NCBI RefSeq assembly: GCF_003712105.1
Contig: NZ_RHLG01000002.1
Span: 558,001 to 622,000, forward strand
Source: Winogradskyella sp.
Lineage (GTDB): Bacteria > Bacteroidota > Bacteroidia > Flavobacteriales > Flavobacteriaceae
DNA: 64,000 bases
Reading direction: 5' to 3'
Made by a program: the position numbers and the translations under genes. This document shows, piece by piece, positions 1-64,000 of this stretch. Under the pieces are notes generated by a model that saw only the letters and a list, made by a program, of their open reading frames with translations, did not search any database and was not told the DNA's origin. Position 1 is the stretch's first letter. Each line of letters begins with the position of its first letter.

Positions 1-1335
1 GAGTTTCTTTTCGATAAAAAACCAAATGCTCTTTATTTGTTAAAAGGTTATGCTGGCACAGGAAAAACAAGCATAATTGGTACTATAGTTTCTAATTTAT
101 GGCAGGCCAAAAAAAGTGCAGTTTTATTGGCGCCAACAGGTAGGGCAGCAAAAGTAATTTCAAACTATTCTAATAAAGAAGCGTTTACAATACATAAGAA
201 GATTTATTTTCCGAAGAAAGAAAAAGGCGGTGGTGTAAAATTTGTAATGCAGCCCAATAAGCATCGAAATACGATTTTTATAGTTGACGAAGCTTCTATG
301 ATACCAGATATACCAACAGACTCTAAGCTTTTTGAAAATGGCTCTTTACTAGATGATTTAATGCAATATGTGTATTCTGGACATCAGTGCAAATTACTTT
401 TAATTGGAGATAAAGCGCAACTACCTCCAGTAAAATCAGAGTTGAGTCCAGCTTTAGACGCTTCAAAATTAGATTTAAACTATAACAAGCACGTAACTTC
501 TATAGAGCTAGATGAAGTTGTTAGACAAGAACAAGATTCGGGTATATTAGATAACGCTACAGAATTACGTGAAGTTTTAGAAACTTCATTCTACGATAGT
601 TTTAAGTTCAATGTAAGCGGTTATCAAGATATTGTTAGGCTTATAGATGGCCATGAAATTATGGATGCAATAAACGACGCATACAGCAAAGATGGTTATG
701 AAGAAACGGCAATTATTGTAAGAAGTAACAAACGCGCTAACCTCTATAACCAGCAGATAAGAAGTAGAATTTTATTTAACGAAAGTGATTTGTCTGCTGG
801 AGATTACCTCATGGTAGTGAAGAATAATTATTTCTGGATTAAGCCCACAACTGAAGCAGGATTTATTGCTAATGGCGATATTATAGAAGTACTTGAGATA
901 TTTAACATAAAAGAAATATATGGGTTTAAGTTTGCTGAAGTTAAAGTAAAAATGGTCGATTACCCAAGGATGCGTCCTTTTGAAACCGTCTTACTATTAG
1001 ATACAATTAACTCCGAAAGTGCTTCATTAACTTACGAAGAATCAAATCGGTTATATCAAGAAGTTGCAAAAGATTATGCTAACGAAACCTCAAACTACAA
1101 ACGATTTTTAGGCGTAAAAAACAATAAGCATTTTAATGCGCTTCAAGTGAAGTTCTCTTATGCAATTACATGCCATAAATCCCAAGGAGGACAATGGAAC
1201 ACTATATTTGTAGAGCAACCATATTTGCCGAATGGACCAGATAGAGATTACATTCGCTGGTTATATACCGCAGTGACTAGAGCTAAGGAAAAACTGTATC
1301 TCATTGGTTTTAAAGACCAGTCTTTTGTTGAATAG
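1..1335 (+). CDS. RecD/Pif1-like ATP-dependent DNA helicase, 5' end cut by window
   Basis: Superfamily 1 helicase of the RecD/Pif1 type, presumably acting on DNA in repair or recombination. The reading frame is open from base 1, so the true start lies upstream; the TTG at 37 is internal. In the visible 444 residues there is Walker A GYAGTGKT (residues 16-23), Walker B FIVDEASM, a motif III region GDKAQLPPV, and near the C-terminus TCHKSQGGQW and YTAVTRAKEKLYLIG, which are the UvrD_C_2-type motifs V and VI. All nucleotide-binding motifs are intact, so the protein should be active. It ends 48 bases before kdsB and is probably a separate transcription unit, since a -7-like element lies in the gap. 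The substrate is not evident. Confidence 0.85.
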   Translation, partial: EFLFDKKPNALYLLKGYAGTGKTSIIGTIVSNLWQAKKSAVLLAPTGRAAKVISNYSNKEAFTIHKKIYFPKKEKGGGVKFVMQPNKHRNTIFIVDEASMIPDIPTDSKLFENGSLLDDLMQYVYSGHQCKLLLIGDKAQLPPVKSELSPALDASKLDLNYNKHVTSIELDEVVRQEQDSGILDNATELREVLETSFYDSFKFNVSGYQDIVRLIDGHEIMDAINDAYSKDGYEETAIIVRSNKRANLYNQQIRSRILFNESDLSAGDYLMVVKNNYFWIKPTTEAGFIANGDIIEVLEIFNIKEIYGFKFAEVKVKMVDYPRMRPFETVLLLDTINSESASLTYEESNRLYQEVAKDYANETSNYKRFLGVKNNKHFNALQVKFSYAITCHKSQGGQWNTIFVEQPYLPNGPDRDYIRWLYTAVTRAKEKLYLIGFKDQSFVE

Positions 1336-1355
1336 TTTATGTCAATCCAAACCCT

Positions 1356-1363
1356 TATTTTTG
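1356..1363 (+). promoter_or_regulatory. Possible -7 promoter element of kdsB
   Basis: TATTTTTG fits the Bacteroidetes -7 consensus TAnnTTTG and lies 20 bases before the kdsB ATG. A good TTG at the expected -33 distance is not seen, so this is a weak call. Confidence 0.35.
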
Positions 1364-1383
1364 GGTATGAAAATCAGTAATAG

Positions 1384-2112
1384 ATGAAGATTATTGCCAT
1401 GATACCGGCACGATACGCTGCCTCACGATTCCCAGCAAAATTAATGCAAGACCTTGCTGGTAAAACAGTGATTTCTAGAACTTATGAAGCTACAGTAGCT
1501 ACAGGGTTGTTCTCAGAAGTTTATGTCGTAACTGATAGCGAAATCATATTTAATGAAATTAGGTCTCAAGGTGGTAATGCTATTATGAGTAAAAAGGAGC
1601 ATGAGTCTGGCAGCGACCGAATAGCAGAAGCTGTACAAAATGTAGACTGTGATATTGTTGTTAATGTTCAGGGTGATGAACCTTTTACTGAGCGCGAAAG
1701 CTTAGAAAAAGTTCTAGAAGTATTTAAACATGATTATCAAAAGGAAATAGATTTAGCGTCTTTAATGGTTGAGATTAAGGATTTAGAAGAAATCAACAAC
1801 CCTAATACGGTTAAAGTAATTGTTGATCAAAATAACTTTGCACTCTATTTTTCGAGAAGTCCAATTCCTTATCCACGTGATGAAAATGCTGGTGCACGAT
1901 ATTTTAAGCATAAAGGGATTTATGCATTTAGAAAACAAGCACTTTTAGATTTTACGGTATTGCCAATGCAATTTATCGAGGCTACAGAGAAAATAGAATG
2001 CATTAGATATTTAGAATACGGCAGGAAGATTAAAATGGTAGAAACCACCATACAAGGTGTAGAAATAGACACACCAGAAGATTTAGAACGGGCAAAAAAG
2101 CTGTGGAAGTAA
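1384..2112 (+). CDS. kdsB: 3-deoxy-manno-octulosonate cytidylyltransferase (CMP-Kdo synthetase)
   Basis: Activates Kdo, or 8-amino-Kdo in some lineages, with CTP to give the CMP-sugar used to build the lipopolysaccharide inner core in the cytoplasm. The 242-residue length is normal for the family. It begins with the nucleotide-binding signature [14 protein letters not shown], carries [11 protein letters not shown] and the metal-binding VNVQGDEPF, and has the C-terminal [16 protein letters not shown]. It is first in a tightly packed run with the HAD, CAT-like and kdnB-like genes. The kdnB neighbour raises the possibility that the enzyme prefers 8-amino-Kdo, as the KdsB of Shewanella oneidensis does; the sequence alone cannot decide this. 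Confidence 0.93.
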
Positions 2113-2816
2113 TGGCTGAAGTTTCTCAAAATATAAAAGTCATAGGGTTTGATGCAGATGATACATTGTGGGTTAATGAAACCTACTTTAGAGATGCTGA
2201 ACAAGAGTTTGGAAAACTGTTATCTCAATTTGAAACACCAAATAAAACGGATCAAGAGCTCTTTAAAATGGAAATAAAAAACCTACCACTGTATGGTTAT
2301 GGTGTAAAAGGATTTGTGCTTTCAATGGTTGAAATGGCTTTAGAGCTATCTAATCATACAATTTCTAATGATACCATTTCAAAAATTCTAGATATAGGTA
2401 AAGACATGATCAATAAACCTATTGAACTTTTAGATGGCGTAGAAGACGTTTTGAAGGCGTTATCAAAAAAATACAAACTCATAGTAGCGACTAAAGGCGA
2501 TTTACTAGACCAAGAGCGGAAATTGGAAAAATCAGGTTTGATAGATTATTTTCATCATATTGAAGTTTTAAGCGAAAAGCGAGAAGAAAACTATATCAAG
2601 TTATTAAAACATCTTGACATCAATCCATCCGAATTTTTAATGATAGGAAATTCACTGAAGTCAGATATTTTACCACTTGTTAATATTGGTGCCAGTGCTA
2701 TTCATGTGCCATTTCATACAACTTGGATTCATGAAGAAGTATCACAAACCGAAACGAGATTGGTTAATTATAAAACAGTGAAAAGCTTAACTGAGGTTTT
2801 AAGTATAATTGAATGA
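2112..2816 (+). CDS. HAD-superfamily hydrolase
   Basis: Haloacid-dehalogenase-type phosphatase, 234 residues from the ATG at 2112. That ATG overlaps the kdsB stop (TAATG) and is preferred to the GTG at 2103. Motif I is GFDADDTLW with D14 and D16 as nucleophile and acid/base, motif II is VATKGD, and motif IV is MIGNSLKSDILP. A helical cap of about 80 residues follows motif I, as in the YjjG/phosphoglycolate phosphatase class. The substrate is unknown. Its place between kdsB and kdnB allows a role in sugar-phosphate turnover, but HAD enzymes are often promiscuous, so this is only inference. Translational coupling to both neighbours is likely. Confidence 0.85.
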   Translation: MAEVSQNIKVIGFDADDTLWVNETYFRDAEQEFGKLLSQFETPNKTDQELFKMEIKNLPLYGYGVKGFVLSMVEMALELSNHTISNDTISKILDIGKDMINKPIELLDGVEDVLKALSKKYKLIVATKGDLLDQERKLEKSGLIDYFHHIEVLSEKREENYIKLLKHLDINPSEFLMIGNSLKSDILPLVNIGASAIHVPFHTTWIHEEVSQTETRLVNYKTVKSLTEVLSIIE

Positions 2817-3430
2817 AGGTTATAGATGTAAATTCTTGGAATAGGAAAATGCATTATGAGCATTTTAGGCAACTTCAAGACCCATATTTTGGTGTTGTCA
2901 TTCCTTTTGATGTTACTAAAGCTTATGAGTTTTCCACTAAAAATAAGATAGGCTTTTTTGTGAAGTATTTACACGATTGTATGAAAGCTATTAACGCCGT
3001 TGATAACTTTCGTTACAGAATTGTAGAGGAACAAGTTGTTGATTTTGAGACTATTAATGCTTCGGCAACGATAGCACGCCTAGATCATACATTTGGGTTT
3101 TCTTTTATTAAGTATGATACAGATTTGAGTGTTTTTATTGAAAACTATAAAAAAGAAAAGCATCGAATTTTAAACTCTGATGATTTGTATCCGTCAAATA
3201 ATGGGCAAGATTGTATCCATTGTTCAGCAATTCCATGGTTTCACTTTTCTGGTCATAAAGAACCTAGATCTGGAAATCAAAAGTCTATACCAGAGTTGGC
3301 ATTCTCAAAGGTGGAGATTAAAGACCAAAAGCGAATGATGAATGTTTCAATAAATGTTAACCACGCTTTGATTGACGGTTACCATGTAGGATTATTTGCA
3401 GAAAAGTTTCAATATTATTTAAATCAATAA
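2813..3430 (+). CDS. Chloramphenicol acetyltransferase-like CoA-dependent acyltransferase
   Basis: Protein of 205 residues in the type A chloramphenicol acetyltransferase fold family. The catalytic signature near the C-terminus reads VNHALIDGYHVGLF, matching the family HxxxDG with the active-site histidine present, and the N-terminal WNRKMHYEHFR is typical of the group. The ATG overlaps the HAD stop by four bases (ATGA), so the two are coupled. Many chromosomal members do not acetylate chloramphenicol. Its position in a Kdo/lipid A locus suggests an envelope sugar or lipid acceptor, but nothing in the sequence proves that. I would not call it a resistance gene. Confidence 0.75.
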   Translation: MKVIDVNSWNRKMHYEHFRQLQDPYFGVVIPFDVTKAYEFSTKNKIGFFVKYLHDCMKAINAVDNFRYRIVEEQVVDFETINASATIARLDHTFGFSFIKYDTDLSVFIENYKKEKHRILNSDDLYPSNNGQDCIHCSAIPWFHFSGHKEPRSGNQKSIPELAFSKVEIKDQKRMMNVSINVNHALIDGYHVGLFAEKFQYYLNQ

Positions 3431-3452
3431 TCGTATTAGTCAAGAGTATTTT

Positions 3453-3460
3453 TATTTTTG
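3453..3460 (+). promoter_or_regulatory. Possible -7 promoter element of kdnB-like gene
   Basis: TATTTTTG fits TAnnTTTG, lies 17 bases before the ATG at 3478 and sits in the 47-base gap after the CAT-like gene. No clear TTG is found at the usual -33 spacing. Confidence 0.35.
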
Positions 3461-3477
3461 TTTTAGAAATAGAGTAG

Positions 3478-4560
3478 ATGAGTTTTAAAAATTTTCCAAT
3501 GGTTTCTCGTGTCATTTATGGCAGAGGAAGTTTTAATCAGCTAGATGAGATTATTTCTTCTAAGCGTCAAGGACGAGAAGCTCCATTTATATATTTCGTT
3601 GATGATGTGTTTAAAGGCAACCATTGGTTAACCTCACGAATTACTTTATCATATAGAGATAAAATTATCTACATACCAACAGAAGAAGAGCCAAGAACCT
3701 CACAAATAGACCAACTTGTAGAAGATATAATTCTTGAGTTTAGTGAGCGACCTTCGGGAATTATTGGTATTGGTGGTGGTATTGTAATGGACATTGCTAA
3801 GGCAGTTTCTTTAATGCTTACCAATGAAGGCGAATCTAAAGATTATCAAGGTTGGGATTTAATCAAAAATTCGGCAATATATCATGTAGGTGTCCCAACA
3901 ATATCTGGTACAGGTGCAGAAGTATCAAGAACAACAATATTAACTGGGCCAGATAAAAAACTTGGAATTAACAGTGATTATACACCATTTGACCAAGTAA
4001 TTTTAGACCCAGAATTGACTAAAGATGTTCCAAAGCACCAATGGTTCTACACAGGTATGGACTGTTTTATTCATTGTATAGAATCTCTTAATGGGACCTT
4101 CTTAAATGCGTTTAGCCAAAGTTATGGTGAAAAGGCTTTCGATATTTGTAAAGAAGTTTTCCTTTCTGATGGCTTATCAGAAAAAGAATCACAAGACAAA
4201 CTCATGATGGCATCATGGCATGGTGGAATGAGTATTGCCTATTCTCAGGTTGGTGTTGCTCATGCTATGAGTTATGGTTTAGGTTATCTATTAGGAATAA
4301 AACACGGAATTGGCAACTGTATTGTTTTTGAGCATTTGGAAGAGTTTTATCCCGAAGGCGTAGAGCTATTCAAGCAAATGAAGGCAAAACATAAAATTGA
4401 ATTGCCTAAAGGCATATGTACAGACCTTGACCAAAACCAATTAGACATTATGATAGATGTTGCCTATAGTCTTGAGCCACTTTGGGAAAATGCTTTAGGA
4501 AAAAACTGGAAATCTAAGATTACTAGAGATAAGCTTCAAGAATTATACTTAAAGATGTAG
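3478..4560 (+). CDS. kdnB: Iron-containing alcohol dehydrogenase, KdnB-like (Kdo 8-oxidase)
   Basis: Group III metal-dependent alcohol dehydrogenase, 360 residues. KdnB oxidises the C8 hydroxyl of Kdo so that the aminotransferase KdnA can form 8-amino-3,8-dideoxy-Kdo. The sequence has the nucleotide-binding GIGGGIVMDIAKA, and the stretches DYQGWDLIKN, GTGAEVSRT and LGINSDYTPFDQ, which I recall from Shewanella KdnB; this rests on memory, not an alignment. The metal-binding histidine region is VGVAHAMSYGLGYLLGIKHGIGN. Clustering with kdsB supports the assignment, since kdnA, kdnB and kdsB are neighbours in Shewanella. No kdnA is visible in this window. Two bases separate the gene from the acyltransferase that follows. 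Confidence 0.78.
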   Translation: MSFKNFPMVSRVIYGRGSFNQLDEIISSKRQGREAPFIYFVDDVFKGNHWLTSRITLSYRDKIIYIPTEEEPRTSQIDQLVEDIILEFSERPSGIIGIGGGIVMDIAKAVSLMLTNEGESKDYQGWDLIKNSAIYHVGVPTISGTGAEVSRTTILTGPDKKLGINSDYTPFDQVILDPELTKDVPKHQWFYTGMDCFIHCIESLNGTFLNAFSQSYGEKAFDICKEVFLSDGLSEKESQDKLMMASWHGGMSIAYSQVGVAHAMSYGLGYLLGIKHGIGNCIVFEHLEEFYPEGVELFKQMKAKHKIELPKGICTDLDQNQLDIMIDVAYSLEPLWENALGKNWKSKITRDKLQELYLKM

Positions 4561-4561
4561 T

Positions 4562-5110
4562 ATGAAATTCCTTGCAAAGCTTATCTATTTTAAAATTCTC
4601 GGTTGGAAGGTTGTTGGTAATACTAATTTTTCAAAAGACAAGATTAAAAAAGCGATTATAATTGCTGCACCACATACAAGCTGGCACGATTTCTTTATTG
4701 GACTATATTTGAGAAAAGTTACAGGCGTTAAAACAAATTTTATTGGTAAAAAAGAACTATTTGTTTGGCCACTTAACTATTATTTAAGAGCTATTGGTGG
4801 GCGATCAATTGATAGAACATCCGGGCAAAATAAAGTGGAGTCCATTGCCAAACTTTTTAGTAATGAAGATGAATTTAGATTAGCGCTCGCGCCAGAAGGT
4901 ACCCGAAAAAAAGTCGAAAAATGGCGTACAGGATTTTATTACATAGCCAAAGCAGCAAAAGTGCCTATTATAATGTTCACTCTAGATTATAAAAATAAAC
5001 AGAATACAGTTTCAGAACCTTTTTATCCAACCGATAATATAGAAGAAGACTTTAAATATATTAGGGCGTTTTACAAAGGTGTTATTGGTAAAATACCCGA
5101 ATATTCTTAG
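4562..5110 (+). CDS. PlsC-like 1-acyl-glycerol-3-phosphate acyltransferase family protein
   Basis: Short (182-residue) member of the PlsC acyltransferase superfamily, presumably membrane-associated and transferring an acyl chain to a lipid or glycan acceptor. The catalytic HX4D is HTSWHD, and the substrate-binding motif is APEGTR followed by KWRTGFYYIA. It starts one base after the kdnB-like stop, so it is probably co-transcribed. Single-domain proteins of about 180-200 residues with this motif set are common in Flavobacteriaceae. Location beside Kdo genes suggests envelope lipid modification, which is inference. Its 3' end meets a convergent gene with a four-base overlap. Confidence 0.8.
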   Translation: MKFLAKLIYFKILGWKVVGNTNFSKDKIKKAIIIAAPHTSWHDFFIGLYLRKVTGVKTNFIGKKELFVWPLNYYLRAIGGRSIDRTSGQNKVESIAKLFSNEDEFRLALAPEGTRKKVEKWRTGFYYIAKAAKVPIIMFTLDYKNKQNTVSEPFYPTDNIEEDFKYIRAFYKGVIGKIPEYS

Positions 5111-5613
5111 GTTTTTCTTAGTTTAGCCTTTACTTTCTTCTCTTTTTCCTTTATTTCATCATTAGCGCTTTTACCTGGGAATATTAAGGAAGTACTCGCG
5201 TATGTAGTACCAAAATTCACATTAGCATAATACACTTGACTAATAGCATCTTTTACCTGTTCTTCACTAAGTTCTTTAAGAGGATGAACAAAAGCTGACC
5301 AAATAACACCTTCAGAAATAGCGTATTTTACGTCTAAAGCCGAATGAAAATTAGCAATAAGTGCCTTCTCAAGCATATGCTTTTCTAAACTAATGGTTTC
5401 TGCTATTGGCGATATGATGCGCATTCTGTTATTATTTGCATCAGTCAGGACAACAAACACAGTTTCATTAATTTGAAATTGCCATCTCCCATTTTCACCT
5501 TCGATTTTATCCGCGGATTCTTTTAGTATAGAACCTAGTTTGTCTACTGTCATATCTTGAGCAGACGCATTAAATAAGGCAAAGACAAAAATTAAAATCA
5601 GAATATTTTTCAT
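5107..5613 (-). CDS. Secreted protein of unknown function
   Basis: A 168-residue exported protein when read from the ATG at 5613. An upstream ATG at 5631 would add MFNLFI and weaken the signal peptide, so 5613 is preferred. Residues 1-19 form a type I signal peptide (MKNILILIFVFALFNASAQ) with cleavage expected after AQ. The mature part is mixed alpha/beta, resembles small periplasmic type III secretion chaperone-like or DUF-type proteins only in general shape, and has a lysine-rich tail. I recognise no family. An 8-bp inverted repeat at 5656-5678 lies just upstream and may be its operator. Confidence 0.6.
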   Translation of the reverse strand: MKNILILIFVFALFNASAQDMTVDKLGSILKESADKIEGENGRWQFQINETVFVVLTDANNNRMRIISPIAETISLEKHMLEKALIANFHSALDVKYAISEGVIWSAFVHPLKELSEEQVKDAISQVYYANVNFGTTYASTSLIFPGKSANDEIKEKEKKVKAKLRKT

Positions 5614-5655
5614 GATAAAAAGATTAAACAAGGAATAAGTCGCTATTAACTTTAC

Positions 5656-5678
5656 TAACTAACATATCTCGTTAGTTA
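5656..5678. promoter_or_regulatory. Perfect 8-bp inverted repeat upstream of secreted protein gene
   Basis: TAACTAAC and GTTAGTTA are separated by seven bases (ATATCTC). The repeat ends 43 bases before the start codon of the secreted protein. There is no T-run, so an operator is more likely than a terminator. The regulator is unknown. Confidence 0.35.
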
Positions 5679-5780
5679 AAAATAGTTTTAAATGAGATTT
5701 TGGCATAAGCTTTGATTTATGAATAATAAGTAATGAAACATAAAATAAACCATAGTGTCACTAGAAAGAAACATTACAAT

Positions 5781-5814
5781 AAAAAGCTGTCTTACATTTA
5801 CGACAGCTTTTTTT
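5781..5814 (-). terminator. Rho-independent terminator after the NTF2-like gene
   Basis: Stem AAAAAGCTGTC/GACAGCTTTTT with a ten-base loop and T-runs on both strands. It lies 11 bases after the stop of the SnoaL/NTF2-like gene read on the minus strand. Confidence 0.8.
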
Positions 5815-5824
5815 CAGTACTAAC

Positions 5825-6295
5825 CTAACCAGATAAATTGCTTTGAAACTTGTCCAAAAGATGGTTGGTTTGCTGTTGTAATTTCTTTTTAAAGAACCCA
5901 GTGCCACCGATTAGTACACCCTTGAAGCCAAGAGCTTGTTTTGACCATTTATGTAAGTCAAAAGTATCAACATGTTTTATAATTAGACCATCTTTAAACT
6001 CAAACTCGGCTTTAATTTTGTTGTGGACTTTTCTGCCAGTTTTACTAAAGTTATATATCGCTTCCCAATTAGCTTTTCCCTTATCTTCGTCAGCTTCGAT
6101 GTTTGAAGATGTAACAATGAATTTTTTACCTTTTTGAGCGTTACAGAGCATACGCCACATGTCCTTTGCGCGTTCTCCTTTTAAAGTTCCAAATGCAGGG
6201 TCAGTGAATTCAATATCTTTATGATAACATTCCGCCATCGTTTCAGCATCTTGATTAGAAAATGCAGTGTAGAATTTTTCAATTAAATTTTTCAT
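5825..6295 (-). CDS. SnoaL/NTF2-like domain protein
   Basis: A 156-residue cytoplasmic protein starting with MKNLIEKFYTAF at 6295. The longer in-frame reading to 6388 would run through the yebC terminator and into yebC, so it is rejected. The N-terminal pattern FYTAFSNQDAETMAECYH followed by FTDPAFGTLKG is typical of the nuclear transport factor 2/SnoaL-like fold, a small cone-shaped domain used by polyketide cyclases, isomerases and many proteins of unknown role. No catalytic set can be assigned. A strong terminator separates it from yebC, so it has its own promoter. Confidence 0.75.
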   Translation of the reverse strand: MKNLIEKFYTAFSNQDAETMAECYHKDIEFTDPAFGTLKGERAKDMWRMLCNAQKGKKFIVTSSNIEADEDKGKANWEAIYNFSKTGRKVHNKIKAEFEFKDGLIIKHVDTFDLHKWSKQALGFKGVLIGGTGFFKKKLQQQTNHLLDKFQSNLSG

Positions 6296-6303
6296 ACTTA
6301 AAG

Positions 6304-6334
6304 CTACAAAAAAAGCCTTCAATTTTGAAGGCTT
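6304..6334 (-). terminator. Rho-independent terminator of yebC
   Basis: On the minus strand AGCCTTCAA/TTGAAGGCT forms a hairpin followed by seven T residues, 8 bases after the yebC stop. Confidence 0.85.
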
Positions 6335-6341
6335 AATTAGT

Positions 6342-7088
6342 TTAATCTGTGGTTTCTTCCATCGTATGGTAGACGTTTTGCACATCATCGTCTTCTTCTA
6401 ATTTTTCGATGAGTTTTTCGACATCTGCCATTTGCTCTGAATCTAATGTTTTTGTGACTTGAGGAATACGTTCAAAACCTGAAGAAATAATCTCAATATT
6501 GTTTTCTTCTAAATACGATTGAATACTGCCAAAACTCTCAAAAGGTGCGTAAATCATTACACTTGTTTGTTCGTTTCCATCAGCATCTTCATCAGTATCT
6601 TCAAAAATCTCTTCAACACCAAAGTCTATAAGCTCTAATTCTAACTCTTCCATATCAAGGTCTTCGTTTTTAACCTTAAAATTGCAAGTATGGTCAAACA
6701 TAAATACCACAGAACCAGATGTACCAAGACTGCCATCACATTTGTTAAAGTAAGAACGTACATTAGCTACGGTGCGCGTATTATTATCTGTTGCTGTTTC
6801 TATAAGTATGGCTATACCGTGTTGTGCATAACCTTCAAAAATAACTTCTTTATAATCACCTTGACTTTTATCAGAAGCACGCTTTATAGCACGTTCTATA
6901 TTGTCTTTAGGCATGTTTACAGACTTTGCATTTTGAATTACTGCTCTAAGTCTAGAATTACTATCGGGGTCAGGTCCGCCTTCTTTTACGGCCATTACAA
7001 TATCTTTACCAATACGTGTAAAGGCCTTACTCATAGCTGACCAGCGTTTCATTTTTCTTGCTTTTCTGAATTCAAAAGCTCTTCCCAT
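6342..7088 (-). CDS. YebC/PmpR family (DUF28) protein
   Basis: Full-length member (248 residues) of the YebC/PmpR family, described both as DNA-binding transcriptional regulators and as factors relieving ribosome stalling at proline-rich stretches. The start MGRAFEFRKARK, the following SKAFTRIGKDIVMAVKEGGPDP, the segment NIERAIKRA and the central FEGYAQHGIAILIETATDN are all family signatures. The C-terminal third is acidic (EDTDEDADGNEQ, EEDDDVQNVYHTME). It is a single-gene unit bounded downstream by a clear terminator. Which of the two family roles applies cannot be read from the sequence. Confidence 0.92.
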   Translation of the reverse strand: MGRAFEFRKARKMKRWSAMSKAFTRIGKDIVMAVKEGGPDPDSNSRLRAVIQNAKSVNMPKDNIERAIKRASDKSQGDYKEVIFEGYAQHGIAILIETATDNNTRTVANVRSYFNKCDGSLGTSGSVVFMFDHTCNFKVKNEDLDMEELELELIDFGVEEIFEDTDEDADGNEQTSVMIYAPFESFGSIQSYLEENNIEIISSGFERIPQVTKTLDSEQMADVEKLIEKLEEDDDVQNVYHTMEETTD

Positions 7089-7214
7089 ATAGTACTATAT
7101 TTAAGTTATTAATTAATTGTACGAAGATGCACAAATTTAAAAAAATATGTCAGGTATAAAAGCCCATAATAGGCATTTGGCAAATAATGTTTAATGCCAA
7201 TTAACATAACTAAA

Positions 7215-7505
7215 TTAATCTTCTGGTTCTACAATAAAGTCTATAGCTTTTGCAAGCTGAAAGTCTTTCTCTGTAACTCCACCGGCATCATGTGTAGATA
7301 AAGATATTTTAAGCACATTATATACGTTAGACCAATTAGGATGATGATTTAAAGCTTCACACTCAAAAGCAATTCGACTCATTGCACTAAAGCAATCTTT
7401 AAAATTCTCGAATTCAAATTCTGAATGTAATGCGTCGTCAAAATAATCCCAATCTGGTAATTGTAATAGCTTAGCTTGTATGGTATCGTCATTAAGTTTA
7501 CTCAT
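7215..7505 (-). CDS. 4a-hydroxytetrahydrobiopterin dehydratase (pterin carbinolamine dehydratase)
   Basis: Small (96-residue) dehydratase that recycles the pterin cofactor of aromatic amino acid hydroxylases. The active-site motif is present as CEALNHHPNWSNVYN, followed by the usual LSTHDAGGVTEKDFQLAKAID, so all catalytic histidines appear intact. Length is normal. The neighbours (an NAD-dependent epimerase-like gene and yebC) give no pathway context, and no phenylalanine hydroxylase is seen in the window. Confidence 0.9.
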   Translation of the reverse strand: MSKLNDDTIQAKLLQLPDWDYFDDALHSEFEFENFKDCFSAMSRIAFECEALNHHPNWSNVYNVLKISLSTHDAGGVTEKDFQLAKAIDFIVEPED

Positions 7506-7555
7506 GATAAATAGGTTTGTATTAAAATTAGGTAATACCTACGAGTAAAGCAAGC

Positions 7556-8386
7556 CTATTTATTAAGTTCTTCTAATACTACTTCACTGGTTATTTGAAG
7601 ATGTTTTGGTAGCTTATTATACTTAGGTAATACAGCTAAATAACGATCTTCATTTGTAGTATATACTCGTTTTAAAGCAACTTTTGTTTGAGAAATGCTT
7701 GAGACTAATTGGCTAATAAATTCATCGTGGTGCACCAAATCTGTACTTCCTAAATGAAAAACACCATATTTATTTCTATTGATAATGTAATGAATTTGCT
7801 GTGTCACTTTTTTATCTAAAGTCACATTCATGATGAGGTTAGGGAAAATTTCTACAGCTTCATTATCAGCGATATTAGCCTTTATCTCTTGTATTCGTGG
7901 GCAATTAGAACCAAAAACCATTGGCAATCTTAAAATAGCTACTTGCTTTTTGGGCATGCGCAGTAACATGTTTTCAATTTTAATTTTAAAATGGCCATAA
8001 ATACTATGACTCAATGTTTTATCGGTTTCGTAGCTTGGGTATTTACTATAGGCGTCAAAGGCATTTGCAGAGGACAAAAATATAATCTTTGAGTTGTGCT
8101 CTAATGCATACTCTGCTATATGTGTATGAGCTATAGTTTGTGCATGAAAGTCACCTCGTAATGCAGATATAATAATATCGGGTTTTGTGATTTCTAATAT
8201 TTCATAAATGTCATCTTCTTTAACATTATAATGAAACATGTGTGCATTGTTTTCAAACTCTTTTTTAGGTGTAAAGTAAGTGCCATAAGTTCTGAAGTAA
8301 TCGCACAACTCTTTATAGATAGCATTACCTAAATAGCCACTGGCACCTAGTATGAGTATTTTATGTTTATGCACTTTCGTCTTCAT
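7556..8386 (-). CDS. NAD(P)-binding sugar-nucleotide reductase/epimerase-like protein
   Basis: Extended short-chain dehydrogenase of 276 residues with RmlD-like organisation. The Rossmann motif is ILGASGYLGNAIY (about residues 11-23). The expected YxxxK appears as SIYGHFKIKIE, with a serine region FLSSANAFDAYS before it. The family includes dTDP-4-dehydrorhamnose reductases and NAD-dependent epimerases; the exact substrate cannot be assigned. The next gene, gcvT, starts on the far side and ends 27 bases before this gene's start region, so co-transcription is possible without a functional link. Confidence 0.75.
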   Translation of the reverse strand: MKTKVHKHKILILGASGYLGNAIYKELCDYFRTYGTYFTPKKEFENNAHMFHYNVKEDDIYEILEITKPDIIISALRGDFHAQTIAHTHIAEYALEHNSKIIFLSSANAFDAYSKYPSYETDKTLSHSIYGHFKIKIENMLLRMPKKQVAILRLPMVFGSNCPRIQEIKANIADNEAVEIFPNLIMNVTLDKKVTQQIHYIINRNKYGVFHLGSTDLVHHDEFISQLVSSISQTKVALKRVYTTNEDRYLAVLPKYNKLPKHLQITSEVVLEELNK

Positions 8387-8413
8387 TAATCTTACAACGC
8401 TAATCGTGCACTT

Positions 8414-9496
8414 TTAGCCTTTATAAAAAGGTAATTTTATAACAGTAGCCGGGATTGCTTTTTTACGAATTTGAATATTAATTTTACTATCTGCCGATGC
8501 AAATATTCGTGGAACATAGCCTAAACCAATACCTATACCTAGACTAGGACTCATTGTACCAGAGGTTACTCTACCAATGGTTTTACCAGAATTATCGACT
8601 ATATCATAGCCATGTCTCGGAATGCCGCGCTCATCTAGTTTAAAAGCTACCAATCTATTTTCGGGTTTACGTGCTTTTTCTGCTTCTAAAGCTTCACTAT
8701 TTGTAAATGGTTTATTGAACTTACAAATCCAGCTTAAGCCGGCTTCAATAGGAGAAGTAGTATCATCAATGTCATTACCATAGAGGCAATATCCCATTTC
8801 TAAACGCAGTGTATCTCTAGCAGCTAATCCAATAGGTTTAATTCCAAAGTCAGCACCAGCTTCTAATACCTTATCCCAAATTTGTTTTACTTCAGAATTT
8901 TTACAATAAATCTCAAATCCACCACTACCAGTATATCCAGTTGCAGATATTATCACATGCTCTATACCTGCAAAATCTCCAACTACAAAATTGTAAAAGC
9001 TTATCGAAGACAAGTCATGACTTGAAAGTGATTGCATAGCTTCAACAGCCTTTGGACCTTGTATAGCAAGCAATGAATAATCTTCACTTAAATCGCGCAT
9101 TTCGGCACCAACATCATTTTTTGAGGATATCCAATTCCAGTCTTTTTCTATATTACTCGCGTTTACAACTAATAGATACGTTTCTTCTTTGACTTTGTAT
9201 ATAATAAGGTCATCTACAATTCCGCCATCGTCATTTGGTAGACAGCTATATTGTGCTTTTCCAATCTCTAATTTTGAGGCATCATTACTGCTTACTTTTT
9301 GTATTAACTCTAAAGCATTTGGACCTTCAATTAAGAACTCTCCCATGTGAGATACATCAAAAACGCCAACAGCATTTCTAACAGTTTCGTGTTCTATGTT
9401 TACACCTTCGTATTGTACCGGCATATTATAGCCAGCAAAAGGTACCATCTTAGCTCCTAGAGCAATGTGAGTGTCTGTTAACGCAGTATTTTTCAT
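8414..9496 (-). CDS. gcvT: Aminomethyltransferase (glycine cleavage system T protein)
   Basis: T protein of the glycine cleavage system: releases ammonia from the aminomethyl-lipoyl H protein and passes the one-carbon unit to tetrahydrofolate. At 360 residues it has the normal length. Signatures include the N-terminal [25 protein letters not shown], the folate-binding region [36 protein letters not shown] and [13 protein letters not shown]. No H or P protein gene lies nearby, which is usual in Bacteroidetes, where the components are scattered. Confidence 0.95.
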
Positions 9497-9563
9497 CTGT
9501 AAATGACTTCAAAATTTGATGCGCTAAATTAATGAATTTTTAGATGAAATTATTTCGTAATTG

Positions 9564-10037
9564 CTATTTTAATTCTTCTAAAATTTGATCATAATCGTAC
9601 TGCAAATCTTCATGAAAGGTTTTGATTTTTTTGTCAATAGCAATAAGCTGTCTTTGATAAAGATTATCGAGAGTTCTGTTTCTGTGGATGTTGGGCTTTA
9701 GCTCATTTAAACGTTGGCAAAAATAGAGTAGAAGCTCAACTTCGGTTGTTTTAGTATTGCTGTATCGGCTAAAAGTTCTTATCTGTCTTAATATTTTACG
9801 AATCGTCTTTTTCATATAGAAATAACTATCCGTATTCATTGTATTGAAGTACTCATCCAAATGCGTTTTTATACTTTCTACATACTCGTCCTCATCATGC
9901 GCCAAAAATAACAAGTAGGTTAGAAGCTCTTTGTTTTCTTTTTTAAATCGACCTAACCTGAGGCATAATTGTAATAAATCTTCTTTAGATAGGTGTTGAA
10001 GTTCTTTTTTTAATGTTACGATTGATGCTGCTTTCAC
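9564..10037 (-). CDS. Hypothetical helical cytoplasmic protein
   Basis: A 157-residue protein without signal peptide or membrane segment. It is rich in lysine, glutamate and leucine, strongly helical, and begins MKAASIVTLKKELQHLSKEDLLQLCLRLGRFKKENKE, where the LSKEDLLQLCLRLGRFKK stretch resembles a SAP-like or scaffold helix pair. I do not recognise the family. It sits 14 bases downstream of the LytTR regulator gene and may be part of that operon. Confidence 0.65.
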   Translation of the reverse strand: MKAASIVTLKKELQHLSKEDLLQLCLRLGRFKKENKELLTYLLFLAHDEDEYVESIKTHLDEYFNTMNTDSYFYMKKTIRKILRQIRTFSRYSNTKTTEVELLLYFCQRLNELKPNIHRNRTLDNLYQRQLIAIDKKIKTFHEDLQYDYDQILEELK

Positions 10038-10051
10038 AAAATATGATTTAG

Positions 10052-10741
10052 TTACAGATTTAACGCCGCTAATACTTTGGCCTTGTAGGTTTGCCCGATA
10101 GGGATGTTTTTATTGTCTATAGTAATTTGATTTCCTGAAAGTTGCTGCATTTTATTTAAGTTAACGCTAAATGATTTGTGCGTGCGTAAAAAATATGCCG
10201 GTAGTTTCTCAAGGAATTTTGTAAATGTGCTATGAGTAACAATACTTCTACCTTCTAAATGCACTTTTACATAGTCTCCAAAAGCTTCAACATAAGCAAT
10301 GTTAAGGAATTCTACTTTATGCAGCGTTTTGTTTTCCTTTAATATAATAAATTCAGCTACAGAATTTTGACTATCACTAGCACTTAATACTTTTCCTATG
10401 GCAGTTAAAAAACGTTCATAAGCGATTGGTTTTAGTAAGTAGTCAGTTGCATTAACTTCAAAACCATCCACAGCGTATTGTGGGTAAGCAGTTGTAAATA
10501 TTACAGCAGGTGGGTTTTTAAGACTTTTGTAAAAATCTAAACCGGTTTGATTAGGCATGTTAATATCAAGAAATAATAAATCAATATTGCTATTTAGTTG
10601 GAGATGCTTAAAGGCTTCTGAAGTGTTATTGCATATAGCTTCAAGCTCTAAGACTTGAGTCTCACTAATAAAATGCTGTAGAACCTTTTGAGAAGACAAT
10701 TCATCATCTACAATAAGGCAATGTATTTTGTTAGTCTTCAT
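10052..10741 (-). CDS. LytTR-family response regulator
   Basis: Response regulator of 229 residues: N-terminal receiver domain with phosphoacceptor region LFLDINMPNQTGLDF, conserved TTAYPQYAVDGF and LLKPIAYERF, then a C-terminal LytTR DNA-binding domain (residues about 130-229; YVEAFGDYVKVHLEGRSI, LRTHKSFSVNLNKM, IPIGQTYK). It should bind a direct-repeat promoter site after phosphorylation by the kinase next to it. The gene overlaps the kinase gene by 11 bases, so the pair is translationally coupled. Confidence 0.93.
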   Translation of the reverse strand: MKTNKIHCLIVDDELSSQKVLQHFISETQVLELEAICNNTSEAFKHLQLNSNIDLLFLDINMPNQTGLDFYKSLKNPPAVIFTTAYPQYAVDGFEVNATDYLLKPIAYERFLTAIGKVLSASDSQNSVAEFIILKENKTLHKVEFLNIAYVEAFGDYVKVHLEGRSIVTHSTFTKFLEKLPAYFLRTHKSFSVNLNKMQQLSGNQITIDNKNIPIGQTYKAKVLAALNL

Positions 10742-11795
10742 TATTGAGTTCTATAGTAACTTTGAATAGTTTTTCGGTTTCAGTGACTTTAAAAGTATGG
10801 CGATTAGGATAAACTAAATTAAGATTATTTTCCAAGTTTTTTAGACCAACACCTGAGTAGTTATCATCTAATTTTTGATCAGTATTTAATTTTGAATTCG
10901 AAATACTAAACCTAAACTGATTTGACTTTTGATACAACTCAATATCGATATGTTCATTTTCGTCTGCTCCAGAAAATCCATACTTATAGCTATTTTCGAG
11001 AAGCGGCAATAGTAACATAGGGTATATGTTGAAATTTTCATCTTCAACATTAACATTTAAGTTTACCTTATTTTCAGATTGACCTCTATACTTCTGAAAT
11101 GAGATGTAATTATTAATGAGTTTAAGCTCATCTTTTAAACTTACTTGCTCAGTGTCCGAATCATATATTACATAGCGTAAAACGTCCGATAATTCCACGA
11201 TGGCTTTAGTAATATCTTTTTTCTCCTCTAGAGCCATTGCGTAAATCACATTTAGAGAATTAAATAAGAAATGCGGATTAATCTGGGCTTTAAGAGCTAA
11301 AAGCTGTGTTTGAATCTGAAGGTTTTGCAGTTTTAAAAGTTCGTTTTCCTTTCGATTAAAATAAAACCAGTCTTCGGTTAATTTAAATAGTGTAGTTGCG
11401 GTTAAAATTATTATAAATGCAATATATAATCCTGATTTTGACAAATAAGATACAAAGAAATAATTAGGGAATAATGTATCTAATAGAGGATATAATATGA
11501 GACTACTTATAAAAGAGAAAATAACTAGATTAGCAATAAAACACACAAAGTATAGACTGTACTTTTCATGTTTCAAAAACTTTGGAATAAGCACATAAAA
11601 ATTAATATTTACAGGCACCGCAACTAAAATAAGAAAGCCTAAAGTATATATTATATCTGCTGCTATAGGTGTCTTTCCTTTAGAGAAAATAAATAAAAGG
11701 ATGATAAATGATAACGACCACAGCACACTATTAAATATTAGTGGTCTGTGGAAGTTTTCTCTTGTGAAAAGTGTATTTAAATTAAGGTTTTGCAT
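10731..11795 (-). CDS. LytS-type sensor histidine kinase
   Basis: Membrane sensor kinase of 354 residues. Four hydrophobic segments lie in the first 140 residues with no large extracellular domain. A short coiled coil (ENELLKLQNLQIQTQLLALKAQ) leads into the His_kinase domain with INPHFLFNSLNVIYA, where the histidine is the phosphorylated residue, and then the ATP-binding HATPase region (LLPLLENSYKYGF, YSGVGLKNLENNL). It pairs with the LytTR regulator that follows and overlaps the lipoprotein gene before it by 14 bases, so the three form an operon. The signal is unknown. Confidence 0.92.
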   Translation of the reverse strand: MQNLNLNTLFTRENFHRPLIFNSVLWSLSFIILLFIFSKGKTPIAADIIYTLGFLILVAVPVNINFYVLIPKFLKHEKYSLYFVCFIANLVIFSFISSLILYPLLDTLFPNYFFVSYLSKSGLYIAFIIILTATTLFKLTEDWFYFNRKENELLKLQNLQIQTQLLALKAQINPHFLFNSLNVIYAMALEEKKDITKAIVELSDVLRYVIYDSDTEQVSLKDELKLINNYISFQKYRGQSENKVNLNVNVEDENFNIYPMLLLPLLENSYKYGFSGADENEHIDIELYQKSNQFRFSISNSKLNTDQKLDDNYSGVGLKNLENNLNLVYPNRHTFKVTETEKLFKVTIELNNED

Positions 11796-12438
11796 CTGCA
11801 GGTCTCAATTTATAAATATCATCATTATCCCATTTTTCTTCAAAATCTGATACAGTAAATTTTTCAAGAAATTGATACAGCTCTTGACTAGAAGCCGTTA
11901 ATACTAAATCTTGGTCAATTCCAATTTTTTCGTGCTTAATACGAAGTCGATTATTTTTAATTAGGCTTTTTATTGCTTTTTCTGATAACCACTTGAGTGT
12001 TATTTCGTCATTATTGAAGTTTACCTGAGCTACTGAGTGTGTCTTTAATAAATGCTGTCCAAGTAAACCATTTAACTCATCACTATCGTATTCAAATGGT
12101 GTGAAGTCTAAGAATATGTGATCATTAACTTTAAATGGCATTGCAATAAATGAAGCTTCGGTTTCCTTTTTTGTATACTTTACAAAATAACCTTCTTTAT
12201 AACGATTGTATGCATCTTTATCTTCTTTTGACAATGATACATTGGGATCATTATCTTTTTCCCAGACTTCTTTAAAAGAAATAATTTCCCATGCTCCTTT
12301 TTTGTTATCTGTCCATTCCCCTTTAAGTGCAACGTTATATTCTAAAGCTTGACTCACATAAAATGGCTGAATAGATTTAACAATACATGAGCTGAATAAA
12401 AAAATACTGAGTATTGCTATTAAATGTCTTGATTTCAT
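11782..12438 (-). CDS. Lipoprotein of unknown function upstream of a LytS/LytTR pair
   Basis: A 218-residue protein with lipoprotein signal MKSRHLIAILSIFLFSSC, the cysteine at residue 18 being the lipidation site. The mature part contains WTDNKKGAWEI and repeated charged segments but no family motif I can name. Its stop overlaps the start of the sensor kinase gene by 14 bases. It is therefore co-expressed with the two-component system and may serve as a periplasmic sensing or accessory component; this is inference from position. Confidence 0.7.
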   Translation of the reverse strand: MKSRHLIAILSIFLFSSCIVKSIQPFYVSQALEYNVALKGEWTDNKKGAWEIISFKEVWEKDNDPNVSLSKEDKDAYNRYKEGYFVKYTKKETEASFIAMPFKVNDHIFLDFTPFEYDSDELNGLLGQHLLKTHSVAQVNFNNDEITLKWLSEKAIKSLIKNNRLRIKHEKIGIDQDLVLTASSQELYQFLEKFTVSDFEEKWDNDDIYKLRPADAKP

Positions 12439-12556
12439 AAGTTCTGTTTTAAAAGTTTAAGCTAAACTCTAACAAACAAGAATGAGCTGCAACGAATTTC
12501 GACAAACACAATGCAACTCATGCCAAACATTTAAACTGTGGTATAAATTCCTATTT

Positions 12557-12940
12557 CTAACGTCCTTTTCTGCCATCAATTGAGTAAGAACCGGGACCAG
12601 CTAAAAATATAACTATAAAGGCAAATAGATATAACAATGCTTTCTCCTTGGTGCCAATTGGGTCACTAGCATGTACAATAAATGCAGCAACTGCCATAGT
12701 AAGTATAGATGGTATTGCCGCTAATTTGGTCTTTAGACCAATGATAATTAATACTGGCGCAATTACTTCACCAATTACTGCCAATATTACTGTTGGTAAT
12801 GAGCCAATACCTAATGGATCAGGGAAACCAGCTGAGTTAGCCAATCTATCAATTTTTGGGATACCATGAGTAAGCATTAATCCTCCAAAACCTACTCGAA
12901 GTAGTAATAGTGCTAAATCATTAAAGTTCATTTTTAACAT
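12557..12940 (-). CDS. DoxX family membrane protein
   Basis: Small integral membrane protein (127 residues, four predicted transmembrane segments) of the DoxX family. Signatures are LLLRVGFGGLMLTHGIPK near the N-terminus, the polar GEVIAPVLIIIGLKTKLAAI in the middle and a final short FLAGPGSYSIDGRKG. Two ATG codons are possible (12940 and 12931). The family is linked loosely to redox or thiosulfate metabolism and its molecular role is unsettled. It stands alone between a lipoprotein and a peroxidase gene. Confidence 0.85.
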   Translation of the reverse strand: MLKMNFNDLALLLLRVGFGGLMLTHGIPKIDRLANSAGFPDPLGIGSLPTVILAVIGEVIAPVLIIIGLKTKLAAIPSILTMAVAAFIVHASDPIGTKEKALLYLFAFIVIFLAGPGSYSIDGRKGR

Positions 12941-12975
12941 AGTTAAGGTTATTTAGTTATAACATAAAGGTAATA

Positions 12976-13006
12976 AAAAAAGCACCTCTAATCAGAGATG
13001 CTTTTT
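12976..13006 (-). terminator. Rho-independent terminator of the cytochrome c peroxidase gene
   Basis: Stem AAAAAGCACCTCT/AGAGATGCTTTTT with one mismatch and an AATC loop. It lies 20 bases after the peroxidase stop on the minus strand and has a T-rich tail. Confidence 0.8.
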
Positions 13007-13025
13007 GAGTAATCTTAAAAAACAA

Positions 13026-14225
13026 TCAATCTATAAATGGATTGCTCCATTTTTCATTACTGTAAATATCGTTTCCTGCCAAAGTCCTTAAAAATGCTAT
13101 GACTGCTGCTCTCTCTTGGTCAGTTAAATTAAGTTGCTGACCTACACCATTTGGTCTTAATCTTGGATCTAAGTTTGTGTTACCAGCTACATTAATATTA
13201 TTATAATGGTTAAGCACAGCTGTCAATGTATTACTTGCTCCTAGATGCATAAATGGCCCATTATTACTGCCGTCGGCTTTTACAACATCTCTGAGTGTTG
13301 GAGAACGTGTAACATCTAAATCAGCACCTGAATTATCTATACTACCTATAACTCCATTATTAAGTGAGTTTGGATCAATACTAAATTCTGGTGCTTGATG
13401 GCATCCAGCACAGCCAATACCGCCGGCAATTCTCACTCCCATATTATTGAATACCGGCGGCTGCAAAAATAGCTGTTTACCTAAGTTTTCTTGATCTGTA
13501 AAATTTGTAAATGGCTGACCATCATTGTTCGCATTTTCTCGACCTTCATCATATCTACTATCAAAAGATTGAATACTTCTAATAAATTGCGCTAATGCAT
13601 CTTGTATCAACGCTTCAGTAATTGTTTCATTGCCAAAAGCTCGATTAAACAACTCAGGGTAGTAATCTATAGTCTCTAATCTTTCGATTAAATCATTAAA
13701 GTCTAAGTCGCCATTTTCACCACTAAATCCCATTTCCACGTGGTCTTGTATTGGCATAGTTGTTTGAATTTCTAAAGTATTAGCACGCTCGTCCCAAAAG
13801 AATCTTGCTTCGTCAGAGAATCTTGCATTAACCAAACGCATCGAGTGTCTTCCTGTTACACCATTAACACCAAGGCTAGCCTGATCATCATCACTAAATG
13901 CAAGTTCTTGTCTATGACAACTGGCACAAGAAACGCTATTGTTTACCGAAAGGTTTGTATCATAAAATAATACACGGCCAAGCATAGCGCCTTCGTCAGA
14001 GATGCCATTATTACCGGTATTGTCTCTAGTTATATAATTAGGAATATCTTGATTTGCATAGTTTGGGAGTACATCAAAGTTGGCAGTAAAATATTGCGAA
14101 AAGTCAAATGCTTGATTGGGGTCGTTTGTATCTACTGGAGTTAGCCCATTATCACTATCTGAGGAACAAGAGCATAGTGCAATAGCTAATAAAATAGGGA
14201 GTACGTTTTTCATGTATGATTTCAT
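13026..14225 (-). CDS. Di-haem cytochrome c peroxidase (MauG/CcpA family) lipoprotein
   Basis: Periplasmic di-haem peroxidase of 399 residues that reduces hydrogen peroxide with electrons from cytochrome c. A lipoprotein signal (MKSYMKNVLPILLAIALCSC) leads the protein. The two haem c sites are CASCH in the N-terminal domain, preceded by LGRVLFYDTNLSVNNSVS, and CAGCH in the C-terminal domain. The distal TRSPTLRDV and FMHLGA regions match the family, and YNN and ALTEQERAAVIAFLRTL-like features end it. A terminator follows. No FNR-like box of the kind seen near cco is visible upstream. Confidence 0.9.
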   Translation of the reverse strand: MKSYMKNVLPILLAIALCSCSSDSDNGLTPVDTNDPNQAFDFSQYFTANFDVLPNYANQDIPNYITRDNTGNNGISDEGAMLGRVLFYDTNLSVNNSVSCASCHRQELAFSDDDQASLGVNGVTGRHSMRLVNARFSDEARFFWDERANTLEIQTTMPIQDHVEMGFSGENGDLDFNDLIERLETIDYYPELFNRAFGNETITEALIQDALAQFIRSIQSFDSRYDEGRENANNDGQPFTNFTDQENLGKQLFLQPPVFNNMGVRIAGGIGCAGCHQAPEFSIDPNSLNNGVIGSIDNSGADLDVTRSPTLRDVVKADGSNNGPFMHLGASNTLTAVLNHYNNINVAGNTNLDPRLRPNGVGQQLNLTDQERAAVIAFLRTLAGNDIYSNEKWSNPFID

Positions 14226-14272
14226 TAGTTGTTTGTAGTATGACTAATGATACACGAAAAGGTTTAAAAATG

Positions 14273-14497
14273 TTAAGAATAAACTTTCGCGACTTTACGA
14301 TTTAATTTCTTTTGATGCATGTTTTCTAAAACCGTATTTATTTCTTGTCGTTTTTGAGTAAGTTCGGTAATTGAACCAGATGGTGAAGTGGTATATTTTT
14401 TCTTACACTTTTGGCATTGGTATTCTTTAATGTGAGACGTGATCTTTTTAGTGACTTTTAGGTCATGACCATACAATGAACAAGCGAGGGATTTCAT
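14273..14497 (-). CDS. Small zinc-ribbon-like protein
   Basis: A 74-residue basic cytoplasmic protein beginning MKSLACSLYGHDLKVTKKI, with one Cys-His pair (CSLYGH) and a CQKCKKKY pair about 20 residues later. Together these could hold one zinc ion. The pattern resembles DUF1660-type small zinc-ribbon proteins found in phages and in Bacteroidetes. Function unknown. The C-terminal half is a charged helix. Confidence 0.6.
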   Translation of the reverse strand: MKSLACSLYGHDLKVTKKITSHIKEYQCQKCKKKYTTSPSGSITELTQKRQEINTVLENMHQKKLNRKVAKVYS

Positions 14498-14637
14498 TCA
14501 GTTTATGTTTTTTTACTCTTAAGGGTTAGAAATTTAGTAAAATAAATTAAAACCACAATGCTAGGCTTCTTCTAATGGTTGATATTATTTGTTAAAAGGT
14601 AGAAATCAACATTAACTTTTCGTTTTAAGAATGGAAA

Positions 14638-14665
14638 AATCTCCAATACACTAATATTGGAGATT
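14638..14665 (-). terminator. Rho-independent terminator of the DoxX-lipoprotein-GIN operon
   Basis: AATCTCCAATA/TATTGGAGATT stem with a six-base loop, followed on the minus strand by a T-run. It lies 22 bases after the GIN-domain gene. Confidence 0.8.
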
Positions 14666-14687
14666 ATATAGGTTTTTAGCTAGAAGT

Positions 14688-15581
14688 TTATTCGAATAAG
14701 TTTACCAATTTACCTTCATCTTCTGCGGTTATTACAACTAGTAGTTTCTTAAAACCTAAAGTCGTTTGTTTATATATTTTGGTTCCCACTGACCACTTTT
14801 CTTTGCGCTTCGCATTTGGCATCATTGGAAAGCCGTAACCAAAATAACTTCCGTCAGCTTTAGGACCTTTTACTATAAAATGATTTCGGTTAGATGAGTT
14901 GTTTTTAATTTTAAATGAAATCCATCTAATGTCATCTTTTTTCATTTTATAGTTAGATTTTGATACTGCAATTCCACCAGATTTTGTTTTTATTTTGTTG
15001 TCTTTAGGTAATTGTGTGTAAATCAATTTACCGTCATTAGAAACATCTGCCCACAAGTACAAAATAGGATTAACTTTTATAGTACCTGAATCCCACAGAT
15101 TGACAAATACTTTGTTAGCTTTGATAGCAGTAGCATCTATTTGACCAATTTCTGTACCTAATCTTAACGCTTTAGTTTCTCCGTCGATAATGACTTTTCC
15201 AATGTTGGCATTAACTCTTAACTCGTCGTTATTAACGTTAGTGATTACTGTTGTATCATGTGTGTCGTGTACAACTCTTTTTAAGTTTGGTGCACCAATT
15301 TTAATAATGATATCTTGGCTTGGTTGAATCCACTTTAATTGGCTAAAATGTATGGTTCCATCAACTATTTCGGTATCTATATGTTGAAAAAGATTTGAGT
15401 CAGCTGTAATTTCTAAACGTTCGGTAGCTGAATTATCAATAGTAATGTTAGCATACAAGTCTATTTTAATAGTCTCTACATTTTCAAACGGAAAGCTTCT
15501 GGTTTCTATGGTTTTGTTTCCTTTTACTTGAGCGATGCCTGCAATACTTACAAACATTAGCAATAATTGTAGTTTTTTCAT
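14688..15581 (-). CDS. Secreted GIN-domain (DUF2807) protein
   Basis: A 297-residue exported protein starting at 15581 with signal peptide MKKLQLLLMFVSIAGIAQ; an upstream in-frame ATG would only add a charged tail from the neighbouring gene. Residues about 20-190 form the putative auto-transporter adhesin head GIN domain (ETRSFPFENVETIKIDLYANITIDN, LEITADSNLFQHI, then stacked short beta repeats with many N, D and T residues), expected to fold as a beta-helix. The C-terminal 100 residues (FKIKNNSSNRNHFIVKGPK) form a second beta-rich part. Its role is unknown; it is last in an operon with a lipoprotein and DoxX gene, five bases after the lipoprotein stop. Confidence 0.8.
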   Translation of the reverse strand: MKKLQLLLMFVSIAGIAQVKGNKTIETRSFPFENVETIKIDLYANITIDNSATERLEITADSNLFQHIDTEIVDGTIHFSQLKWIQPSQDIIIKIGAPNLKRVVHDTHDTTVITNVNNDELRVNANIGKVIIDGETKALRLGTEIGQIDATAIKANKVFVNLWDSGTIKVNPILYLWADVSNDGKLIYTQLPKDNKIKTKSGGIAVSKSNYKMKKDDIRWISFKIKNNSSNRNHFIVKGPKADGSYFGYGFPMMPNAKRKEKWSVGTKIYKQTTLGFKKLLVVITAEDEGKLVNLFE

Positions 15582-15585
15582 GATA

Positions 15586-15972
15586 TTAATTTTTAGTGAT
15601 TTTTGATTCTGAATTGTTATATATAGCTTCGTAAGTAAAGTTCTCTGGCTCATACTCAAATTTTATAAATCGATTATTCTGGTCTTGTAGTTCGTACTCA
15701 TCATTATTCACAAACTTGAAGTGTATACCAAACTGTGCAGCTTGTATTTCGACATTAGCTTCGTAAATACTATCGCCATCAGCATCTGTTAATGGTATTG
15801 CTTTTTCCCAAGAAGGTGTTGTAAATTGTCCTTTTACACTTGGATTATTAATGTTCTCTATACCAGACATATCTACTTTAAAGTGAAATGTTTTTAAATG
15901 TGTTTCTTGCACACAGCTACTTAAGAAAGTGGCAATTGTGATAATGTAAATTGATTTGAATAAGGTTTTCAT
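15586..15972 (-). CDS. Lipoprotein with carbohydrate-binding-like beta-sandwich
   Basis: A 128-residue lipoprotein read from the ATG at 15972, with signal MKTLFKSIYIITIATFLSSC and lipidation at the cysteine. A longer in-frame reading to 16164 would overlap the DoxX gene and is rejected. The mature part, with FHFKVDMSGIENINNPSVKG and the later IPLTDADGDSIYEANVEI, resembles the short starch-binding or CBM20/CBM48-like beta-sandwich often seen in Bacteroidetes surface proteins. It lies between DoxX and the GIN gene in an apparent three-gene operon. Function is not known. Confidence 0.7.
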   Translation of the reverse strand: MKTLFKSIYIITIATFLSSCVQETHLKTFHFKVDMSGIENINNPSVKGQFTTPSWEKAIPLTDADGDSIYEANVEIQAAQFGIHFKFVNNDEYELQDQNNRFIKFEYEPENFTYEAIYNNSESKITKN

Positions 15973-15989
15973 ACTGTATTGTTTTGATA

Positions 15990-16484
15990 TTATTTTAATT
16001 TTTTGCTGATTAGAAAGTCTAGTCCAAATCTGCCTGAGCCTAGAGTTAGGTTGTACATAGCAACCCATAAGAAACTTAAAGCAGGAAGCATTCCCCAAAG
16101 CCCTTGATTCCATTTTTGAAGAAATATGGCCACGAGCATTGTACACATTATTAAAAAAGACCATATACGCGTTCCAATGCCCAATGCTAATAACATACCA
16201 CCTACAGCTTCACTAAATGCGCCCATCCAAGCAAAGAAAATTGGAAACATTGCAAATATGCCACCATAGGCTTTTACATCCTCTGGGAACCAAGCAGCGA
16301 CTTCAAATAAGTCTAAATGTTGACTATCTGCAGTCCACGGTACACCAAATTTATCGGCACCAAAACTTAATGAAAGTGCAATACCGCATAAAAATCTAAT
16401 TACAAAAAATGTAAAGTCAGCAAACCAGTTTTTTTGTGTTGCTGGTTTAATAATAAATTTTAAGAGTTGTTTTAATCGTATCAT
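15990..16484 (-). CDS. DoxX/DoxD-like membrane protein
   Basis: A 164-residue integral membrane protein, first gene of the DoxX-lipoprotein-GIN operon. Four hydrophobic segments follow an amphipathic N-terminus: IRFLCGIALSLSFGADKFG, then FAMFPIFFAWMGAFSEAVGG, MLLALGIGTRIWSFLIMC and MLPALSFLWVAMYNL. The arrangement fits the DoxX superfamily. Two directly repeated ATAACGT octamer-like sequences lie about 77-93 bases upstream, near the adjoining AraC-type regulator gene, which makes regulation by that protein plausible. Confidence 0.82.
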   Translation of the reverse strand: MIRLKQLLKFIIKPATQKNWFADFTFFVIRFLCGIALSLSFGADKFGVPWTADSQHLDLFEVAAWFPEDVKAYGGIFAMFPIFFAWMGAFSEAVGGMLLALGIGTRIWSFLIMCTMLVAIFLQKWNQGLWGMLPALSFLWVAMYNLTLGSGRFGLDFLISKKLK

Positions 16485-16560
16485 CGTTTTTGTTTTGTGC
16501 TGACTAGATCAGCGTTATTGATGACACAAATTTGCGGCAGAATATCTCTGTGGACGACTT

Positions 16561-16599
16561 ATAACGTACTATAACGTCTTAAATACGATTTGAGACGTC
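16561..16599. promoter_or_regulatory. Direct repeats ATAACGT (10-bp period) and ACGTCT/AGACGT inverted repeat
   Basis: ATAACGT occurs at 16561 and 16571, one helical turn apart, followed by ACGTCT at 16574 and its inverse AGACGT near 16592. They lie between the 3' end of the AraC-type gene and the start of the DoxX operon. Such phased direct repeats are what an AraC-type dimer would bind. The inverted pair may instead be a weak terminator for the regulator gene. Confidence 0.4.
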
Positions 16600-17772
16600 T
16601 TAATTTAACTGAGATTTTAAATATTCGGTAGGAGAGAAGCTCGTAAGCTTTTTAAATACGCGATTAAAAGTAGCTTTACTATTAAACCCACATTCTTGAG
16701 CAATGCCTAGTAAAGATAATTGTTGTTGTTTATTTTCTTTCAGCATAGTTTTAAATGCTTCAACACGATAGCCATTTACAAAGTCATTAAAGTTCTTATT
16801 GAAACCTGAATTAATAGTTTCAGATAATTGACCTCGTGTCATGTTTGCAAGTTTTGCTAAATCTGAAAGATTAAGTTCAGGGTTAAGATATGCCTTTTCA
16901 TTTTCCATTAAATGCGCTACAATTTTAATATCGTCTTCGGAAATTGATTTTTCTTCCATTCCGTCTTGCGCTTCAGGAATGCCAATAGTTTTAGGCGAAA
17001 AACTAAAATCGAGCGTATTTAACTTAGTGGTATCTGTAAAGTAGCCTTTAATCCCTACAAATAAAGTAACTATGGCTGTGAGTAAGTTTAGCCACCAGCG
17101 GTCTTGATATCCTAAATCAATAAAGCGCGATCCAATGATTTCTTGTACTGTTCCATAGAAGAATAACACGCTAAAGAGTATTAAGAACATCAGAATCCAA
17201 TTGAGTTCTAACTTGTAGGTATTAGAAAAGTATTGCTGAATCTTTTTACGGTAATTGTAGAAAAGCTGAAATGTAAACGCCAGGTATACCAGCATAAACG
17301 GTGGCTCTATGTATGCCATTATAGTCTGCACATAGGTTTCGTCCAAGTTAATTTTTAAGTAGCCATTTTGAGTTTCATTAAATCCTGGTTGAAGAGCATC
17401 GTAAGTAAATATCGAAAGTCTGTAGACAACATAACCAATAGCTAAAGAAAAATGCCACCAATACTTCTTTTTAAATTTAAAATTGGATGTTGTAATAGAC
17501 TTAACGTATAAATAAATCATAGGTGCTAAGGCCACAGCAATATTTATGAGGAAGTAATTGATTTTTGTAGTTCTAAACTCATTATACCAACCCATAAAGC
17601 CAACAGTATAGCAGGTTTGCAAATAACATGTAAGTAGTAAAATAAGCCCCAGAAACAGGTCTGAAATATTTCTTTTTTTAAAGTATCTGGTGAGTAATAA
17701 TATTACAAATACTAAGCCTTGCAGTACAAGAATTAATAAGGGTAAACTCCAACGATTAAAATCTGGAAACAT
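16600..17772 (-). CDS. Membrane-anchored AraC-type transcriptional regulator
   Basis: A 390-residue protein with seven or so hydrophobic segments in residues 10-245 and a C-terminal AraC/XylS DNA-binding domain (residues about 285-390). The domain contains LSDLAKLANMTRGQLSETINSGFNKNFNDFVNGYRV and the second helix-turn-helix LLGIAQECGFNSKATFNRVFKKLTSFSPTEYLK. This 7TM-plus-HTH design is common in Flavobacteriia and suggests a membrane-sensed signal. It is transcribed in the same direction as, and just upstream of, the DoxX/lipoprotein/GIN genes, its likely targets. Confidence 0.88.
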   Translation of the reverse strand: MFPDFNRWSLPLLILVLQGLVFVILLLTRYFKKRNISDLFLGLILLLTCYLQTCYTVGFMGWYNEFRTTKINYFLINIAVALAPMIYLYVKSITTSNFKFKKKYWWHFSLAIGYVVYRLSIFTYDALQPGFNETQNGYLKINLDETYVQTIMAYIEPPFMLVYLAFTFQLFYNYRKKIQQYFSNTYKLELNWILMFLILFSVLFFYGTVQEIIGSRFIDLGYQDRWWLNLLTAIVTLFVGIKGYFTDTTKLNTLDFSFSPKTIGIPEAQDGMEEKSISEDDIKIVAHLMENEKAYLNPELNLSDLAKLANMTRGQLSETINSGFNKNFNDFVNGYRVEAFKTMLKENKQQQLSLLGIAQECGFNSKATFNRVFKKLTSFSPTEYLKSQLN

Positions 17773-17864
17773 CTTTTATAGGTTTATAACCTAAAAGTAT
17801 ATGATTTAACTTAAATAGAAAAAATGAATAGGACTCATTTCGTTTAGGAGTTACTATAAACGGA

Positions 17865-18392
17865 CTATTTTATGTTTTTTAGGTCGTTTACTTTTTTAAT
17901 TCCTTCTTGTTCTCCGAAAGCAAAATTACGCTTTCGGTATAATTCTGTTATCTGCTCCCAGAGACTAATTGCTTTTGCAATTTTGTTTTGTTTTTCATGT
18001 AATAAGGCGTAACCTCTTAAGGCGTTTGCAAAATCCTGATGACTAACATCCTTGAGCGACTCGTATATATGCAATACTTTGTTATAATAGACTTCGGCAT
18101 CAGCCAGTTGATTAATCTCTAAGTATAAATCAGCTAAATGCCTCATGGAGTGGGCAATTTTTGTGGAGTCTTTCGATTTTTTGTAAGTAGAAACAGCTAG
18201 TTTACAATACTCTATTGCTTTTAAGTAATTATCTGAATCAGCTTCATATTGCATTTTTATATGATAGATTCGACCTAAAAAATAAAAATCATCGGGATGA
18301 CATAAGGCTTCTGCAGATTTTAAAACCCTTTTAGAGTCTTCGTAATTACCAATACCTCTTAATTGCCATGCTTCGCTTAAAAGGTGAGTCAT
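17865..18392 (-). CDS. Tetratricopeptide-repeat protein
   Basis: A 175-residue cytoplasmic protein from the ATG at 18392, one base after the stop of the preceding gene (TAATATG); ATG codons at 18416 and 18425 are possible but overlap more. It has at least three TPR-like helical pairs (GNYEDSKRVLKSAEALC, NYLKAIEYCKLAVSTYKKS, NQLADAEVYYNKVLHIYESL, HEKQNKIAKAISLWEQITELY). A protein-protein scaffold role is expected. It is probably co-expressed with the DUF1801 protein upstream, and the pairing is the only clue to function. Confidence 0.75.
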   Translation of the reverse strand: MTHLLSEAWQLRGIGNYEDSKRVLKSAEALCHPDDFYFLGRIYHIKMQYEADSDNYLKAIEYCKLAVSTYKKSKDSTKIAHSMRHLADLYLEINQLADAEVYYNKVLHIYESLKDVSHQDFANALRGYALLHEKQNKIAKAISLWEQITELYRKRNFAFGEQEGIKKVNDLKNIK

Positions 18393-18393
18393 A

Positions 18394-18828
18394 TTATTTT
18401 CGGCATGCGCACTCATGATGTTCATTAAGGTAATCTATCGATTCTTGACACAGTTGCTCTAGTACATCAATATTTATATCAGAAAGTCTTTTAATGTATA
18501 TACAAGCTTTTCCCATTTTAAACTTTCCAAATTCCTCTAATAAGCGATTACTTTTTTCCGTATCGGAGTACACATATAATGAAAACTGAGCTTTACGAGG
18601 TGAAAACCCTAACATTGGCGCATCACCTTCATGACCGCTTGCATATTTGTAATGATAGCTTCCAAAACCAATAATAGTTGGTCCCCACATTTTTGGTTCA
18701 AAACCAGACCATTTACTAATTAGCTTTATAAGTTCATAACTATCGGCTTTCTTTTGTTCATTATCAACATAGGATTCTATGAAATCAGAGACATTGACTT
18801 TTGTTTCGGTGGTTTTATTCTTTGCCAT
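18394..18828 (-). CDS. DUF1801 (YdhG-like) family protein
   Basis: A 144-residue cytoplasmic protein with the features of DUF1801: N-terminal helix DFIESYVDNEQKKADSYELI, then MWGPTIIGFGSYHYKYASG, a region ML-GFSPRKAQFSLYVY and a closing FGKFKMGKACIYIKRLSDI. The fold resembles frataxin-like YdhG proteins and the biochemical role is unknown. It leads a two-gene unit with the TPR protein. Confidence 0.85.
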   Translation of the reverse strand: MAKNKTTETKVNVSDFIESYVDNEQKKADSYELIKLISKWSGFEPKMWGPTIIGFGSYHYKYASGHEGDAPMLGFSPRKAQFSLYVYSDTEKSNRLLEEFGKFKMGKACIYIKRLSDINIDVLEQLCQESIDYLNEHHECACRK

Positions 18829-18870
18829 TATAGTGAAAATTGTCTTTCTGAAATTTACAAAATAAAAAGC

Positions 18871-18902
18871 AATAGCGAGATAGATTTAACCAACTCGCTA
18901 TT
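18871..18902 (-). terminator. Hairpin terminator after the 233-aa membrane protein gene
   Basis: AATAGCGAG/CTCGCTATT stem (9 bp, 14-base loop), followed on the minus strand by a T-rich tract. It begins 25 bases after the stop codon at 18927. Confidence 0.65.
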
Positions 18903-18926
18903 AAATAATCCATTTTTATAAATCAT

Positions 18927-19628
18927 TTATTTTGTATCTAGATTAGCATGTTTATTAATTAAATAGATATACATTACATACATTATTGCTAGAACAGGTA
19001 TTGTGGTTTGAAAACCAAACTCGGTCGCAAAATCAATATTCATTGTAGCTAATAGGTCTCTTGTAGATAAATCTGCAATCGAAAACATGAAAATGATATT
19101 GAATGTAAAAATCCCGATAATCCAATTTCGTTGGCGTTTGGTTCTTTTAATATTGTTTTTCTTTTCAGTTTTAAAGAAAAGGTATAGAACTATTGCACTA
19201 AATATAAGTTCTAATGCGACAGCTAAATAGGGTTGTGAGTAGTATAATCCAGTACCAACAGATAATGTGTCAGTACCAAAAATATTGTGAGGATATCCGC
19301 CTAAATAATCAACCAATGCATGCAAAGCCAGAAGTAAAGCACTAGTTACACCAACTTTTTGACTTTTGAATAGCAATAGTCCGAGTGCATAAGATAAACC
19401 TATCCATCCTAGTATCGGTAGTAGATCATGGCTGTAAATCATCTCTACTGAGAGATTGTCTAAGGATACGTCTAAAACATTTGTGGGTTCTGTTGGTTCA
19501 ATACCAAGAAAGTGGAGCACAAGCCATAATAAATCTGGAAGTTGAGATATAATAAGGAAGAAGATTAAGCTTCCTTTTGGCGCTTTTTGTTTGGCTATTA
19601 GTGCTGTTGTATAATGTCCTGCTAGCAT
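18927..19628 (-). CDS. Multi-pass membrane protein
   Basis: A 233-residue protein with about six hydrophobic segments. It begins MLAGHYTTALIAKQKAPKGSL and continues FFLIISQLPDLLWLVLHFLG. The histidine near the start, the PDLLW acidic residue, SHDLLPILGW and a later LLALHALVDYLGGYPHN resemble the scattered His/Asp pattern of YdjM/LexA-regulated membrane-bound metal-dependent hydrolases (DUF457-like). That link is weak. It forms a single-gene unit with its own terminator. Confidence 0.6.
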   Translation of the reverse strand: MLAGHYTTALIAKQKAPKGSLIFFLIISQLPDLLWLVLHFLGIEPTEPTNVLDVSLDNLSVEMIYSHDLLPILGWIGLSYALGLLLFKSQKVGVTSALLLALHALVDYLGGYPHNIFGTDTLSVGTGLYYSQPYLAVALELIFSAIVLYLFFKTEKKNNIKRTKRQRNWIIGIFTFNIIFMFSIADLSTRDLLATMNIDFATEFGFQTTIPVLAIMYVMYIYLINKHANLDTK

Positions 19629-19676
19629 AATTAGTGGTTTAATTAGTTAATAATTAATCACTAGCAAACTACTTAA

Positions 19677-20435
19677 TTAATTTTCCGAAATATTGTACAA
19701 AACAGCTGAATTGATAAATGCTTTCGGTGTAAACCCTAGATTTTCTTTAAATGCTCTTCCATAATGAGCATTATCGTAAAAACCATAATGATGCGCAGTT
19801 TCAGATATACCTTTTTCTTTGAGCATCATTACAGACTCGCAGATTCTAATCCATAATTGAGATCGTCTAAAAGTGGATCCAGTTTCTTCATTAAAAAAAT
19901 GTAAAAATCTACTTTTCGAAAGATGAATGAGATTAGCACATTCTTCGGCTTGAACCCATCTGTGTTTATTTTTGTAGATATAATCTAGTACTGACAGAAT
20001 TCTTTCACTAGCATTTGATTCAAATTTTTTGAAACTGCTACTCTCTTCAAAATTCTTTTCAATACATTCAGCTAAGGATGCGATGTCTATTACATTATTT
20101 ATAAAATCTTTTGCAGGCCTGACAAGGTTAGTAATTAACTCATCATTAAAATAATAGGGTTTATCTCTTATCAATGAATTTATATAAAAACCTATTCTTG
20201 AGTGTGGATTAAAGAAGATATGCAGATTATTTCCTTTCGATTCTAATCGGTGTAAAATATTTGGTTTTATAAAAACTGCAGTTTTAAAGGTTGTTTCTTC
20301 AGTATTAGCTATTAATGTTAAAGTACCTTCGATGGGTATGCTTATTTGAATGGCATAGTGTTTATGCATCTGATTTTTCTCCATGGAACCAATCAAAAAC
20401 ACCCAATCTTTTTTCCTATATACAGTAAGCTTCAA
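19677..20435 (-). CDS. AraC family transcriptional regulator
   Basis: A 252-residue soluble regulator: N-terminal cupin-like domain (HKHYAIQISIPIEGTLTL and VFIKPNILHRLES) for ligand sensing and C-terminal AraC HTH pair (residues about 145-250) with AEECANLIHLSKSRFLHFFNEETGSTFRRSQ and ISETAHHYGFYDNAHYGRAFKENLGFTPKAF. It lies 12 bases after the GNAT gene stop, so the two are probably in one transcript. The neighbouring orphan PhnD-like lipoprotein could be a target. Confidence 0.88.
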   Translation of the reverse strand: MKLTVYRKKDWVFLIGSMEKNQMHKHYAIQISIPIEGTLTLIANTEETTFKTAVFIKPNILHRLESKGNNLHIFFNPHSRIGFYINSLIRDKPYYFNDELITNLVRPAKDFINNVIDIASLAECIEKNFEESSSFKKFESNASERILSVLDYIYKNKHRWVQAEECANLIHLSKSRFLHFFNEETGSTFRRSQLWIRICESVMMLKEKGISETAHHYGFYDNAHYGRAFKENLGFTPKAFINSAVLYNISEN

Positions 20436-20447
20436 AATGTTATTTGT

Positions 20448-20966
20448 TTAGATTGTTTTGACATAAACATCAACACTTATTAATTCACCATTTTTAATCT
20501 CGCAATCTTTCATTGTTTTTTCATGGTGAAAATCAAGTTTGGCCATTGCTCGTTTACAATTTGTATTCTCCGTTTCTACGAAACCTTCAATTCGTTCAAG
20601 TTTAAGCTGATTTAATCCATAATTAGTTATTAATGGCATTACTTCATTCATAATGCCTTTTCCCCAAAACTCAGGCAATAACCAAAGGCCTATTTCAGCC
20701 TTCTTTTCTTTGTGGTTTATATCATTAAGTCCACCAGCTCCATAAAAGGTTTTATTATCCAAATCGCAAATTGCCCACCACATTTGTTTCTTATCAGCAT
20801 ACCATAGCATTTGTTCTTTTGTAGCTTCTAAGCTATCGAAGCTAATACCGTAATACTTAATTACATCAGGATGTGAAAGCCCTTTGAAGATATATTTCAA
20901 GTCTGAATCAATAATTTCTCGAAGCAGAAGTCTATTAGTTTTTATGGAAGAAACATTTTCACTCAT
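20448..20966 (-). CDS. GNAT-family N-acetyltransferase (RimJ/RimL type)
   Basis: A 172-residue acetyltransferase. TNRLLLREIIDSDLKYIFKGLSHPDV is the classic N-terminal RimJ/RimL-like signature, and the acetyl-CoA loop appears as EIGLWLLPEFWGKGIMNEVM. GYGLNQLKLERIEGFVETENTNCKRAMAKLDFHHE follows it closely. The substrate may be a protein N-terminus or a small amine. Only one base separates it from the PhnD-like gene, so the two are translationally close. Confidence 0.85.
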   Translation of the reverse strand: MSENVSSIKTNRLLLREIIDSDLKYIFKGLSHPDVIKYYGISFDSLEATKEQMLWYADKKQMWWAICDLDNKTFYGAGGLNDINHKEKKAEIGLWLLPEFWGKGIMNEVMPLITNYGLNQLKLERIEGFVETENTNCKRAMAKLDFHHEKTMKDCEIKNGELISVDVYVKTI

Positions 20967-20967
20967 T

Positions 20968-21885
20968 TTAAATGCCTAACATCTTTAAAATATTATCGAG
21001 ATGAGTTTTATTACCATTAACTTCTCTAAATGAGTTGTAGTATTCATCAGAAATTTCCTGAAACTTATCAGCTTGTTTTGCCTCAGACCAACCCGCTTTT
21101 ATCGATTCGAAAGCATCGGCGTTTTCTGTATGTAGATTTAACAAAAGTTCAGAAATGATATCTTTTTCTTCTGAAGACAATGCATTGTTTACCAAAACAG
21201 GACCTAGAGGTATTTCATCTGAGACCCATAATAATTTCACCTTATTTTTAAGTGTTGTATCTGCATGGATTTGTTTGTAGTATTCATTGCTGCCAATAGC
21301 ACAAAAATCTGCTTCACCATTCAATAATTTCTGAAAGGTTGACGTATGATTACCGCCGTATTTTACCTCTTTAAATCTTGATTCAGGTTCAGTTATATTA
21401 ATAGCACTTAAAAAAAGTCTCGGAACCAAATTACCAGATGTTGAACCTTCTTTTACAAACATCATTGTTAGCTTTTCAGCATTTTTATTTATATCAGAAT
21501 CGTCTTTTATGCTATCGTTATTAGTCAGAAATACGGTTTTGTAATTATCTATTGCATCTTCTTTGATATGCATATTCGCAATAGGAAGCATGTGCTCATT
21601 ATCTGACGAAAGCGCTAAATATCCTAATGTGTTAATTAATGCAATATCGACTTCATTCGATTTTATTCCTGTAATAAAAGATTCAACATCTGGATAACTC
21701 TTAGTACTAACATCACGCTGCAATTTATTCTCTAATTCTTGCGCTAACAGTTTCATGTTTTCTAATCTATTATTTGTAGCGTAAGTATAAGTAGCAAGTC
21801 TAATTGACTTCTTATTTAGGTTACAACCCATGCAAAAAAGGCCAGCAATACCAGCTAAAAATATAACATAAAGTATTCTCTTCAT
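20968..21885 (-). CDS. PhnD-like ABC transporter substrate-binding lipoprotein, orphan
   Basis: A 305-residue periplasmic binding protein of the PhnD (phosphate/phosphite/phosphonate) family. The leader MKRILYVIFLAGIAGLFCMGC ends in a cysteine suited to lipidation. Family features are LAQELENKLQRDV, the SNEVDIALINTLGYLAL region, FVKEGSTSGNLVPRLFL and GGNHTSTFQKLLNGEADFCAIGSNEY. No ABC permease or ATPase gene lies nearby. It therefore either works with a transporter elsewhere or feeds a sensor. A short hairpin repeat lies upstream at 21932-21973. Confidence 0.8.
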   Translation of the reverse strand: MKRILYVIFLAGIAGLFCMGCNLNKKSIRLATYTYATNNRLENMKLLAQELENKLQRDVSTKSYPDVESFITGIKSNEVDIALINTLGYLALSSDNEHMLPIANMHIKEDAIDNYKTVFLTNNDSIKDDSDINKNAEKLTMMFVKEGSTSGNLVPRLFLSAINITEPESRFKEVKYGGNHTSTFQKLLNGEADFCAIGSNEYYKQIHADTTLKNKVKLLWVSDEIPLGPVLVNNALSSEEKDIISELLLNLHTENADAFESIKAGWSEAKQADKFQEISDEYYNSFREVNGNKTHLDNILKMLGI

Positions 21886-21931
21886 AATGTGTTTTATATG
21901 CTGCTAATAAGAAATTTGTCAGTTTACTTTA

Positions 21932-21990
21932 GTGAAACATAAGTGACTATTTCACATCGCAGAAAGATAGTAAATTGCAGCGAATTCAAT
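21932..21990 (-). repeat. Dispersed hairpin repeat, copy 1
   Basis: On the minus strand this reads TTACTATCTTTC (21962-21973) followed by an imperfect hairpin with arms GTGAAA/TTTCAC (21932-21955). Copies at 27576-27618 and 28830-28864 share the CTTTC block, the hairpin shape and a TATG or CATAAG-like loop. Confidence 0.45.
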
Positions 21991-22000
21991 TAAAAAATGC

Positions 22001-22792
22001 TTAAGCCTTATTTTTTAGGTTTGCTCTAATTGAGATGTCTTTAAAGCTTATCATTTCCATTATCTTACTCGAAGCTCCATCATAAAATCCTGTTTTATTT
22101 TCATAACTTTTTGGGTTTTTGAAGGTGCCAAATATGATATCATACAATGGTAGTCCGCAATAGTTATATGCATGAATGCCTCTGCCATGATGAATATTAT
22201 GAGATTCAGGACGTTGAATTAGATAACCAATCCATTGTGGTGTTTTGACATTGGCATGTTGAAAAATGGACATAAAATTGGTAACAAGAATAATGAAAAC
22301 TGTGGCTTCGGGTGTAAAACCAGCTACGAGCACCAAGCAAAGCGAACTAAGTGCAGTCCAACCTATCATATCAACTGGACTAAAATAAAATGCGCCAAAA
22401 CTATCTAATCGCTCAGCACTGTGGTGCATTTGATGAAAAACTTTCCATAAGAAATCACTATTGTGCATTGTTCTATGCCAGATATATTCACCAAGTTCAT
22501 AGACGAACACCCCAACAATTCCACCAAACACAGTACCTAAACTTGTAAGGTCTAACAATTGATATTTTGATAAAAAGCCATCCCATAAGTATGGTAAATA
22601 AGAGGATAATAGAAAGAATAAGATGAAAGATAAAAAGCCCTTTAACTTCCAAAAATTAACATGTGGTAACTTCTCTGCAGGACCTATTGCTTCCCAGATT
22701 ATAAGCCCGCCATAAATAATATAGACTATGTACGAAACGGGATTCATGAATACTTCCTTTAATGATGGAAGTGTTGATAATAAATTTTCCAT
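22001..22792 (-). CDS. Sterol desaturase/fatty acid hydroxylase superfamily protein
   Basis: Integral membrane di-iron oxygenase of 263 residues. The three histidine clusters of the family are present: HRTMHN, HQMHHS and HNIHHG, and the first follows YELGEYIWHR. Five hydrophobic stretches surround them. The natural substrate may be a carotenoid, fatty acid or ornithine lipid. It lies 78 bases downstream of a Crp/Fnr-type gene read in the same direction, which may control it. Confidence 0.88.
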   Translation of the reverse strand: MENLLSTLPSLKEVFMNPVSYIVYIIYGGLIIWEAIGPAEKLPHVNFWKLKGFLSFILFFLLSSYLPYLWDGFLSKYQLLDLTSLGTVFGGIVGVFVYELGEYIWHRTMHNSDFLWKVFHQMHHSAERLDSFGAFYFSPVDMIGWTALSSLCLVLVAGFTPEATVFIILVTNFMSIFQHANVKTPQWIGYLIQRPESHNIHHGRGIHAYNYCGLPLYDIIFGTFKNPKSYENKTGFYDGASSKIMEMISFKDISIRANLKNKA

Positions 22793-22870
22793 AGATTTTT
22801 AATTTTTACTTTTAAGCTGCAAAACTATATCAGCTGTCAAGTAAGAACTAAAAAAAAGGCTTGACCTATG

Positions 22871-23437
22871 TTAGGAATTTAGTTTTGACCTAATTCTGCT
22901 TAGACTTTCAGGATGAATACCCAAATACCGAGCAATTTTGTTTACAGGGATTTGGTGAAGATAATTTCTATGAGATTCAAACATTTGTAAGTAGCGTTCT
23001 TCTGCAGTTTTAGATAAGAAGTCTTTTTCTCGATTTGATTTTCGGATATAAGCTTGTTCAGTAATAATACGTCCAAATTGATTTACATCGATTGAATTAG
23101 CATATGCTTCCATCAGGGCGTCATGTTCTATTCTTTCCATTTCACAATCGGTCAAAGCTGTTAATTTTATATCCGATGGTGTTTGTGTTAAAAAGGATGT
23201 TAGGGCACAAACCATTTCGTTAGTAAAGAAGAAATCAATAATTTTTTCTGTCATGTAACTTTTAATGACCAACTCTACAATTCCACTGTTTATAAAGTAA
23301 ACATGTTTTTCAGTTTGATTATAATCTGTGATTACATCACCCTTATTGAATAGAATTTTTTGTGTAGAAAATGGCAGTTTTTCAATGGTTTGATATTTGT
23401 TTTCAACCACACTTTTATAAAATTCGATAAAATGCAT
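22871..23437 (-). CDS. Crp/Fnr family transcriptional regulator (short type)
   Basis: A 188-residue member with N-terminal cyclic-nucleotide-binding-type beta-roll (INSGIVELVIKSYMTEKIIDFFFTNEMV) and a C-terminal HTH containing VNKIARYLGIHPESLSRIRSKL. The E-SLSR recognition helix keeps the residues that read TGA half-sites in Crp and FNR. It lacks the N-terminal four-cysteine cluster of FNR, so it does not look like a direct oxygen sensor. Many Bacteroidetes genomes carry several such short regulators next to a membrane or efflux gene. Confidence 0.85.
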   Translation of the reverse strand: MHFIEFYKSVVENKYQTIEKLPFSTQKILFNKGDVITDYNQTEKHVYFINSGIVELVIKSYMTEKIIDFFFTNEMVCALTSFLTQTPSDIKLTALTDCEMERIEHDALMEAYANSIDVNQFGRIITEQAYIRKSNREKDFLSKTAEERYLQMFESHRNYLHQIPVNKIARYLGIHPESLSRIRSKLNS

Positions 23438-23557
23438 AATCTACAATACTAATACTTTTAAGTCTAATGTTAAATATAAAATCACGAAGTTTTAAGCGCT
23501 CTGAATCAGACGATTAAAAATAATAATTTTTCAGAAAGTAGAGTAGTGGTGATCTTT

Positions 23558-24289
23558 TTATAAGGACTCATTTTTTTCTAATAATTTCTTAAAGATTATA
23601 AAATGAAAGAAAATAATTGTTGCTGGAGCAAAAGCAGGAATCCAACTGAACGGAAATGTGCCAAATTGTTGTACTCCAGGTAGGCCATTTTCTATGGCAT
23701 GATTAGTAATTATAGTTGCAGTTACTAATACCGAAATTATATCAGTTAACCCAATAAAATTCCATACCCAAGTTAAGCCCTTGGCATAAGACTTTTTTTG
23801 TCTTAAAGCCATAACTACAGGGATTACTAATATGGCTGTAATAATATCACCAGCGCCACCGATATATGCAAATGATTTTGGTAGCCCACCGTATGCATAA
23901 ACTAAAAAGAAAAACACGCCAACAAACCTGAAAATATGCACATACACCAGTTGGTCTAATCTTATGTTTTGTAACACAGTTTTAAACCAGGATTGCCTTA
24001 ATACATACAGCATGTAGAATGCTAAAAGTGGTAATGCCACAGTAACAACAATTAATGGAGGAAAGGTATTCTGAACAAAAACTCCTGTAAGCGATACTAA
24101 AGCAACAATGACGAGATATGTCCAGTAAAATATTAGGATTTTGTTTCGGATTTTTATCCCGGCTTCAGTTTTGCCTTTATAATATGCTTTGTTAGCAGCG
24201 TTTGCAATTAAAAATATTGGAATAGTTACAAATGAGACTATGAAGGTAATAGATAGCCATAATGGTACTTGAGTAATAGATAGGTCCAT
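23558..24289 (-). CDS. Multi-pass membrane protein of unknown function
   Basis: A 243-residue protein with seven predicted membrane segments and short loops, beginning MDLSITQVPLWLSITFIVSF. I recognise no catalytic motif. It follows a Crp/Fnr-type gene (24357-24923) by 67 bases in the same direction, like the hydroxylase that follows the other Crp/Fnr gene, which suggests a regulator-target pair. Confidence 0.65.
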   Translation of the reverse strand: MDLSITQVPLWLSITFIVSFVTIPIFLIANAANKAYYKGKTEAGIKIRNKILIFYWTYLVIVALVSLTGVFVQNTFPPLIVVTVALPLLAFYMLYVLRQSWFKTVLQNIRLDQLVYVHIFRFVGVFFFLVYAYGGLPKSFAYIGGAGDIITAILVIPVVMALRQKKSYAKGLTWVWNFIGLTDIISVLVTATIITNHAIENGLPGVQQFGTFPFSWIPAFAPATIIFFHFIIFKKLLEKNESL

Positions 24290-24356
24290 ATTATTTTTTT
24301 TACAAATATGGACAGCATAATTAAATTACAAATTGCCATATGGTAACTTAAGGATT

Positions 24357-24923
24357 TTATTTAATCTCTTTACGAATTCTACTCAAAGAATATTTGGTGA
24401 CACCTAGGTAAGATGCAATCATGTGTAACGGAACTTGTTGTACAATTTCTGGATGTGTCTTAATCAGGTTTGAATATCGTTCTTGAGCAGTTTCTTTATG
24501 GAGAGCTATCATGCGTTTTTTTAGAAAAACATGGTTAAGTGTAAGCATCATGCGACCCCATTCGCGAAATTCTGGTATATTATGAAAACAATATTGTACA
24601 TCAGTAAAACTGATGCTGTGGAGTTTAGCATCAGTTAGTAACTCATAGTTTTCTTCGCTTGGTTGTTGCTCAAAAAACGATAAGAAATCATTTAAAAAGT
24701 CTGGAGCTGAAAAAAACCGAGTCGTAATTTCGTTGCCTTCTAGATCAATAATATAGCATCTTACTATTCCCGATTCTAAGAAAAATGACTTTTTACTGGT
24801 TTTGCCTTCATTTATAATCAACGTACCTTTAGTTAACGTTTCTTCTTTAAAAAACGTTGCTATTAAGTCTGCTTTATCATCAGACATTGATTTTATTTTT
24901 TTAAGGTAATCTCTAAGTTTCAT
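24357..24923 (-). CDS. Crp/Fnr family transcriptional regulator (short type)
   Basis: A 188-residue paralogue-like relative of the regulator at 22871. The beta-roll (FLESGIVRCYIIDLEGNEITTRFF) precedes the HTH region LHMIASYLGVTKYSLSRIRKEI. In the recognition helix the glutamate that usually contacts TGA is replaced by tyrosine (KYSLSR), so its site is probably different. There is no cysteine cluster. Ligand and targets are unknown; the membrane protein downstream is the nearest candidate. Confidence 0.85.
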   Translation of the reverse strand: MKLRDYLKKIKSMSDDKADLIATFFKEETLTKGTLIINEGKTSKKSFFLESGIVRCYIIDLEGNEITTRFFSAPDFLNDFLSFFEQQPSEENYELLTDAKLHSISFTDVQYCFHNIPEFREWGRMMLTLNHVFLKKRMIALHKETAQERYSNLIKTHPEIVQQVPLHMIASYLGVTKYSLSRIRKEIK

Positions 24924-25093
24924 GGGTATTTCAAATCCGAAGTGTACATAAACATCTAAAGAAAAATCTTCTCCTTAATTAGCTATGTTGCGTACACAAG
25001 CGTTGTCTTTTTCATAAATATGTATGTCATTAATTCATGGCAACCGCCTTTTACAATTGTTAGTTACGAATTTAAAGTTATTAATTTTCAATT

Positions 25094-25150
25094 ATGCACT
25101 GGTCTAAGCAATTCCCAGTGCATTTTAACCTGTGCTGAACGCAGTCGAGT
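25094..25150. repeat. Hairpin plus REP-like CGCAGTCGAG motif
   Basis: ATGCACTGG and CCAGTGCAT form a perfect 9-bp stem at 25094-25123, followed at 25136-25150 by CTGAACGCAGTCGAG, which resembles the TCGACTGCGCTCAG-type repeat that I know to recur between Flavobacteriia genes. It lies at the 3' end of the alpha/beta hydrolase gene and may serve as its terminator or mRNA stabiliser. Confidence 0.45.
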
Positions 25151-26370
25151 TACAATTGTGAAATCCAGTTATTTAAAAACTTTAAGTAATCTTCTCTAAT
25201 CCAATTTGTATTTTTACTGAATAAGGCATGGCCTGAGTTTTCAAGAATTTTTATGTCTAAAGACAAGCTGGGATTACTTTTTAATAATTCCTTTATTCTT
25301 GCTTGACTCTCTGTAACTGGGACATTCTCATCTTCGTTTGCAAATATCTTTAAGATTTTAGTGTCTGATTTAGACATTAAAGGAATCGGATCAAATTCTC
25401 CATTTTTATCCCACCAAATTTTTCGTTTTCCTCTAGCTCGTTTGGCAAAAACTATTGAAAGTGGCTTAGCTACAAACTCAGGTGCTCCACTATTTTTTAT
25501 ATCATTCATGATCTCGAATTTTAATTGCTCATTTGGTGTTGTTGAAGCACCAACAACATCAATAATAAAATCTAAATCTTTAGTGTCTTTATTTACCAAA
25601 TGGCTAATCCATCCGCCTTGACTAATTCCTATTACGCCTTTTTTGCTAAACTCAGTTTTTTTATTGTTTGATAAGTAGTTTAATGCGGCGGTGATATCAT
25701 CAGAAAAATCTTGAAACGAAGCAGTATGCCATTCTCCTTCAGACTTACCACATCCTCTTTTATCTGGTAATAGTACCATATATCCATTACGAGCTAAATA
25801 ATTGGCCTGATGCATATACCAAAAACTATTTCTATCACTTATACCAGACCCGTGAATAAAAACAACTGCAGTTGATTTGTTAGTATTATAAGGCGTCATT
25901 AATAGTCCTGCTAATCTAACATCTCCATTAAAATATTCTACTTCTTCTTGTTTGTAAAATTCATTTTTTAGTTTGGTAGCGGTAAATTCTGTTTTCGAGG
26001 TTTTTACATTCAAAATCGAAATAGAATCGATGTTATCAAATTCAAAATTTACTTCAACTGTTTTAAGATTTTTATCTGTGGAAAATTTATTGCCTTCAAT
26101 ATGTGTTAATCTTAAATTTTTGAGATTATTACGAAGACTATCAAAGTAATTTAATTGAAGCCCATCTTGAGATCCCCAAGTGATTTGATAGTTTTTATTG
26201 TTAGAGGATTTGTACCAACCAACTCTTGAATTTAGTAAAGGATTCTTTTCTATTTGCTTATAATCGTATTGAATTCGTTCTTGCTTTGGCGGGATAAAAT
26301 AAAGACCTGTAAGTACTAAAAATATAAGAGCAAAAACTGCTAATAGTGATTTTAAAATTTTTTTAATCAT
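25150..26370 (-). CDS. Secreted or membrane-anchored alpha/beta hydrolase
   Basis: A 406-residue protein with an N-terminal signal anchor (residues 7-25), a beta-rich pre-domain of about 140 residues and a C-terminal alpha/beta hydrolase domain. The oxyanion region is VFIHGSGISDRN, the nucleophile elbow GISQGGW, the likely acid lies in FANEDENVPV and the histidine in NSGHALF. This domain order resembles Bacteroidetes dienelactone-hydrolase-like or peptidase S9-like secreted hydrolases; the substrate is unknown. It sits in the stretch with dispersed repeats, so recent acquisition is possible. Confidence 0.82.
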   Translation of the reverse strand: MIKKILKSLLAVFALIFLVLTGLYFIPPKQERIQYDYKQIEKNPLLNSRVGWYKSSNNKNYQITWGSQDGLQLNYFDSLRNNLKNLRLTHIEGNKFSTDKNLKTVEVNFEFDNIDSISILNVKTSKTEFTATKLKNEFYKQEEVEYFNGDVRLAGLLMTPYNTNKSTAVVFIHGSGISDRNSFWYMHQANYLARNGYMVLLPDKRGCGKSEGEWHTASFQDFSDDITAALNYLSNNKKTEFSKKGVIGISQGGWISHLVNKDTKDLDFIIDVVGASTTPNEQLKFEIMNDIKNSGAPEFVAKPLSIVFAKRARGKRKIWWDKNGEFDPIPLMSKSDTKILKIFANEDENVPVTESQARIKELLKSNPSLSLDIKILENSGHALFSKNTNWIREDYLKFLNNWISQL

Positions 26371-26496
26371 AAGATTTAGATTTAGTAATGTGGAAAAATT
26401 TTACTTGTATATAGCAGTGCCATTTTGAAGTTAAACTTAAAAAACACTATCCAAAACTATAAATCAAGATAATCAGCAATTACTTATAAGCCATTG

Positions 26497-27486
26497 TCAA
26501 TCTTTCGTTTTTTGCCATGTTACACTATCATTTTGTTTCAAAATAATCTCATCCTTCTCTTGCGTTATCGTATAAAAAAAGATATGAGTACTGATTAATT
26601 TACTTTTCGAAAACATAAAAAATTCACCAGACAAATCAATATTACTTTTATAAAGTAATCTATCGTCTTCTTCATATAATGTTACAACTGCGCCTGGGAA
26701 ACCTTCAGATACCCAATCACCAATTAGAATTTTTGAAATGTCTCTATCAAATCCTAAAACTGTATAATCTAAAGGCTTATTAAGTAGATTCGCTAGTTCT
26801 TTATAACATGTAATCGCACTTTGCATATAATAAATTGCATGTTGAAAATGCTCATTAATCCCTCTTTCAGATAATAATTTGACATTAGCTTTATATCGGT
26901 CATCATTTAAAAAATATTCAGCAAAGGCATCCTCATTATATCTAATGGCCCATTTATAGTTATAAATTCGATAATCAAGAATATCTTTAACATACTCACC
27001 TATCCTATCATCCAATAAATCTACGTAAGATTTTTTTTGATTGAGTAGATACAATTCTTTCATTACATTACTATATTCTGCAGGTATAGCGCTGTTCATT
27101 AGAAGCAATTTATTATACACATTATTAGATAAATCAACTCTATCTGAAGTGCTTGTTAAGCGCCAAAAATCTAGAGTAATATAGCGATAATCTTGTTCCT
27201 TTAGATCCGTATTTAATACTAAATGCGTCAAGGAATCTTTTTCTTCGTAAAATGATGCAATATTTCTAACAGAACTAATGTTGGCGGCCAACTCCTCAAA
27301 TAGTTCCTCAAAAACTAATTTCACTTTAGCTTCTGCATTTTTTTCTTCATTATAATTATTAACTGCCAGAGCAATTAAAATTCCGATCACAACAAGGATG
27401 ATTTCTCCAATGGCATAAATCAAATACTTACTGAATTTATTTTCGGAGAGTAATCTCTGGCGGATTTTTCTGAAGAACTTAATCAT
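26497..27486 (-). CDS. DUF6090-type membrane-anchored protein
   Basis: A 329-residue protein starting MIKFFRKIRQRLLSENKF, then a single transmembrane segment (YAIGEIILVVIGILIALAV, about residues 24-42) and NNYNEEKNAEAKVK. This start is the hallmark of a family abundant in marine Flavobacteriia and annotated DUF6090. The remaining 280 residues are extracytoplasmic, helical and without catalytic motifs. Such genes often appear in several dispersed copies. Function unknown. Confidence 0.75.
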   Translation of the reverse strand: MIKFFRKIRQRLLSENKFSKYLIYAIGEIILVVIGILIALAVNNYNEEKNAEAKVKLVFEELFEELAANISSVRNIASFYEEKDSLTHLVLNTDLKEQDYRYITLDFWRLTSTSDRVDLSNNVYNKLLLMNSAIPAEYSNVMKELYLLNQKKSYVDLLDDRIGEYVKDILDYRIYNYKWAIRYNEDAFAEYFLNDDRYKANVKLLSERGINEHFQHAIYYMQSAITCYKELANLLNKPLDYTVLGFDRDISKILIGDWVSEGFPGAVVTLYEEDDRLLYKSNIDLSGEFFMFSKSKLISTHIFFYTITQEKDEIILKQNDSVTWQKTKD

Positions 27487-27803
27487 AAGTTTAAAGTTGG
27501 TTACTCTAAAGGTATGATAATAAATTAACTATTGATTTTGAAAAATGTAGAACGGTGTTCGTGTATGGTTTGTGTGGAAAATCATAGCTCATTTTCCGTC
27601 ATTACCGAAAGATAGTAAGTTGTGTGTGATTCTAATTAGGAATTGCTTCGCCAGTTCGCTTCGCTCTTTGAAGTCGTAATGAACTCTAGCCGTTGTTAGG
27701 CATAGTTATTTTATTCGATGTATTGGATTTTCTGTTTGTAATTCTATGTTCTTGAGGAAGTTTTGTCAAGTCCATTTTTCTGAAAATGAGAGATGTATTA
27801 TCA
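27487..27803. other. 317-base intergenic region with repeats, no gene
   Basis: No credible reading frame of useful length is seen. The region holds copy 2 of the dispersed hairpin repeat (27576-27618) and GCCGTTGTTAGGC at 27689-27701, whose GTTAGGC ending matches the GTTRRRY core of integron-type attC sites. It separates the ChaN-like lipoprotein from the DUF6090 gene. Confidence 0.55.
27576..27618 (-). repeat. Dispersed hairpin repeat, copy 2
   Basis: GGAAAAT/ATTTTCC stem (27576-27597) and, nine bases further, GAAAGATAGTAA (27607-27618). The latter is identical over 12 bases to copy 1 at 21962-21973. On the minus strand the hairpin ends in TTTTCCACA, as in copy 3. Confidence 0.5.
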
Positions 27804-28709
27804 TTACCTATCATCTTTTTCAATTAGTCCTGAAGGCGTTACTTTATCCGTATATAGGATATGTGTATATCGATTTGGTTCTTCAGGAAATTTCTTAGAT
27901 AAAAACATTTTATAAGATAAGGTAGTATTATAAATATTTTCCTTTCTTTCGATAGTGTTAATTTTTAATCCTGTACCATCATTATTTAACATGCTGCCTT
28001 CACTAAAAACATGATTAATGGACATGATTTTTTTAGAATCAAAATTAACAGAATCTTTTACCAAGTAACCTCCAATTCTTACTTTATCAAAAAAGGGTGT
28101 AAAAGAATTATGCACATTTCCAGTTAGAGTAACTATTTTGGTGTTCGGATATTTATTATGAATGTTGCGTATTTCCCTGTACATGGACGAATCTCTGGTT
28201 GAAGATGGGTAAGAATTATCAATGAATTTTAAAATGATTCTTTCATTCTTAATGCTCTTGTGCACTAAATCAAGCCATGCTATACCATTTCTACCATCAA
28301 AATTTTTTCTACGAAAGAAATCCAACGCTTTTAATTCGGAAATTGACATCTCGTCTGACAAGTTATTCATAAGTGATGACCGAATTTCCATAGCCATTAT
28401 CACATTATCTTCATGTTCAGTAATTAGATCACATAACCCATAAGCAAATTCAGCAGGTTCATTTGTTCCGTGCATTTCACCTATCATTAATAGTTCAAAA
28501 TTTGCTATTTCATCGTAAATCGTGTTGCTCAATTTTGATAAGCTCTTAATTGGTATTGCGCTCTGTTTCAAATCCTTTTGCTCTTCTGTCAATTCTGCAG
28601 AATTTTCAATAATATTAGATGTTTCATCAGATGCTCTTTGTTGTACTGTATGTTCTTTACAAGAATGTAATCCAAGCAGAACAATAAATAGAAGTAAGAC
28701 TTTTTTCAT
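27804..28709 (-). CDS. Lipoprotein with EMHG motif, ChaN/Tiki-like
   Basis: A 301-residue lipoprotein (signal MKKVLLLFIVLLGLHSC). After a low-complexity linker, the stretch FELLMIGEMHGTNEPAEFAYGL carries the E-x-H-G pattern of ChaN/Tiki/erythromycin-esterase-like proteins, with MAMEIR and TGNVHNSF later supplying further acidic and histidine residues that could bind a metal. The family includes haem-binding ChaN and Tiki proteases, so function is open. It is a single gene flanked on both sides by copies of the same hairpin repeat (28830 and 27576), an arrangement suggesting a mobile or cassette-like gene. Confidence 0.6.
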   Translation of the reverse strand: MKKVLLLFIVLLGLHSCKEHTVQQRASDETSNIIENSAELTEEQKDLKQSAIPIKSLSKLSNTIYDEIANFELLMIGEMHGTNEPAEFAYGLCDLITEHEDNVIMAMEIRSSLMNNLSDEMSISELKALDFFRRKNFDGRNGIAWLDLVHKSIKNERIILKFIDNSYPSSTRDSSMYREIRNIHNKYPNTKIVTLTGNVHNSFTPFFDKVRIGGYLVKDSVNFDSKKIMSINHVFSEGSMLNNDGTGLKINTIERKENIYNTTLSYKMFLSKKFPEEPNRYTHILYTDKVTPSGLIEKDDR

Positions 28710-28829
28710 TCATAATGATATTTTAACTCTACAAATGTAGAGAATATATTTAATTTCTACAAATGTAGAATTGGGTTTTAAGTCTTGATTTTCAATTGGC
28801 TACAGTGGTCTCTGCTATGAATAGTTGTG

Positions 28830-28864
28830 GAAAATCACTTATGATTTTCTATTTTAAACGAAAG
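28830..28864 (-). repeat. Dispersed hairpin repeat, copy 3
   Basis: GAAAATCA/TGATTTTC perfect 8-bp stem with a CTTA loop (28830-28849), followed ten bases later by CGAAAG (28859-28864). On the minus strand the shared line-up with copy 2 is CTTTCG, a ten-base spacer, GAAAAT, then TGATTTTCCACA. Confidence 0.45.
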
Positions 28865-28893
28865 CTAGCCAAAAGGCTTGAATTAAGTATTTA

Positions 28894-31305
28894 TTACCTC
28901 AACCTCGGATAATCCATCGGGCTCACTTCGTGCATTACATCGTAAACGGCTTCAAAAATATCCTCAGCTGATGGTTTAGAGAAGTAATCACCATCAGTAC
29001 CATATGCTGGTCTATGAGGTTTTGCAGTTAATGTTCTTGGTCTGCTATCCAAAAGCTCATATGCGTTTTGAGTATTTATGACTTCGTTAAGTATATAAGC
29101 CGAAGCACCACCAGAAACATCTTCGTCAATGACCATTAAGCGATTAGTTTTTGCTACACTTTTAACAATATCGTGATTAATATCAAGCGGAAGTAATGAT
29201 TGCACATCAATAATTTCGACATTAATACCAACTTCTAACAATTCTTTAGCGGCTTGCTCTACCAGTCGCAATGTTGATCCGTATGATACTAGGGTTATAT
29301 CTTCACCTTCTTTAAGTGTTTCTACGACACCAATAGGTGTTTTAAAGGTACCAATATTGCTCGGCATTTTTTCCTTTAGTCGGTAACCGTTAAGACATTC
29401 TACGACTAAAGCAGGTTCGTCAGTTTCTAACAAAGTGTTATAAAAACCAGCAGCTTTAGTCATGTTACGCGGCACCAAAACATTTATACCTCGAATAAGG
29501 TTTAAGATGCCGCCCATTTGTGAGCCTGAGTGCCAAATACCTTCTAATCTGTGCCCACGTGTTCTTACAATTAATGGTGCTTTTTGCTTGCCTTTAGTAC
29601 GGTAATATACTGTTGCTAGGTCGTCACTCATTATTTGTAAGGCATACATTAAATAATCGAGGTATTGTATCTCTGCAATTGGTCGTAGTCCACGCATGGC
29701 CATACCAATACCTTGACCTAAAATAGTCGCTTCGCGTATACCTGTATCTGCTACACGTAGTTCACCAAATTTTTCCTGTAAACCTTCTAATCCTTGGTTA
29801 ACATCACCAATATAACCAGCATCTTCACCAAATATTAGTGCTTCCGGATTGGCATTGAATAAAGCTTCAAAATTATCTCGTAAAATAACACGGCCGTCAA
29901 CATCTTTGGCATCAGTATCGTAAGTTGGTAATACTTCTGTTTGGTCAATTGCCTTTTTATCAGACACACTATATAAATGCGAACTGTACAAGGGTTGTAC
30001 GCGGTCTAGATATTCTGAAATCCATTGTTGCAATGCCAGTTTCTCGTTGGAGTTTTCTGAAACCACATAGCGCAACGCTTTACGTGTGGCAACAAGTATA
30101 TCTTTTCTTAGAGGTTCAACCAGCTCTGCTAAGTCATTCTTAAGTTTTGTGATAAATACACCGTTAGCGCTAGAATTTGCCAATTGTTCTAAAAGGCTTA
30201 TAGCTTGGTTACACTCAACCTTTATGGGATTTATAAACGTGTTCCAAGCTGCTTTTTTACCGTCTCTAACGTCTTTTTTAATACTTTTTTCTAAGGTAAT
30301 AAGCTCATCATCAGTAGCGATGTTGTTTTCTATCATCCAAAGGCGCATCTGAGCATTACAGTCGTACTCAACTTCCCATGCCAATCGGTCTTTATCTTTA
30401 TAACGTTCATGCGAACCTGAAGTCGAATGCCCTTGAGGTTGCGTCAATTCTTGAACATGTATTAAGACAGGTACATGTTCTTTTCTTGATATTTGCCCGG
30501 CACGTTGATAGGTGTCTATAAGTTCGGGATAGTTCCAACCTTTTACTCTGAAAATTTCGTAACCGTTTGTGCCTTCTTCTCTTTGAAACCCTTTTAAGAT
30601 TTCAGAAATATTCTCTTTAGTTGTTTGGTGCTTGGCGTGTACGGAAATACCATAATCATCATCCCAAACACTTATTATCATTGGTACTTGCAATACACCA
30701 GCAGCATTTATGGTTTCAAAAAACAAGCCTTCGCTTGTACTTGCGTTACCAATAGTTCCCCAGGCAATTTCATCTCCATTTACCGAAAAATTTGTGCTGT
30801 CAATTCCGCTGACATGGCGGTATATTTTTGATGCCTGTGCAAGCCCTAATAATCTTGGCATTTGCCCGGCAGTAGGAGAGATGTCTGAGCTTGAGTTCTT
30901 TTGCTGTGTTAAGTTTTTCCATTGACCATTTTCATCTAAACTGTGGGTTGTAAAATGGCCTCCCATTTGTCTACCAGCAGACATGGGTTCTTCTTTAAGA
31001 TCTGTATTGGCATATAACCCTGCAAAGAACTGCTCAATGGTTAATTCGCCAATTGCCATCATAAAAGTTTGGTCACGATAGTAACCAGAACGAAAATCAC
31101 CATTTTTAAACGCTTTAGCCCAAGCAATTTGTGGTACTTCTTTACCGCCACCAAAAATTCCGAACTTGGCTTTTCCCGTTAATACTTCACGACGCCCAAG
31201 CAAACTGCACTCACGACTAGTGACTGCGATCTTATAATCGTTTAAGACTTCGGCTTTGAAATCTTCGAATGTAATCTCAGTTTTAGTTTGTGGGTTGGAC
31301 TTCAT
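28894..31305 (-). CDS. Fused alpha/beta 2-oxoacid (branched-chain) dehydrogenase E1
   Basis: An 803-residue thiamine-diphosphate enzyme with both E1 subunits in one chain: alpha part about residues 15-370, beta part about 455-803 (FGEDAGYIGDVNQGLEG, IAEIQYLDYLMYALQIM, GSTLRLVEQAAKELLEVG, VIDEDVSGGASAYI). This fusion is common in Bacteroidetes and acts in branched-chain 2-oxoacid oxidation. The cofactor motif is unusual: where the classical form is GDGxxSEG ... NN, this protein has GNASTSEG and WDDDYGIS, so the aspartate that coordinates magnesium appears as asparagine. E2 and E3 genes are not nearby. Confidence 0.88.
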   Translation of the reverse strand: MKSNPQTKTEITFEDFKAEVLNDYKIAVTSRECSLLGRREVLTGKAKFGIFGGGKEVPQIAWAKAFKNGDFRSGYYRDQTFMMAIGELTIEQFFAGLYANTDLKEEPMSAGRQMGGHFTTHSLDENGQWKNLTQQKNSSSDISPTAGQMPRLLGLAQASKIYRHVSGIDSTNFSVNGDEIAWGTIGNASTSEGLFFETINAAGVLQVPMIISVWDDDYGISVHAKHQTTKENISEILKGFQREEGTNGYEIFRVKGWNYPELIDTYQRAGQISRKEHVPVLIHVQELTQPQGHSTSGSHERYKDKDRLAWEVEYDCNAQMRLWMIENNIATDDELITLEKSIKKDVRDGKKAAWNTFINPIKVECNQAISLLEQLANSSANGVFITKLKNDLAELVEPLRKDILVATRKALRYVVSENSNEKLALQQWISEYLDRVQPLYSSHLYSVSDKKAIDQTEVLPTYDTDAKDVDGRVILRDNFEALFNANPEALIFGEDAGYIGDVNQGLEGLQEKFGELRVADTGIREATILGQGIGMAMRGLRPIAEIQYLDYLMYALQIMSDDLATVYYRTKGKQKAPLIVRTRGHRLEGIWHSGSQMGGILNLIRGINVLVPRNMTKAAGFYNTLLETDEPALVVECLNGYRLKEKMPSNIGTFKTPIGVVETLKEGEDITLVSYGSTLRLVEQAAKELLEVGINVEIIDVQSLLPLDINHDIVKSVAKTNRLMVIDEDVSGGASAYILNEVINTQNAYELLDSRPRTLTAKPHRPAYGTDGDYFSKPSAEDIFEAVYDVMHEVSPMDYPRLR

Positions 31306-31460
31306 GGATTATAGTGATTTTAAAGGTGCAAAATTAGTCAATTTAGAGGTCTTTTGCAATGCTTAGATATGTTATAATATTGATAAATTCTTAATAATTT
31401 CAAAAAAAATTGAAATATTATCAAAAAAATAAAAATAATTAACATTTCAATAAGAATATG

Positions 31461-34304
31461 TTAATACCATTTACGAGTGAATAAACTGAGTAAAACTTGA
31501 GGGTCAACAGTAAACATGAACCTAATTTTTTGGTCGTAATTTGGCTGGCCAATTTCCCAACCATTATTTGAGTAAAGTGGAAAGAATATTTCGAAATAAT
31601 CTTGTACTAGATTGAGTCTAATACCTGAATCGTAAACAAATTTTGGACTGTTAAATTTGTTTTTAACCAATCCTACATCACCGTAGAGTTGAATATATCT
31701 CCATATGGAAGTGCTAAAGTTAGCCGTAGTCATCCATTGGTTTGCAAAGGCCGTGTCTAGCACTGACTTAAATCCGCCTTCAGCAATAATAATCTGTTGA
31801 CTAAAAATACCTGAAGCTTCGGAACGCCCTAGGTAATTGAAATCGAATAGGTAATCTGTAGGTCTGTCTAAAGCAAAACTGAAAAAATTTGAATCAGGAT
31901 CAGTATTATTATTTAAGAATGTACCCGCAAAAAATCTGAAATTAAAATTTCTATTATTTTTTGATAGCTTACGGTACTCATAATTAATGGCGAATTTGCT
32001 GAAATTACTAGAGACTTGAAAGTCTGCAAAAAACCTTGAGAAGTTTATAATTCCTGGGCTCGACCTTACATAGCGTAGATTTAATACACCATAATCTGGT
32101 TCTTCTTCAATCTCATCTATAATGGCATCAGGTCCAATAGTGCGTGCTATATCCACATAACGTAACCGAATTAGATGTCTTTTGTCTGAGCGTAAATCAT
32201 CCTTATCTCTAAAAGCAAAACTAATATTAGGACGTATTCGTCTAAAAAATGCATCTTGCGCAAAGGATTGGTAACTGGCATCAATACCATAGGTTATATT
32301 AAACAGATTGGTGTCATCTAAATTATGCGTATAAAAAATCGTACCTGAGCCTCTAATAGTTTTCGAGCGTGTAGCATATTGTGGTGAGAACTGATAATTA
32401 AGTCGTTTCCTTAATATGGTTTTATTATACACTTTTGTACCTAATGTTAACCCATCATAAATGTTTTTAAACTCAACCAATGGCATAAAAAATACTTGAT
32501 TATAATATGGGTCTTCAACATCTTTAAAAATCCTAAACTGTAGCGGTTTTGACCAAAATGCAGAACCAGTAGTTGACCTATAGTTATCACGTTGATTAAA
32601 CTCGGGCACAATATTATCGTAATCTAAAACTAATCGGTCAGTACCATAGTTTGGAATTGTATAGGTTTTAGTGCCTTGTATGCTATCTATCCAAATTTTA
32701 TTAACTACAGTATCATTCTTTAAGCTAAAGAGCGAGATAGGCATACTAACATCGCGCTTATTCTTTATAGTTAATTGAATTGAATCTTCAGTAGTTTTAA
32801 TCTTAGATAGCTTAAAATCTATTTTTTTGCGTGTATTTATGTAATCGGTAAAAAACCAATCAATATTCTTATTTGTTTTCGATTTAATATAGCTTTCAAA
32901 TTGCTTAGGCGAAGTATTTGGTTTTAAACTATTATCAGAAAGATAGGCTTTAATCAATGTCTTAAAATCAATATCTTCGGCATAATCAGATAGGTATTTT
33001 AGTCCAATACCAGATTTGTATTTCCCGGCAATATTTGCATTGAATTTTGTTAAAGAATCCTTAGATATTGTGATGGCTTGGTCATTATTTTTCCTAGCTG
33101 CTTCCATAGAGTACAAGTAGTATTGTGCATTGTAATCTAAGTCTGCAATATGAAATGCTCTAATTCCCCATATGTTGGCTAAAGTTCCAAGAAGTTTACT
33201 ATCTGGGTGATAATCTTCTACATATTTCATTAAAAAATAAATGGTTAAGCCATCATTAAGCCAATGCTCTTTGCGCGGATTTACCAGGTGAATATTGTAG
33301 ATATACTTGTTGAGTGCTGTTTTTACAAGCTTAAGTTCATACTGAAAGTTATTTTTAAACGGTCTTAAAAAGCTTGGCAATTGATTTAAACCATACAATG
33401 GGTTTTTATTATAATCTACGCCGCTTACTAATAACTTTTCGTGAGGATATTCTCCAAGGTTTTCGGTGAGAAATTTAGTAACTCTATCTGCAACTAACGC
33501 TTGAGATTCGGCCGTAATGCCTTTTTCTTTGATATCAGTAATTAACGTAAAATCATCTGTGGTAACTTTACTAAACATATCACTTTGGTTAAGCGATAAG
33601 TAATGGTCTACTCGATTATTTCCTTCTAGTTTGGTTGTTTTAAGAGCATTTGAAACCGTAGTTTCAATAACATTCAATTCAGACGTTAAGGTATAATTGC
33701 TTGGATAGGTGAGTATTAAACTTACGTTAGACTTTGGTATATATAAATCGTCAATATTTTTATTGCTATAATAATTCCATTTACCATCATAAACCGCAGG
33801 AAGCAAATACCAATATTTTAACTCGAAATTCTTTTCATCTGTAAACCCATAATCTGTAAACGAAGCATCGGGTAAAACAATAGAATAGTCAAGTTCTATA
33901 TTGTAGAATGAATTTGGCAATAATGGTTGAGCTAGTTTAATCTTAATGACATCTACCTGGTTTTCTAAGCGCTCAAAACTTAGGGAATTATTACTATTAT
34001 CATTGATGCTATTGATATAAGTAAAGCCACGTTGTTCATCTTTTGCAAGATGAAATTTGGTGTTAAACTCTTCTTCGAAACGTTTTGCTAGTGCAGTAGA
34101 CTTGTTAGAATAACTATGAATCCAATCGTTAAGGTAAATTTCAGTTAAGGTGTCGGAGGTTGTATTCTTATAACTTATAATTTGGGTAATGTCTATCTTC
34201 TTTTTATCGACATTAATAGCACCATTTACTGCAATCTTATTTTGAGCTAAACTCAATGCAGCAATTAGAAATAGGTTAAAAGTTATAAGTATTCTTTTTA
34301 TCAA
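31461..34304 (-). CDS. M1-aminopeptidase-like outer-membrane protein lacking HExxH
   Basis: A 947-residue protein with signal peptide MIKRILITFNLFLIAALSLAQ. Residues about 25-500 follow the M1 (gluzincin) plan: a beta-sandwich domain, then a catalytic-like domain with the PRKEHWLNDGLTIYFLMKYVED segment that corresponds to the WLNEG element of M1 enzymes. However, the zinc motif HExxH expected some 20 residues before it is absent (the segment reads LVKTALNKYIYNIHL). Residues about 560-947 are rich in alternating aromatic and polar residues and end KWY, as an outer-membrane beta-barrel. It is therefore likely a catalytically dead, barrel-anchored surface or periplasmic protein. Confidence 0.72.
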   Translation of the reverse strand: MIKRILITFNLFLIAALSLAQNKIAVNGAINVDKKKIDITQIISYKNTTSDTLTEIYLNDWIHSYSNKSTALAKRFEEEFNTKFHLAKDEQRGFTYINSINDNSNNSLSFERLENQVDVIKIKLAQPLLPNSFYNIELDYSIVLPDASFTDYGFTDEKNFELKYWYLLPAVYDGKWNYYSNKNIDDLYIPKSNVSLILTYPSNYTLTSELNVIETTVSNALKTTKLEGNNRVDHYLSLNQSDMFSKVTTDDFTLITDIKEKGITAESQALVADRVTKFLTENLGEYPHEKLLVSGVDYNKNPLYGLNQLPSFLRPFKNNFQYELKLVKTALNKYIYNIHLVNPRKEHWLNDGLTIYFLMKYVEDYHPDSKLLGTLANIWGIRAFHIADLDYNAQYYLYSMEAARKNNDQAITISKDSLTKFNANIAGKYKSGIGLKYLSDYAEDIDFKTLIKAYLSDNSLKPNTSPKQFESYIKSKTNKNIDWFFTDYINTRKKIDFKLSKIKTTEDSIQLTIKNKRDVSMPISLFSLKNDTVVNKIWIDSIQGTKTYTIPNYGTDRLVLDYDNIVPEFNQRDNYRSTTGSAFWSKPLQFRIFKDVEDPYYNQVFFMPLVEFKNIYDGLTLGTKVYNKTILRKRLNYQFSPQYATRSKTIRGSGTIFYTHNLDDTNLFNITYGIDASYQSFAQDAFFRRIRPNISFAFRDKDDLRSDKRHLIRLRYVDIARTIGPDAIIDEIEEEPDYGVLNLRYVRSSPGIINFSRFFADFQVSSNFSKFAINYEYRKLSKNNRNFNFRFFAGTFLNNNTDPDSNFFSFALDRPTDYLFDFNYLGRSEASGIFSQQIIIAEGGFKSVLDTAFANQWMTTANFSTSIWRYIQLYGDVGLVKNKFNSPKFVYDSGIRLNLVQDYFEIFFPLYSNNGWEIGQPNYDQKIRFMFTVDPQVLLSLFTRKWY

Positions 34305-34311
34305 ATTATAT

Positions 34312-34998
34312 TTAGAAATTAGGGCTTAAGTCGTATTCTTTGTAGAATGCATTTAATATTACAATGACTTCTTCTGATGTATCAACAACATGGAATAAGT
34401 CTAAATCCTTTGGGCTAATATTTCCTTCTTCAAGAAGTGTATTTTTTATCCAATCCACTAAACCACCCCAAAATTTACTACCAACCAAAATTATTGGGAA
34501 TGAGTGTATTTTATGGGTTTGAATTAGTGTCATTGCCTCAAAAAGTTCGTCTAACGTACCAAAGCCACCTGGCATTACAACAAAACCTTGTGAGTATTTT
34601 ACAAACATTACCTTACGAACAAAGAAATAGTCAAAGTCTAAACTTTTATCTGAGTCTATATATGGATTGTCGTGCTGTTCGAAAGGTAATTCAATATTCA
34701 ATCCAACAGACGTACCGCCAGCTAAATGCGCACCTTTATTACCAGCTTCCATAATACCTGGTCCGCCACCAGTAATAACACCATAGCCATTTTCTACAAT
34801 GTTTTGAGCGACTTCTACTGCAAGTTTATAATATTCATCCTCTGGTTTAGTTCTTGCCGAACCAAAAACAGATACACATGGGCCAATTTTACTCATGCGC
34901 TCAAATCCATTAACAAACTCACCCATGATTTTAAAAATAGCCCATGAGTCGTTTGTTTTAATCTCGTTCCAGCCTTTATGATGATTTTCTTTTCTCAT
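34312..34998 (-). CDS. LOG family protein (TIGR00730, nucleotide 5'-monophosphate nucleosidase-like)
   Basis: A 228-residue Rossmann-like enzyme of the LOG/YgdH family, which hydrolyses nucleoside 5'-monophosphates and, in plants and some bacteria, releases cytokinins. The family motifs are GPCVSVFGSARTKPEDEYY, GYGVITGGGPGIMEAGNKGA and MPGGFGTLDELFEAMTLIQ, containing the PGGxGTxxE catalytic signature. It lies 7 bases before the start of the M1-like gene and 56 bases beyond the stop of uvrA; all share one direction. Confidence 0.9.
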   Translation of the reverse strand: MRKENHHKGWNEIKTNDSWAIFKIMGEFVNGFERMSKIGPCVSVFGSARTKPEDEYYKLAVEVAQNIVENGYGVITGGGPGIMEAGNKGAHLAGGTSVGLNIELPFEQHDNPYIDSDKSLDFDYFFVRKVMFVKYSQGFVVMPGGFGTLDELFEAMTLIQTHKIHSFPIILVGSKFWGGLVDWIKNTLLEEGNISPKDLDLFHVVDTSEEVIVILNAFYKEYDLSPNF

Positions 34999-35054
34999 TA
35001 TTTTGTGGTTGATTGTTTAGTTTGTGTCTTTATTTATGATTGTAATATGACAAA

Positions 35055-37883
35055 TTAGTTTAATTCACGTAACAAAAACTTTGCCGTATGGCTCTTTTTA
35101 TCTTTAATTAACTCCTCTGGTGTACCCTTTGCTACAAGCTGCCCGCCACCTTTTCCGCCTTCATAACCAATATCTATAATATAGTCAACGGTTTTAATAA
35201 CGTCTAAATTGTGTTCAATAATTAATACTGTATTACCTTTATCTGCAAGCTTATTTAAAACTTTCATTAAAACATTAATATCTTCAAAATGTAAGCCGGT
35301 TGTGGGCTCATCTAATATATAGAATGTATTTCCTGTATCACGTTTACTTAATTCTGAAGCGAGCTTAATGCGTTGTGCTTCACCACCAGAAAGTGTCGTA
35401 CTTTGCTGTCCAAGAGTTATATAACCTAGTCCAACATCTTCAATCGTTTTAAGTTTCCTATAAATCTTAGGAATATGCTCGAAAAATTTCACAGCTTCCT
35501 CAATAGTCATGTTCAAGACATCACTTATGGATTTTCCTTTGTATCTAATTTCTAATGTTTCTCGATTGAAACGTTTGCCTTGGCAAGTTTCGCACTCTAC
35601 ATAAACATCAGGTAAAAAGTTCATTTCAATAACCTTAAGTCCACCACCTTGACAGGTTTCGCAACGACCACCAGCAACATTAAAACTAAAGCGTCCTGGT
35701 TTGTAACCACGAATCATAGCTTCAGGAATTTGAGCAAACAACTTCCGAATTTCATCAAAAGTCTTGGTGTAAGTAGCAGGATTACTTCTTGGTGTTCTAC
35801 CTATAGGCGATTGGTTAATGTCTATTACCTTGTCAATATGTTCCAAACCCTTTACACTTTTGTATGGCATAGGTTTTTTAACCCCATTGAAGTAATATGC
35901 ATTCAGTATTGGATATAGTGTTTCGTTAATTAAGGTCGATTTACCACTTCCTGAAACACCTGTAACACCAATCATTTTACCTAATGGAAATTCTACATCA
36001 ATATTTTTAAGGTTATTTCCTGTACAACCTTTAAGAACTATTTTTTTACCATTTCCCTTACGACGTTTTTTTGGAATGGAGATTTCTTTTTGGCCATTTA
36101 AATACTCAGCTGTAAGTGTATCGAACTTCAAAAGGTCTTTGGGTGTACCTTCACTAATTATTTTACCGCCATGTTTGCCAGCATATGGACCTATATCAAT
36201 GACATGATCTGCACGCTCTATCATATCTTTATCGTGTTCTACAACAATAACAGAATTACCAACATCTCTTAATGATGCCAGTGAGTTGATAAGTTTTTCA
36301 TTATCACGCTGATGTAAGCCTATACTTGGTTCATCAAGAATATAAAGTACACCTACAAGCTGTGAACCTATTTGAGTTGCGAGCCTAATACGTTGCGCTT
36401 CACCACCAGATAATGATTTAGAGCTTCTGTTTAATGATAAATAGGTTAAACCTACATCTAATAGAAATTGTACACGACTTTTAATCTCTTTTATAATTTC
36501 GCTTGAAATTTTTTGTTGCTTATCGGAAAGTCTATCTAATAGATGTTCTGCCCATTCACTCAATTCAATAATATCCATCATCACCAAATCTGCGATGCTT
36601 TTGCCATCTACTTTAAAATAGAGGGATTCTTTTCTTAATCTAGAACCGTGACATTCTGGACATAATTCTTTATCCATAAACTCTTTTGCCCATCTCGCTA
36701 AGGATGTAGAATTGGATTTATATTGACTTTCGATAAACTTGGCGACACCTTCAAAATCTATATCATATTTTCTCGAAACGCCAAGTAATTTGCTGTCGAC
36801 AGTAAATTTTTCTTTTCCGCCATAAAAGATCATGTCTTTTGCTTGCTGCGGAATATCTTTCCATGGGTCACTTAAAGAAAATTCGAAGCGTTGCGCAATA
36901 GTATCAAACTGTTTAAAAATCCAACTTTTTTTCTCAGGACCATGTGGTGCTAAAGCTCCATTTTTTATGGATAAAGATTCATCAGGCACTAACTTTTTTT
37001 CATTAACGACATATACTTCGCCAATACCATTACACTTTTGGCATGCACCTTTAGGTGAATTGAATGAAAAATTATTAGGCTCAGGATTAGGATAAGAAAT
37101 ACCCGAAGAAGGACACATGAGATTACGACTAAAGTATCTTGGTTCATTGGTGTCTTGATCAATAACCATTAATACATCATCTCCATGATACATAGCTGTA
37201 TTAATCGATTCCATAAGTCGTTTCTCATTATCCTGAGAGTCATCAATTTTTAGCCGGTCTATAACTATTTCTATATCATGAGTTTTGTAGCGGTCAAGTT
37301 TCATTCCTTTTTCAAGGTCTACGATTTCACCATCTGTACGCACCTTAACAAAACCTTGTTTTCCGATTTGCTCAAATAGCTCTCGATAATGTCCTTTTCT
37401 AGACCTAACTACAGGTGCTAGAATATTAATTCGCTTTCCGTTATACGCATTTAGAATAAGGTCTCTAATTTGCTCATCATTATAGCTAACCATTTTGTCA
37501 CCAGTCTCATAACTATAGGCATCTGCGGCACGTGCAAAAAGTAAGCGCAAAAAGTCATAGATTTCTGTAATGGTGCCAACAGTAGAGCGTGGTGATTTGC
37601 TTGTCGTTTTTTGTTCTATTGCAATAACAGGCGATAGTCCATCAATTTTATCTACATCAGGGCGTTCAAGATTTCCTAAAAACTGACGCGCGTAAGCAGA
37701 AAATGTTTCTATATAGCGTCGTTGCCCTTCGGCATAAATGGTATCAAAAGCTAAAGATGATTTTCCACTACCAGAAAGGCCTGTAATAACAACTAACTTC
37801 TCTCGAGGAATAGTGACGTCTATATCCTTAAGATTGTGTACTCTGGCGCCTTTTACTTCTATAAAATCATCGAATGAACCCAT
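35055..37883 (-). CDS. uvrA: Excinuclease ABC subunit A
   Basis: DNA damage-recognition ATPase of nucleotide excision repair, 942 residues, a normal length. It has the two ABC modules, each with Walker A ([14 protein letters not shown] near residue 34 and [11 protein letters not shown] near residue 646) and the signature LSGGEAQR ([26 protein letters not shown]), plus the zinc fingers with [16 protein letters not shown] and [16 protein letters not shown]. The start [19 protein letters not shown] is typical of Bacteroidetes. The divergent gene at 38005 shares its upstream region. Confidence 0.97.
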
Positions 37884-38004
37884 TACTTGGCTTTACTTTT
37901 TTGAGGATTGACAAAGTTGCAAAGGTACGATTTTTAGTTGTTAATTTAATAGGACATATAGCTACAGAATTACTATTATTGTTACCTAATTAAAACACTA
38001 TTAC

Positions 38005-38532
38005 ATGAAATTATTAGGAATAGGCTCAAGAATAAATCATTCGGACTACGGAAAAGGTGTAGTAACCAATGTGACGTCTCAATATTATTGGGTTACATTT
38101 ATTGATAATGGGTTAGAGACCATAGAACTTGATTCGGAATTTGAAGTGATTGAAGCAGCTGAAGATGATGTAGATACAGTTAGTTTTTATGAGGTTGAAA
38201 AGAGTTTGCGTGATATATTGAAAAAGTGGTCTGATGTTTCAGAAGTTATTAGTATTGGAGATAAATGGAAAGGTGGAAAATTAATTTTAGAACCTGGTGA
38301 TACTAATTTACAAAGTAAAGAATTGCCTATTGATACCTTTTTCCATAAAATAACTATGGTACGTGACAGACTTCGTGTTATGGAACAAAAGATAAATTCA
38401 AGCAAAAATTTGGACGAACAAGAAAAGATTGATTTACAGCAGTATATTACAAGAAGCTATGGCAGTTTAACTAGCTTTAATGTGCTGTTTAAATTGAAGA
38501 GTCAACAGTTTGTGGGACAGAAGAGTAAATAA
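38005..38532 (+). CDS. Uncharacterised protein with SH3/Tudor-like N-terminus, divergent from uvrA
   Basis: A 175-residue cytoplasmic protein. Residues 5-45 (GIGSRINHSDYGKGVVTNVTSQYYWVTFIDNG) have the small beta-barrel pattern of CarD/UvrD-Tudor domains, which bind RNA polymerase or nucleic acids; the rest is mainly helical (FYEVEKSLRDILKKWSDVSEV, HKITMVRDRLRVMEQKI). I know it only as a conserved hypothetical in Flavobacteriaceae. Divergence from uvrA suggests, without proving, a link to transcription-coupled repair. Confidence 0.7.
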   Translation: MKLLGIGSRINHSDYGKGVVTNVTSQYYWVTFIDNGLETIELDSEFEVIEAAEDDVDTVSFYEVEKSLRDILKKWSDVSEVISIGDKWKGGKLILEPGDTNLQSKELPIDTFFHKITMVRDRLRVMEQKINSSKNLDEQEKIDLQQYITRSYGSLTSFNVLFKLKSQQFVGQKSK

Positions 38533-38563
38533 AAAAAGCCGAAGAATTATCTTCGGCTTTTTT
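38532..38563. terminator. Bidirectional rho-independent terminator
   Basis: AAAAAAGCCGAAG/CTTCGGCTTTTTT stem with a short loop and runs of A and T on both sides. It lies between the convergent gene at 38005 and the metalloprotease gene at 38580. Confidence 0.92.
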
Positions 38564-38579
38564 ACAATTTATACTTAGG

Positions 38580-41312
38580 TTATTCAATAATAAGTTTTCG
38601 TGTAACAGTCTTATCACTATCATTAACTTTCATGATGTAAATTCCTGAACTCACATTTTTAAGAGAGATTTGCTCATTAAAACGAGATGTTGGATCAAAT
38701 GATCTGTTGTATACTAGTTTTCCGGATATATCATATACATCTATATTTATGTCCTTTCCTGAACCAGAATTAAATTCTAGATTGAAATCCCCACTATTTG
38801 GATTAGGATATAGTGCAAAATCATTGAGTTCAAAATCATCTGTATCTAAAGTAATTTGCGTGGTAGTCGTACAAAGCTCTAAAGACCATTCATTAAAGGT
38901 GCCACTATCTGAGGTAGCTTGGTCTACAGCAATTACAACCCATTGACCTGAAGGATTTGCATTGATGAAATCGTCATATCCTAATGCTGGAGCGTAAGTT
39001 CCAGTTGTAGGTGTGCCACAAACTATTGCAGGTTCATTTTCCTTAAATGTAGCATCTATATCTTCAAATCTTGCGGTATTACATGATCGGTTCCAAACAT
39101 TGGTAAAATTACCATTTGGGTCTTGAATCTGAAGAATTAAATCACCTGTCCAGCTATGAGTTACATCTACAGAAACTCTCATATCCGTAATCGGAGTTGT
39201 TTCAGTTACATTTAATGCTAATGCGACATTCCCTCCAGTATTATCAGGTATAGGTGCATTAGCAACTCCTGATGAGTAAGTGTTACAATCTTCAATAACA
39301 GTAACGGTTGCACCGATAGAGAATGACTTAGACATTGCGAAAAAGATGTTTCCTACCGCTTCAATTTTTATTCTACAAAATGGCTCATTAACAGACGGGA
39401 ATGTAACATTCTCAGAACCATCATTTGATGTGTTACTTACCAAAGTTGTAAATGTTGTACCACCATCAGTTGATAGTAGAATATTTACGTTGCTAGTGTT
39501 AATGCCATTAGCCGTAGTACCTGCAACATCCCAAGTAATAGTAGTACTTGACCCTGATGGGAAGCTTTCGTTTGTTGTATTTGGTGCTGTAACTATAAAT
39601 GGCCCTGTGTTAGCTACAGTAACAGACATGTCGTCTCTGTTTGTTTGCCCACCATTAGGTGATTGGTTATCTCTTACAGTTAAGGCAAAATTCATTGTTC
39701 TTGCAACATTTGGAATCACTTCCCATTGTGGAGTTAGATTATCTGCAAGAACATCTTCTATGCGAGGAAAAGTTCTTTCTGGACTTGTAGAAGGCGAAAT
39801 TGATCTAAACATAGGACCTGTAGTATCTGTTGGACTTGGTTGTCCTGCAACTGTACCTATATCGACTTGTTCCCAACAAAAAGATACTGTACCACCATCT
39901 GGGTCACTTCCAGTACCAGTTAATGTAAACGCAGTTCCATATGGAATAGTAAAATTATTACCTGCCTCAACAGTTGGAGGCATATTACCATTACCAGTAT
40001 TTACAGAACATGTAAGATTCCCAGCATATTGACCAGTTCCAGTAACTCTGTCGTACATCTCATCAATACTAATAGCATTGAAGTGGTCATCACTATTTGA
40101 TTGGATGTTATCTCCAGCACAGATACCAGCATAGGCCATAATAGTTGTACCACTACCTGGTTCTACTGATGTACTGGCATTTCTATTTCCTCCTGAGCAA
40201 TTAGCTTGACTACCATTAAACGTATGATTTGCTCCAAAATGATGTCCAATTTCATGAGCTACAAAGTCAACGTCAAATGGGTCTCCAGTAGGATTAGGTA
40301 AACCAGTTACAGCACGAGCTTTTGTATTACTAAAACAAATACCACCTAAAGAAGCTACACCGCCACCACCAGTAGAGAATACATGTCCTACGTCGTAATT
40401 AGCAGTGCCGATGTTAGTATCGACTATAGTTTGATTTTGAGATAGCATAGCAAACCCATCATTGTTTGTATAACCATCATTTTCAGCCAAGAATATAATG
40501 CTCGTTCCAGACATCGTATTGATGTTATCAACTAAAATCATGGTTGCAGATAGATCTCTCTCGTACAATCCATTAACTCTAGTCATAGTTACATTCATTG
40601 CTGCAAGTACGGTAGCACGTTTTACTGCATCTGATGCAGCTTGTTGACCAGCAGCATCAACATGGAAGGTTGAATATTCTTGAGTACACGCCAATGCTAG
40701 TCGAAACGTTCTAAAAACACTATCATTAGCATTTCGTAAAGAACTAACACTTGCATTTTGTTGAATTTCATTTCTAGTGGTTAACTCATCCGTAAGTTGA
40801 CATCCAATTCTATCTACATCAGAGTATAGGTTTTCTTTGGCGTAAAGCATATAAGAATTTAAATCTTCTGTATATGGATCGATGTAATAGGTTTTACCAA
40901 TTGTATATATGACAGCATGAAATCCAAATACAGTTGTACTGAAGCGTATAGTAGTTCCAGGATCATCAATGTTAATTCCCACATACGACTGGATTTCAGG
41001 ATGCTGAGCAGCAAATTCTGGTTCCATTACAGACGCTTCATAAATCTCATAGCGTTCCATTTCGCCTTTTGCATTCGGAAATGAAACAAATGTATCTGAA
41101 GATACATTCAATGAACGGCTAACAGTACTAGATAGTGTTTGTTTTAAGTTGCTAAGTTGTAAATTATAAACATCAAATTTTGATGGAGTAGAGGTTCGCT
41201 CAATACGTTGATTTCTCTCAAGCTTAGACGCATTTACTTTTGTCCAAAATGAATTATTTTGAGAAAAACCAATTATCGGAATAAATAAAAGGAGTACGTA
41301 AAAATTTTTCAT
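38580..41312 (-). CDS. Secreted reprolysin-type metalloprotease with T9SS sorting domain
   Basis: A 910-residue exported metzincin. Signal peptide MKNFYVLLLFIPIIGFSQ is followed by a pro-region to about residue 200, then the catalytic domain with HEIGHHFGANH (HExxHxxGxxH, three zinc histidines) and downstream MAYAGICAGDNIQ that includes the Met-turn. C-terminal parts are an Ig/PKD-like domain, a P-domain-like segment (VSVDVTHSWTGDLILQIQDPNG), and a type A type IX secretion sorting domain (FALYPNPNSGDFNLEF, GIYIMKVNDSDKTVTRKLIIE). The protein should be exported by the type IX system and act on external proteins. Terminator at 38532 follows. Confidence 0.92.
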   Translation of the reverse strand: MKNFYVLLLFIPIIGFSQNNSFWTKVNASKLERNQRIERTSTPSKFDVYNLQLSNLKQTLSSTVSRSLNVSSDTFVSFPNAKGEMERYEIYEASVMEPEFAAQHPEIQSYVGINIDDPGTTIRFSTTVFGFHAVIYTIGKTYYIDPYTEDLNSYMLYAKENLYSDVDRIGCQLTDELTTRNEIQQNASVSSLRNANDSVFRTFRLALACTQEYSTFHVDAAGQQAASDAVKRATVLAAMNVTMTRVNGLYERDLSATMILVDNINTMSGTSIIFLAENDGYTNNDGFAMLSQNQTIVDTNIGTANYDVGHVFSTGGGGVASLGGICFSNTKARAVTGLPNPTGDPFDVDFVAHEIGHHFGANHTFNGSQANCSGGNRNASTSVEPGSGTTIMAYAGICAGDNIQSNSDDHFNAISIDEMYDRVTGTGQYAGNLTCSVNTGNGNMPPTVEAGNNFTIPYGTAFTLTGTGSDPDGGTVSFCWEQVDIGTVAGQPSPTDTTGPMFRSISPSTSPERTFPRIEDVLADNLTPQWEVIPNVARTMNFALTVRDNQSPNGGQTNRDDMSVTVANTGPFIVTAPNTTNESFPSGSSTTITWDVAGTTANGINTSNVNILLSTDGGTTFTTLVSNTSNDGSENVTFPSVNEPFCRIKIEAVGNIFFAMSKSFSIGATVTVIEDCNTYSSGVANAPIPDNTGGNVALALNVTETTPITDMRVSVDVTHSWTGDLILQIQDPNGNFTNVWNRSCNTARFEDIDATFKENEPAIVCGTPTTGTYAPALGYDDFINANPSGQWVVIAVDQATSDSGTFNEWSLELCTTTTQITLDTDDFELNDFALYPNPNSGDFNLEFNSGSGKDINIDVYDISGKLVYNRSFDPTSRFNEQISLKNVSSGIYIMKVNDSDKTVTRKLIIE

Positions 41313-41384
41313 GGCCTTGTTGTTAGACTATAAATTTACAATATTCTCACGTATTTTTTTGTAAGGTATCTAACACTTTTAGAG

Positions 41385-42101
41385 TTAGTTAGTCTTTAAA
41401 TTGGTAATTTCTAGGTTTAGAAATAGAATTTTGTGAAAAGTAGGAAGTTCAGCACCGCTTTTTGTTGTTTTCCAGTCAGACCACGAAGCTTCTAAACCAT
41501 CAATTGGCAATAGGTCTGTCCACATTTGGTAACTTTTAGGTTTGCCTTCACGATCAAAATGCCATAAGTACGAGTCCCCTGGTGTAGAACCACCTGATGT
41601 GTATGTTACTAATAAAGCATCTTCATCTTTATCAGTCTTTACTAATCGTCTTTCGGTACCTTTATCAAAGACCTTGTATGGTGCTGCAATCCAAAAGGAA
41701 TCATTGTTAAAATAAGCTTCAGCTTTACCTATTAATTTTTGTTTATCTGTGCCTTCATATTTTTGTTTTGCCACATAAACGCTTGATAGACTGGGTTTTT
41801 TTAAATGCAACATAACTTTGAAATCGTTCCATTGTACTTCGCAACTATCGGCTGATTTATACCATTTATAATGTTGGCGTCCTTTAAACGTCCATTCAAT
41901 ATAATCTGTACTTAAATAGGCATCATGATTTAGTGACTTTAGCATGTTTATTGCTAATTCATCTGCCATTTTCCCCTTTGTACCACTAGGTAAATCTTTA
42001 TCGTATCTTATGTATAAGAATCCAAAAAACAGTAAAGATGGTAGTGTAAGGAATATAATAATTCCAAAAAATACTTTGAGAATCCGTTTTAATTGTTTCA
42101 T
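41385..42101 (-). CDS. Membrane-anchored protein of unknown function
   Basis: A 238-residue protein with a cytoplasmic lysine/arginine-rich start (MKQLKRILKVFFG), one transmembrane segment (residues about 10-31) and a 200-residue extracytoplasmic beta-rich domain with several tryptophans (DYIEWTFKGRQHYKWYKSADS, SYLWHFDREGKPKSYQMWTD). I recognise no family. It is 10 bases downstream of the gamma-glutamyltransferase gene and probably co-transcribed with it. Confidence 0.7.
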   Translation of the reverse strand: MKQLKRILKVFFGIIIFLTLPSLLFFGFLYIRYDKDLPSGTKGKMADELAINMLKSLNHDAYLSTDYIEWTFKGRQHYKWYKSADSCEVQWNDFKVMLHLKKPSLSSVYVAKQKYEGTDKQKLIGKAEAYFNNDSFWIAAPYKVFDKGTERRLVKTDKDEDALLVTYTSGGSTPGDSYLWHFDREGKPKSYQMWTDLLPIDGLEASWSDWKTTKSGAELPTFHKILFLNLEITNLKTN

Positions 42102-42111
42102 TTTTCTTTTT

Positions 42112-43815
42112 TTAAAAACCTACAGCAGTATCGTCACCGCGTTTGTCAGCGCCACCTTCTAATTGCCCATTTTCTAAGATTAAAATGCCATCTACTTTTC
42201 CTATTACAGGAGTACGCTTTTCGTTAATGATATAACCTTTTTCCTCTAATTGTTGTTTTAGACTTACATCAAACGAATTTGGCTCCATTCGAATTTCATC
42301 AGGTAACCATTGGTTATGAAATCGAGGTGAATTAACAGCTTGTTGCATCGACATATCGAACTCATGAACATTTAAAATAGTTTGTAAAACAGAAGTGATT
42401 ATTGTAGATCCACCAGGTGTTCCTAATGTCATATAAAGTTCGCCATCTTTTTCTACAATAGTTGGTGTCATAGAGCTCAACATTCTTTTTTCTGGAGCAA
42501 TACTGTTAGCCTCAGCACCTATAAGTCCATAATAATTTGGTTCACCAGGTTTACTGCTAAAATCGTCCATTTCATTATTCATAAAAAAACCAAGCTCCTC
42601 AACATAGACTTTAGAACCATAGGCACCATTTAGAGTAGTGGTGACGGCTATTGCGTTTCCAAATTGGTCAACAATAGAGTAGTGGGTTGTTTCTTCACTT
42701 TCATAACCTACAATTTCGCCATGAGATAAAGAGTCGACTGCGGTTGCTTGTTTAAATGAAAAATCTTGTATCCGATTTTGTAAATAGACATCACTAGTTA
42801 ATGTTTTAACAGGTATGTCTACAAAATCTGGATCACCTAAGTAATAACTGCGATCTGCATAAGCGCGTTTTTCTGCCTCTACCAATACCTGAATCGTTTT
42901 AAGTGAGTTATGACCGTAGTCTTTTAAGTCAAAATCCTCAATCATTGTCATAATTTGATTTAGACAAATACCACCTGATGATGGTGGCGACATTGAGGTA
43001 ATCACTAAATCATCGTATTCAAACCGAATGGGTTTCCTCCATTTCGCTTCATACTTGGCTAAATCTTCTGCGGTAATAATGCTGCCAATACCTTGCAAAT
43101 GTTTTAACAGTAATTTTGAAGTTTCACCTTTATAAAACTCATCTCTTCCTTTTGCTATAATGCGTTCAAGAGTTTGAGCTAATGCGAAATTCACGATTTT
43201 ATCACCAGATTTTAATTCGTTATTAAAAACGAGCTTGTTTCCATTTACAACTTTAAAAATGCTATCGTATTTCTTAAATCTTTTAGCTTGACTTTCAGTA
43301 ATTGTAAATCCATTTTTTGCTAAATCTACAACGGGTTGTAAAATTGAATTTATATCCAATTTTCCGAAGCGTTCTTGTGCTTTAAATATCCCAGCTATAG
43401 TTCCAGGAATACCTATCGCCAAAGCTCCTTGAGTACTTTTTCCTTTAATGACATTTTGGTCCTCATCTAGGAACATATCTTTTGTAGCAGCTAACGGTGC
43501 TTTCTCTCTGTAATCGAGTGCACCAACTTCGCCATCAGCTAATCTATAGATTAAAAATCCGCCACCGCCAAGGTTCCCAGCATAGGGATAGGTAACTGCT
43601 AAAGCCATTTCTGTTGCCATCATAGCGTCAAATGCATTACCTCCTTTTTTGAGTATTTCAACACCAATTTTTGATGCTTCCTCACGAGCGCTAACCACCA
43701 TAGCATTTGAGGTTACTAAACCTCTATTGTTAGCCGAACTAGTCTTTTCTTTTTTAATCTCTTTACAGCTAAAAGCGAAAAGTATTAGCAGATAAATTGA
43801 AAGGTAATGTCTCAT
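42112..43815 (-). CDS. ggt: Gamma-glutamyltransferase lipoprotein
   Basis: A 567-residue Ntn-hydrolase that splits glutathione and other gamma-glutamyl compounds in the periplasm, maturing by self-cleavage before the catalytic threonine. The leader MRHYLSIYLLILFAFSC is a lipoprotein signal. Hallmarks are NAFDAMMATEMALAVTYPYAGNLGGGGFL in the large subunit, the cleavage region SEETTHYSIVDQFGNAIAVTTTLNGAYGSK in which TTHYS holds the nucleophile threonine, and LGTPGGSTIITSVLQTILN in the small subunit. The ATG overlaps the stop of the acpH-like gene by four bases. Confidence 0.95.
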   Translation of the reverse strand: MRHYLSIYLLILFAFSCKEIKKEKTSSANNRGLVTSNAMVVSAREEASKIGVEILKKGGNAFDAMMATEMALAVTYPYAGNLGGGGFLIYRLADGEVGALDYREKAPLAATKDMFLDEDQNVIKGKSTQGALAIGIPGTIAGIFKAQERFGKLDINSILQPVVDLAKNGFTITESQAKRFKKYDSIFKVVNGNKLVFNNELKSGDKIVNFALAQTLERIIAKGRDEFYKGETSKLLLKHLQGIGSIITAEDLAKYEAKWRKPIRFEYDDLVITSMSPPSSGGICLNQIMTMIEDFDLKDYGHNSLKTIQVLVEAEKRAYADRSYYLGDPDFVDIPVKTLTSDVYLQNRIQDFSFKQATAVDSLSHGEIVGYESEETTHYSIVDQFGNAIAVTTTLNGAYGSKVYVEELGFFMNNEMDDFSSKPGEPNYYGLIGAEANSIAPEKRMLSSMTPTIVEKDGELYMTLGTPGGSTIITSVLQTILNVHEFDMSMQQAVNSPRFHNQWLPDEIRMEPNSFDVSLKQQLEEKGYIINEKRTPVIGKVDGILILENGQLEGGADKRGDDTAVGF

Positions 43816-44414
43816 AAATCAAATTCTTTTTCTAGAGCTTTGCGTTTTTGTTCTGTTGCTTCAACTAAATCTTTAAAGAAGAGCGTGAAATCTTCTTCAA
43901 ATTCTTGATAGTATTCTTTTAATTCCTTTGTGGCTTCATTCATTTTAGAACGATTTTTTGTGCGCCTATTCATGCCATTAAGCACTTTTTGTATGCCTTC
44001 AATTTTTGCATAGCTTAGAAGCCAATTGTCTTCAATCATAAATGGTGTTAGATATTTAAATCGTTTTGGAAGGATATCAAAATGTGTTTTAAGATTCGAA
44101 TAAAATTCTTGCACGTAAGTTGCTAAAGGAATATTAGAATACTGATCCCAGTTTTTGGCTAAAAAGTGGTCATAGAAAATATCAATAATAACACCACTAT
44201 AATGCCCATAGGTTTTGTGTAAACGCTTTGTACTTCGCTTAAAAATCTTATGTGCATCGGTATACGAATCTATAAAACGGTGCAAAATAATACCGGCTTG
44301 CATTGCTGTAGGATACTTATCAAAACGTTTTCCTCTAATACCATCAGCAGCAAAATTGCCAACAGTTAATAATTCATTATTGCCAGACAAGTAAATATGG
44401 GCCAAAAAGTTCAT
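43812..44414 (-). CDS. Acyl carrier protein phosphodiesterase (AcpH-like)
   Basis: A 200-residue HD-like hydrolase that removes phosphopantetheine from acyl carrier protein. MNFLAHIYLSGNNELLTVGNFAADGIRGK is the family N-terminus, followed by AGIILHRFIDSYTDAHKIF and VIIDIFYDHFLAKNW, which supply the metal-binding histidines and aspartates. It is first in an apparent operon with ggt and the 41385 gene. No fatty acid genes lie nearby. Confidence 0.88.
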   Translation of the reverse strand: MNFLAHIYLSGNNELLTVGNFAADGIRGKRFDKYPTAMQAGIILHRFIDSYTDAHKIFKRSTKRLHKTYGHYSGVIIDIFYDHFLAKNWDQYSNIPLATYVQEFYSNLKTHFDILPKRFKYLTPFMIEDNWLLSYAKIEGIQKVLNGMNRRTKNRSKMNEATKELKEYYQEFEEDFTLFFKDLVEATEQKRKALEKEFDL

Positions 44415-44496
44415 CGTTCGAATTTACAAATTCATAATCACAAAATGTAATTTATACGATATTCAAAAATTATTTGTCAGTAGATGTTTCTTGTTC

Positions 44497-44526
44497 TTGT
44501 ACTAAAATAGTTTACCATTATATTTG
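44497..44526 (+). promoter_or_regulatory. glmM promoter (TTG-N19-TATATTTG)
   Basis: TTG at 44497-44499 and TATATTTG at 44519-44526, 19 bases apart, match the Bacteroidetes consensus fully. They lie 18 bases before the chosen ATG at 44545, so transcription should begin near 44533 and the TTG at 44524 cannot be the start codon. Confidence 0.8.
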
Positions 44527-44544
44527 CGGAAAATTAAATACAAC

Positions 44545-45933
44545 ATGACACTTATAAAATCTATTTCAGGAATTCGAGGAACAATTGGCGGAAAAGTAGA
44601 AGAGAATTTAACACCAATTGATGCTGTTAAATTTGCTGCTGCCTACGGAACCTGGCTTAAAAATCAACGTCAAAAAGACAATTACCGAGTCGTAGTTGGG
44701 CGTGATGCAAGAATTTCTGGAGAAATGATACAGAGTTTGGTCATGCAAACACTTGTGGGTATGGGAATTCATGTTATAGATTTAGGACTGTCAACTACAC
44801 CAACTGTTGAGGTTGCTGTACCAATGGAACATGCAGATGGTGGTATTATTTTAACTGCTAGCCATAACCCTAAACAATGGAATGCGCTGAAATTATTAAA
44901 TGCTAAAGGCGAATTTTTGAATGGTGTTGAAGGAAAAAAGATATTAGATATTGCAAACTCTACTAATATGGAATTTGCCGATGTAGATCATCTAGGTAAG
45001 ATTACAATAAACCAAGCATATATTGATATGCATATAGATGAGGTGTTAAATCTTTCTCTAGTAAATAAAAAAGCAATTGCTGCTGCTAATTTTAAAGTAG
45101 TTGTTGATGGTGTAAATTCTACTGGCGGAATTGCTATTCCCTTGTTATTAGACCGTTTAGGTGTACATCCAGTAAAATTATATTGTGACCCAACTGGGCA
45201 TTTTCCTCATAATCCAGAGCCTTTAAAAGAACACTTAGGTGATTTGGCGAAAGCTGTAGTAGATGAACATGCTGATTTTGGAATTGTAGTTGATCCAGAT
45301 GTAGACCGATTAGCTTTTATGGATGAAAAAGGAGAGATGTTTGGCGAAGAATACACTTTAGTGGCCTGTGCAGATTATGTGTTAAGTAAAACTCCTGGAA
45401 ATACTGTAAGTAATATGAGTTCTACTCGTGCTTTAAGCGATGTCACAAAAAACCATGGCGGAACTTATGAAGCAAGTGCTGTTGGTGAAGTCAATGTTGT
45501 TGAGCTTATGAAGAAAAACAATGCTATTATCGGAGGTGAAGGTAATGGTGGTATTATCTATCCTGAATTGCATTACGGACGTGACGCTCTTGTTGGTGTT
45601 GCATTATTTTTAAGTTTATTGGCAGAAAAGAAAATGCGAGTGAGTGAGCTTAGAGCAACGTATCCTAACTATTTCATGAGTAAGAAAAAGATACAATTAA
45701 CACCAAGCTTGGATGTTGATGCTATCTTGAAGACTATGGAAGCTAAGTATAGCCATGAAAGATTAACAACTATTGATGGTGTTAAAATAGATTTTGAAAA
45801 TAGTTGGGTACACTTAAGAAAAAGTAATACTGAGCCTATTATTAGAATATATACTGAAGCACAATCACAAATTGAAGCTGACGAACTTGCTGATAAGATA
45901 ATTGCAGAAATTAAAGCGATAGCAAATATCTAA
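44545..45933 (+). CDS. glmM: Phosphoglucosamine mutase
   Basis: Converts glucosamine-6-phosphate to glucosamine-1-phosphate for UDP-GlcNAc, peptidoglycan and lipid A. From the ATG at 44545 it has 462 residues; an upstream TTG is excluded because it falls inside the promoter. It has the active-site TASHNPKQWN (phosphoserine), the metal-binding DPDVDRLAF, the sugar loop GEGNGG, and the phosphate-binding RKSNTEPIIRIYTEA. The QWN after the serine motif matches the Bacteroidetes type. The 3' end converges on the LpxL-like gene. Confidence 0.93.
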   Translation: MTLIKSISGIRGTIGGKVEENLTPIDAVKFAAAYGTWLKNQRQKDNYRVVVGRDARISGEMIQSLVMQTLVGMGIHVIDLGLSTTPTVEVAVPMEHADGGIILTASHNPKQWNALKLLNAKGEFLNGVEGKKILDIANSTNMEFADVDHLGKITINQAYIDMHIDEVLNLSLVNKKAIAAANFKVVVDGVNSTGGIAIPLLLDRLGVHPVKLYCDPTGHFPHNPEPLKEHLGDLAKAVVDEHADFGIVVDPDVDRLAFMDEKGEMFGEEYTLVACADYVLSKTPGNTVSNMSSTRALSDVTKNHGGTYEASAVGEVNVVELMKKNNAIIGGEGNGGIIYPELHYGRDALVGVALFLSLLAEKKMRVSELRATYPNYFMSKKKIQLTPSLDVDAILKTMEAKYSHERLTTIDGVKIDFENSWVHLRKSNTEPIIRIYTEAQSQIEADELADKIIAEIKAIANI

Positions 45934-45939
45934 ACCCAA

Positions 45940-46821
45940 TTAAGTAGGTTTTTTATCCTTGTGTTTCCAGCGTTTATGTGTCCAGAGGTAATAGACAGGA
46001 TTGTCTCTAATCTGTTCTTCTAAAAGTTGATTAAAGGTTTTCATTATCATATAATCCTCTTCTTCTTGAGGGTGTTCTGTGATTAGTATAATGTCTGCTT
46101 CATAGTGGCCACGTTTTACTTTATTTATTTTAACGTAACCTACAGGGAAATTATACTTTTTCGCAGTAGTTTCAGCACCAATAAAGCATGGCACTTCAAT
46201 ACCCATAAATTCTAACCAGTGATTTGTTTTTTTGAGCTTTGGAGACTGATCACTTAAAAATGCAATCATTCTCGGGTCATTATTTGCTATGACTTCCTCA
46301 ATTCTAGTAATTGTATTTCTAGTATCAACAAGTTCAGTATTAAATTTTGAACGTATACGTCTAACAAGATTATCGAAATACGTATTGGCAATTTTCTTAT
46401 AGATTACAAGCCCAGGAAGATTTATGTGTGATTGCATCGTAGTACACCACTCATAACTGGCGTAGTGACCAAACATAACCAAACAACTCCTTCCGTCTTT
46501 TTCTAGCAGGTGTAAAACTTCAGGGTTTTTAACCACAAAACGTTTGTGCATTTCAGATTTAGAAATGCTCATAGTTTTTATCATCTCTAAAAACAAATCA
46601 CATAAATGACTATAGAATTTAGAGCAAATGGCTTCTATTTCCTTTTGAGACTTCTCAGGAAAAACTAATCTTAAATTAGATTTCACAACCTTTTTACGGT
46701 ACTTAAAAATTCTGTATATTAAGAAACAAACAACATCCGATAACATATACAAAAGCCTAAAAGGCAGTATTGATATCAACCATAAAATTGGATAAATAAG
46801 GATGTATGCTATGAGTTGCAT
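45940..46821 (-). CDS. Lipid A/lysophospholipid acyltransferase, LpxL/HtrB-like
   Basis: A 293-residue inner-membrane acyltransferase of the LpxL/HtrB family. An N-terminal hydrophobic anchor (residues 4-40, LIAYILIYPILWLISILPF) is followed by the catalytic HX4E as FGHYASYEWC and by FLSDQSPK and FMGIEVPCFIGAETTAKKY. The last residues are YYLWTHKRWKHKDKKP, as in Bacteroidetes members. It probably adds an acyl chain to lipid A or to an aminolipid precursor. It is a single-gene unit. Confidence 0.85.
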   Translation of the reverse strand: MQLIAYILIYPILWLISILPFRLLYMLSDVVCFLIYRIFKYRKKVVKSNLRLVFPEKSQKEIEAICSKFYSHLCDLFLEMIKTMSISKSEMHKRFVVKNPEVLHLLEKDGRSCLVMFGHYASYEWCTTMQSHINLPGLVIYKKIANTYFDNLVRRIRSKFNTELVDTRNTITRIEEVIANNDPRMIAFLSDQSPKLKKTNHWLEFMGIEVPCFIGAETTAKKYNFPVGYVKINKVKRGHYEADIILITEHPQEEEDYMIMKTFNQLLEEQIRDNPVYYLWTHKRWKHKDKKPT

Positions 46822-46851
46822 TCAGGTTTATTTTATAGCACAAATATATAC

Positions 46852-46859
46852 TATCTTTG
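46852..46859 (+). promoter_or_regulatory. -7 promoter element of the rhomboid gene
   Basis: TATCTTTG matches TAnnTTTG and ends 19 bases before the ATG at 46879. The -33 region is only a TTT, so strength is uncertain. Confidence 0.5.
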
Positions 46860-46878
46860 AACTATTAAGAGCGACTTT

Positions 46879-47532
46879 ATGTACAATTTAAGTATAGTGA
46901 CTATTGTTATAATTGCGGCTAATGTAATTATTTCATTTAAAGGTTTTGAAGACCGACTTTTTTTTGAGCGATATAAATTTAATGTAGGAAGTATAAGACG
47001 CAATGAGCATATCCGAATGCTTAGCTCAGGATTTTTGCATGCAGACTCCATGCATCTACTATTTAATATGTTTACGCTCTATTTTTTTGCAAACCCTGTA
47101 ATCGATGCATTAGGTAGTTTCAATTTTATTATCATTTATATCGCAAGTCTTATTTTTGGAAATCTACTATCTCTATATTTTCATAAAGATGAATACTGGT
47201 ACAGTGCTATAGGTGCTAGTGGAGCAGTGACTGGAATATTGTATTCAGCTATTTTGTTAGAACCTTCTATGAGCCTATATATGTTCTTTGTTCCAATTCC
47301 TATACCAGGTTATGTTTTTGGAATTGGTTACTTATTATACTCCATATATGGCATGAAAAAGCGCATAGGTAATATTGGTCATGATGCGCATTTTGGTGGT
47401 GCGGTAGGAGGATATGCTGTTACACTGTTATTATTACCTTCTTTGTTCAAAACTGACTTAGGTCATATTGGTTTATTGGCTATTCCTATTTTAGTTTTAT
47501 TTGTCCTTTATAAAACTGGGAAATTATCTTAA
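46879..47532 (+). CDS. Rhomboid-family intramembrane serine protease
   Basis: A 217-residue protein with six membrane segments. Helix 2 carries HADSMHLLFNMFTLYFF, the catalytic serine is in IGASGAVTG (GxSG) and the histidine in HDAHFGGAVGG, so the Ser-His dyad is intact. Rhomboids cleave membrane proteins within or near the lipid bilayer; substrates here are unknown. Length and architecture fit the simple six-helix class. It is monocistronic and followed by the tRNA cluster. Confidence 0.93.
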   Translation: MYNLSIVTIVIIAANVIISFKGFEDRLFFERYKFNVGSIRRNEHIRMLSSGFLHADSMHLLFNMFTLYFFANPVIDALGSFNFIIIYIASLIFGNLLSLYFHKDEYWYSAIGASGAVTGILYSAILLEPSMSLYMFFVPIPIPGYVFGIGYLLYSIYGMKKRIGNIGHDAHFGGAVGGYAVTLLLLPSLFKTDLGHIGLLAIPILVLFVLYKTGKLS

Positions 47533-47583
47533 AGTCTCTCTTATAATTAGTTAGATAATATCTTAAAAAACTAAAAAAAATTG

Positions 47584-47614
47584 TTGCGTTCTTAAATACT
47601 AAAAGTTACATTTG
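47584..47614 (+). promoter_or_regulatory. Promoter of the tRNA cluster (TTG-N20-TACATTTG)
   Basis: TTG at 47584-47586 and TACATTTG at 47607-47614 are 20 bases apart and fit the consensus exactly. They stand 40 bases before tRNA-Ser. Confidence 0.75.
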
Positions 47615-47654
47615 CATCCGCAATTTTAAGGAACGTTCTTTATTTGTGATTTTA

Positions 47655-47741
47655 GGAGAGGTGCCAGAGTGGTAATGGAGCAGATTGCTAATCTGTCAAC
47701 GCGTAAGTGTTGCCCGGGTTCGAATCCCGGTCTCTCCGCCA
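47655..47741 (+). tRNA. tRNA-Ser (GCT)
   Basis: Acceptor GGAGAGG pairs with TCTCTCC, the anticodon stem GCAGA/TCTGT encloses TTGCTAA, giving anticodon GCT, and there is a long variable arm (CAACGCGTAAGTGTTG). The T arm GGTTCGAATCC is standard, and a CCA end appears to be encoded (47739-47741). Confidence 0.95.
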
Positions 47742-47784
47742 GAATGAGAATAGAAAGGCCAACACACCGGCTGGCCCTTTCGCT

Positions 47785-47809
47785 AAAAATGTCTACCAGA
47801 CATTTTTTT
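47785..47809 (+). terminator. Terminator-like hairpin after tRNA-Ser
   Basis: AAAAATGTCT/AGACATTTTT with a three-base loop and a T-run. It lies between tRNA-Ser and tRNA-Pro. Confidence 0.7.
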
Positions 47810-47819
47810 ACACTCAGTC

Positions 47820-47894
47820 CGGGGTGTAGCGTAGCCCGGTTATCGCGCCGCGTTTGGGACGCGGAGGTCGCAGGTTCGAATCCTGCCACCCCGA
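47820..47894 (+). tRNA. tRNA-Pro (TGG)
   Basis: CGGGGTG/CACCCCG acceptor, anticodon stem CCGCG/CGCGG around TTTGGGA (anticodon TGG), and T arm GCAGGTTCGAATCCTGC. CCA is not encoded. Confidence 0.95.
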
Positions 47895-48025
47895 CAAAAA
47901 GCTTAATTGAGATTTTTTAGAAAGTTTACTTTCATAAAAAATTGAAGAGGGCTTTTGTAAAAAGCACAGCTTTTTGCAACAACACATTTTCAGGATCACT
48001 GAACATAGGGAAGTAATCCTTGAAT

Positions 48026-48099
48026 GGTCGCGTAGCTCAGCTGGATAGAGCATCTGCCTTCTAAGCAGACGGTCACAGGTTCGAATCCTGTCGCGATCA
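48026..48099 (+). tRNA. tRNA-Arg (TCT)
   Basis: GGTCGCG/CGCGATC acceptor with one G-T pair, anticodon stem TCTGC/GCAGA around CTTCTAA (anticodon TCT), D arm AGCTCAGCTGGATAGAGC and T arm ACAGGTTCGAATCCTGT. The last 17 bases (with the following C) recur at 48190-48206. Confidence 0.95.
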
Positions 48100-48120
48100 C
48101 GAATACATAGTTCGATAAGA

Positions 48121-48152
48121 AAAAACGCCAAGCTTGCTTGAGCGTTTTTTTG
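48121..48152 (+). terminator. Terminator after tRNA-Arg
   Basis: AAAACGC/GCGTTTT stem extended by CAAG/CTTG with one bulged A, followed by seven T residues. Confidence 0.8.
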
Positions 48153-48189
48153 TTTGTACTATTTTCAAAGCGGAGCGCTTTGGATATAT

Positions 48190-48206
48190 AATCCTGTCGC
48201 GATTAC
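48190..48206 (+). repeat. Partial copy of the tRNA-Arg 3' end
   Basis: AATCCTGTCGCGATTAC matches AATCCTGTCGCGATCAC at 48084-48100 in 16 of 17 positions, 106 bases away. Direct repeats of a tRNA 3' end are the footprint of integrase-mediated insertion, but a decayed tandem tRNA is possible too. Confidence 0.6.
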
Positions 48207-48211
48207 AAAAC

Positions 48212-48233
48212 GCCTTACTAGAAATAGTAAGGC
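48212..48233 (+). terminator. Perfect 9-bp hairpin before the 48282 gene
   Basis: GCCTTACTA/TAGTAAGGC with a GAAA loop and a T-rich tail. It resembles a terminator of the tRNA transcript. A gene start at 48237 would lie inside its tail, so 48282 is preferred for the next gene. Confidence 0.6.
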
Positions 48234-48281
48234 TTTATGTTTTATATCTTTACTGCATTATTCTTAAATCGTAGATCATTA

Positions 48282-48746
48282 ATGGGAATTTCAGCCATTG
48301 TTCAAAATAGCATTGTTGATAGAACACAAATTTTTGTCCCTACTTTTAATTTCGGTCAGTTTCAGCGCTGGGTTGGACATGATAAATTGAACTATAAAAT
48401 TGAACTAAATTTCAATGATTTTATAGATTTAATAAGTGAATATTTTGAAAATTTTAGACAAGCTGAAATGCAAGATGACGACCAAGAAGGTTTTGACGAA
48501 CTCATAAAGTTTAAGCAATTGGGCTGGCCTACTTTAGATGTACTTAAGAAAACGGATTTAGATTTACTCTTTAGATTAATAAAGTTTAATGCATACGACA
48601 TGCTTCATTCTGTACTTCCATATATAGAAGAAACTAAAACAACAAATACCCTATATTCTATTCAATCTTTAGAGGAATTGGACCTTGACGATGGTCTTAT
48701 ATCAATAACTGGTGTTTGCTTTAAAATTGAGCGTGAAACAGTTTAA
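48282..48746 (+). CDS. Uncharacterised cytoplasmic protein upstream of hemN
   Basis: A 154-residue acidic protein from the ATG at 48282, chosen over the ATG at 48237, which would lie in a hairpin tail. It begins MGISAIVQNSIVDRTQIFVPTFN, has no membrane segment and ends in an acidic segment (SLEELDLDDGLISITGVCFKIERETV). I cannot name a family. It is read in the same direction as hemN, but the FNR-like box and promoter of hemN lie between them, so it is a separate unit. Confidence 0.6.
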   Translation: MGISAIVQNSIVDRTQIFVPTFNFGQFQRWVGHDKLNYKIELNFNDFIDLISEYFENFRQAEMQDDDQEGFDELIKFKQLGWPTLDVLKKTDLDLLFRLIKFNAYDMLHSVLPYIEETKTTNTLYSIQSLEELDLDDGLISITGVCFKIERETV

Positions 48747-48759
48747 TTTTAAATTCATT

Positions 48760-48773
48760 ATGACAAAAATCAT
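48760..48773 (+). promoter_or_regulatory. FNR-like box upstream of hemN
   Basis: ATGAC-AAAA-ATCAT, a palindrome of the RTGAY-N4-RTCAT type. Exactly 22 bases later comes TAGATTTG (48796-48803), a full -7 match, then the hemN ATG at 48824. The box is centred near -43. Confidence 0.75.
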
Positions 48774-48795
48774 CTTTTAAAATTCTTTTCAACTT

Positions 48796-48803
48796 TAGAT
48801 TTG
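48796..48803 (+). promoter_or_regulatory. hemN -7 promoter element
   Basis: TAGATTTG, an exact TAnnTTTG match, 20 bases before the hemN start and 22 bases after the FNR-like box. The usual -33 TTG is missing, as expected for an activator-dependent promoter. Confidence 0.7.
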
Positions 48804-48823
48804 CACAAGTTTAAATCAATTCT

Positions 48824-50185
48824 ATGTGCACTTTAGTTTCAAAATATAATGTTGCTGGTCCAAGGTACACCAGTTATCCTACTGTTCCGTATTGGAATCA
48901 AGATCAATTCTCTTTAAAAGCCTGGAAATCATCATTGAAACAACGTTTTTATGAACGTAAAGATGGTAGAAAAATTAGCCTTTATATTCACTTACCTTTT
49001 TGTGAGTCAATGTGCACATTTTGTGGTTGTACCAAACGCATTACTAAAAACCATGATGTTGAAACTCCATACATAAAAAGTTTAATAAAAGAGTTCAGTA
49101 TGTATGTAGATCTATTGGGCGAAAAACCAATAGTATCTCAAATACATTTAGGTGGTGGCACTCCTACGTTTTTCACTCCAGACAATTTAAGTATGTTGAT
49201 TAATGGCATCTTGATGATGGCTAGAAAGCCCGAAAATGTTGAGTTTAGCTTTGAAGGACATCCTAACAATACTTCAAAAGAACATTTAATTGTACTTAAT
49301 GAACTTGGATTTAAGCGTGTATGTTATGGTGTACAAGATTATAATGAAAAAGTACAGAAGGCTATCAACAGAATTCAACCGTATGAAAATGTTTCTAGAA
49401 CAACATTAACTGCAAGAAGTGTAGGTTATGAATCTGTAGGTCATGATTTGATTTATGGATTACCCTTTCAGACTAAAGAAGATGTAATCAATACTATTGC
49501 ATCTACCGTAAAGCTTCGTCCAGAACGAATAGCTTTTTATAGTTATGCTCATGTGCCATGGATTAAAGGCAATGGGCAACGTGGATTTAAGGATTGTGAT
49601 TTACCTACTGCAAAACAAAAACGAATTCAGTATGAAGTAGGAAAAATGATGTTACTTGACGCTGGATATGAAGACATAGGTATGGACCATTTTGCTTTAC
49701 CAAATGATGAATTGTCTAAAGCAAAGGCTTCAGGTAATCTGCACCGAAATTTTATGGGCTATACATCTCGTAAAACCAATTTAATGATTGGCCTTGGTGT
49801 TTCTGCTATAGCAGATAGTTGGTATGGTTTTGCTCAAAATGTCAAGAGTGTTGAAGCATATCAAGATTTAGTTAACAAAACTATTTTTCCAGTATATCGT
49901 GGTCATATCTTAACTAATGAAGACTTAGTTATAAGACAACACATTTTGAATCTAATGTGTCGTTTTGAGACAAGTTGGGAAGATGACGCTCTATACTTTC
50001 CTGAAATTCCAGATGTATTAGTCAAGTTAAAAGAGTTAGAACATGATGGACTCGTAAATTTGTACACCCATAAAATAGAAGTTACTGAGAAAGGAAAACC
50101 CTTTGTGCGTAACATCTGTTTACCTTTTGATTTGAGATTACAACGAAAAAAACCAGATACTAAGCTCTTTTCAATGACGATTTAA
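48824..50185 (+). CDS. hemN: Oxygen-independent coproporphyrinogen III oxidase
   Basis: Radical-SAM enzyme that oxidatively decarboxylates coproporphyrinogen III to protoporphyrinogen IX without oxygen, needed for haem when oxygen is low. It has 453 residues. The 4Fe-4S cluster motif is CESMCTFCGC (CxxxCxxC), followed by IHLGGGTPTFF and the HemN-specific C-terminal domain. The N-terminal YNVAGPRYTSYPTVPYWN is diagnostic for true HemN rather than the HemW paralogue. The FNR-like box and -7 element upstream suggest microaerobic induction together with the cco genes. Confidence 0.95.
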   Translation: MCTLVSKYNVAGPRYTSYPTVPYWNQDQFSLKAWKSSLKQRFYERKDGRKISLYIHLPFCESMCTFCGCTKRITKNHDVETPYIKSLIKEFSMYVDLLGEKPIVSQIHLGGGTPTFFTPDNLSMLINGILMMARKPENVEFSFEGHPNNTSKEHLIVLNELGFKRVCYGVQDYNEKVQKAINRIQPYENVSRTTLTARSVGYESVGHDLIYGLPFQTKEDVINTIASTVKLRPERIAFYSYAHVPWIKGNGQRGFKDCDLPTAKQKRIQYEVGKMMLLDAGYEDIGMDHFALPNDELSKAKASGNLHRNFMGYTSRKTNLMIGLGVSAIADSWYGFAQNVKSVEAYQDLVNKTIFPVYRGHILTNEDLVIRQHILNLMCRFETSWEDDALYFPEIPDVLVKLKELEHDGLVNLYTHKIEVTEKGKPFVRNICLPFDLRLQRKKPDTKLFSMTI

Positions 50186-50192
50186 TAGTTCA

Positions 50193-50333
50193 CTACTTTT
50201 TTGAATCTATTTCTTGTCGCGATTTATCGTTAGAAGCATTATTGATGCTTTCAATTGCAAGTGTACAGCTTAGTAAGCCTAAGAATAGTATTAGCGCTGC
50301 AACTATTATAAAAATTAAAATGTAAGTATCCAT
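50193..50333 (-). CDS. Small (46-aa) membrane protein between hemN and the SafE gene
   Basis: Short reading frame MDTYILIFIIVAALILFLGL followed by LSCTLAIESINNASN and a charged end RQEIDSKK. One hydrophobic segment (residues 4-25) with a polar tail gives a bitopic small protein, much like the CcoQ/CcoS-type small subunits of cbb3 oxidases. It is read in the same direction as, and 12 bases downstream of, the SafE gene at 50345, so it may be the last gene of that group. No Shine-Dalgarno-like sequence is seen. It could be spurious. Confidence 0.55.
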   Translation of the reverse strand: MDTYILIFIIVAALILFLGLLSCTLAIESINNASNDKSRQEIDSKK

Positions 50334-50344
50334 AACTATTTGAT

Positions 50345-51052
50345 TTAATGACAGCTATGTTTTGAAGATGTTTGTTCAACTGCTACCATTTCTGTTGGTG
50401 ATATATACTTTATTCCTAATCCTAATCCTCTTAAAATGAACAATAGTCCTATTACAACAACAAACACTGGAATCAGTTTCACAATACGTGTTTTTATTGT
50501 TCCTTTTAAAAAATTACCTATGTAAATAGCACTTGTCATAAGTGGAATAGTACCCAGCCCAAAAAATACCATATACAAACTACCTTGCCACATACTACCA
50601 GTGCCTATAGCACCAAAAACTGCCATGTAAACTAGTCCGCATGGTAGTAGTCCATTAAAAAATCCTAGAGTAAAAAACGTGCCTGGTTCTTTCTTTTTTA
50701 TTTGAAACCCAATCTTCTGCTTAATTTTTGAAACAAGATTATATATAGGCTTAGAAAAGTTATATCTATTGAAATATTTATTGGGAATTATAATAACAAC
50801 TATCATAAGAGCACCTATAATGATCGATAGCTGTTGCTGTAAGCCAAACAGTTGCAACCGTTTGCCTAATAATCCAAAAATGAAACCAAGAGCTGCATAA
50901 GTAAATAACCTGCCGCTATGATAACTTAGTATTTCAAGTATGCGTTTAGATTTACGCTTTCTATCTAATGGTAGCAAAAAAGCAATAGGGCCGCACATGC
51001 CAACACAATGTAAGCTACCTAACAAACCCAATATTAACGCGGAATAAACCAT
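50345..51052 (-). CDS. Sulfite exporter TauE/SafE-like membrane protein (CcoH/cco-associated)
   Basis: A 235-residue protein with six membrane segments. It contains the family motif GLLGSLHCVGMCGPIAFLLPL, with HCVGMCGP resembling the UreH/SafE-like copper- or heavy-metal-transport subfamily often found beside cbb3 oxidase genes, and ends with a histidine-rich tail (KHSCH). It immediately follows the FixH gene (no gap). Its likely role is copper delivery or oxidase assembly. Confidence 0.82.
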   Translation of the reverse strand: MVYSALILGLLGSLHCVGMCGPIAFLLPLDRKRKSKRILEILSYHSGRLFTYAALGFIFGLLGKRLQLFGLQQQLSIIIGALMIVVIIIPNKYFNRYNFSKPIYNLVSKIKQKIGFQIKKKEPGTFFTLGFFNGLLPCGLVYMAVFGAIGTGSMWQGSLYMVFFGLGTIPLMTSAIYIGNFLKGTIKTRIVKLIPVFVVVIGLLFILRGLGLGIKYISPTEMVAVEQTSSKHSCH

Positions 51053-51499
51053 TTAATATGTTATTGCTTTTTTGTATAAGTAGGTTTCGTTATTGGTTTC
51101 CCATTCTATAGTTATGTTCCACCGACCATCGAGCAGCCTATTGTCAGGTATGAGCAAATTAGACGTGTTTAGAAGTAATGGAAAATCAAAATCCAGTTTC
51201 TGATTCGATGGTCGATATAGGAACACTTTACCTTTGGTATTTGTTTCATTGATTTCTTCAGGAAAGCTTATAAGCCATCCTTCAGTTGTTTTCTTTCCTT
51301 TAATAGGTTGTGATAATGTTTTCAAATTAGACTCATTATCAATTTCGTTTTGGTAGGCCATTTCTTTAGCATAATATTCTTCCGTTACTAAATCATGGCT
51401 ATACTTTTTATCTGTACTCATAGTAATGACGAGATATAATATAAAGCTCATAAACCCGAGCATCCCTAATACAATCCCTTTTCCCCAATTCCATTTCAT
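51053..51499 (-). CDS. ccoH: FixH-family protein (cbb3 oxidase assembly)
   Basis: A 148-residue single-pass membrane protein: N-terminal transmembrane segment (GKGIVLGMLGFMSFILYLVI), then an extracytoplasmic FixH domain with YYAKEMAYQNEIDN, LISFPEEINETNTKGKVFLY and GRWNITIEWETN. FixH/CcoH is needed for assembly of cbb3 cytochrome c oxidase. It lies 22 bases after ccoG and abuts the SafE gene. Confidence 0.88.
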   Translation of the reverse strand: MKWNWGKGIVLGMLGFMSFILYLVITMSTDKKYSHDLVTEEYYAKEMAYQNEIDNESNLKTLSQPIKGKKTTEGWLISFPEEINETNTKGKVFLYRPSNQKLDFDFPLLLNTSNLLIPDNRLLDGRWNITIEWETNNETYLYKKAITY

Positions 51500-51521
51500 A
51501 ATTCTATCTTTTAATATTTAA

Positions 51522-52943
51522 CTATCTATAATTTCTAGGTCCTAAAAAGGCCGTTGTTGTCGTTTCTATTAAATCGTTATTACTGTAAACACCTATTTCT
51601 AGTCTGTCTTTATCTCCATTAAGTGCACTTGCATTTAACTCTATAAATAATGTACCTTCTGCTAATCCTTGTTGAGGCACAGTAAATTTTTCATGCGATA
51701 CTACTGAAATAGTTCCGTTGTGAGACAGGATTTTAAAAGTGACATCTTCGATATCTTCAGTAGTCTTATTTACCAATTTGTACGTGTAAACGTTGCTTAT
51801 AACATTGTTTGCTTTCCGTTCGTATAGCTGACCAGGTAACCTTAGAATGCGAGCTTCAACATCATTACGTAGGAATAGCATTCCTATTAAAACGGCAGTT
51901 AAAATTCCTAATACGGCACTGTAACCTTTTAATCGTGGACTAAATGTAAATTTTGCTTTTTTCTCAATATTATCTTCACTAGCATAGCGGATTAGGCCCT
52001 TTGGAAGTCCAACATTATCCATCATCTTATCGCAAGCATCAATACAAGCTGTACAGTTTACACATTCTAACTGTGTACCATTTCTGATATCAATTCCTGT
52101 GGGACAAACATGAACGCACTGAAAACAGTCTATACAATCTCCTTTACCAGTTGTAGCTCTATCTTCATTTTTTTTGAATTTTGCTCTTCCTTCTTCTTTT
52201 TCACCACGTTTGTGGTCATAGGCGACTACAATAGATTTATTGTCTAATAAAACACCTTGCAATCTACCATAAGGGCAAGCAATTATGCATACTTGTTCTC
52301 TAAACCAAGCAAACACAAAATAGAATACTCCAGTAAAAATAAGTAGTGAAATAAATGTACTTAGATGGTTTAATGGCCCATTTGTTATGTATCTTAATAA
52401 TTGATCACTACCTATGAGATAGGCTAAAAAAACGTTGGCTATAAGAAATGAAATGATAAAAAAGATACTCCATTTCAATGTACGCTTTTTTATCTTTTCG
52501 GCATTCCATGGCATTTTAGATAAGCGTATTTGTTTACCTCTGTCACCATCAATCCAATATTCGATTCTACGGAATACCAATTCCATAAAAATGGTTTGCG
52601 GACAAATCCAGCCACAAAATAATCGACCAAAAGCTACCGTAAAAAATACCACAAATACAACACCGATAATCATCATAATGACAAATAGGTGAAAGTCTTG
52701 AGGCCAAAAAGGTTGTCCAAAAATATTGAAACGTCGTTCTAATACATTGAACATTAAAAACTGGTTGCCTCCAATTTTTAGAAAAGGTGAAACAAATAGA
52801 ATAGTGAGTAAGCCATAGCTTACAAGTTTACGCCATTCATAGAAACGTCCTTCAGGTTTTTTTGGAAAAATCCACGACCGCTTTCCTTCAGCTGTAACAG
52901 TACTTATACTGTCTCTAAATATTTCATTTGGAGGTGTTTCCAT
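51522..52943 (-). CDS. ccoG: Cytochrome c oxidase accessory protein CcoG
   Basis: A 473-residue membrane iron-sulfur protein that assists cbb3 oxidase maturation, probably by copper reduction. About five membrane segments, the N-terminal GRLFCGWICPQTIFMELVFRR, two ferredoxin-type clusters (CIDCFQCVHVCP and CVNCTACIDACDK), an arginine-rich loop, and a C-terminal Ig-like periplasmic domain are present. It is followed by FixH and SafE genes, the same order as in the classical ccoGHIS group except that ccoI and ccoS are on the other side of ccoNOQP. Confidence 0.93.
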   Translation of the reverse strand: METPPNEIFRDSISTVTAEGKRSWIFPKKPEGRFYEWRKLVSYGLLTILFVSPFLKIGGNQFLMFNVLERRFNIFGQPFWPQDFHLFVIMMIIGVVFVVFFTVAFGRLFCGWICPQTIFMELVFRRIEYWIDGDRGKQIRLSKMPWNAEKIKKRTLKWSIFFIISFLIANVFLAYLIGSDQLLRYITNGPLNHLSTFISLLIFTGVFYFVFAWFREQVCIIACPYGRLQGVLLDNKSIVVAYDHKRGEKEEGRAKFKKNEDRATTGKGDCIDCFQCVHVCPTGIDIRNGTQLECVNCTACIDACDKMMDNVGLPKGLIRYASEDNIEKKAKFTFSPRLKGYSAVLGILTAVLIGMLFLRNDVEARILRLPGQLYERKANNVISNVYTYKLVNKTTEDIEDVTFKILSHNGTISVVSHEKFTVPQQGLAEGTLFIELNASALNGDKDRLEIGVYSNNDLIETTTTAFLGPRNYR

Positions 52944-52991
52944 GAATTAATTTAGTATAAGCTTAACTCGTTTTATTGAATAATTTGATAT

Positions 52992-53960
52992 TTAATTATC
53001 TGCGTTGATTAGGACTTCCTCTGTAGTTTCAGTAGCCTCTATTTCTGCTTCTTGTTCCACAGGTTCTTCTTCAATTGATGCATCTGGATCTATCCAAATA
53101 TCTCCTTCTGCAGCTTTTGGTTCAGCTGGTATAGTGCCTTGAAAACCTAAGATATAACTGGCTACTTGTGCCATTTCTGAAGGTTTTAATTCTGTCTTCC
53201 ACGGTACCATACCTTTTCCATCTCGACCACCTTCTGATATAGTTCTAAATACATTTTTAATGCCACCACCAAGAATCCAATATTCGTCTGTTAAATTTGG
53301 TCCAATACCGCCGCCACCATCAGCTTTATGGCATGCTACACAGCGTTCGTTAAAAATGATTTTACCTGCATTTATATCACTTGCTTCGGTAAGTAGAGTT
53401 ACAGTATTTACATCTACTAAATCCTTAGCAGTTTTTTTCCATTCTTCAATTTCTGCTTTTGCAATTGCAACCTCAGTATCATATTCTTCAGATTGGGTAT
53501 AGTCTCCAAAAACATGAAAACGTGCCAAGTAGATTACTCCAAAAAGGATAGTTGCATAAAACCCATATAACCACCATGGTGGTAATTTATTATCGAGTTC
53601 TAATATGCCATCATAGTTATGGTCTAGTATAATTTCATGTTCTTCTTCTATAGGTTTGCTACCTAATAACTTTTTGTACGTTTCCTTAAACCATTTGAAT
53701 TGGTTAGCTTTTTCTAAAGCCATTTTCTCATCAAATCGTTTTTGTGCTTCTAGATCAAGTGATAAATAAAGCACTCGTTGTAGAGCTGCAACGCAGACCT
53801 CAATAGCCATCATGAACAGAATCACAGTTCCTAAAATAACCCAATACCAAACTTGAGAAAGCGATTGTAATGGTGCCTCTGCTGAGGTCACGTACATTAG
53901 AAATATTGCACTGATTATTGTAAAAAGTGTAATACGAATATAGGATGCGGTTGTTCTCAT
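52992..53960 (-). CDS. ccoP: cbb3-type cytochrome c oxidase subunit III (CcoP)
   Basis: A 322-residue membrane-bound cytochrome c. Two hydrophobic segments at the N-terminus (residues 9-27 and 38-60) and one near residue 130 (PPWWLYGFYATILFGVIYL) precede a single haem c domain with CVACHKADGGGGIGPNL and MVPWKTEL, giving the methionine ligand. Classical CcoP is di-haem; only one CxxCH is present here, so the electron path is shorter. The C-terminus is a long acidic glutamate-rich tail. It overlaps ccoQ by four bases. Confidence 0.93.
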   Translation of the reverse strand: MRTTASYIRITLFTIISAIFLMYVTSAEAPLQSLSQVWYWVILGTVILFMMAIEVCVAALQRVLYLSLDLEAQKRFDEKMALEKANQFKWFKETYKKLLGSKPIEEEHEIILDHNYDGILELDNKLPPWWLYGFYATILFGVIYLARFHVFGDYTQSEEYDTEVAIAKAEIEEWKKTAKDLVDVNTVTLLTEASDINAGKIIFNERCVACHKADGGGGIGPNLTDEYWILGGGIKNVFRTISEGGRDGKGMVPWKTELKPSEMAQVASYILGFQGTIPAEPKAAEGDIWIDPDASIEEEPVEQEAEIEATETTEEVLINADN

Positions 53961-54151
53961 GATTGATTTGATTTTTTGATTATACTATCGTCTAATGGAA
54001 TTTCGCTTACTTCTTTTATATGCTGTTTTTTAGCAGTGAAAACCCACCAAAAAAGAGCAGTAAAAAAGATGAAAAAAATGAGTAATGAAATGATAGGGTA
54101 TATTTCTACGCTATCAATCTGTTCTAGGTTTTGTTTTACAAATTTTAACAT
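53957..54151 (-). CDS. ccoQ: cbb3 oxidase small subunit (CcoQ/FixQ)
   Basis: A 64-residue single-pass protein: LISLLIFFIFFTALFWWVF-type transmembrane segment, then AKKQHIKEVSEIPLDDS. Position between ccoNO and ccoP, overlap with ccoP and spacing of three bases from ccoNO identify it as CcoQ even though the sequence itself is low in information. Confidence 0.82.
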   Translation of the reverse strand: MLKFVKQNLEQIDSVEIYPIISLLIFFIFFTALFWWVFTAKKQHIKEVSEIPLDDSIIKKSNQS

Positions 54152-54154
54152 CGC

Positions 54155-56359
54155 TTATTCGTTTAAATTTACTGCAGTGTCACCTGCATTTTTAACTTTA
54201 ATATCTGTACCTAATCGCTGTAGATAAGCAATAAGTGCAACGACCTCTCGATCTTTCATATCTATAAAGTCTTCATTATTATCTTTTGCATACGTTTTAT
54301 CAGCCTCATAGGCTTTAGCAAAATCTGGATCTGTATAGAGGTTTTGTTCAATTTTTGCTCCTTGCTCATCCATCGATTGTTGTGCGTTTTCAATGTCTTC
54401 TAAAGTATATGGAACACCTAAGGTTTTCATAGCTCTCATTTTATCTTCAGTCAGGCTCTTGTCGAGTTCATTTTTAATTAACCATTTATATGAAGGCATT
54501 ATTGAACCCGAAGATGTGCTTTGAGGATCGTAAAAATGATTTAGATGCCAATTGTCACTGTATTTGCCACCTATACGCAATAAGTCTGGTCCTGTGCGCT
54601 TGCTTCCCCAAAGGAATGGATGGTCGTAAACAAACTCACCAGCTTTTGCATACTCGCCATAACGTTCTACTTCGCTTCTAAATGGCCTCACCATTTGTGA
54701 GTGACATGCATTACAGCTTTCCCTAATGTAAATATCGCGACCTTCTAGTTCAAGAGGCGAGTATGGTTTTACGCTACTAATTACAGGAACATAATCGTCT
54801 ACCATTAATGATGGAATAATTTGAACCATACCACCAATAAGAATTGCGATTGTAGCATAAATGGTAAGTTTTACCGGACGTCTCTCTAACCATGTGTGGT
54901 AACCTTCTTTAGCTGTACGCTTTTTGGTTACTTTTTGTAGTGGTGCAGCCTCAGCAAGTTCGTCTGTTACTTTCTGTCCAGCTCTTGCGGTCATAATTAC
55001 ATTATATACACCGATTAAAGCTCCTACAACAAACATACTTCCGCCAATAGCACGCATCCAATACATTGGAATAATCTCGCTTACCGTTTCAAGGAAATTA
55101 CCATATACTAATGTGCCATCAGGGTTAAATTGTTTCCACATGGATGCTTGCACAAATCCAGCTACATACATTGGTAAAGCATACATAATGATACCTAGTG
55201 TACCTACCCAAAAATGAACATTAGCCAGTTTTGTTGACCACAACTTTGTTTTAAATAGTTTAGGAATTAACCAATAGACCATTCCGAAGGTTAAGAAACC
55301 ATTCCATGCCAATGCACCAACATGTACATGAGCAATAACCCAATCACTAAAGTGAGCAATAGCGTTCACATTCTTTAGAGATAGCATTGGACCTTCGAAG
55401 GTTGCCATACCATAACCAGTAATAGCTACTACCATGAATTTTAAAACAGGGTCGGTTCTTACTTTGTCCCACGCACCACGTAACGTTAATAGCCCGTTAA
55501 TCATTCCACCCCAAGAAGGTGCTATAAGCATAACCGAAAATGCAACTCCAAGATTTTGTGCCCAATCTGGTAGTGAAGAATACAATAGATGATGTGGTCC
55601 TGCCCATATATAAATGAAGATGAGTGACCAGAAGTGTACTATTGATAATCTATAAGAATATACAGGTCTATTAGCAGCTTTAGGTACAAAGTAGTACATC
55701 AATCCAAGAAATGGTGTTGTTAAAAAGAAGGCTACTGCGTTATGGCCGTACCACCATTGTACTAGCGCATCTTGGACTCCGGCATAAACCGAGTAACTTT
55801 TTAGAGCACTAACAGGGATTTCAATACTGTTTACAATATGGAGTACAGCGACAGTAACAAATGTTCCTAGGTAAAACCAAATGGCTACATATAAATGGCG
55901 TTGCCTTCTTTTTAAAATTGTACCAATGAGGTTGGCTCCAAAGGCCACCCAAACTAGTGCTATGGCAATATCAAAAGGCCATTCTAATTCGGCATATTCT
56001 TTTGATGTCGTATAACCTAATGGTAAGGTTATAGCTGCCCCAACAATAATTAATTGCCATCCCCAAAAATTGAAATTACTTAGCCAATCTTTCCACATTC
56101 GGGCTTTAAGTAATCGTTGCGTAGAGTAGTAGACTCCTGCAAAAATTGCATTACCTACAAAGGCAAATATTACGGCATTTGTATGCAAGGGTCTTAATCT
56201 ACCAAAGCTAAGCCACGATATTCCATCTGTAAGATTAGGGAATAAGAACATAAATGCGAGTAATAGTCCTACTGCCATTCCGATAATACCCCAAAACATT
56301 GTTGCTACAATGAATTTTCGGACTATCTTATTATCGTAATAAAACTGTTGTACTTCCAT
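54155..56359 (-). CDS. ccoN: Fused cbb3 oxidase catalytic subunits CcoN-CcoO
   Basis: A 734-residue fusion of CcoN (haem-copper subunit I, residues about 1-475) and CcoO (mono-haem cytochrome c, about 500-734). CcoN has twelve or so membrane helices with HNAVAFFLTTPFLGLMYYFVP, the haem-copper histidines (HFWSLIFIYIWAGPHHLLYSSLP) and HFSDWVIAHVHVGALAWNGF. The CcoO part carries the haem c motif CNACHSQMVRPF and MPSYKWL. The fusion is typical of Bacteroidetes. It catalyses oxygen reduction with high affinity. It lies 6 bases after ccoS, in an operon running ccoS-ccoNO-ccoQ-ccoP. Confidence 0.96.
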   Translation of the reverse strand: MEVQQFYYDNKIVRKFIVATMFWGIIGMAVGLLLAFMFLFPNLTDGISWLSFGRLRPLHTNAVIFAFVGNAIFAGVYYSTQRLLKARMWKDWLSNFNFWGWQLIIVGAAITLPLGYTTSKEYAELEWPFDIAIALVWVAFGANLIGTILKRRQRHLYVAIWFYLGTFVTVAVLHIVNSIEIPVSALKSYSVYAGVQDALVQWWYGHNAVAFFLTTPFLGLMYYFVPKAANRPVYSYRLSIVHFWSLIFIYIWAGPHHLLYSSLPDWAQNLGVAFSVMLIAPSWGGMINGLLTLRGAWDKVRTDPVLKFMVVAITGYGMATFEGPMLSLKNVNAIAHFSDWVIAHVHVGALAWNGFLTFGMVYWLIPKLFKTKLWSTKLANVHFWVGTLGIIMYALPMYVAGFVQASMWKQFNPDGTLVYGNFLETVSEIIPMYWMRAIGGSMFVVGALIGVYNVIMTARAGQKVTDELAEAAPLQKVTKKRTAKEGYHTWLERRPVKLTIYATIAILIGGMVQIIPSLMVDDYVPVISSVKPYSPLELEGRDIYIRESCNACHSQMVRPFRSEVERYGEYAKAGEFVYDHPFLWGSKRTGPDLLRIGGKYSDNWHLNHFYDPQSTSSGSIMPSYKWLIKNELDKSLTEDKMRAMKTLGVPYTLEDIENAQQSMDEQGAKIEQNLYTDPDFAKAYEADKTYAKDNNEDFIDMKDREVVALIAYLQRLGTDIKVKNAGDTAVNLNE

Positions 56360-56365
56360 AGTTTT

Positions 56366-56548
56366 TTAGTTGTTTGTACTATTTGTATTGGGTGATTTTT
56401 CTGTTTTTATTTCGTCTTCAAAAAGAATTCGTATAGATGGAGTATAAGTGTCATCATATTGTCCTTTTCTCACAGAAAAAATGAAAGCAACAAAAAAGAC
56501 AAGTGCTACAATAACACTAATTGCTAACAGCATATAAATAATACTCAT
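56366..56548 (-). CDS. ccoS: cbb3 oxidase maturation protein CcoS
   Basis: A 60-residue membrane protein: MSIIYMLLAISVIVALVFFVAFIF followed by the typical VRKGQYDDTYTPSIRILFEDE. It is needed for cofactor insertion into the cbb3 oxidase. The FNR-like box at 56598 and a one-mismatch -7 element put the operon promoter just upstream. Confidence 0.93.
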   Translation of the reverse strand: MSIIYMLLAISVIVALVFFVAFIFSVRKGQYDDTYTPSIRILFEDEIKTEKSPNTNSTNN

Positions 56549-56567
56549 ACCTACCTGAATTTGATTG

Positions 56568-56575
56568 TAAAACTA
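56568..56575 (-). promoter_or_regulatory. -7 promoter element of the cco operon
   Basis: TAGTTTTA on the minus strand differs from TAnnTTTG in the last base. It stands 22 bases from the FNR-like box and 19 bases before the ccoS ATG. Confidence 0.6.
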
Positions 56576-56597
56576 CCATCACTTTTTACCAAAAAAG

Positions 56598-56611
56598 ATG
56601 ACTTTTATCAG
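56598..56611 (-). promoter_or_regulatory. FNR-like box of the cco operon
   Basis: ATGAC-TTTT-ATCAG, one mismatch to RTGAY-N4-RTCAT. It lies 50 bases upstream of ccoS in the gap after the 56637 gene. Confidence 0.7.
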
Positions 56612-56636
56612 TTTGCATATTTTCTTTTTTACACTA

Positions 56637-57023
56637 TTATACTTCTATGTACAATAATGCCAGTTTTGCCTTTTGATTGATAGTACTAAGCCTATTATTT
56701 AAGGGGCATGATGGAGCTTCAGCCATTTGATTATTCGACTTGTATATTGCGTTTAGTTTTTCTATAGCATGAATGAAATTTTTTAAAGTCCGTTGCCAGT
56801 ATTTTTCTATTGTAGCACAAATCAAAATTTGCTTGTATTGAACTTGTTGTAAGTGTTCTAATTGTTTTTCAAATTGATTTAACCAAGTCATTCCAGCCAG
56901 ACTTTTTTTATCATTAAAGTTGTTATGTAACAGACTCACAATTTCATTAGTTCCGTACTCTTTTGCTGCTATTACAAATGCTAAATCAGGATTGCTTGAT
57001 TGCATAGATTTTACAGATTTCAT
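56637..57023 (-). CDS. Uncharacterised protein between ccoI and ccoS
   Basis: A 128-residue cytoplasmic protein, starting MKSVKSMQSSNPDLAFVIAAKEYG, mainly helical, with NQFEKQLEHLQQVQYKQILICATIEKYWQRTLKNF and a single CPL. It overlaps the ccoI stop by four bases and is therefore translationally coupled to the copper P-type ATPase gene. I recognise no family. Co-regulation with ccoI under the palindrome at 59471 is expected, suggesting a role in oxidase biogenesis or copper handling. Confidence 0.65.
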   Translation of the reverse strand: MKSVKSMQSSNPDLAFVIAAKEYGTNEIVSLLHNNFNDKKSLAGMTWLNQFEKQLEHLQQVQYKQILICATIEKYWQRTLKNFIHAIEKLNAIYKSNNQMAEAPSCPLNNRLSTINQKAKLALLYIEV

Positions 57024-59407
57024 ACTCTTAATTTTTTGGTTACCAAATAGGTGTATATTGTTGTAAATACTACTATACTTATAGAACTTAGGGGCATTAG
57101 TATAGCCGCTATTACAGGTTTTAAATGTCCAGTTATAGCAAATCCTAGTCCAATAAGATTATATAGTAATGAGAAAATGAATGCATATTTAATGATGCGA
57201 ATTGCTTTACGTGACAGAGAAAAAAACTTTGGGAGTAATGAAAACTGATTAGCATCTAGGATACCATCACATGCTGGTGAAAAAACATTGATGTTTTCTG
57301 AAATTGCTATACCAACATCACTCTGCGCTAGTGCTCCTGCATCGTTTAAACCATCACCCAACATCAAAACCTTTTTTCCTTGAGATTGGAGTTTTTTTAT
57401 AAAATCTAGCTTGTCTTCTGGTTTTTGATTAAAAAAATACTCTGTGTGTTTTGGTAGTAATTTTGAAAGTGCTTCTCGTTCATTGTCATTATCACCTGAT
57501 AAAACAATAAGATTGTACTTTTTTAAATTATTGAATGTTGATTTTAATGCGTTTCGGTAATCGTTGCAAAAACTGTAAAACCCTTTATAATCGTTAGAAG
57601 TTGCTACATGTACTTGAGTTGTGTTGTGATTTTCAACTTGATTTTGAGTGTGGTTTGATTGATTTATATAATTAAGGCTTCCAGCATATATATGTTGCTT
57701 ATTTTTTGAACCATGAATTCCTTTGCCAACATCTTCTTTAAAATCATCTAAAGTGTAAATTTCTTCACTTTGTAACCATTGGTATAATGCTCTACTAAGT
57801 GGATGATTCGAAGAACGTAATGTATTGGTTAGTAAATTTTGTTCTTCTGGGTTTAGTGCTTTACCATGATAAGTAATATTATTTTTTTCGCTAGTTGTAA
57901 GCGTACCAGTTTTATCAAATACAAGTGTATCTAATTGTGACATCCGTTCGATAATCTCAGCATTTTTTAAGTACAGTTTTGCCTTGCCAAAATAGCGCAG
58001 AATATTACCTAAAGTAAAAGGTGCTGCTAGTGCAATTGCACAAGGACATGCTACGATAAGCACAGCCGTAAATACATTTAGAGCTTCAGCAGGCAAATAC
58101 CACAACCAAAAACCGAGTGCTAGAATGGCAATGCTAATAATTACAAGTGTAAAGCGTTTACTAATCTGATCTGTGAGCGTCTGAAAAGCTGATGTATTCT
58201 TTTTATTGAACACATCATTTGACCAAAGTTGTGTAAGGTAACTCTGTTCGACGGCATTTATTACTTCTAATAAAATGCTTCCACCTGCTTGACGGCCGCC
58301 AGCAAATACTTTACTGCCAGAACTCTTAGCAACGGGTTGTGTTTCGCCCGTTACAAAACTATAATCAATAAAAGCATTACCAGAAATTAAAATAGCATCA
58401 ACAGGAATGAGCTCTTCATTGCGTATTAAAATTCTATCGCCTGGCTGTAAATTTTTGATTTGGGTCTGCTTTTCTTCATTACTGTCTTTGGCTAATTGAG
58501 TAACTGCAAGTGGAAAGTAAGACCTGTAATCACGCTCAAAAGATAAATACGCATAGGTTTTTTTCTGAAAGAACTTGCCAAGCAATAAAAAGAATACTAA
58601 ACCAGATAGACTGTCAAAAAAACCTGTACCAATATCTAGTATAACTTCTAAAGCAGATCTAACAAATAAGACACTTATTCCAAGTGCGATAGGTACATCT
58701 ATATTAAATAGTTTTGAACGTAGTCCTTTAAATGCAGAAATAAAATAATCCCAACCTGAATAAAAAACCACAGGTAATGCAAACAAAAACATTAACCAAC
58801 GGAACACAAATTTGAAACGATCCAACCAAAATTCATCTACCTCAAAGTATTCAGGAAATGATAAAAACATGATATTCCCAAATGCAAATCCTGCAACACC
58901 AAGTTTATATATTAAGCTACGGTCAGTTTTCTTTTGTTTAGTATCATCGTCTTCTAACGAAATGTATGGCTCATAACCAAGTCGAGTAAGTAGTTGAACT
59001 ACATTAAAAAGCGAAAGCGCTTGAGTGTTAAATTGTATTCTAACCGTTTTTTCTGGGAAATTAACCTGTGAACTAATGATACCATTGTTTATTTTCCCAA
59101 GATGTTCTAGTACCCAAATACATGAACTACAATGAATAGAAGGTATTAAAAGGTTAACGATTTGGGTATCTTGCTCATTAAATTCAAGTAATTTAGATGC
59201 TATTTGCTCATCTTTCAGATAATCAAACTTGCCCTCAAAACGAATAGGTGAAATACCCGGTGATTGTTCGAGGTCATAATAGTAAGTGAGGTCATTCTCG
59301 TTTAATATTTCGTAAACAGTTTTACATCCATTACAACAGAAGTGTTTGTCTTGAAGCACAATAGTTGTGTCTCTGCAATCATCACCACAATGGTAACAAC
59401 TTTCCAT
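57020..59407 (-). CDS. ccoI: Copper-type P1B ATPase for cbb3 oxidase maturation (CcoI/FixI)
   Basis: A 795-residue P1B-type ATPase that transports copper for oxidase assembly. Residues 1-60 hold a cysteine-rich metal-binding element (YHCGDDCRDTTIVLQ, FCCNGCKTVYEIL), residues about 80-150 an HMA-like domain with IHCSSCIWVLEHLG, then TM helices, the metal site ACPCAIALA, the phosphorylation site VFDKTGTLT, and MLGDGLNDAGALAQSDVGIAIS. The gene is directly after a 28-base palindromic FNR-like site. It is followed by the 56637 gene with overlap. Confidence 0.95.
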   Translation of the reverse strand: MESCYHCGDDCRDTTIVLQDKHFCCNGCKTVYEILNENDLTYYYDLEQSPGISPIRFEGKFDYLKDEQIASKLLEFNEQDTQIVNLLIPSIHCSSCIWVLEHLGKINNGIISSQVNFPEKTVRIQFNTQALSLFNVVQLLTRLGYEPYISLEDDDTKQKKTDRSLIYKLGVAGFAFGNIMFLSFPEYFEVDEFWLDRFKFVFRWLMFLFALPVVFYSGWDYFISAFKGLRSKLFNIDVPIALGISVLFVRSALEVILDIGTGFFDSLSGLVFFLLLGKFFQKKTYAYLSFERDYRSYFPLAVTQLAKDSNEEKQTQIKNLQPGDRILIRNEELIPVDAILISGNAFIDYSFVTGETQPVAKSSGSKVFAGGRQAGGSILLEVINAVEQSYLTQLWSNDVFNKKNTSAFQTLTDQISKRFTLVIISIAILALGFWLWYLPAEALNVFTAVLIVACPCAIALAAPFTLGNILRYFGKAKLYLKNAEIIERMSQLDTLVFDKTGTLTTSEKNNITYHGKALNPEEQNLLTNTLRSSNHPLSRALYQWLQSEEIYTLDDFKEDVGKGIHGSKNKQHIYAGSLNYINQSNHTQNQVENHNTTQVHVATSNDYKGFYSFCNDYRNALKSTFNNLKKYNLIVLSGDNDNEREALSKLLPKHTEYFFNQKPEDKLDFIKKLQSQGKKVLMLGDGLNDAGALAQSDVGIAISENINVFSPACDGILDANQFSLLPKFFSLSRKAIRIIKYAFIFSLLYNLIGLGFAITGHLKPVIAAILMPLSSISIVVFTTIYTYLVTKKLRV

Positions 59408-59435
59408 AGTCTAATTTTTCAAATTTGCTTATACC

Positions 59436-59443
59436 TGAGGCAA
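59436..59443 (-). promoter_or_regulatory. -7-like element of ccoI
   Basis: Reading the minus strand, CAATTTTG begins 23 bases after the FNR-like palindrome ends (22-base spacer) and has one mismatch to TAnnTTTG (C for T). Placement relative to the ccoI start is plausible. Confidence 0.5.
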
Positions 59444-59463
59444 AATTGAATATTAATCACTTC

Positions 59464-59491
59464 TTAAAAGATGATAAAAATCATCTTTTAA
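59464..59491. promoter_or_regulatory. FNR-like palindrome between ccoI and the 59549 gene
   Basis: A perfect 12-bp inverted repeat around AAAA: the core ATGAT-AAAA-ATCAT occupies 59471-59484, with flanks TTAAAAG and CTTTTAA. It is the longest and most symmetrical of the five sites and could serve both divergent genes. Confidence 0.75.
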
Positions 59492-59548
59492 GATTTTTTT
59501 GAATTAAAGAATTGTATTAGTTCTTAAATTGTTAGAAAAAAGTATAGC

Positions 59549-59773
59549 ATGAAAACCAATGGAATGTTTTGGTTAGCATTAACAACTTCTATTCTCATAA
59601 TAGTAACCATTTTTGCGGCCATGAATCTCATCTTCTCAACGGTATTTTATTTAACTATTGTTGGTCAAGTATTACTTGTTTTTTCAGTTGTTAAAGTCCT
59701 AAAAGACGATTATAAAACTGATAAAACATTTGAAGATTTCTATGAAGATCGATCAGACTTAGGAAGAAATTAG
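59549..59773 (+). CDS. Small membrane protein divergent from ccoI
   Basis: A 74-residue protein with two hydrophobic segments (FWLALTTSILIIVTIFAAMNLIF and FYLTIVGQVLLVFSVVKVL) and an acidic C-terminus (KTFEDFYEDRSDLGRN). No recognised family. Location under the FNR-like palindrome, opposite to ccoI, suggests a link to the low-oxygen respiratory system. A hairpin follows it. Confidence 0.65.
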   Translation: MKTNGMFWLALTTSILIIVTIFAAMNLIFSTVFYLTIVGQVLLVFSVVKVLKDDYKTDKTFEDFYEDRSDLGRN

Positions 59774-59793
59774 TTCATCTCTGACAGAATAAA

Positions 59794-59825
59794 AGAAGCC
59801 CTTAACTACGCTGTTAAGGGCTTCT
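59794..59825. terminator. Terminator hairpin between the 59549 gene and uspA
   Basis: AGAAGCCCTTAAC/GTTAAGGGCTTCT perfect 13-bp stem with a six-base loop. The minus strand side ends in CTTCTTTTATTC, which suits termination of uspA; on the plus strand it lacks a long T-run. Confidence 0.8.
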
Positions 59826-59869
59826 AAACAATTATTATTAACCAATACTAATAATCGTTTATATCATTT

Positions 59870-60703
59870 TTACATCTTTACAGTTAGCACCGGCATTTTT
59901 GCATGATTTGCAACATCTTCGCTAATGCTACCTTGCAAGAAGTGCGCTAATCCTTTTCTACCATGAGTAGGTATTGCAATAATATCAGCGCCAACTAGCG
60001 CAGCATATCTCATAATACCTTGTTCTACAGTATAATCAGAAAATCGCTTTACTGTTTTTATCGCTTCAACTGGATTAGAATGTTTCACTTCTTTAAAGAA
60101 GTCTAATAAGACGTCGTCCATTTCATAAGTAGTTTTAAAATTATTAGCTGGAGTGTTTACATATAAAAACTCTAAACGTGTACCGAGCATTTTATTAATT
60201 TCAACTATACGATTGTAAGCAGAAACAGTCTCGAGTTTAAAATCACTTGCATACAATACAGTTTCTGGTGCAAAGTTTAAATCATTATCCTTTATTACTA
60301 ATACAGGTATCTCTGAAGAGCGAACTACTTTTTCTGTATTGCTGCCCATAAAAAATTCCTCTAAACCTTGACTGCCATGCGATCCCATTACTATGAGATT
60401 TACATCCAGTTCAATTGCCATTTCGGATACAGATGCAAAGCTTAAATGCTTTTGCAGTACTGGTTCTACTATTACACCATCTAAAAAAGAAACTTGAGTA
60501 AACTCTTCAAATTTCTTGCCTATAAGTTTACTGTAATAAAGTGCTTCTTCAAAATTATTTGGTTCTTTAGTTAAGCCACTTTCAATACCAGCCATATGGG
60601 TAAGAACAATCTTGGCGTTAACACGTTTTGCTATAATTGCAGCTACTTTTAAAGCTTTTTTTGATGTGTCTGAAAAGTCTACGGGTATTAATAGTGTTTT
60701 CAT
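59870..60703 (-). CDS. Two-domain universal stress protein
   Basis: A 277-residue cytoplasmic protein with two Usp domains (about residues 1-145 and 150-277). The ATG at 60703 (MKTLLIPVDFSDTSKKALK) is chosen: the upstream ATG at 60733 lies inside the predicted -7 element. Both domains carry the ATP-binding G-x2-G-x9-G pattern: GSHGSQGLEEFFMGSNTEKVV and THGRKGLAHFLQGSISEDVA. Tandem Usp proteins in Bacteroidetes often respond to low oxygen or energy stress. An FNR-like box and matching promoter precede it. Confidence 0.9.
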   Translation of the reverse strand: MKTLLIPVDFSDTSKKALKVAAIIAKRVNAKIVLTHMAGIESGLTKEPNNFEEALYYSKLIGKKFEEFTQVSFLDGVIVEPVLQKHLSFASVSEMAIELDVNLIVMGSHGSQGLEEFFMGSNTEKVVRSSEIPVLVIKDNDLNFAPETVLYASDFKLETVSAYNRIVEINKMLGTRLEFLYVNTPANNFKTTYEMDDVLLDFFKEVKHSNPVEAIKTVKRFSDYTVEQGIMRYAALVGADIIAIPTHGRKGLAHFLQGSISEDVANHAKMPVLTVKM

Positions 60704-60730
60704 GAGAAAAGTATTTGTGTGATATAAAAT

Positions 60731-60738
60731 CAAAATTA
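60731..60738 (-). promoter_or_regulatory. -7 promoter element of uspA
   Basis: TAATTTTG on the minus strand, an exact match to TAnnTTTG. It begins 22 bases beyond the FNR-like box and lies 28 bases before the chosen start. Confidence 0.72.
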
Positions 60739-60760
60739 GACTATTGATATTTCAAAAAAG

Positions 60761-60774
60761 ATGACATTTATCAT
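60761..60774 (-). promoter_or_regulatory. FNR-like box upstream of uspA
   Basis: ATGAC-ATTT-ATCAT, full match to RTGAY-N4-RTCAT. It has its own promoter on the minus strand with the same 22-base spacing. Confidence 0.75.
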
Positions 60775-60789
60775 CCAATTAAAAACTAG

Positions 60790-60803
60790 GTGATATATGT
60801 CAT
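60790..60803 (+). promoter_or_regulatory. FNR-like box upstream of the HMA gene
   Basis: GTGAT-ATAT-GTCAT, a variant of the box, 15 bases from the uspA box. The -7 element TATGTTTG (60826-60833) follows after exactly 22 bases. Confidence 0.72.
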
Positions 60804-60825
60804 AATTTATGCATAATAAACCTGT

Positions 60826-60833
60826 TATGTTTG
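60826..60833 (+). promoter_or_regulatory. -7 promoter element of the HMA gene
   Basis: TATGTTTG, exact TAnnTTTG, 18 bases before the ATG at 60852. An apparent earlier start at 60831 is inside this promoter and is not used. Confidence 0.7.
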
Positions 60834-60851
60834 TTGCAAATTAAATTGCAT

Positions 60852-61118
60852 ATGAATACCAAGGTTACTATTCAGAATTTAAAATGTAGCGGCTGTAAAA
60901 ATTCCATAATTAAGCACATCAAAAAGGTCAATGGTATAAGCAATATCAAAATCGACATAGAATCTAGTGAAGTTGCTTTTGAATATGCTACAGAAAGTGC
61001 ACATATAGAGTTGCGAAAAGCTCTCTCAGCACTTGGATATCCTATAACTGGCGATCCTAATACTATTATGGATAAAGCAAAGTCTTACGTGCAATGTGCA
61101 ATAGGCAGATTACAGTAA
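60852..61118 (+). CDS. Heavy-metal-associated (HMA) domain protein, copper-chaperone-like
   Basis: An 88-residue protein from the ATG at 60852 with the ferredoxin-like HMA fold: VTIQNLKCSGCKNSIIKHIKKVNGISNIKIDIESSEVAF. The C-x-x-C metal site is CSGC. The last 20 residues (DKAKSYVQCAIGRLQ) extend past the usual domain. The FNR-like box and nearby ccoI suggest that it supplies copper to the oxidase maturation system. Substrate and partner are inference from context. Confidence 0.85.
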   Translation: MNTKVTIQNLKCSGCKNSIIKHIKKVNGISNIKIDIESSEVAFEYATESAHIELRKALSALGYPITGDPNTIMDKAKSYVQCAIGRLQ

Positions 61119-61137
61119 CTTCTTAGTTATTAAATTA

Positions 61138-62319
61138 TTATTTTACTTTTTTACAGATTATGATTACTCTAGAGTTGTTAAGATCAGACGTGAAGAATAG
61201 GTAAACATCACCGCCATCTTTAACCTTAAGTTTTCTACGGATATCACCTACCGAAAGTGGAAAGTTACGAGTGGTAACATTGGCTTTAGAGATACCTTCT
61301 TTTGAAAATGCTTTCTTATTAAACGGGATACATTTCACAATCATAAAACGTCTACCTGGGAAATTTAAGAGCTCATCTGAAGTGTATAAATGCGAGTGCT
61401 GATGAAGTTTTGGAATGTTTAGTTTATCACTTAGTATATTAAATGCACCTGCCTTTAAAATTGCAGAATTTGATTCGTAGAGATAGGTAAGAGGCAAGCT
61501 ATATTCTGGAATAGTATTGCTTTCTTCGTTAAAACTAAATTGAAATGTTTGAGGACTTGTTTTTGTAAGATTTACTGCCTTAATTGTGAATTCAGCGTCA
61601 TAATCGCGCTCTAAAATCCAGAGTAATTCTTTCACGTCATTATTAACAGCAACAATATGCAATTCCTTTGCAAACTTTAAATTATTTCTTGTAGCTTTTA
61701 TATCTAGCAGTGGTGATGTTTTTATCATCACATTTTTAGCATATTTAAAAAACAGACCTTGAAACGTTTTTACATTTGGTGTACAATCGGACAATAAGAA
61801 TACTTTGTTTTTAGAATCATCTCTACGTGATGGGTCGATATATATCCAATCAAATGGTTTGTCTATTTGTTTTAAGGCGTCAATTCCATTTTCATTACGA
61901 CATTCTATATTAGAAATATTTAAGTTCTTATAGTTATGTTTTACAATTTCTGACAGTTCAGAATTAATTTCGCAATGGGTAATATTTTTTACCTGTTTTG
62001 AAAAATAAAGACAATCAACACCAAAGCCTCCAGTTATGTCTATTAAAGTGTCACCATTTATTAATTGCGCTTTATAATTTGCTGTTTTTTCAGAGGAAGT
62101 TTGCTCTATATTTAACTTGTTAGGATAATAAATATTCTTAGTATTATACCAAGATGGAAGTTTGATTTCACAGCGTTTTTTAGCTTCAATTTGCTCGATG
62201 ATGTCCTTAGAATCAATATTCTCAAAAGGAACACCTTTCAGCAACAACGAAGTAATATCCGTCTTTAGATTTTTTGATATAAACGCTTGAACTTCGGTAT
62301 TTAAAATGTCTGGATTCAA
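61138..62319 (-). CDS. Class I SAM-dependent methyltransferase with THUMP-like region
   Basis: A 393-residue cytoplasmic protein. The cofactor motif I is LIDITGGFGVDCLYFS (about residues 90-105), motif IV is WIYIDPSRRDD, and the C-terminus contains FNKKAFSKEGISKANVTTRNFPLSVGDIRRKLKVKDGGDVY, matching the THUMP-like methyltransferase group of Bacteroidetes. Its target RNA or protein is unknown. It is followed eight bases after the AI-2E gene, in the same direction. Confidence 0.83.
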   Translation of the reverse strand: MNPDILNTEVQAFISKNLKTDITSLLLKGVPFENIDSKDIIEQIEAKKRCEIKLPSWYNTKNIYYPNKLNIEQTSSEKTANYKAQLINGDTLIDITGGFGVDCLYFSKQVKNITHCEINSELSEIVKHNYKNLNISNIECRNENGIDALKQIDKPFDWIYIDPSRRDDSKNKVFLLSDCTPNVKTFQGLFFKYAKNVMIKTSPLLDIKATRNNLKFAKELHIVAVNNDVKELLWILERDYDAEFTIKAVNLTKTSPQTFQFSFNEESNTIPEYSLPLTYLYESNSAILKAGAFNILSDKLNIPKLHQHSHLYTSDELLNFPGRRFMIVKCIPFNKKAFSKEGISKANVTTRNFPLSVGDIRRKLKVKDGGDVYLFFTSDLNNSRVIIICKKVK

Positions 62320-62326
62320 AAGACAA

Positions 62327-63421
62327 TTACAAACCTTTGGTTAGTTTTTTAACCACTTTATATTCAGATAAAAATTCTTTAAGTACCACTTTGATAGCTG
62401 TGTAAGTTGGTACTGCTATTATCATTCCTACAATACCGAATAGGATTCCTGCTATTATAATTACTAAGAATATTTCTAATGGATGCGATTTTACACTTTT
62501 TGAAAAGATAATAGGTTGACTTAAGAAATTATCAACCAATTGTGCTATTACAAAGCCAAGCATTACATATGTGGTTTTTGGTAATATCTCGTTATTGAAA
62601 CTTAATTCTTGACCTAAGCCGCTTGTTATACTTAAAAATAGCATTAAAAATGCACTAACCAATGGACCAACATAAGGCACTAAATTGAGGAGCGCACATA
62701 AAAACGCTATAACTACTGCATTATCAATTCCGAAAATGAGTAGTACAATCGTGTAAATTATAAATAGGATAAGTATCTGAAACACCAAACCTATAAAATA
62801 GCGAGATAATAAATCTTTAATCTTATTGAAGGAGTTTTTTGATTTGTCTTCATTGCCTTTAGGTACAAAAGCCATAATACCATTTTCAAAAAGTTTACTG
62901 TCTTTTAAGAAGAAAAACGAGATGAATAAGACCGAGAATAAACCAATGCTAAAACTGCCAACGCCACTAATAACGCTATTTAAAAACGATGGTATAGCAG
63001 AGAAATCGAATTTAGATAGCAGGCCAGATTCTTTGATAGATTGTTCGATATCTATGTCATTAAACTCAAAATAGTTTACCAATTGCCCATAAATATAATT
63101 GATATTATTATTGAACTCAACTGAGTTAAGCAATGCCAAACTTTTGCCCTGATCTTTAATAAGTGGTATAAACATAGATACTAAACCAATGAGAATACCA
63201 ATAAACATTAACATAGTAACAACAACTGCAATTGTTGCATTGAATTTAAGTTTGCGTCTTAAAAATAGAACAACGGGTCTTCCAATAAGCGAAATTACAG
63301 CAGCGACAGCTATGTAAACAATAACAGATTGTATTTTGTATAGAAAATAGAGAACTAGTGTAGTCGCAACAAGAATACAAGTAGCTCTTAAGATTCCGTT
63401 TGCAATGGTTTTTGAATTCAT
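62327..63421 (-). CDS. AI-2E family transporter (PerM-like permease)
   Basis: A 364-residue membrane protein with eight hydrophobic segments. Family features are the N-terminal pair of helices (ILVATTLVLYFLYKIQSVIVYIAVAAVISLIGRP), a large middle loop, the FFFLKDSKLFENGIMAFVPKGNEDKS stretch, and ALLNLVPYVGPLVSAFLMLF with the conserved NLVPYVGP. Despite the family name, substrates vary (autoinducer-2 export, sodium/proton exchange). It lies 7 bases before the methyltransferase. Confidence 0.9.
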   Translation of the reverse strand: MNSKTIANGILRATCILVATTLVLYFLYKIQSVIVYIAVAAVISLIGRPVVLFLRRKLKFNATIAVVVTMLMFIGILIGLVSMFIPLIKDQGKSLALLNSVEFNNNINYIYGQLVNYFEFNDIDIEQSIKESGLLSKFDFSAIPSFLNSVISGVGSFSIGLFSVLFISFFFLKDSKLFENGIMAFVPKGNEDKSKNSFNKIKDLLSRYFIGLVFQILILFIIYTIVLLIFGIDNAVVIAFLCALLNLVPYVGPLVSAFLMLFLSITSGLGQELSFNNEILPKTTYVMLGFVIAQLVDNFLSQPIIFSKSVKSHPLEIFLVIIIAGILFGIVGMIIAVPTYTAIKVVLKEFLSEYKVVKKLTKGL

Positions 63422-63459
63422 ATCTCAAAGATGCTGAAATAAATTTAGTAGTACAAATT

Positions 63460-63963
63460 TCAGGAATTAAGTTGGTTTGTTATTTCGTACAATGCAATGC
63501 TAGTGGCCTGAACGACATTCATGCTGCTATTCTCACCATACATGTTTATGTGCATAATATCATCAGCTGTGCTGAGTATACCTTCTGAAATCCCCAAATT
63601 TTCATTGCCTAATACTAATACAATAGGCTTGTTTTTGTTTAATTGAAGTTCATATAATGACTTACTATTGGTCGTAATTTCCAAAGCTATAATTTGGTAA
63701 TCTTTTTCTTTAAAACGTTGAATTACCTTATTAATGTCTATACCAACCTTGTAATTAACATACTTTTCGGTAGAACGTGATGTCTTCTTCATGCGTTTAC
63801 CAAGCTCAATATCTTCACCGCAAAAAATAAGTTCTTCAACTCCAAAAGCATCAGCTACTCTAAATAGGCTTCCAATGTTTGGCGCATTGCTAATAGCATC
63901 ACAGACAATAGTTATTGGGAATTGTTGTTTCTTAAAGTTTGAATTGTAATGAGTACGCTGCAA
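63460..63963 (-). CDS. TrmH/SpoU family RNA methyltransferase
   Basis: A 167-residue SPOUT-class methyltransferase acting on the ribose of tRNA or rRNA. The three SpoU motifs are present: ISNAPNIGSLFRVADAFGVEELIF (motif 1), KPIVLVLGNENLGISEGIL (motif 2) and HINMYGENSSMNVVQATSIALYEI (motif 3), which forms the trefoil knot. It is short and lacks extra RNA-binding domains, like TrmL or TrmH-like enzymes; the RNA target is unknown. The start is near the window edge. Confidence 0.9.
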   Translation of the reverse strand: MQRTHYNSNFKKQQFPITIVCDAISNAPNIGSLFRVADAFGVEELIFCGEDIELGKRMKKTSRSTEKYVNYKVGIDINKVIQRFKEKDYQIIALEITTNSKSLYELQLNKNKPIVLVLGNENLGISEGILSTADDIMHINMYGENSSMNVVQATSIALYEITNQLNS

Positions 63964-64000
63964 TTAGGAAAGCTATTTTACCATTGTTCTATTAAATGCA

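Follow-up and report, generated by a model that had tools for sequence, protein, structure and literature searches.

Five near-identical predicted promoter switches precede genes of oxygen respiration in the window, a 64,000-nucleotide stretch of a Winogradskyella genome, and this arrangement is real and widespread in Flavobacteriaceae. The switches probably belong to a low-oxygen regulon whose reader in this genome is a FixJ-FixK-like activator made of a single protein, for which FNR can stand in; judging from sequence, the activator would bind these sites and its partner kinase would sense oxygen through haem. The initial annotation had proposed an FNR-type low-oxygen regulon. What was borne out is a class II-type composite with fixed spacing, strongly enriched in relatives, upstream of genes for haem, the cbb3 oxidase, copper and stress; FNR as the regulator in this organism was not.

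At all five sites, exactly 22 bases separate a palindromic box from a TAnnTTTG element. On the plus strand, the box ATGACAAAAATCAT (48760..48773) and the -7 element TAGATTTG (48796-48803), with a predicted transcription start at about 48808, precede hemN (48824..50185, plus strand), encoding oxygen-independent coproporphyrinogen III oxidase (TIGR00538, 412.6 bits against a cut-off of 324.95). On the minus strand, the box CTGATAAAAGTCAT (56598..56611) and element TAGTTTTA (56568-56575) precede a run of minus-strand oxidase genes comprising ccoS, or FixS (56366..56548; PF03597, with TIGR00847 above cut-off), a ccoNO fusion of cbb3 oxidase subunits I and II (54155..56359; NF011053, 1335 bits, above cut-off; PF00115 and PF02433), ccoQ, assigned by position, ccoP (52992-53960; TIGR00782, 104.5 bits, below the cut-off of 179.95) and ccoG (51522-52943; TIGR02745, 427 bits, above cut-off). 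Two further minus-strand boxes, ATGATTTTTATCAT (59471..59484) with element CAATTTTG (59441-59448) and ATGATAAATGTCAT (60761..60774) with element TAATTTTG (60731-60738), lie before minus-strand genes for a heavy-metal P-type ATPase named ccoI from its context (57020..59407; TIGR01525 above cut-off, PF12156 and PF00122) and for UspA, with two Usp stretches (59870..60703; PF00582 twice). The fifth box, GTGATATATGTCAT (60790..60803, plus strand), with element TATGTTTG (60826-60833), precedes the gene for a copper chaperone-like HMA-domain protein (60852..61118, plus strand; PF00403).

The TAnnTTTG element is exact before hemN, uspA and the HMA gene and carries one mismatch before ccoS and ccoI, so that the invariant spacing and the three exact and two one-mismatch elements originally described agree with all five sites. 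The box pattern given with them, RTGAY-N4-RTCAT, fits four of the five, the cco box being of the form CTGAY. This pattern has seven oriented matches in the window, where palindromic sites score on both strands, against 1.35 expected, and none of 100 shuffles reached seven. The palindrome by itself was rejected as evidence, because across the whole genome it has 49 sites and its reversed form has 67.

In a published transcription start site map of Flavobacterium psychrophilum, TAnnTTTG occupies -12 to -5, and with a spacer of 22 bases the box centre would fall at about -41.5 instead of near -43, as had been claimed. The predicted position is that of ordinary class II Crp/Fnr geometry, an inverted repeat TGAY-N4-RTCA centred at -41.5, with the position carried over from the F. 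psychrophilum map. Such geometry is no novelty, since a centre at -41.5 is equivalent to 22 nucleotides between a box and a -10-type element.

The composite of box, spacer and promoter element is enriched across genomes. In this genome the exact composite has four matches against none for a reversed control, and the inner core with 8-38 bases allowed has 18 matches against nine for the reversed pattern; four of these 18 lie at the claimed distance, and every other distance has at most two. A looser form (allowing RTCAY and TAnnTTTR) has 1468 matches in 199 family genomes against 31 for the reversed control. When 12-32 bases were allowed in 12 hand-picked, mostly site-rich genomes, the spacer was 22 in 100 of 129 matches (reversed control, eight matches). 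The absence of genome-wide enrichment of the box alone would suit an artefact of chance or of the composition of AT-rich promoters, but a ratio of 1468 to 31, at essentially one spacing, refutes that reading, to which we assign a negligible probability.

The hemN gene offers the broadest view of the site. Upstream regions of 70 family hemN genes (30 best-matching loci and 40 chosen from 130 genomes with a match, 20 without the fusion described below and 20 with it) contain the site in 60 cases, with a spacer of 22 in 60 of 60; this figure comes from a recount free of the bias of our first count, which broke ties towards 22. The 60 boxed promoters contain no exact -7 element at any spacing except 22. 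Enrichment before respiratory genes in relatives thus holds for hemN, the only gene surveyed widely; sites before cco genes were seen in this genome and two others (G034 and G017). Genomes that carry FNR and lack the fusion also have such sites upstream of both hemN and cco.

Among these 60 promoters, the promoter-proximal outer base of the box is T in 58 and the distal one is A in 35 and C in 22, so the box is best written [A/C]TGAY-N4-RTCAT; the outer pair is A/T or C/T in 56 of 60 exact composites found on both strands of the 70 regions. The half-site RTGAY proposed earlier was right in that its outer bases differ from those of E. coli, and the family form replaces it. The E. coli consensus TTGAT...ATCAA was rejected as the box: a TTGAY..RTCAA composite has only 71 matches against 12 for the control in the 199 genomes, and some of these resemble a different box, TTGATATAGGTCAA.

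The leading candidate for the activator is a 352-residue protein encoded elsewhere in the genome (contig C6, 158706-159764), in which a receiver, a cNMP_binding domain and an HTH_Crp_2 domain form one chain and whose gene lies directly 3' of a PAS histidine kinase gene. This fusion is present in 86 of the 199 family genomes. A working receiver has an acid pair, an Asp, a Ser/Thr and a Lys, and the corresponding D9, D10, D52, S82 and K104 are invariant in 10 of 10 aligned fusions. Its single cysteine is C190. The Crp half finds FixK2 as its best PDB match (4i2o, 56.3 bits), followed by FNR (54.6 bits); the NCBIfam FixK model gives 60 bits, below its cut-off of 300. Among the 30 best-matching loci, 26, this one included, have a box with 22 bases and TAnnTT that lies 15-40 bp beyond the end of the fusion reading frame, and near fusion loci the spacer is 22 in 63 of 77 matches at 44 closer loci and in 16 of 20 at 36 more distant ones. 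Of the 36 distant loci, 13 have ccoNO no more than 10 kb from the gene for the fusion; cco genes are seldom near it in Flavobacteriaceae (0-4 of 44 loci, by gene). In one genome, G061, ccoI is divergent from the operon.

Site numbers follow the presence of the fusion and of FNR. FNR orthologues, called at a best E below 1e-40 (a threshold of our own choosing, with 30 genomes without a listed match counted as FNR-free), occur in 118 of 199 genomes. The median number of sites per genome is 7 with the fusion only (n=38), 5 with FNR only (n=70), 16.5 with both (n=48) and 0 with neither (n=43), where a genome with a receiver-only match (G002) is placed outside the fusion class and one with a partial match (G194) inside it. 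The expectation that sites co-vary with FNR is thus correct in that site numbers track FNR or the fusion, and incomplete in that fusion-only genomes also carry sites. A one-to-one tie of sites to the fusion was likewise rejected: 38 fusion-free genomes have at least five sites, and FNR explains most of them in a follow-up sample of those 38, 22 of 40 zero-site fusion-free genomes and four zero-site genomes with the fusion. There are exceptions. Three fusion-only genomes (G156, G195 and G054) have no box before hemN and another (G022) has no site at all; 6 of 70 FNR-only genomes lack sites, five of them, whose FNR was read, having the IR helix described below; and 4 of 43 genomes with neither regulator have three or more sites (G048, 20; G147, 9; G051, 4; G138, 3), three of these four being 73-88% complete and G138 99%. 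Genomes with neither regulator are often small, so lifestyle is a partial confounder of their lack of sites.

Could a protein other than the fusion read the boxes? That a conventional FNR does so, leaving the fusion to control the Usp cluster only, would accord with how common FNR orthologues are in the family and with the sites of FNR-bearing, fusion-free genomes. In our genome (99.72% complete), however, no FNR match was found at E 1e-25, and none of the 11 cNMP-domain matches has the FNR cysteine pattern, so that the regulator expected earlier, an FNR with four N-terminal cysteines, was not found here; moreover, the hemN site is kept in 12 of 15 fusion-only genomes examined. We consider this reading very improbable. 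Elsewhere in the family, FNR has Cys at 4, 7, 53 and 106 in all 37 proteins read (37 of 39 loci passed a pattern that required CxxC, which fixes C4 and C7 by construction and leaves C53 and C106 free), and its third cysteine differs in place from that of Aliivibrio FNR. Somewhat less improbable, though still unlikely, is that another Crp/Fnr protein of the genome, such as a short one, reads the boxes. There are ten cNMP-domain matches besides the fusion, two of them inside the window, and four Crp/Fnr proteins (L008, L009, L010 and L012) have ExxSR helices of the E. coli FNR pattern. Against this stand the tracking of site numbers with the fusion and FNR, the site physically linked to the fusion gene, and the recognition helix: a TExxIR-type helix is common to the fusion and flavobacterial FNR, and the fusion is the sole Crp/Fnr protein of this genome to have it.

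A more serious alternative, which we nonetheless regard as doubtful, accepts the fusion as regulator and supposes that the PAS kinase senses redox or some other cue instead of oxygen via haem. The position of the FixL distal Arg is occupied by Arg in just 34 of 77 kinases and by Met in 14, and PAS domains with the His discussed here occur in non-haem proteins. Conversely, the PAS domain finds FixL structures as its best PDB matches (8js5, 1d06, 2cmn and 1dp6), the 12 best of 16 PDB PAS matches bear the names FixL, DosP or heme PAS sensor protein, the His that serves as haem ligand in FixL is kept in 68 of the 77, and the targets are oxygen-limitation genes. The NCBIfam FixL model gives 103.9 bits on the kinase, against a cut-off of 850.

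We therefore return to the FixJ-FixK-like fusion as the most likely reader of the boxes in this genome. Low oxygen would alter the kinase PAS domain, and the kinase would phosphorylate the fusion receiver. The fusion, as its helix, linkage and co-occurrence with the sites suggest, would then bind as a Crp/Fnr-family dimer to [A/C]TGAY-N4-RTCAT at -41.5, adjoining the -33 element position, and aid RNA polymerase at the TAnnTTTG promoter, switching on the cbb3 oxidase, HemN, copper and Usp/stress genes. An FNR with a matching recognition helix is present in many relatives, in place of the fusion or beside it, together with these sites, at which it would act. In F. psychrophilum, cbb3 and haem-synthesis genes are reported to be induced when oxygen is limiting.

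The proposed pathway resembles rhizobial FixL-FixJ-FixK (and hFixL-FxkR-FixK) in its FixL-related PAS histidine kinase, its receiver step, a DNA-binding part without a cysteine cluster, as in FixK, and sites before cbb3 oxidase genes. It differs in that the receiver and FixK-like part are fused, leaving no separate fixK gene to induce; in that the box ends depart from rhizobial TTGAT-N4-ATCAA and the promoter is TAnnTTTG; and in the inclusion of Usp, Hsp20-like, CBS-like and hibernation-factor-like genes. Mycobacterial DosR-type hypoxia regulons also combine haem-sensing kinases with many Usp genes, and DosR is a NarL-type regulator with no Crp/Fnr part. In rhizobia, according to PMC7888657, a parallel cysteine-cluster protein, FnrN, works on the same boxes as FixK, and activating anaeroboxes are tabulated at -32 to -34 as counted in that paper. 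Flavobacterial FNR has sites, helix type and target genes in common with the fusion and, unlike it, would sense directly. E. coli FNR acts at an FF-41.5 promoter with contacts from E209, S212 and R213 (PMC4505428). Its class II promoters share the TGAT-N4-ATCA core and the -41.5 centre with those described here; the outer bases differ, and the Ser212 position is Ile in both the fusion and flavobacterial FNR. That this Ser-to-Ile change caused the altered outer base is attractive and unproven: P. putida FNR, with Cys at the Ser212 position, still uses a TTGAT site (PMC4505428). Two distantly related fusions whose helix is of the SR type (L226 and L246) yielded no usable sites, and some IR-helix genomes have none either.

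More broadly, and with the balance tipping only slightly in its favor, a FixJ-FixK fusion with a FixL-like haem kinase may be a master low-oxygen activator of Bacteroidota that shares promoters and an Ile-variant helix with FNR; lineages would have kept either or both, exchanging the sensor without altering DNA code, spacing or regulon, and possession of both would let a cell respond to oxygen at two thresholds, through roughly double the number of sites. Searches of an open-access library turned up no account of a regulator that switches on the high-affinity oxidase in flavobacteria, for which a concrete site, a candidate regulator and a predicted regulon are now on offer. The box, 22 bases and TAnnTTTG provide an annotation rule for Crp/Fnr targets where the promoter is unusual, and the family presents a natural example of a sensor apparently exchanged under a conserved DNA code.

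The initial annotation had described five composite sites in the window, each a 14-nt Crp/Fnr-type box followed by 22 bases and a TAnnTTTG −7 element. All five are present as described, except that the cco box starts with C. The box by itself is no rarity in this genome, with 49 sites vs 67 for the reversed pattern; what is rare is its combination with TAnnTTTG at a distance of 22 bases (4 exact vs 0 reversed). Besides the window, the scan covered 12 stretches surrounding other boxes and allowed at most two mismatches in all; after a check of the genes downstream, we retained 16 of 19 entries as credible. Five of these are in the window, nine share a single 15-kb stretch of a second contig (C6), and two other contigs (C7 and C5) have one each. 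The three entries dropped were one without a downstream ORF, one whose ORF lies 316 bases off, and the ccoI box in its second, weak orientation. At credible sites, start codons mostly lie 14–32 bases 3′ of the predicted transcription start; at the cco site, by our own arithmetic, ccoS starts 15 bases after it. We regard the composite site as real, with next to no doubt.

Across 199 Flavobacteriaceae genomes, RTGAY-N4-RTCAY-N22-TAnnTTTR occurs 1468 times, against 31 for the reversed control, and is found in 158 genomes. When spacers of 12–32 bases were allowed in 12 chosen genomes, 100 of 129 matches had exactly 22 (21 in eight, 23 in seven), and the reversed control gave eight matches. The concentration of sites before hemN expected in relatives was borne out: a box lies upstream of hemN in 60 of 70 regions examined, and all 60 boxed promoters carry the −7 element at spacing 22 (56 exact), with no exact −7 element at any other spacing. 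The hemN logo reads [A/C]TGAY-AT[A/T]T-RTCAT-n-TTTT-N16-TAnnTTTG; its TTTT, at −33 to −30 directly 3′ of the box, where a −33 element would be, is conserved in 51–58 of the 60 genomes per base and may be a residual sigma contact.

Because TAnnTTTG is placed at −12 to −5 in the F. psychrophilum promoters described in PMC9723704, a 14-base box 22 bases before it is centered at −41.5, which replaces the earlier estimate of near −43. This is the center of FF-41.5, presented in PMC4505428 as a class II FNR promoter, and the invariant spacing is thus the geometry expected of a class II activator on a TAnnTTTG-type promoter. We are highly confident that these are class II Crp/Fnr sites.

A phylum scan for TGAY-N4-RTCAT-N22-TAnnTTTG in 148 genomes of at least 90% completeness (sums by hand) gave 87 matches in the 15 genomes of the family (control 0), 14 in two of the same order (control 0), 29 in 20 of the same class (control 1), and 15 in the 111 of the remaining phylum (control 3). 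Matches fall off beyond the class, so the composite site is a class feature more than a phylum feature. In family genomes such as G033, G147, G113, and G160, a second box, TTGATATAGGTCAA or TTGACATAGGTCAA, likewise lies 22 bases 5′ of TAnnTTTG; we presume that it resembles the target of an NnrR/DNR-type regulator with the same spacing.

Outside the window, a D-2-hydroxyacid dehydrogenase gene and a Usp gene, both identified by Pfam, have composite sites upstream in the C6 stretch, as do, by eye, three further Usp genes, a CBS-domain gene, an Hsp20 gene, and a pyridoxamine-oxidase-like gene, and also a 139-aa gene that matches no Pfam family. By eye again, the C7 site belongs to a ribosome hibernation factor-like gene and the C5 site to a TonB-like gene. 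On C6, positions 4534–19774 of locus L031 form a stress cluster with the same boxes, holding six Usp-like ORFs (one Pfam-checked), the dehydrogenase, and the CBS-like and Hsp20-like genes; we take it to be akin to the hypoxia-dormancy regulons of other organisms. Within the window, a 128-aa ORF between ccoI and ccoS (56637–57023, − strand) overlaps the ccoI stop; its only match, to a MobA-like family, is weak and far below cut-off.

The regulator first proposed, an FNR with four N-terminal cysteines, was not found in this genome: an FNR search gave no match, and none of its 11 cNMP-domain matches (10 above cut-off) has the FNR-type cysteine set. One of them is a 352-aa Response_reg, cNMP_binding, and HTH_Crp_2 fusion, encoded on C6 between a PAS histidine kinase gene, directly 5′, and a composite site plus usp gene, directly 3′. 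The nearest solved structures to its Crp half are FixK2, at 56.3 bits, followed by FNR at 54.6; those to the kinase PAS are FixL and DosP, and receiver residues D9, D10, D52, S82, and K104 are invariant in 10 of 10 aligned fusions. The short Crp/Fnr proteins of this genome could also read the boxes, a reading that helix sequence leaves standing, since four of them have ExxSR helices as in E. coli FNR. Two short Crp/Fnr-type genes of this genome lie on the − strand of the window itself, at 23096–23350 (L008, helix ExxSR) and 24594–24842 (L011). We consider the fusion the probable reader, one that would bind the boxes.

Fusion loci elsewhere have a similar arrangement. Of the 30 best-matching loci drawn from 86 fusion genomes, our own included, 26 have box, 22 bases, and TAnnTT at 15–40 bases 3′ of the fusion stop codon. 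The named fusion loci are the best 80, so at least 80 exist; among the matches listed they include Winogradskyella, Algibacter, Maribacter, Lutibacter, Arenibacter, and others, out to Chitinophagaceae and Hymenobacter, and the nearest of these relatives place the present genome in Flavobacteriaceae. Among the same matches, 77 of 81 loci, ours included, have a histidine kinase gene upstream of the fusion, and three of the other four start close to the edge of a contig. Downstream, usp is at most 450 bases away in 46 of 78. The distance from the fusion to ccoNO is under 10 kb in 13 of the 36 distant loci, but cco genes are nearby in only 0–4 of 44 closer ones, by gene. In G061, one operon holds kinase, fusion, usp, and FNR, divergent from ccoI.

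The fusion occurs in 86 of 199 family genomes (the tally of 87 includes one receiver-only protein). At least five sites also occur in 38 of the 113 genomes without it, nearly all of which encode a 225-aa FNR. Site numbers co-vary with FNR, as anticipated, or with the fusion: FNR-only genomes (70) have a median of 5 sites and the 38 fusion-only genomes a median of 7, vs 0 in the 43 with neither protein (no site in 34). The 48 genomes with both have a median of 16.5, about twice the number with a single regulator. Sites are absent from six FNR-only genomes and from one with the fusion only, which counts against co-variation, and four 'neither' genomes, three of them incomplete, have at least three. 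The 'neither' genomes are often small; complete ones of at least 3 Mb (G039, G073, G087, G122, and G177) also lack sites. Of the E. coli FNR contacts E209/S212/R213, fusion and FNR both retain the first and the last and have Ile in place of Ser212, and five FNRs of the six site-less FNR-only genomes share this IR helix ending. Flavobacterial FNR cysteines lie at 4, 7, 53, and 106 in 37 of 37 loci (L146 and 36 others), the first two by construction of the CxxC search pattern; the third is off the Aliivibrio FNR position, and the cluster may be held differently in flavobacteria.

We propose that the neighboring kinase would phosphorylate the fusion's receiver and that the bound fusion would activate target promoters. 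Among the matches listed, a His aligns with the FixL haem ligand in 68 of 77 kinases, and the FixL distal Arg position holds Arg in 34 and Met in 14; haem in the kinase PAS is a prediction from these alignments, and oxygen, sensed through it, is a somewhat favored candidate for the signal. Such parts and logic are already known: in rhizobia, as PMC7888657 describes them, FixL, FixJ, and FixK are separate proteins and FnrN acts on the same boxes, whereas the flavobacterial system joins receiver and FixK-like part in one protein and has an altered box. We met no account of this fusion, the altered box, or exchange with FNR in Bacteroidota in the open-access library searched, and one may exist elsewhere; the Flavobacteriales study PMC8510549 includes a prediction of carbon sensing for Crp/Fnr proteins of one genome.

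An ORF lies downstream of all 19 listed sites in G034, which has both regulators, and of all 16 in G017, which has FNR only. Eight genes, assigned by eye from translations, are common to the two: hemN, ccoS-NO, and genes for a thioredoxin-like protein, a cytochrome c, a TonB-like protein, an SLC13-like carrier, a CBS protein, and a lipoprotein. These shared targets support the view that in this family one regulon may be served by two kinds of sensor.
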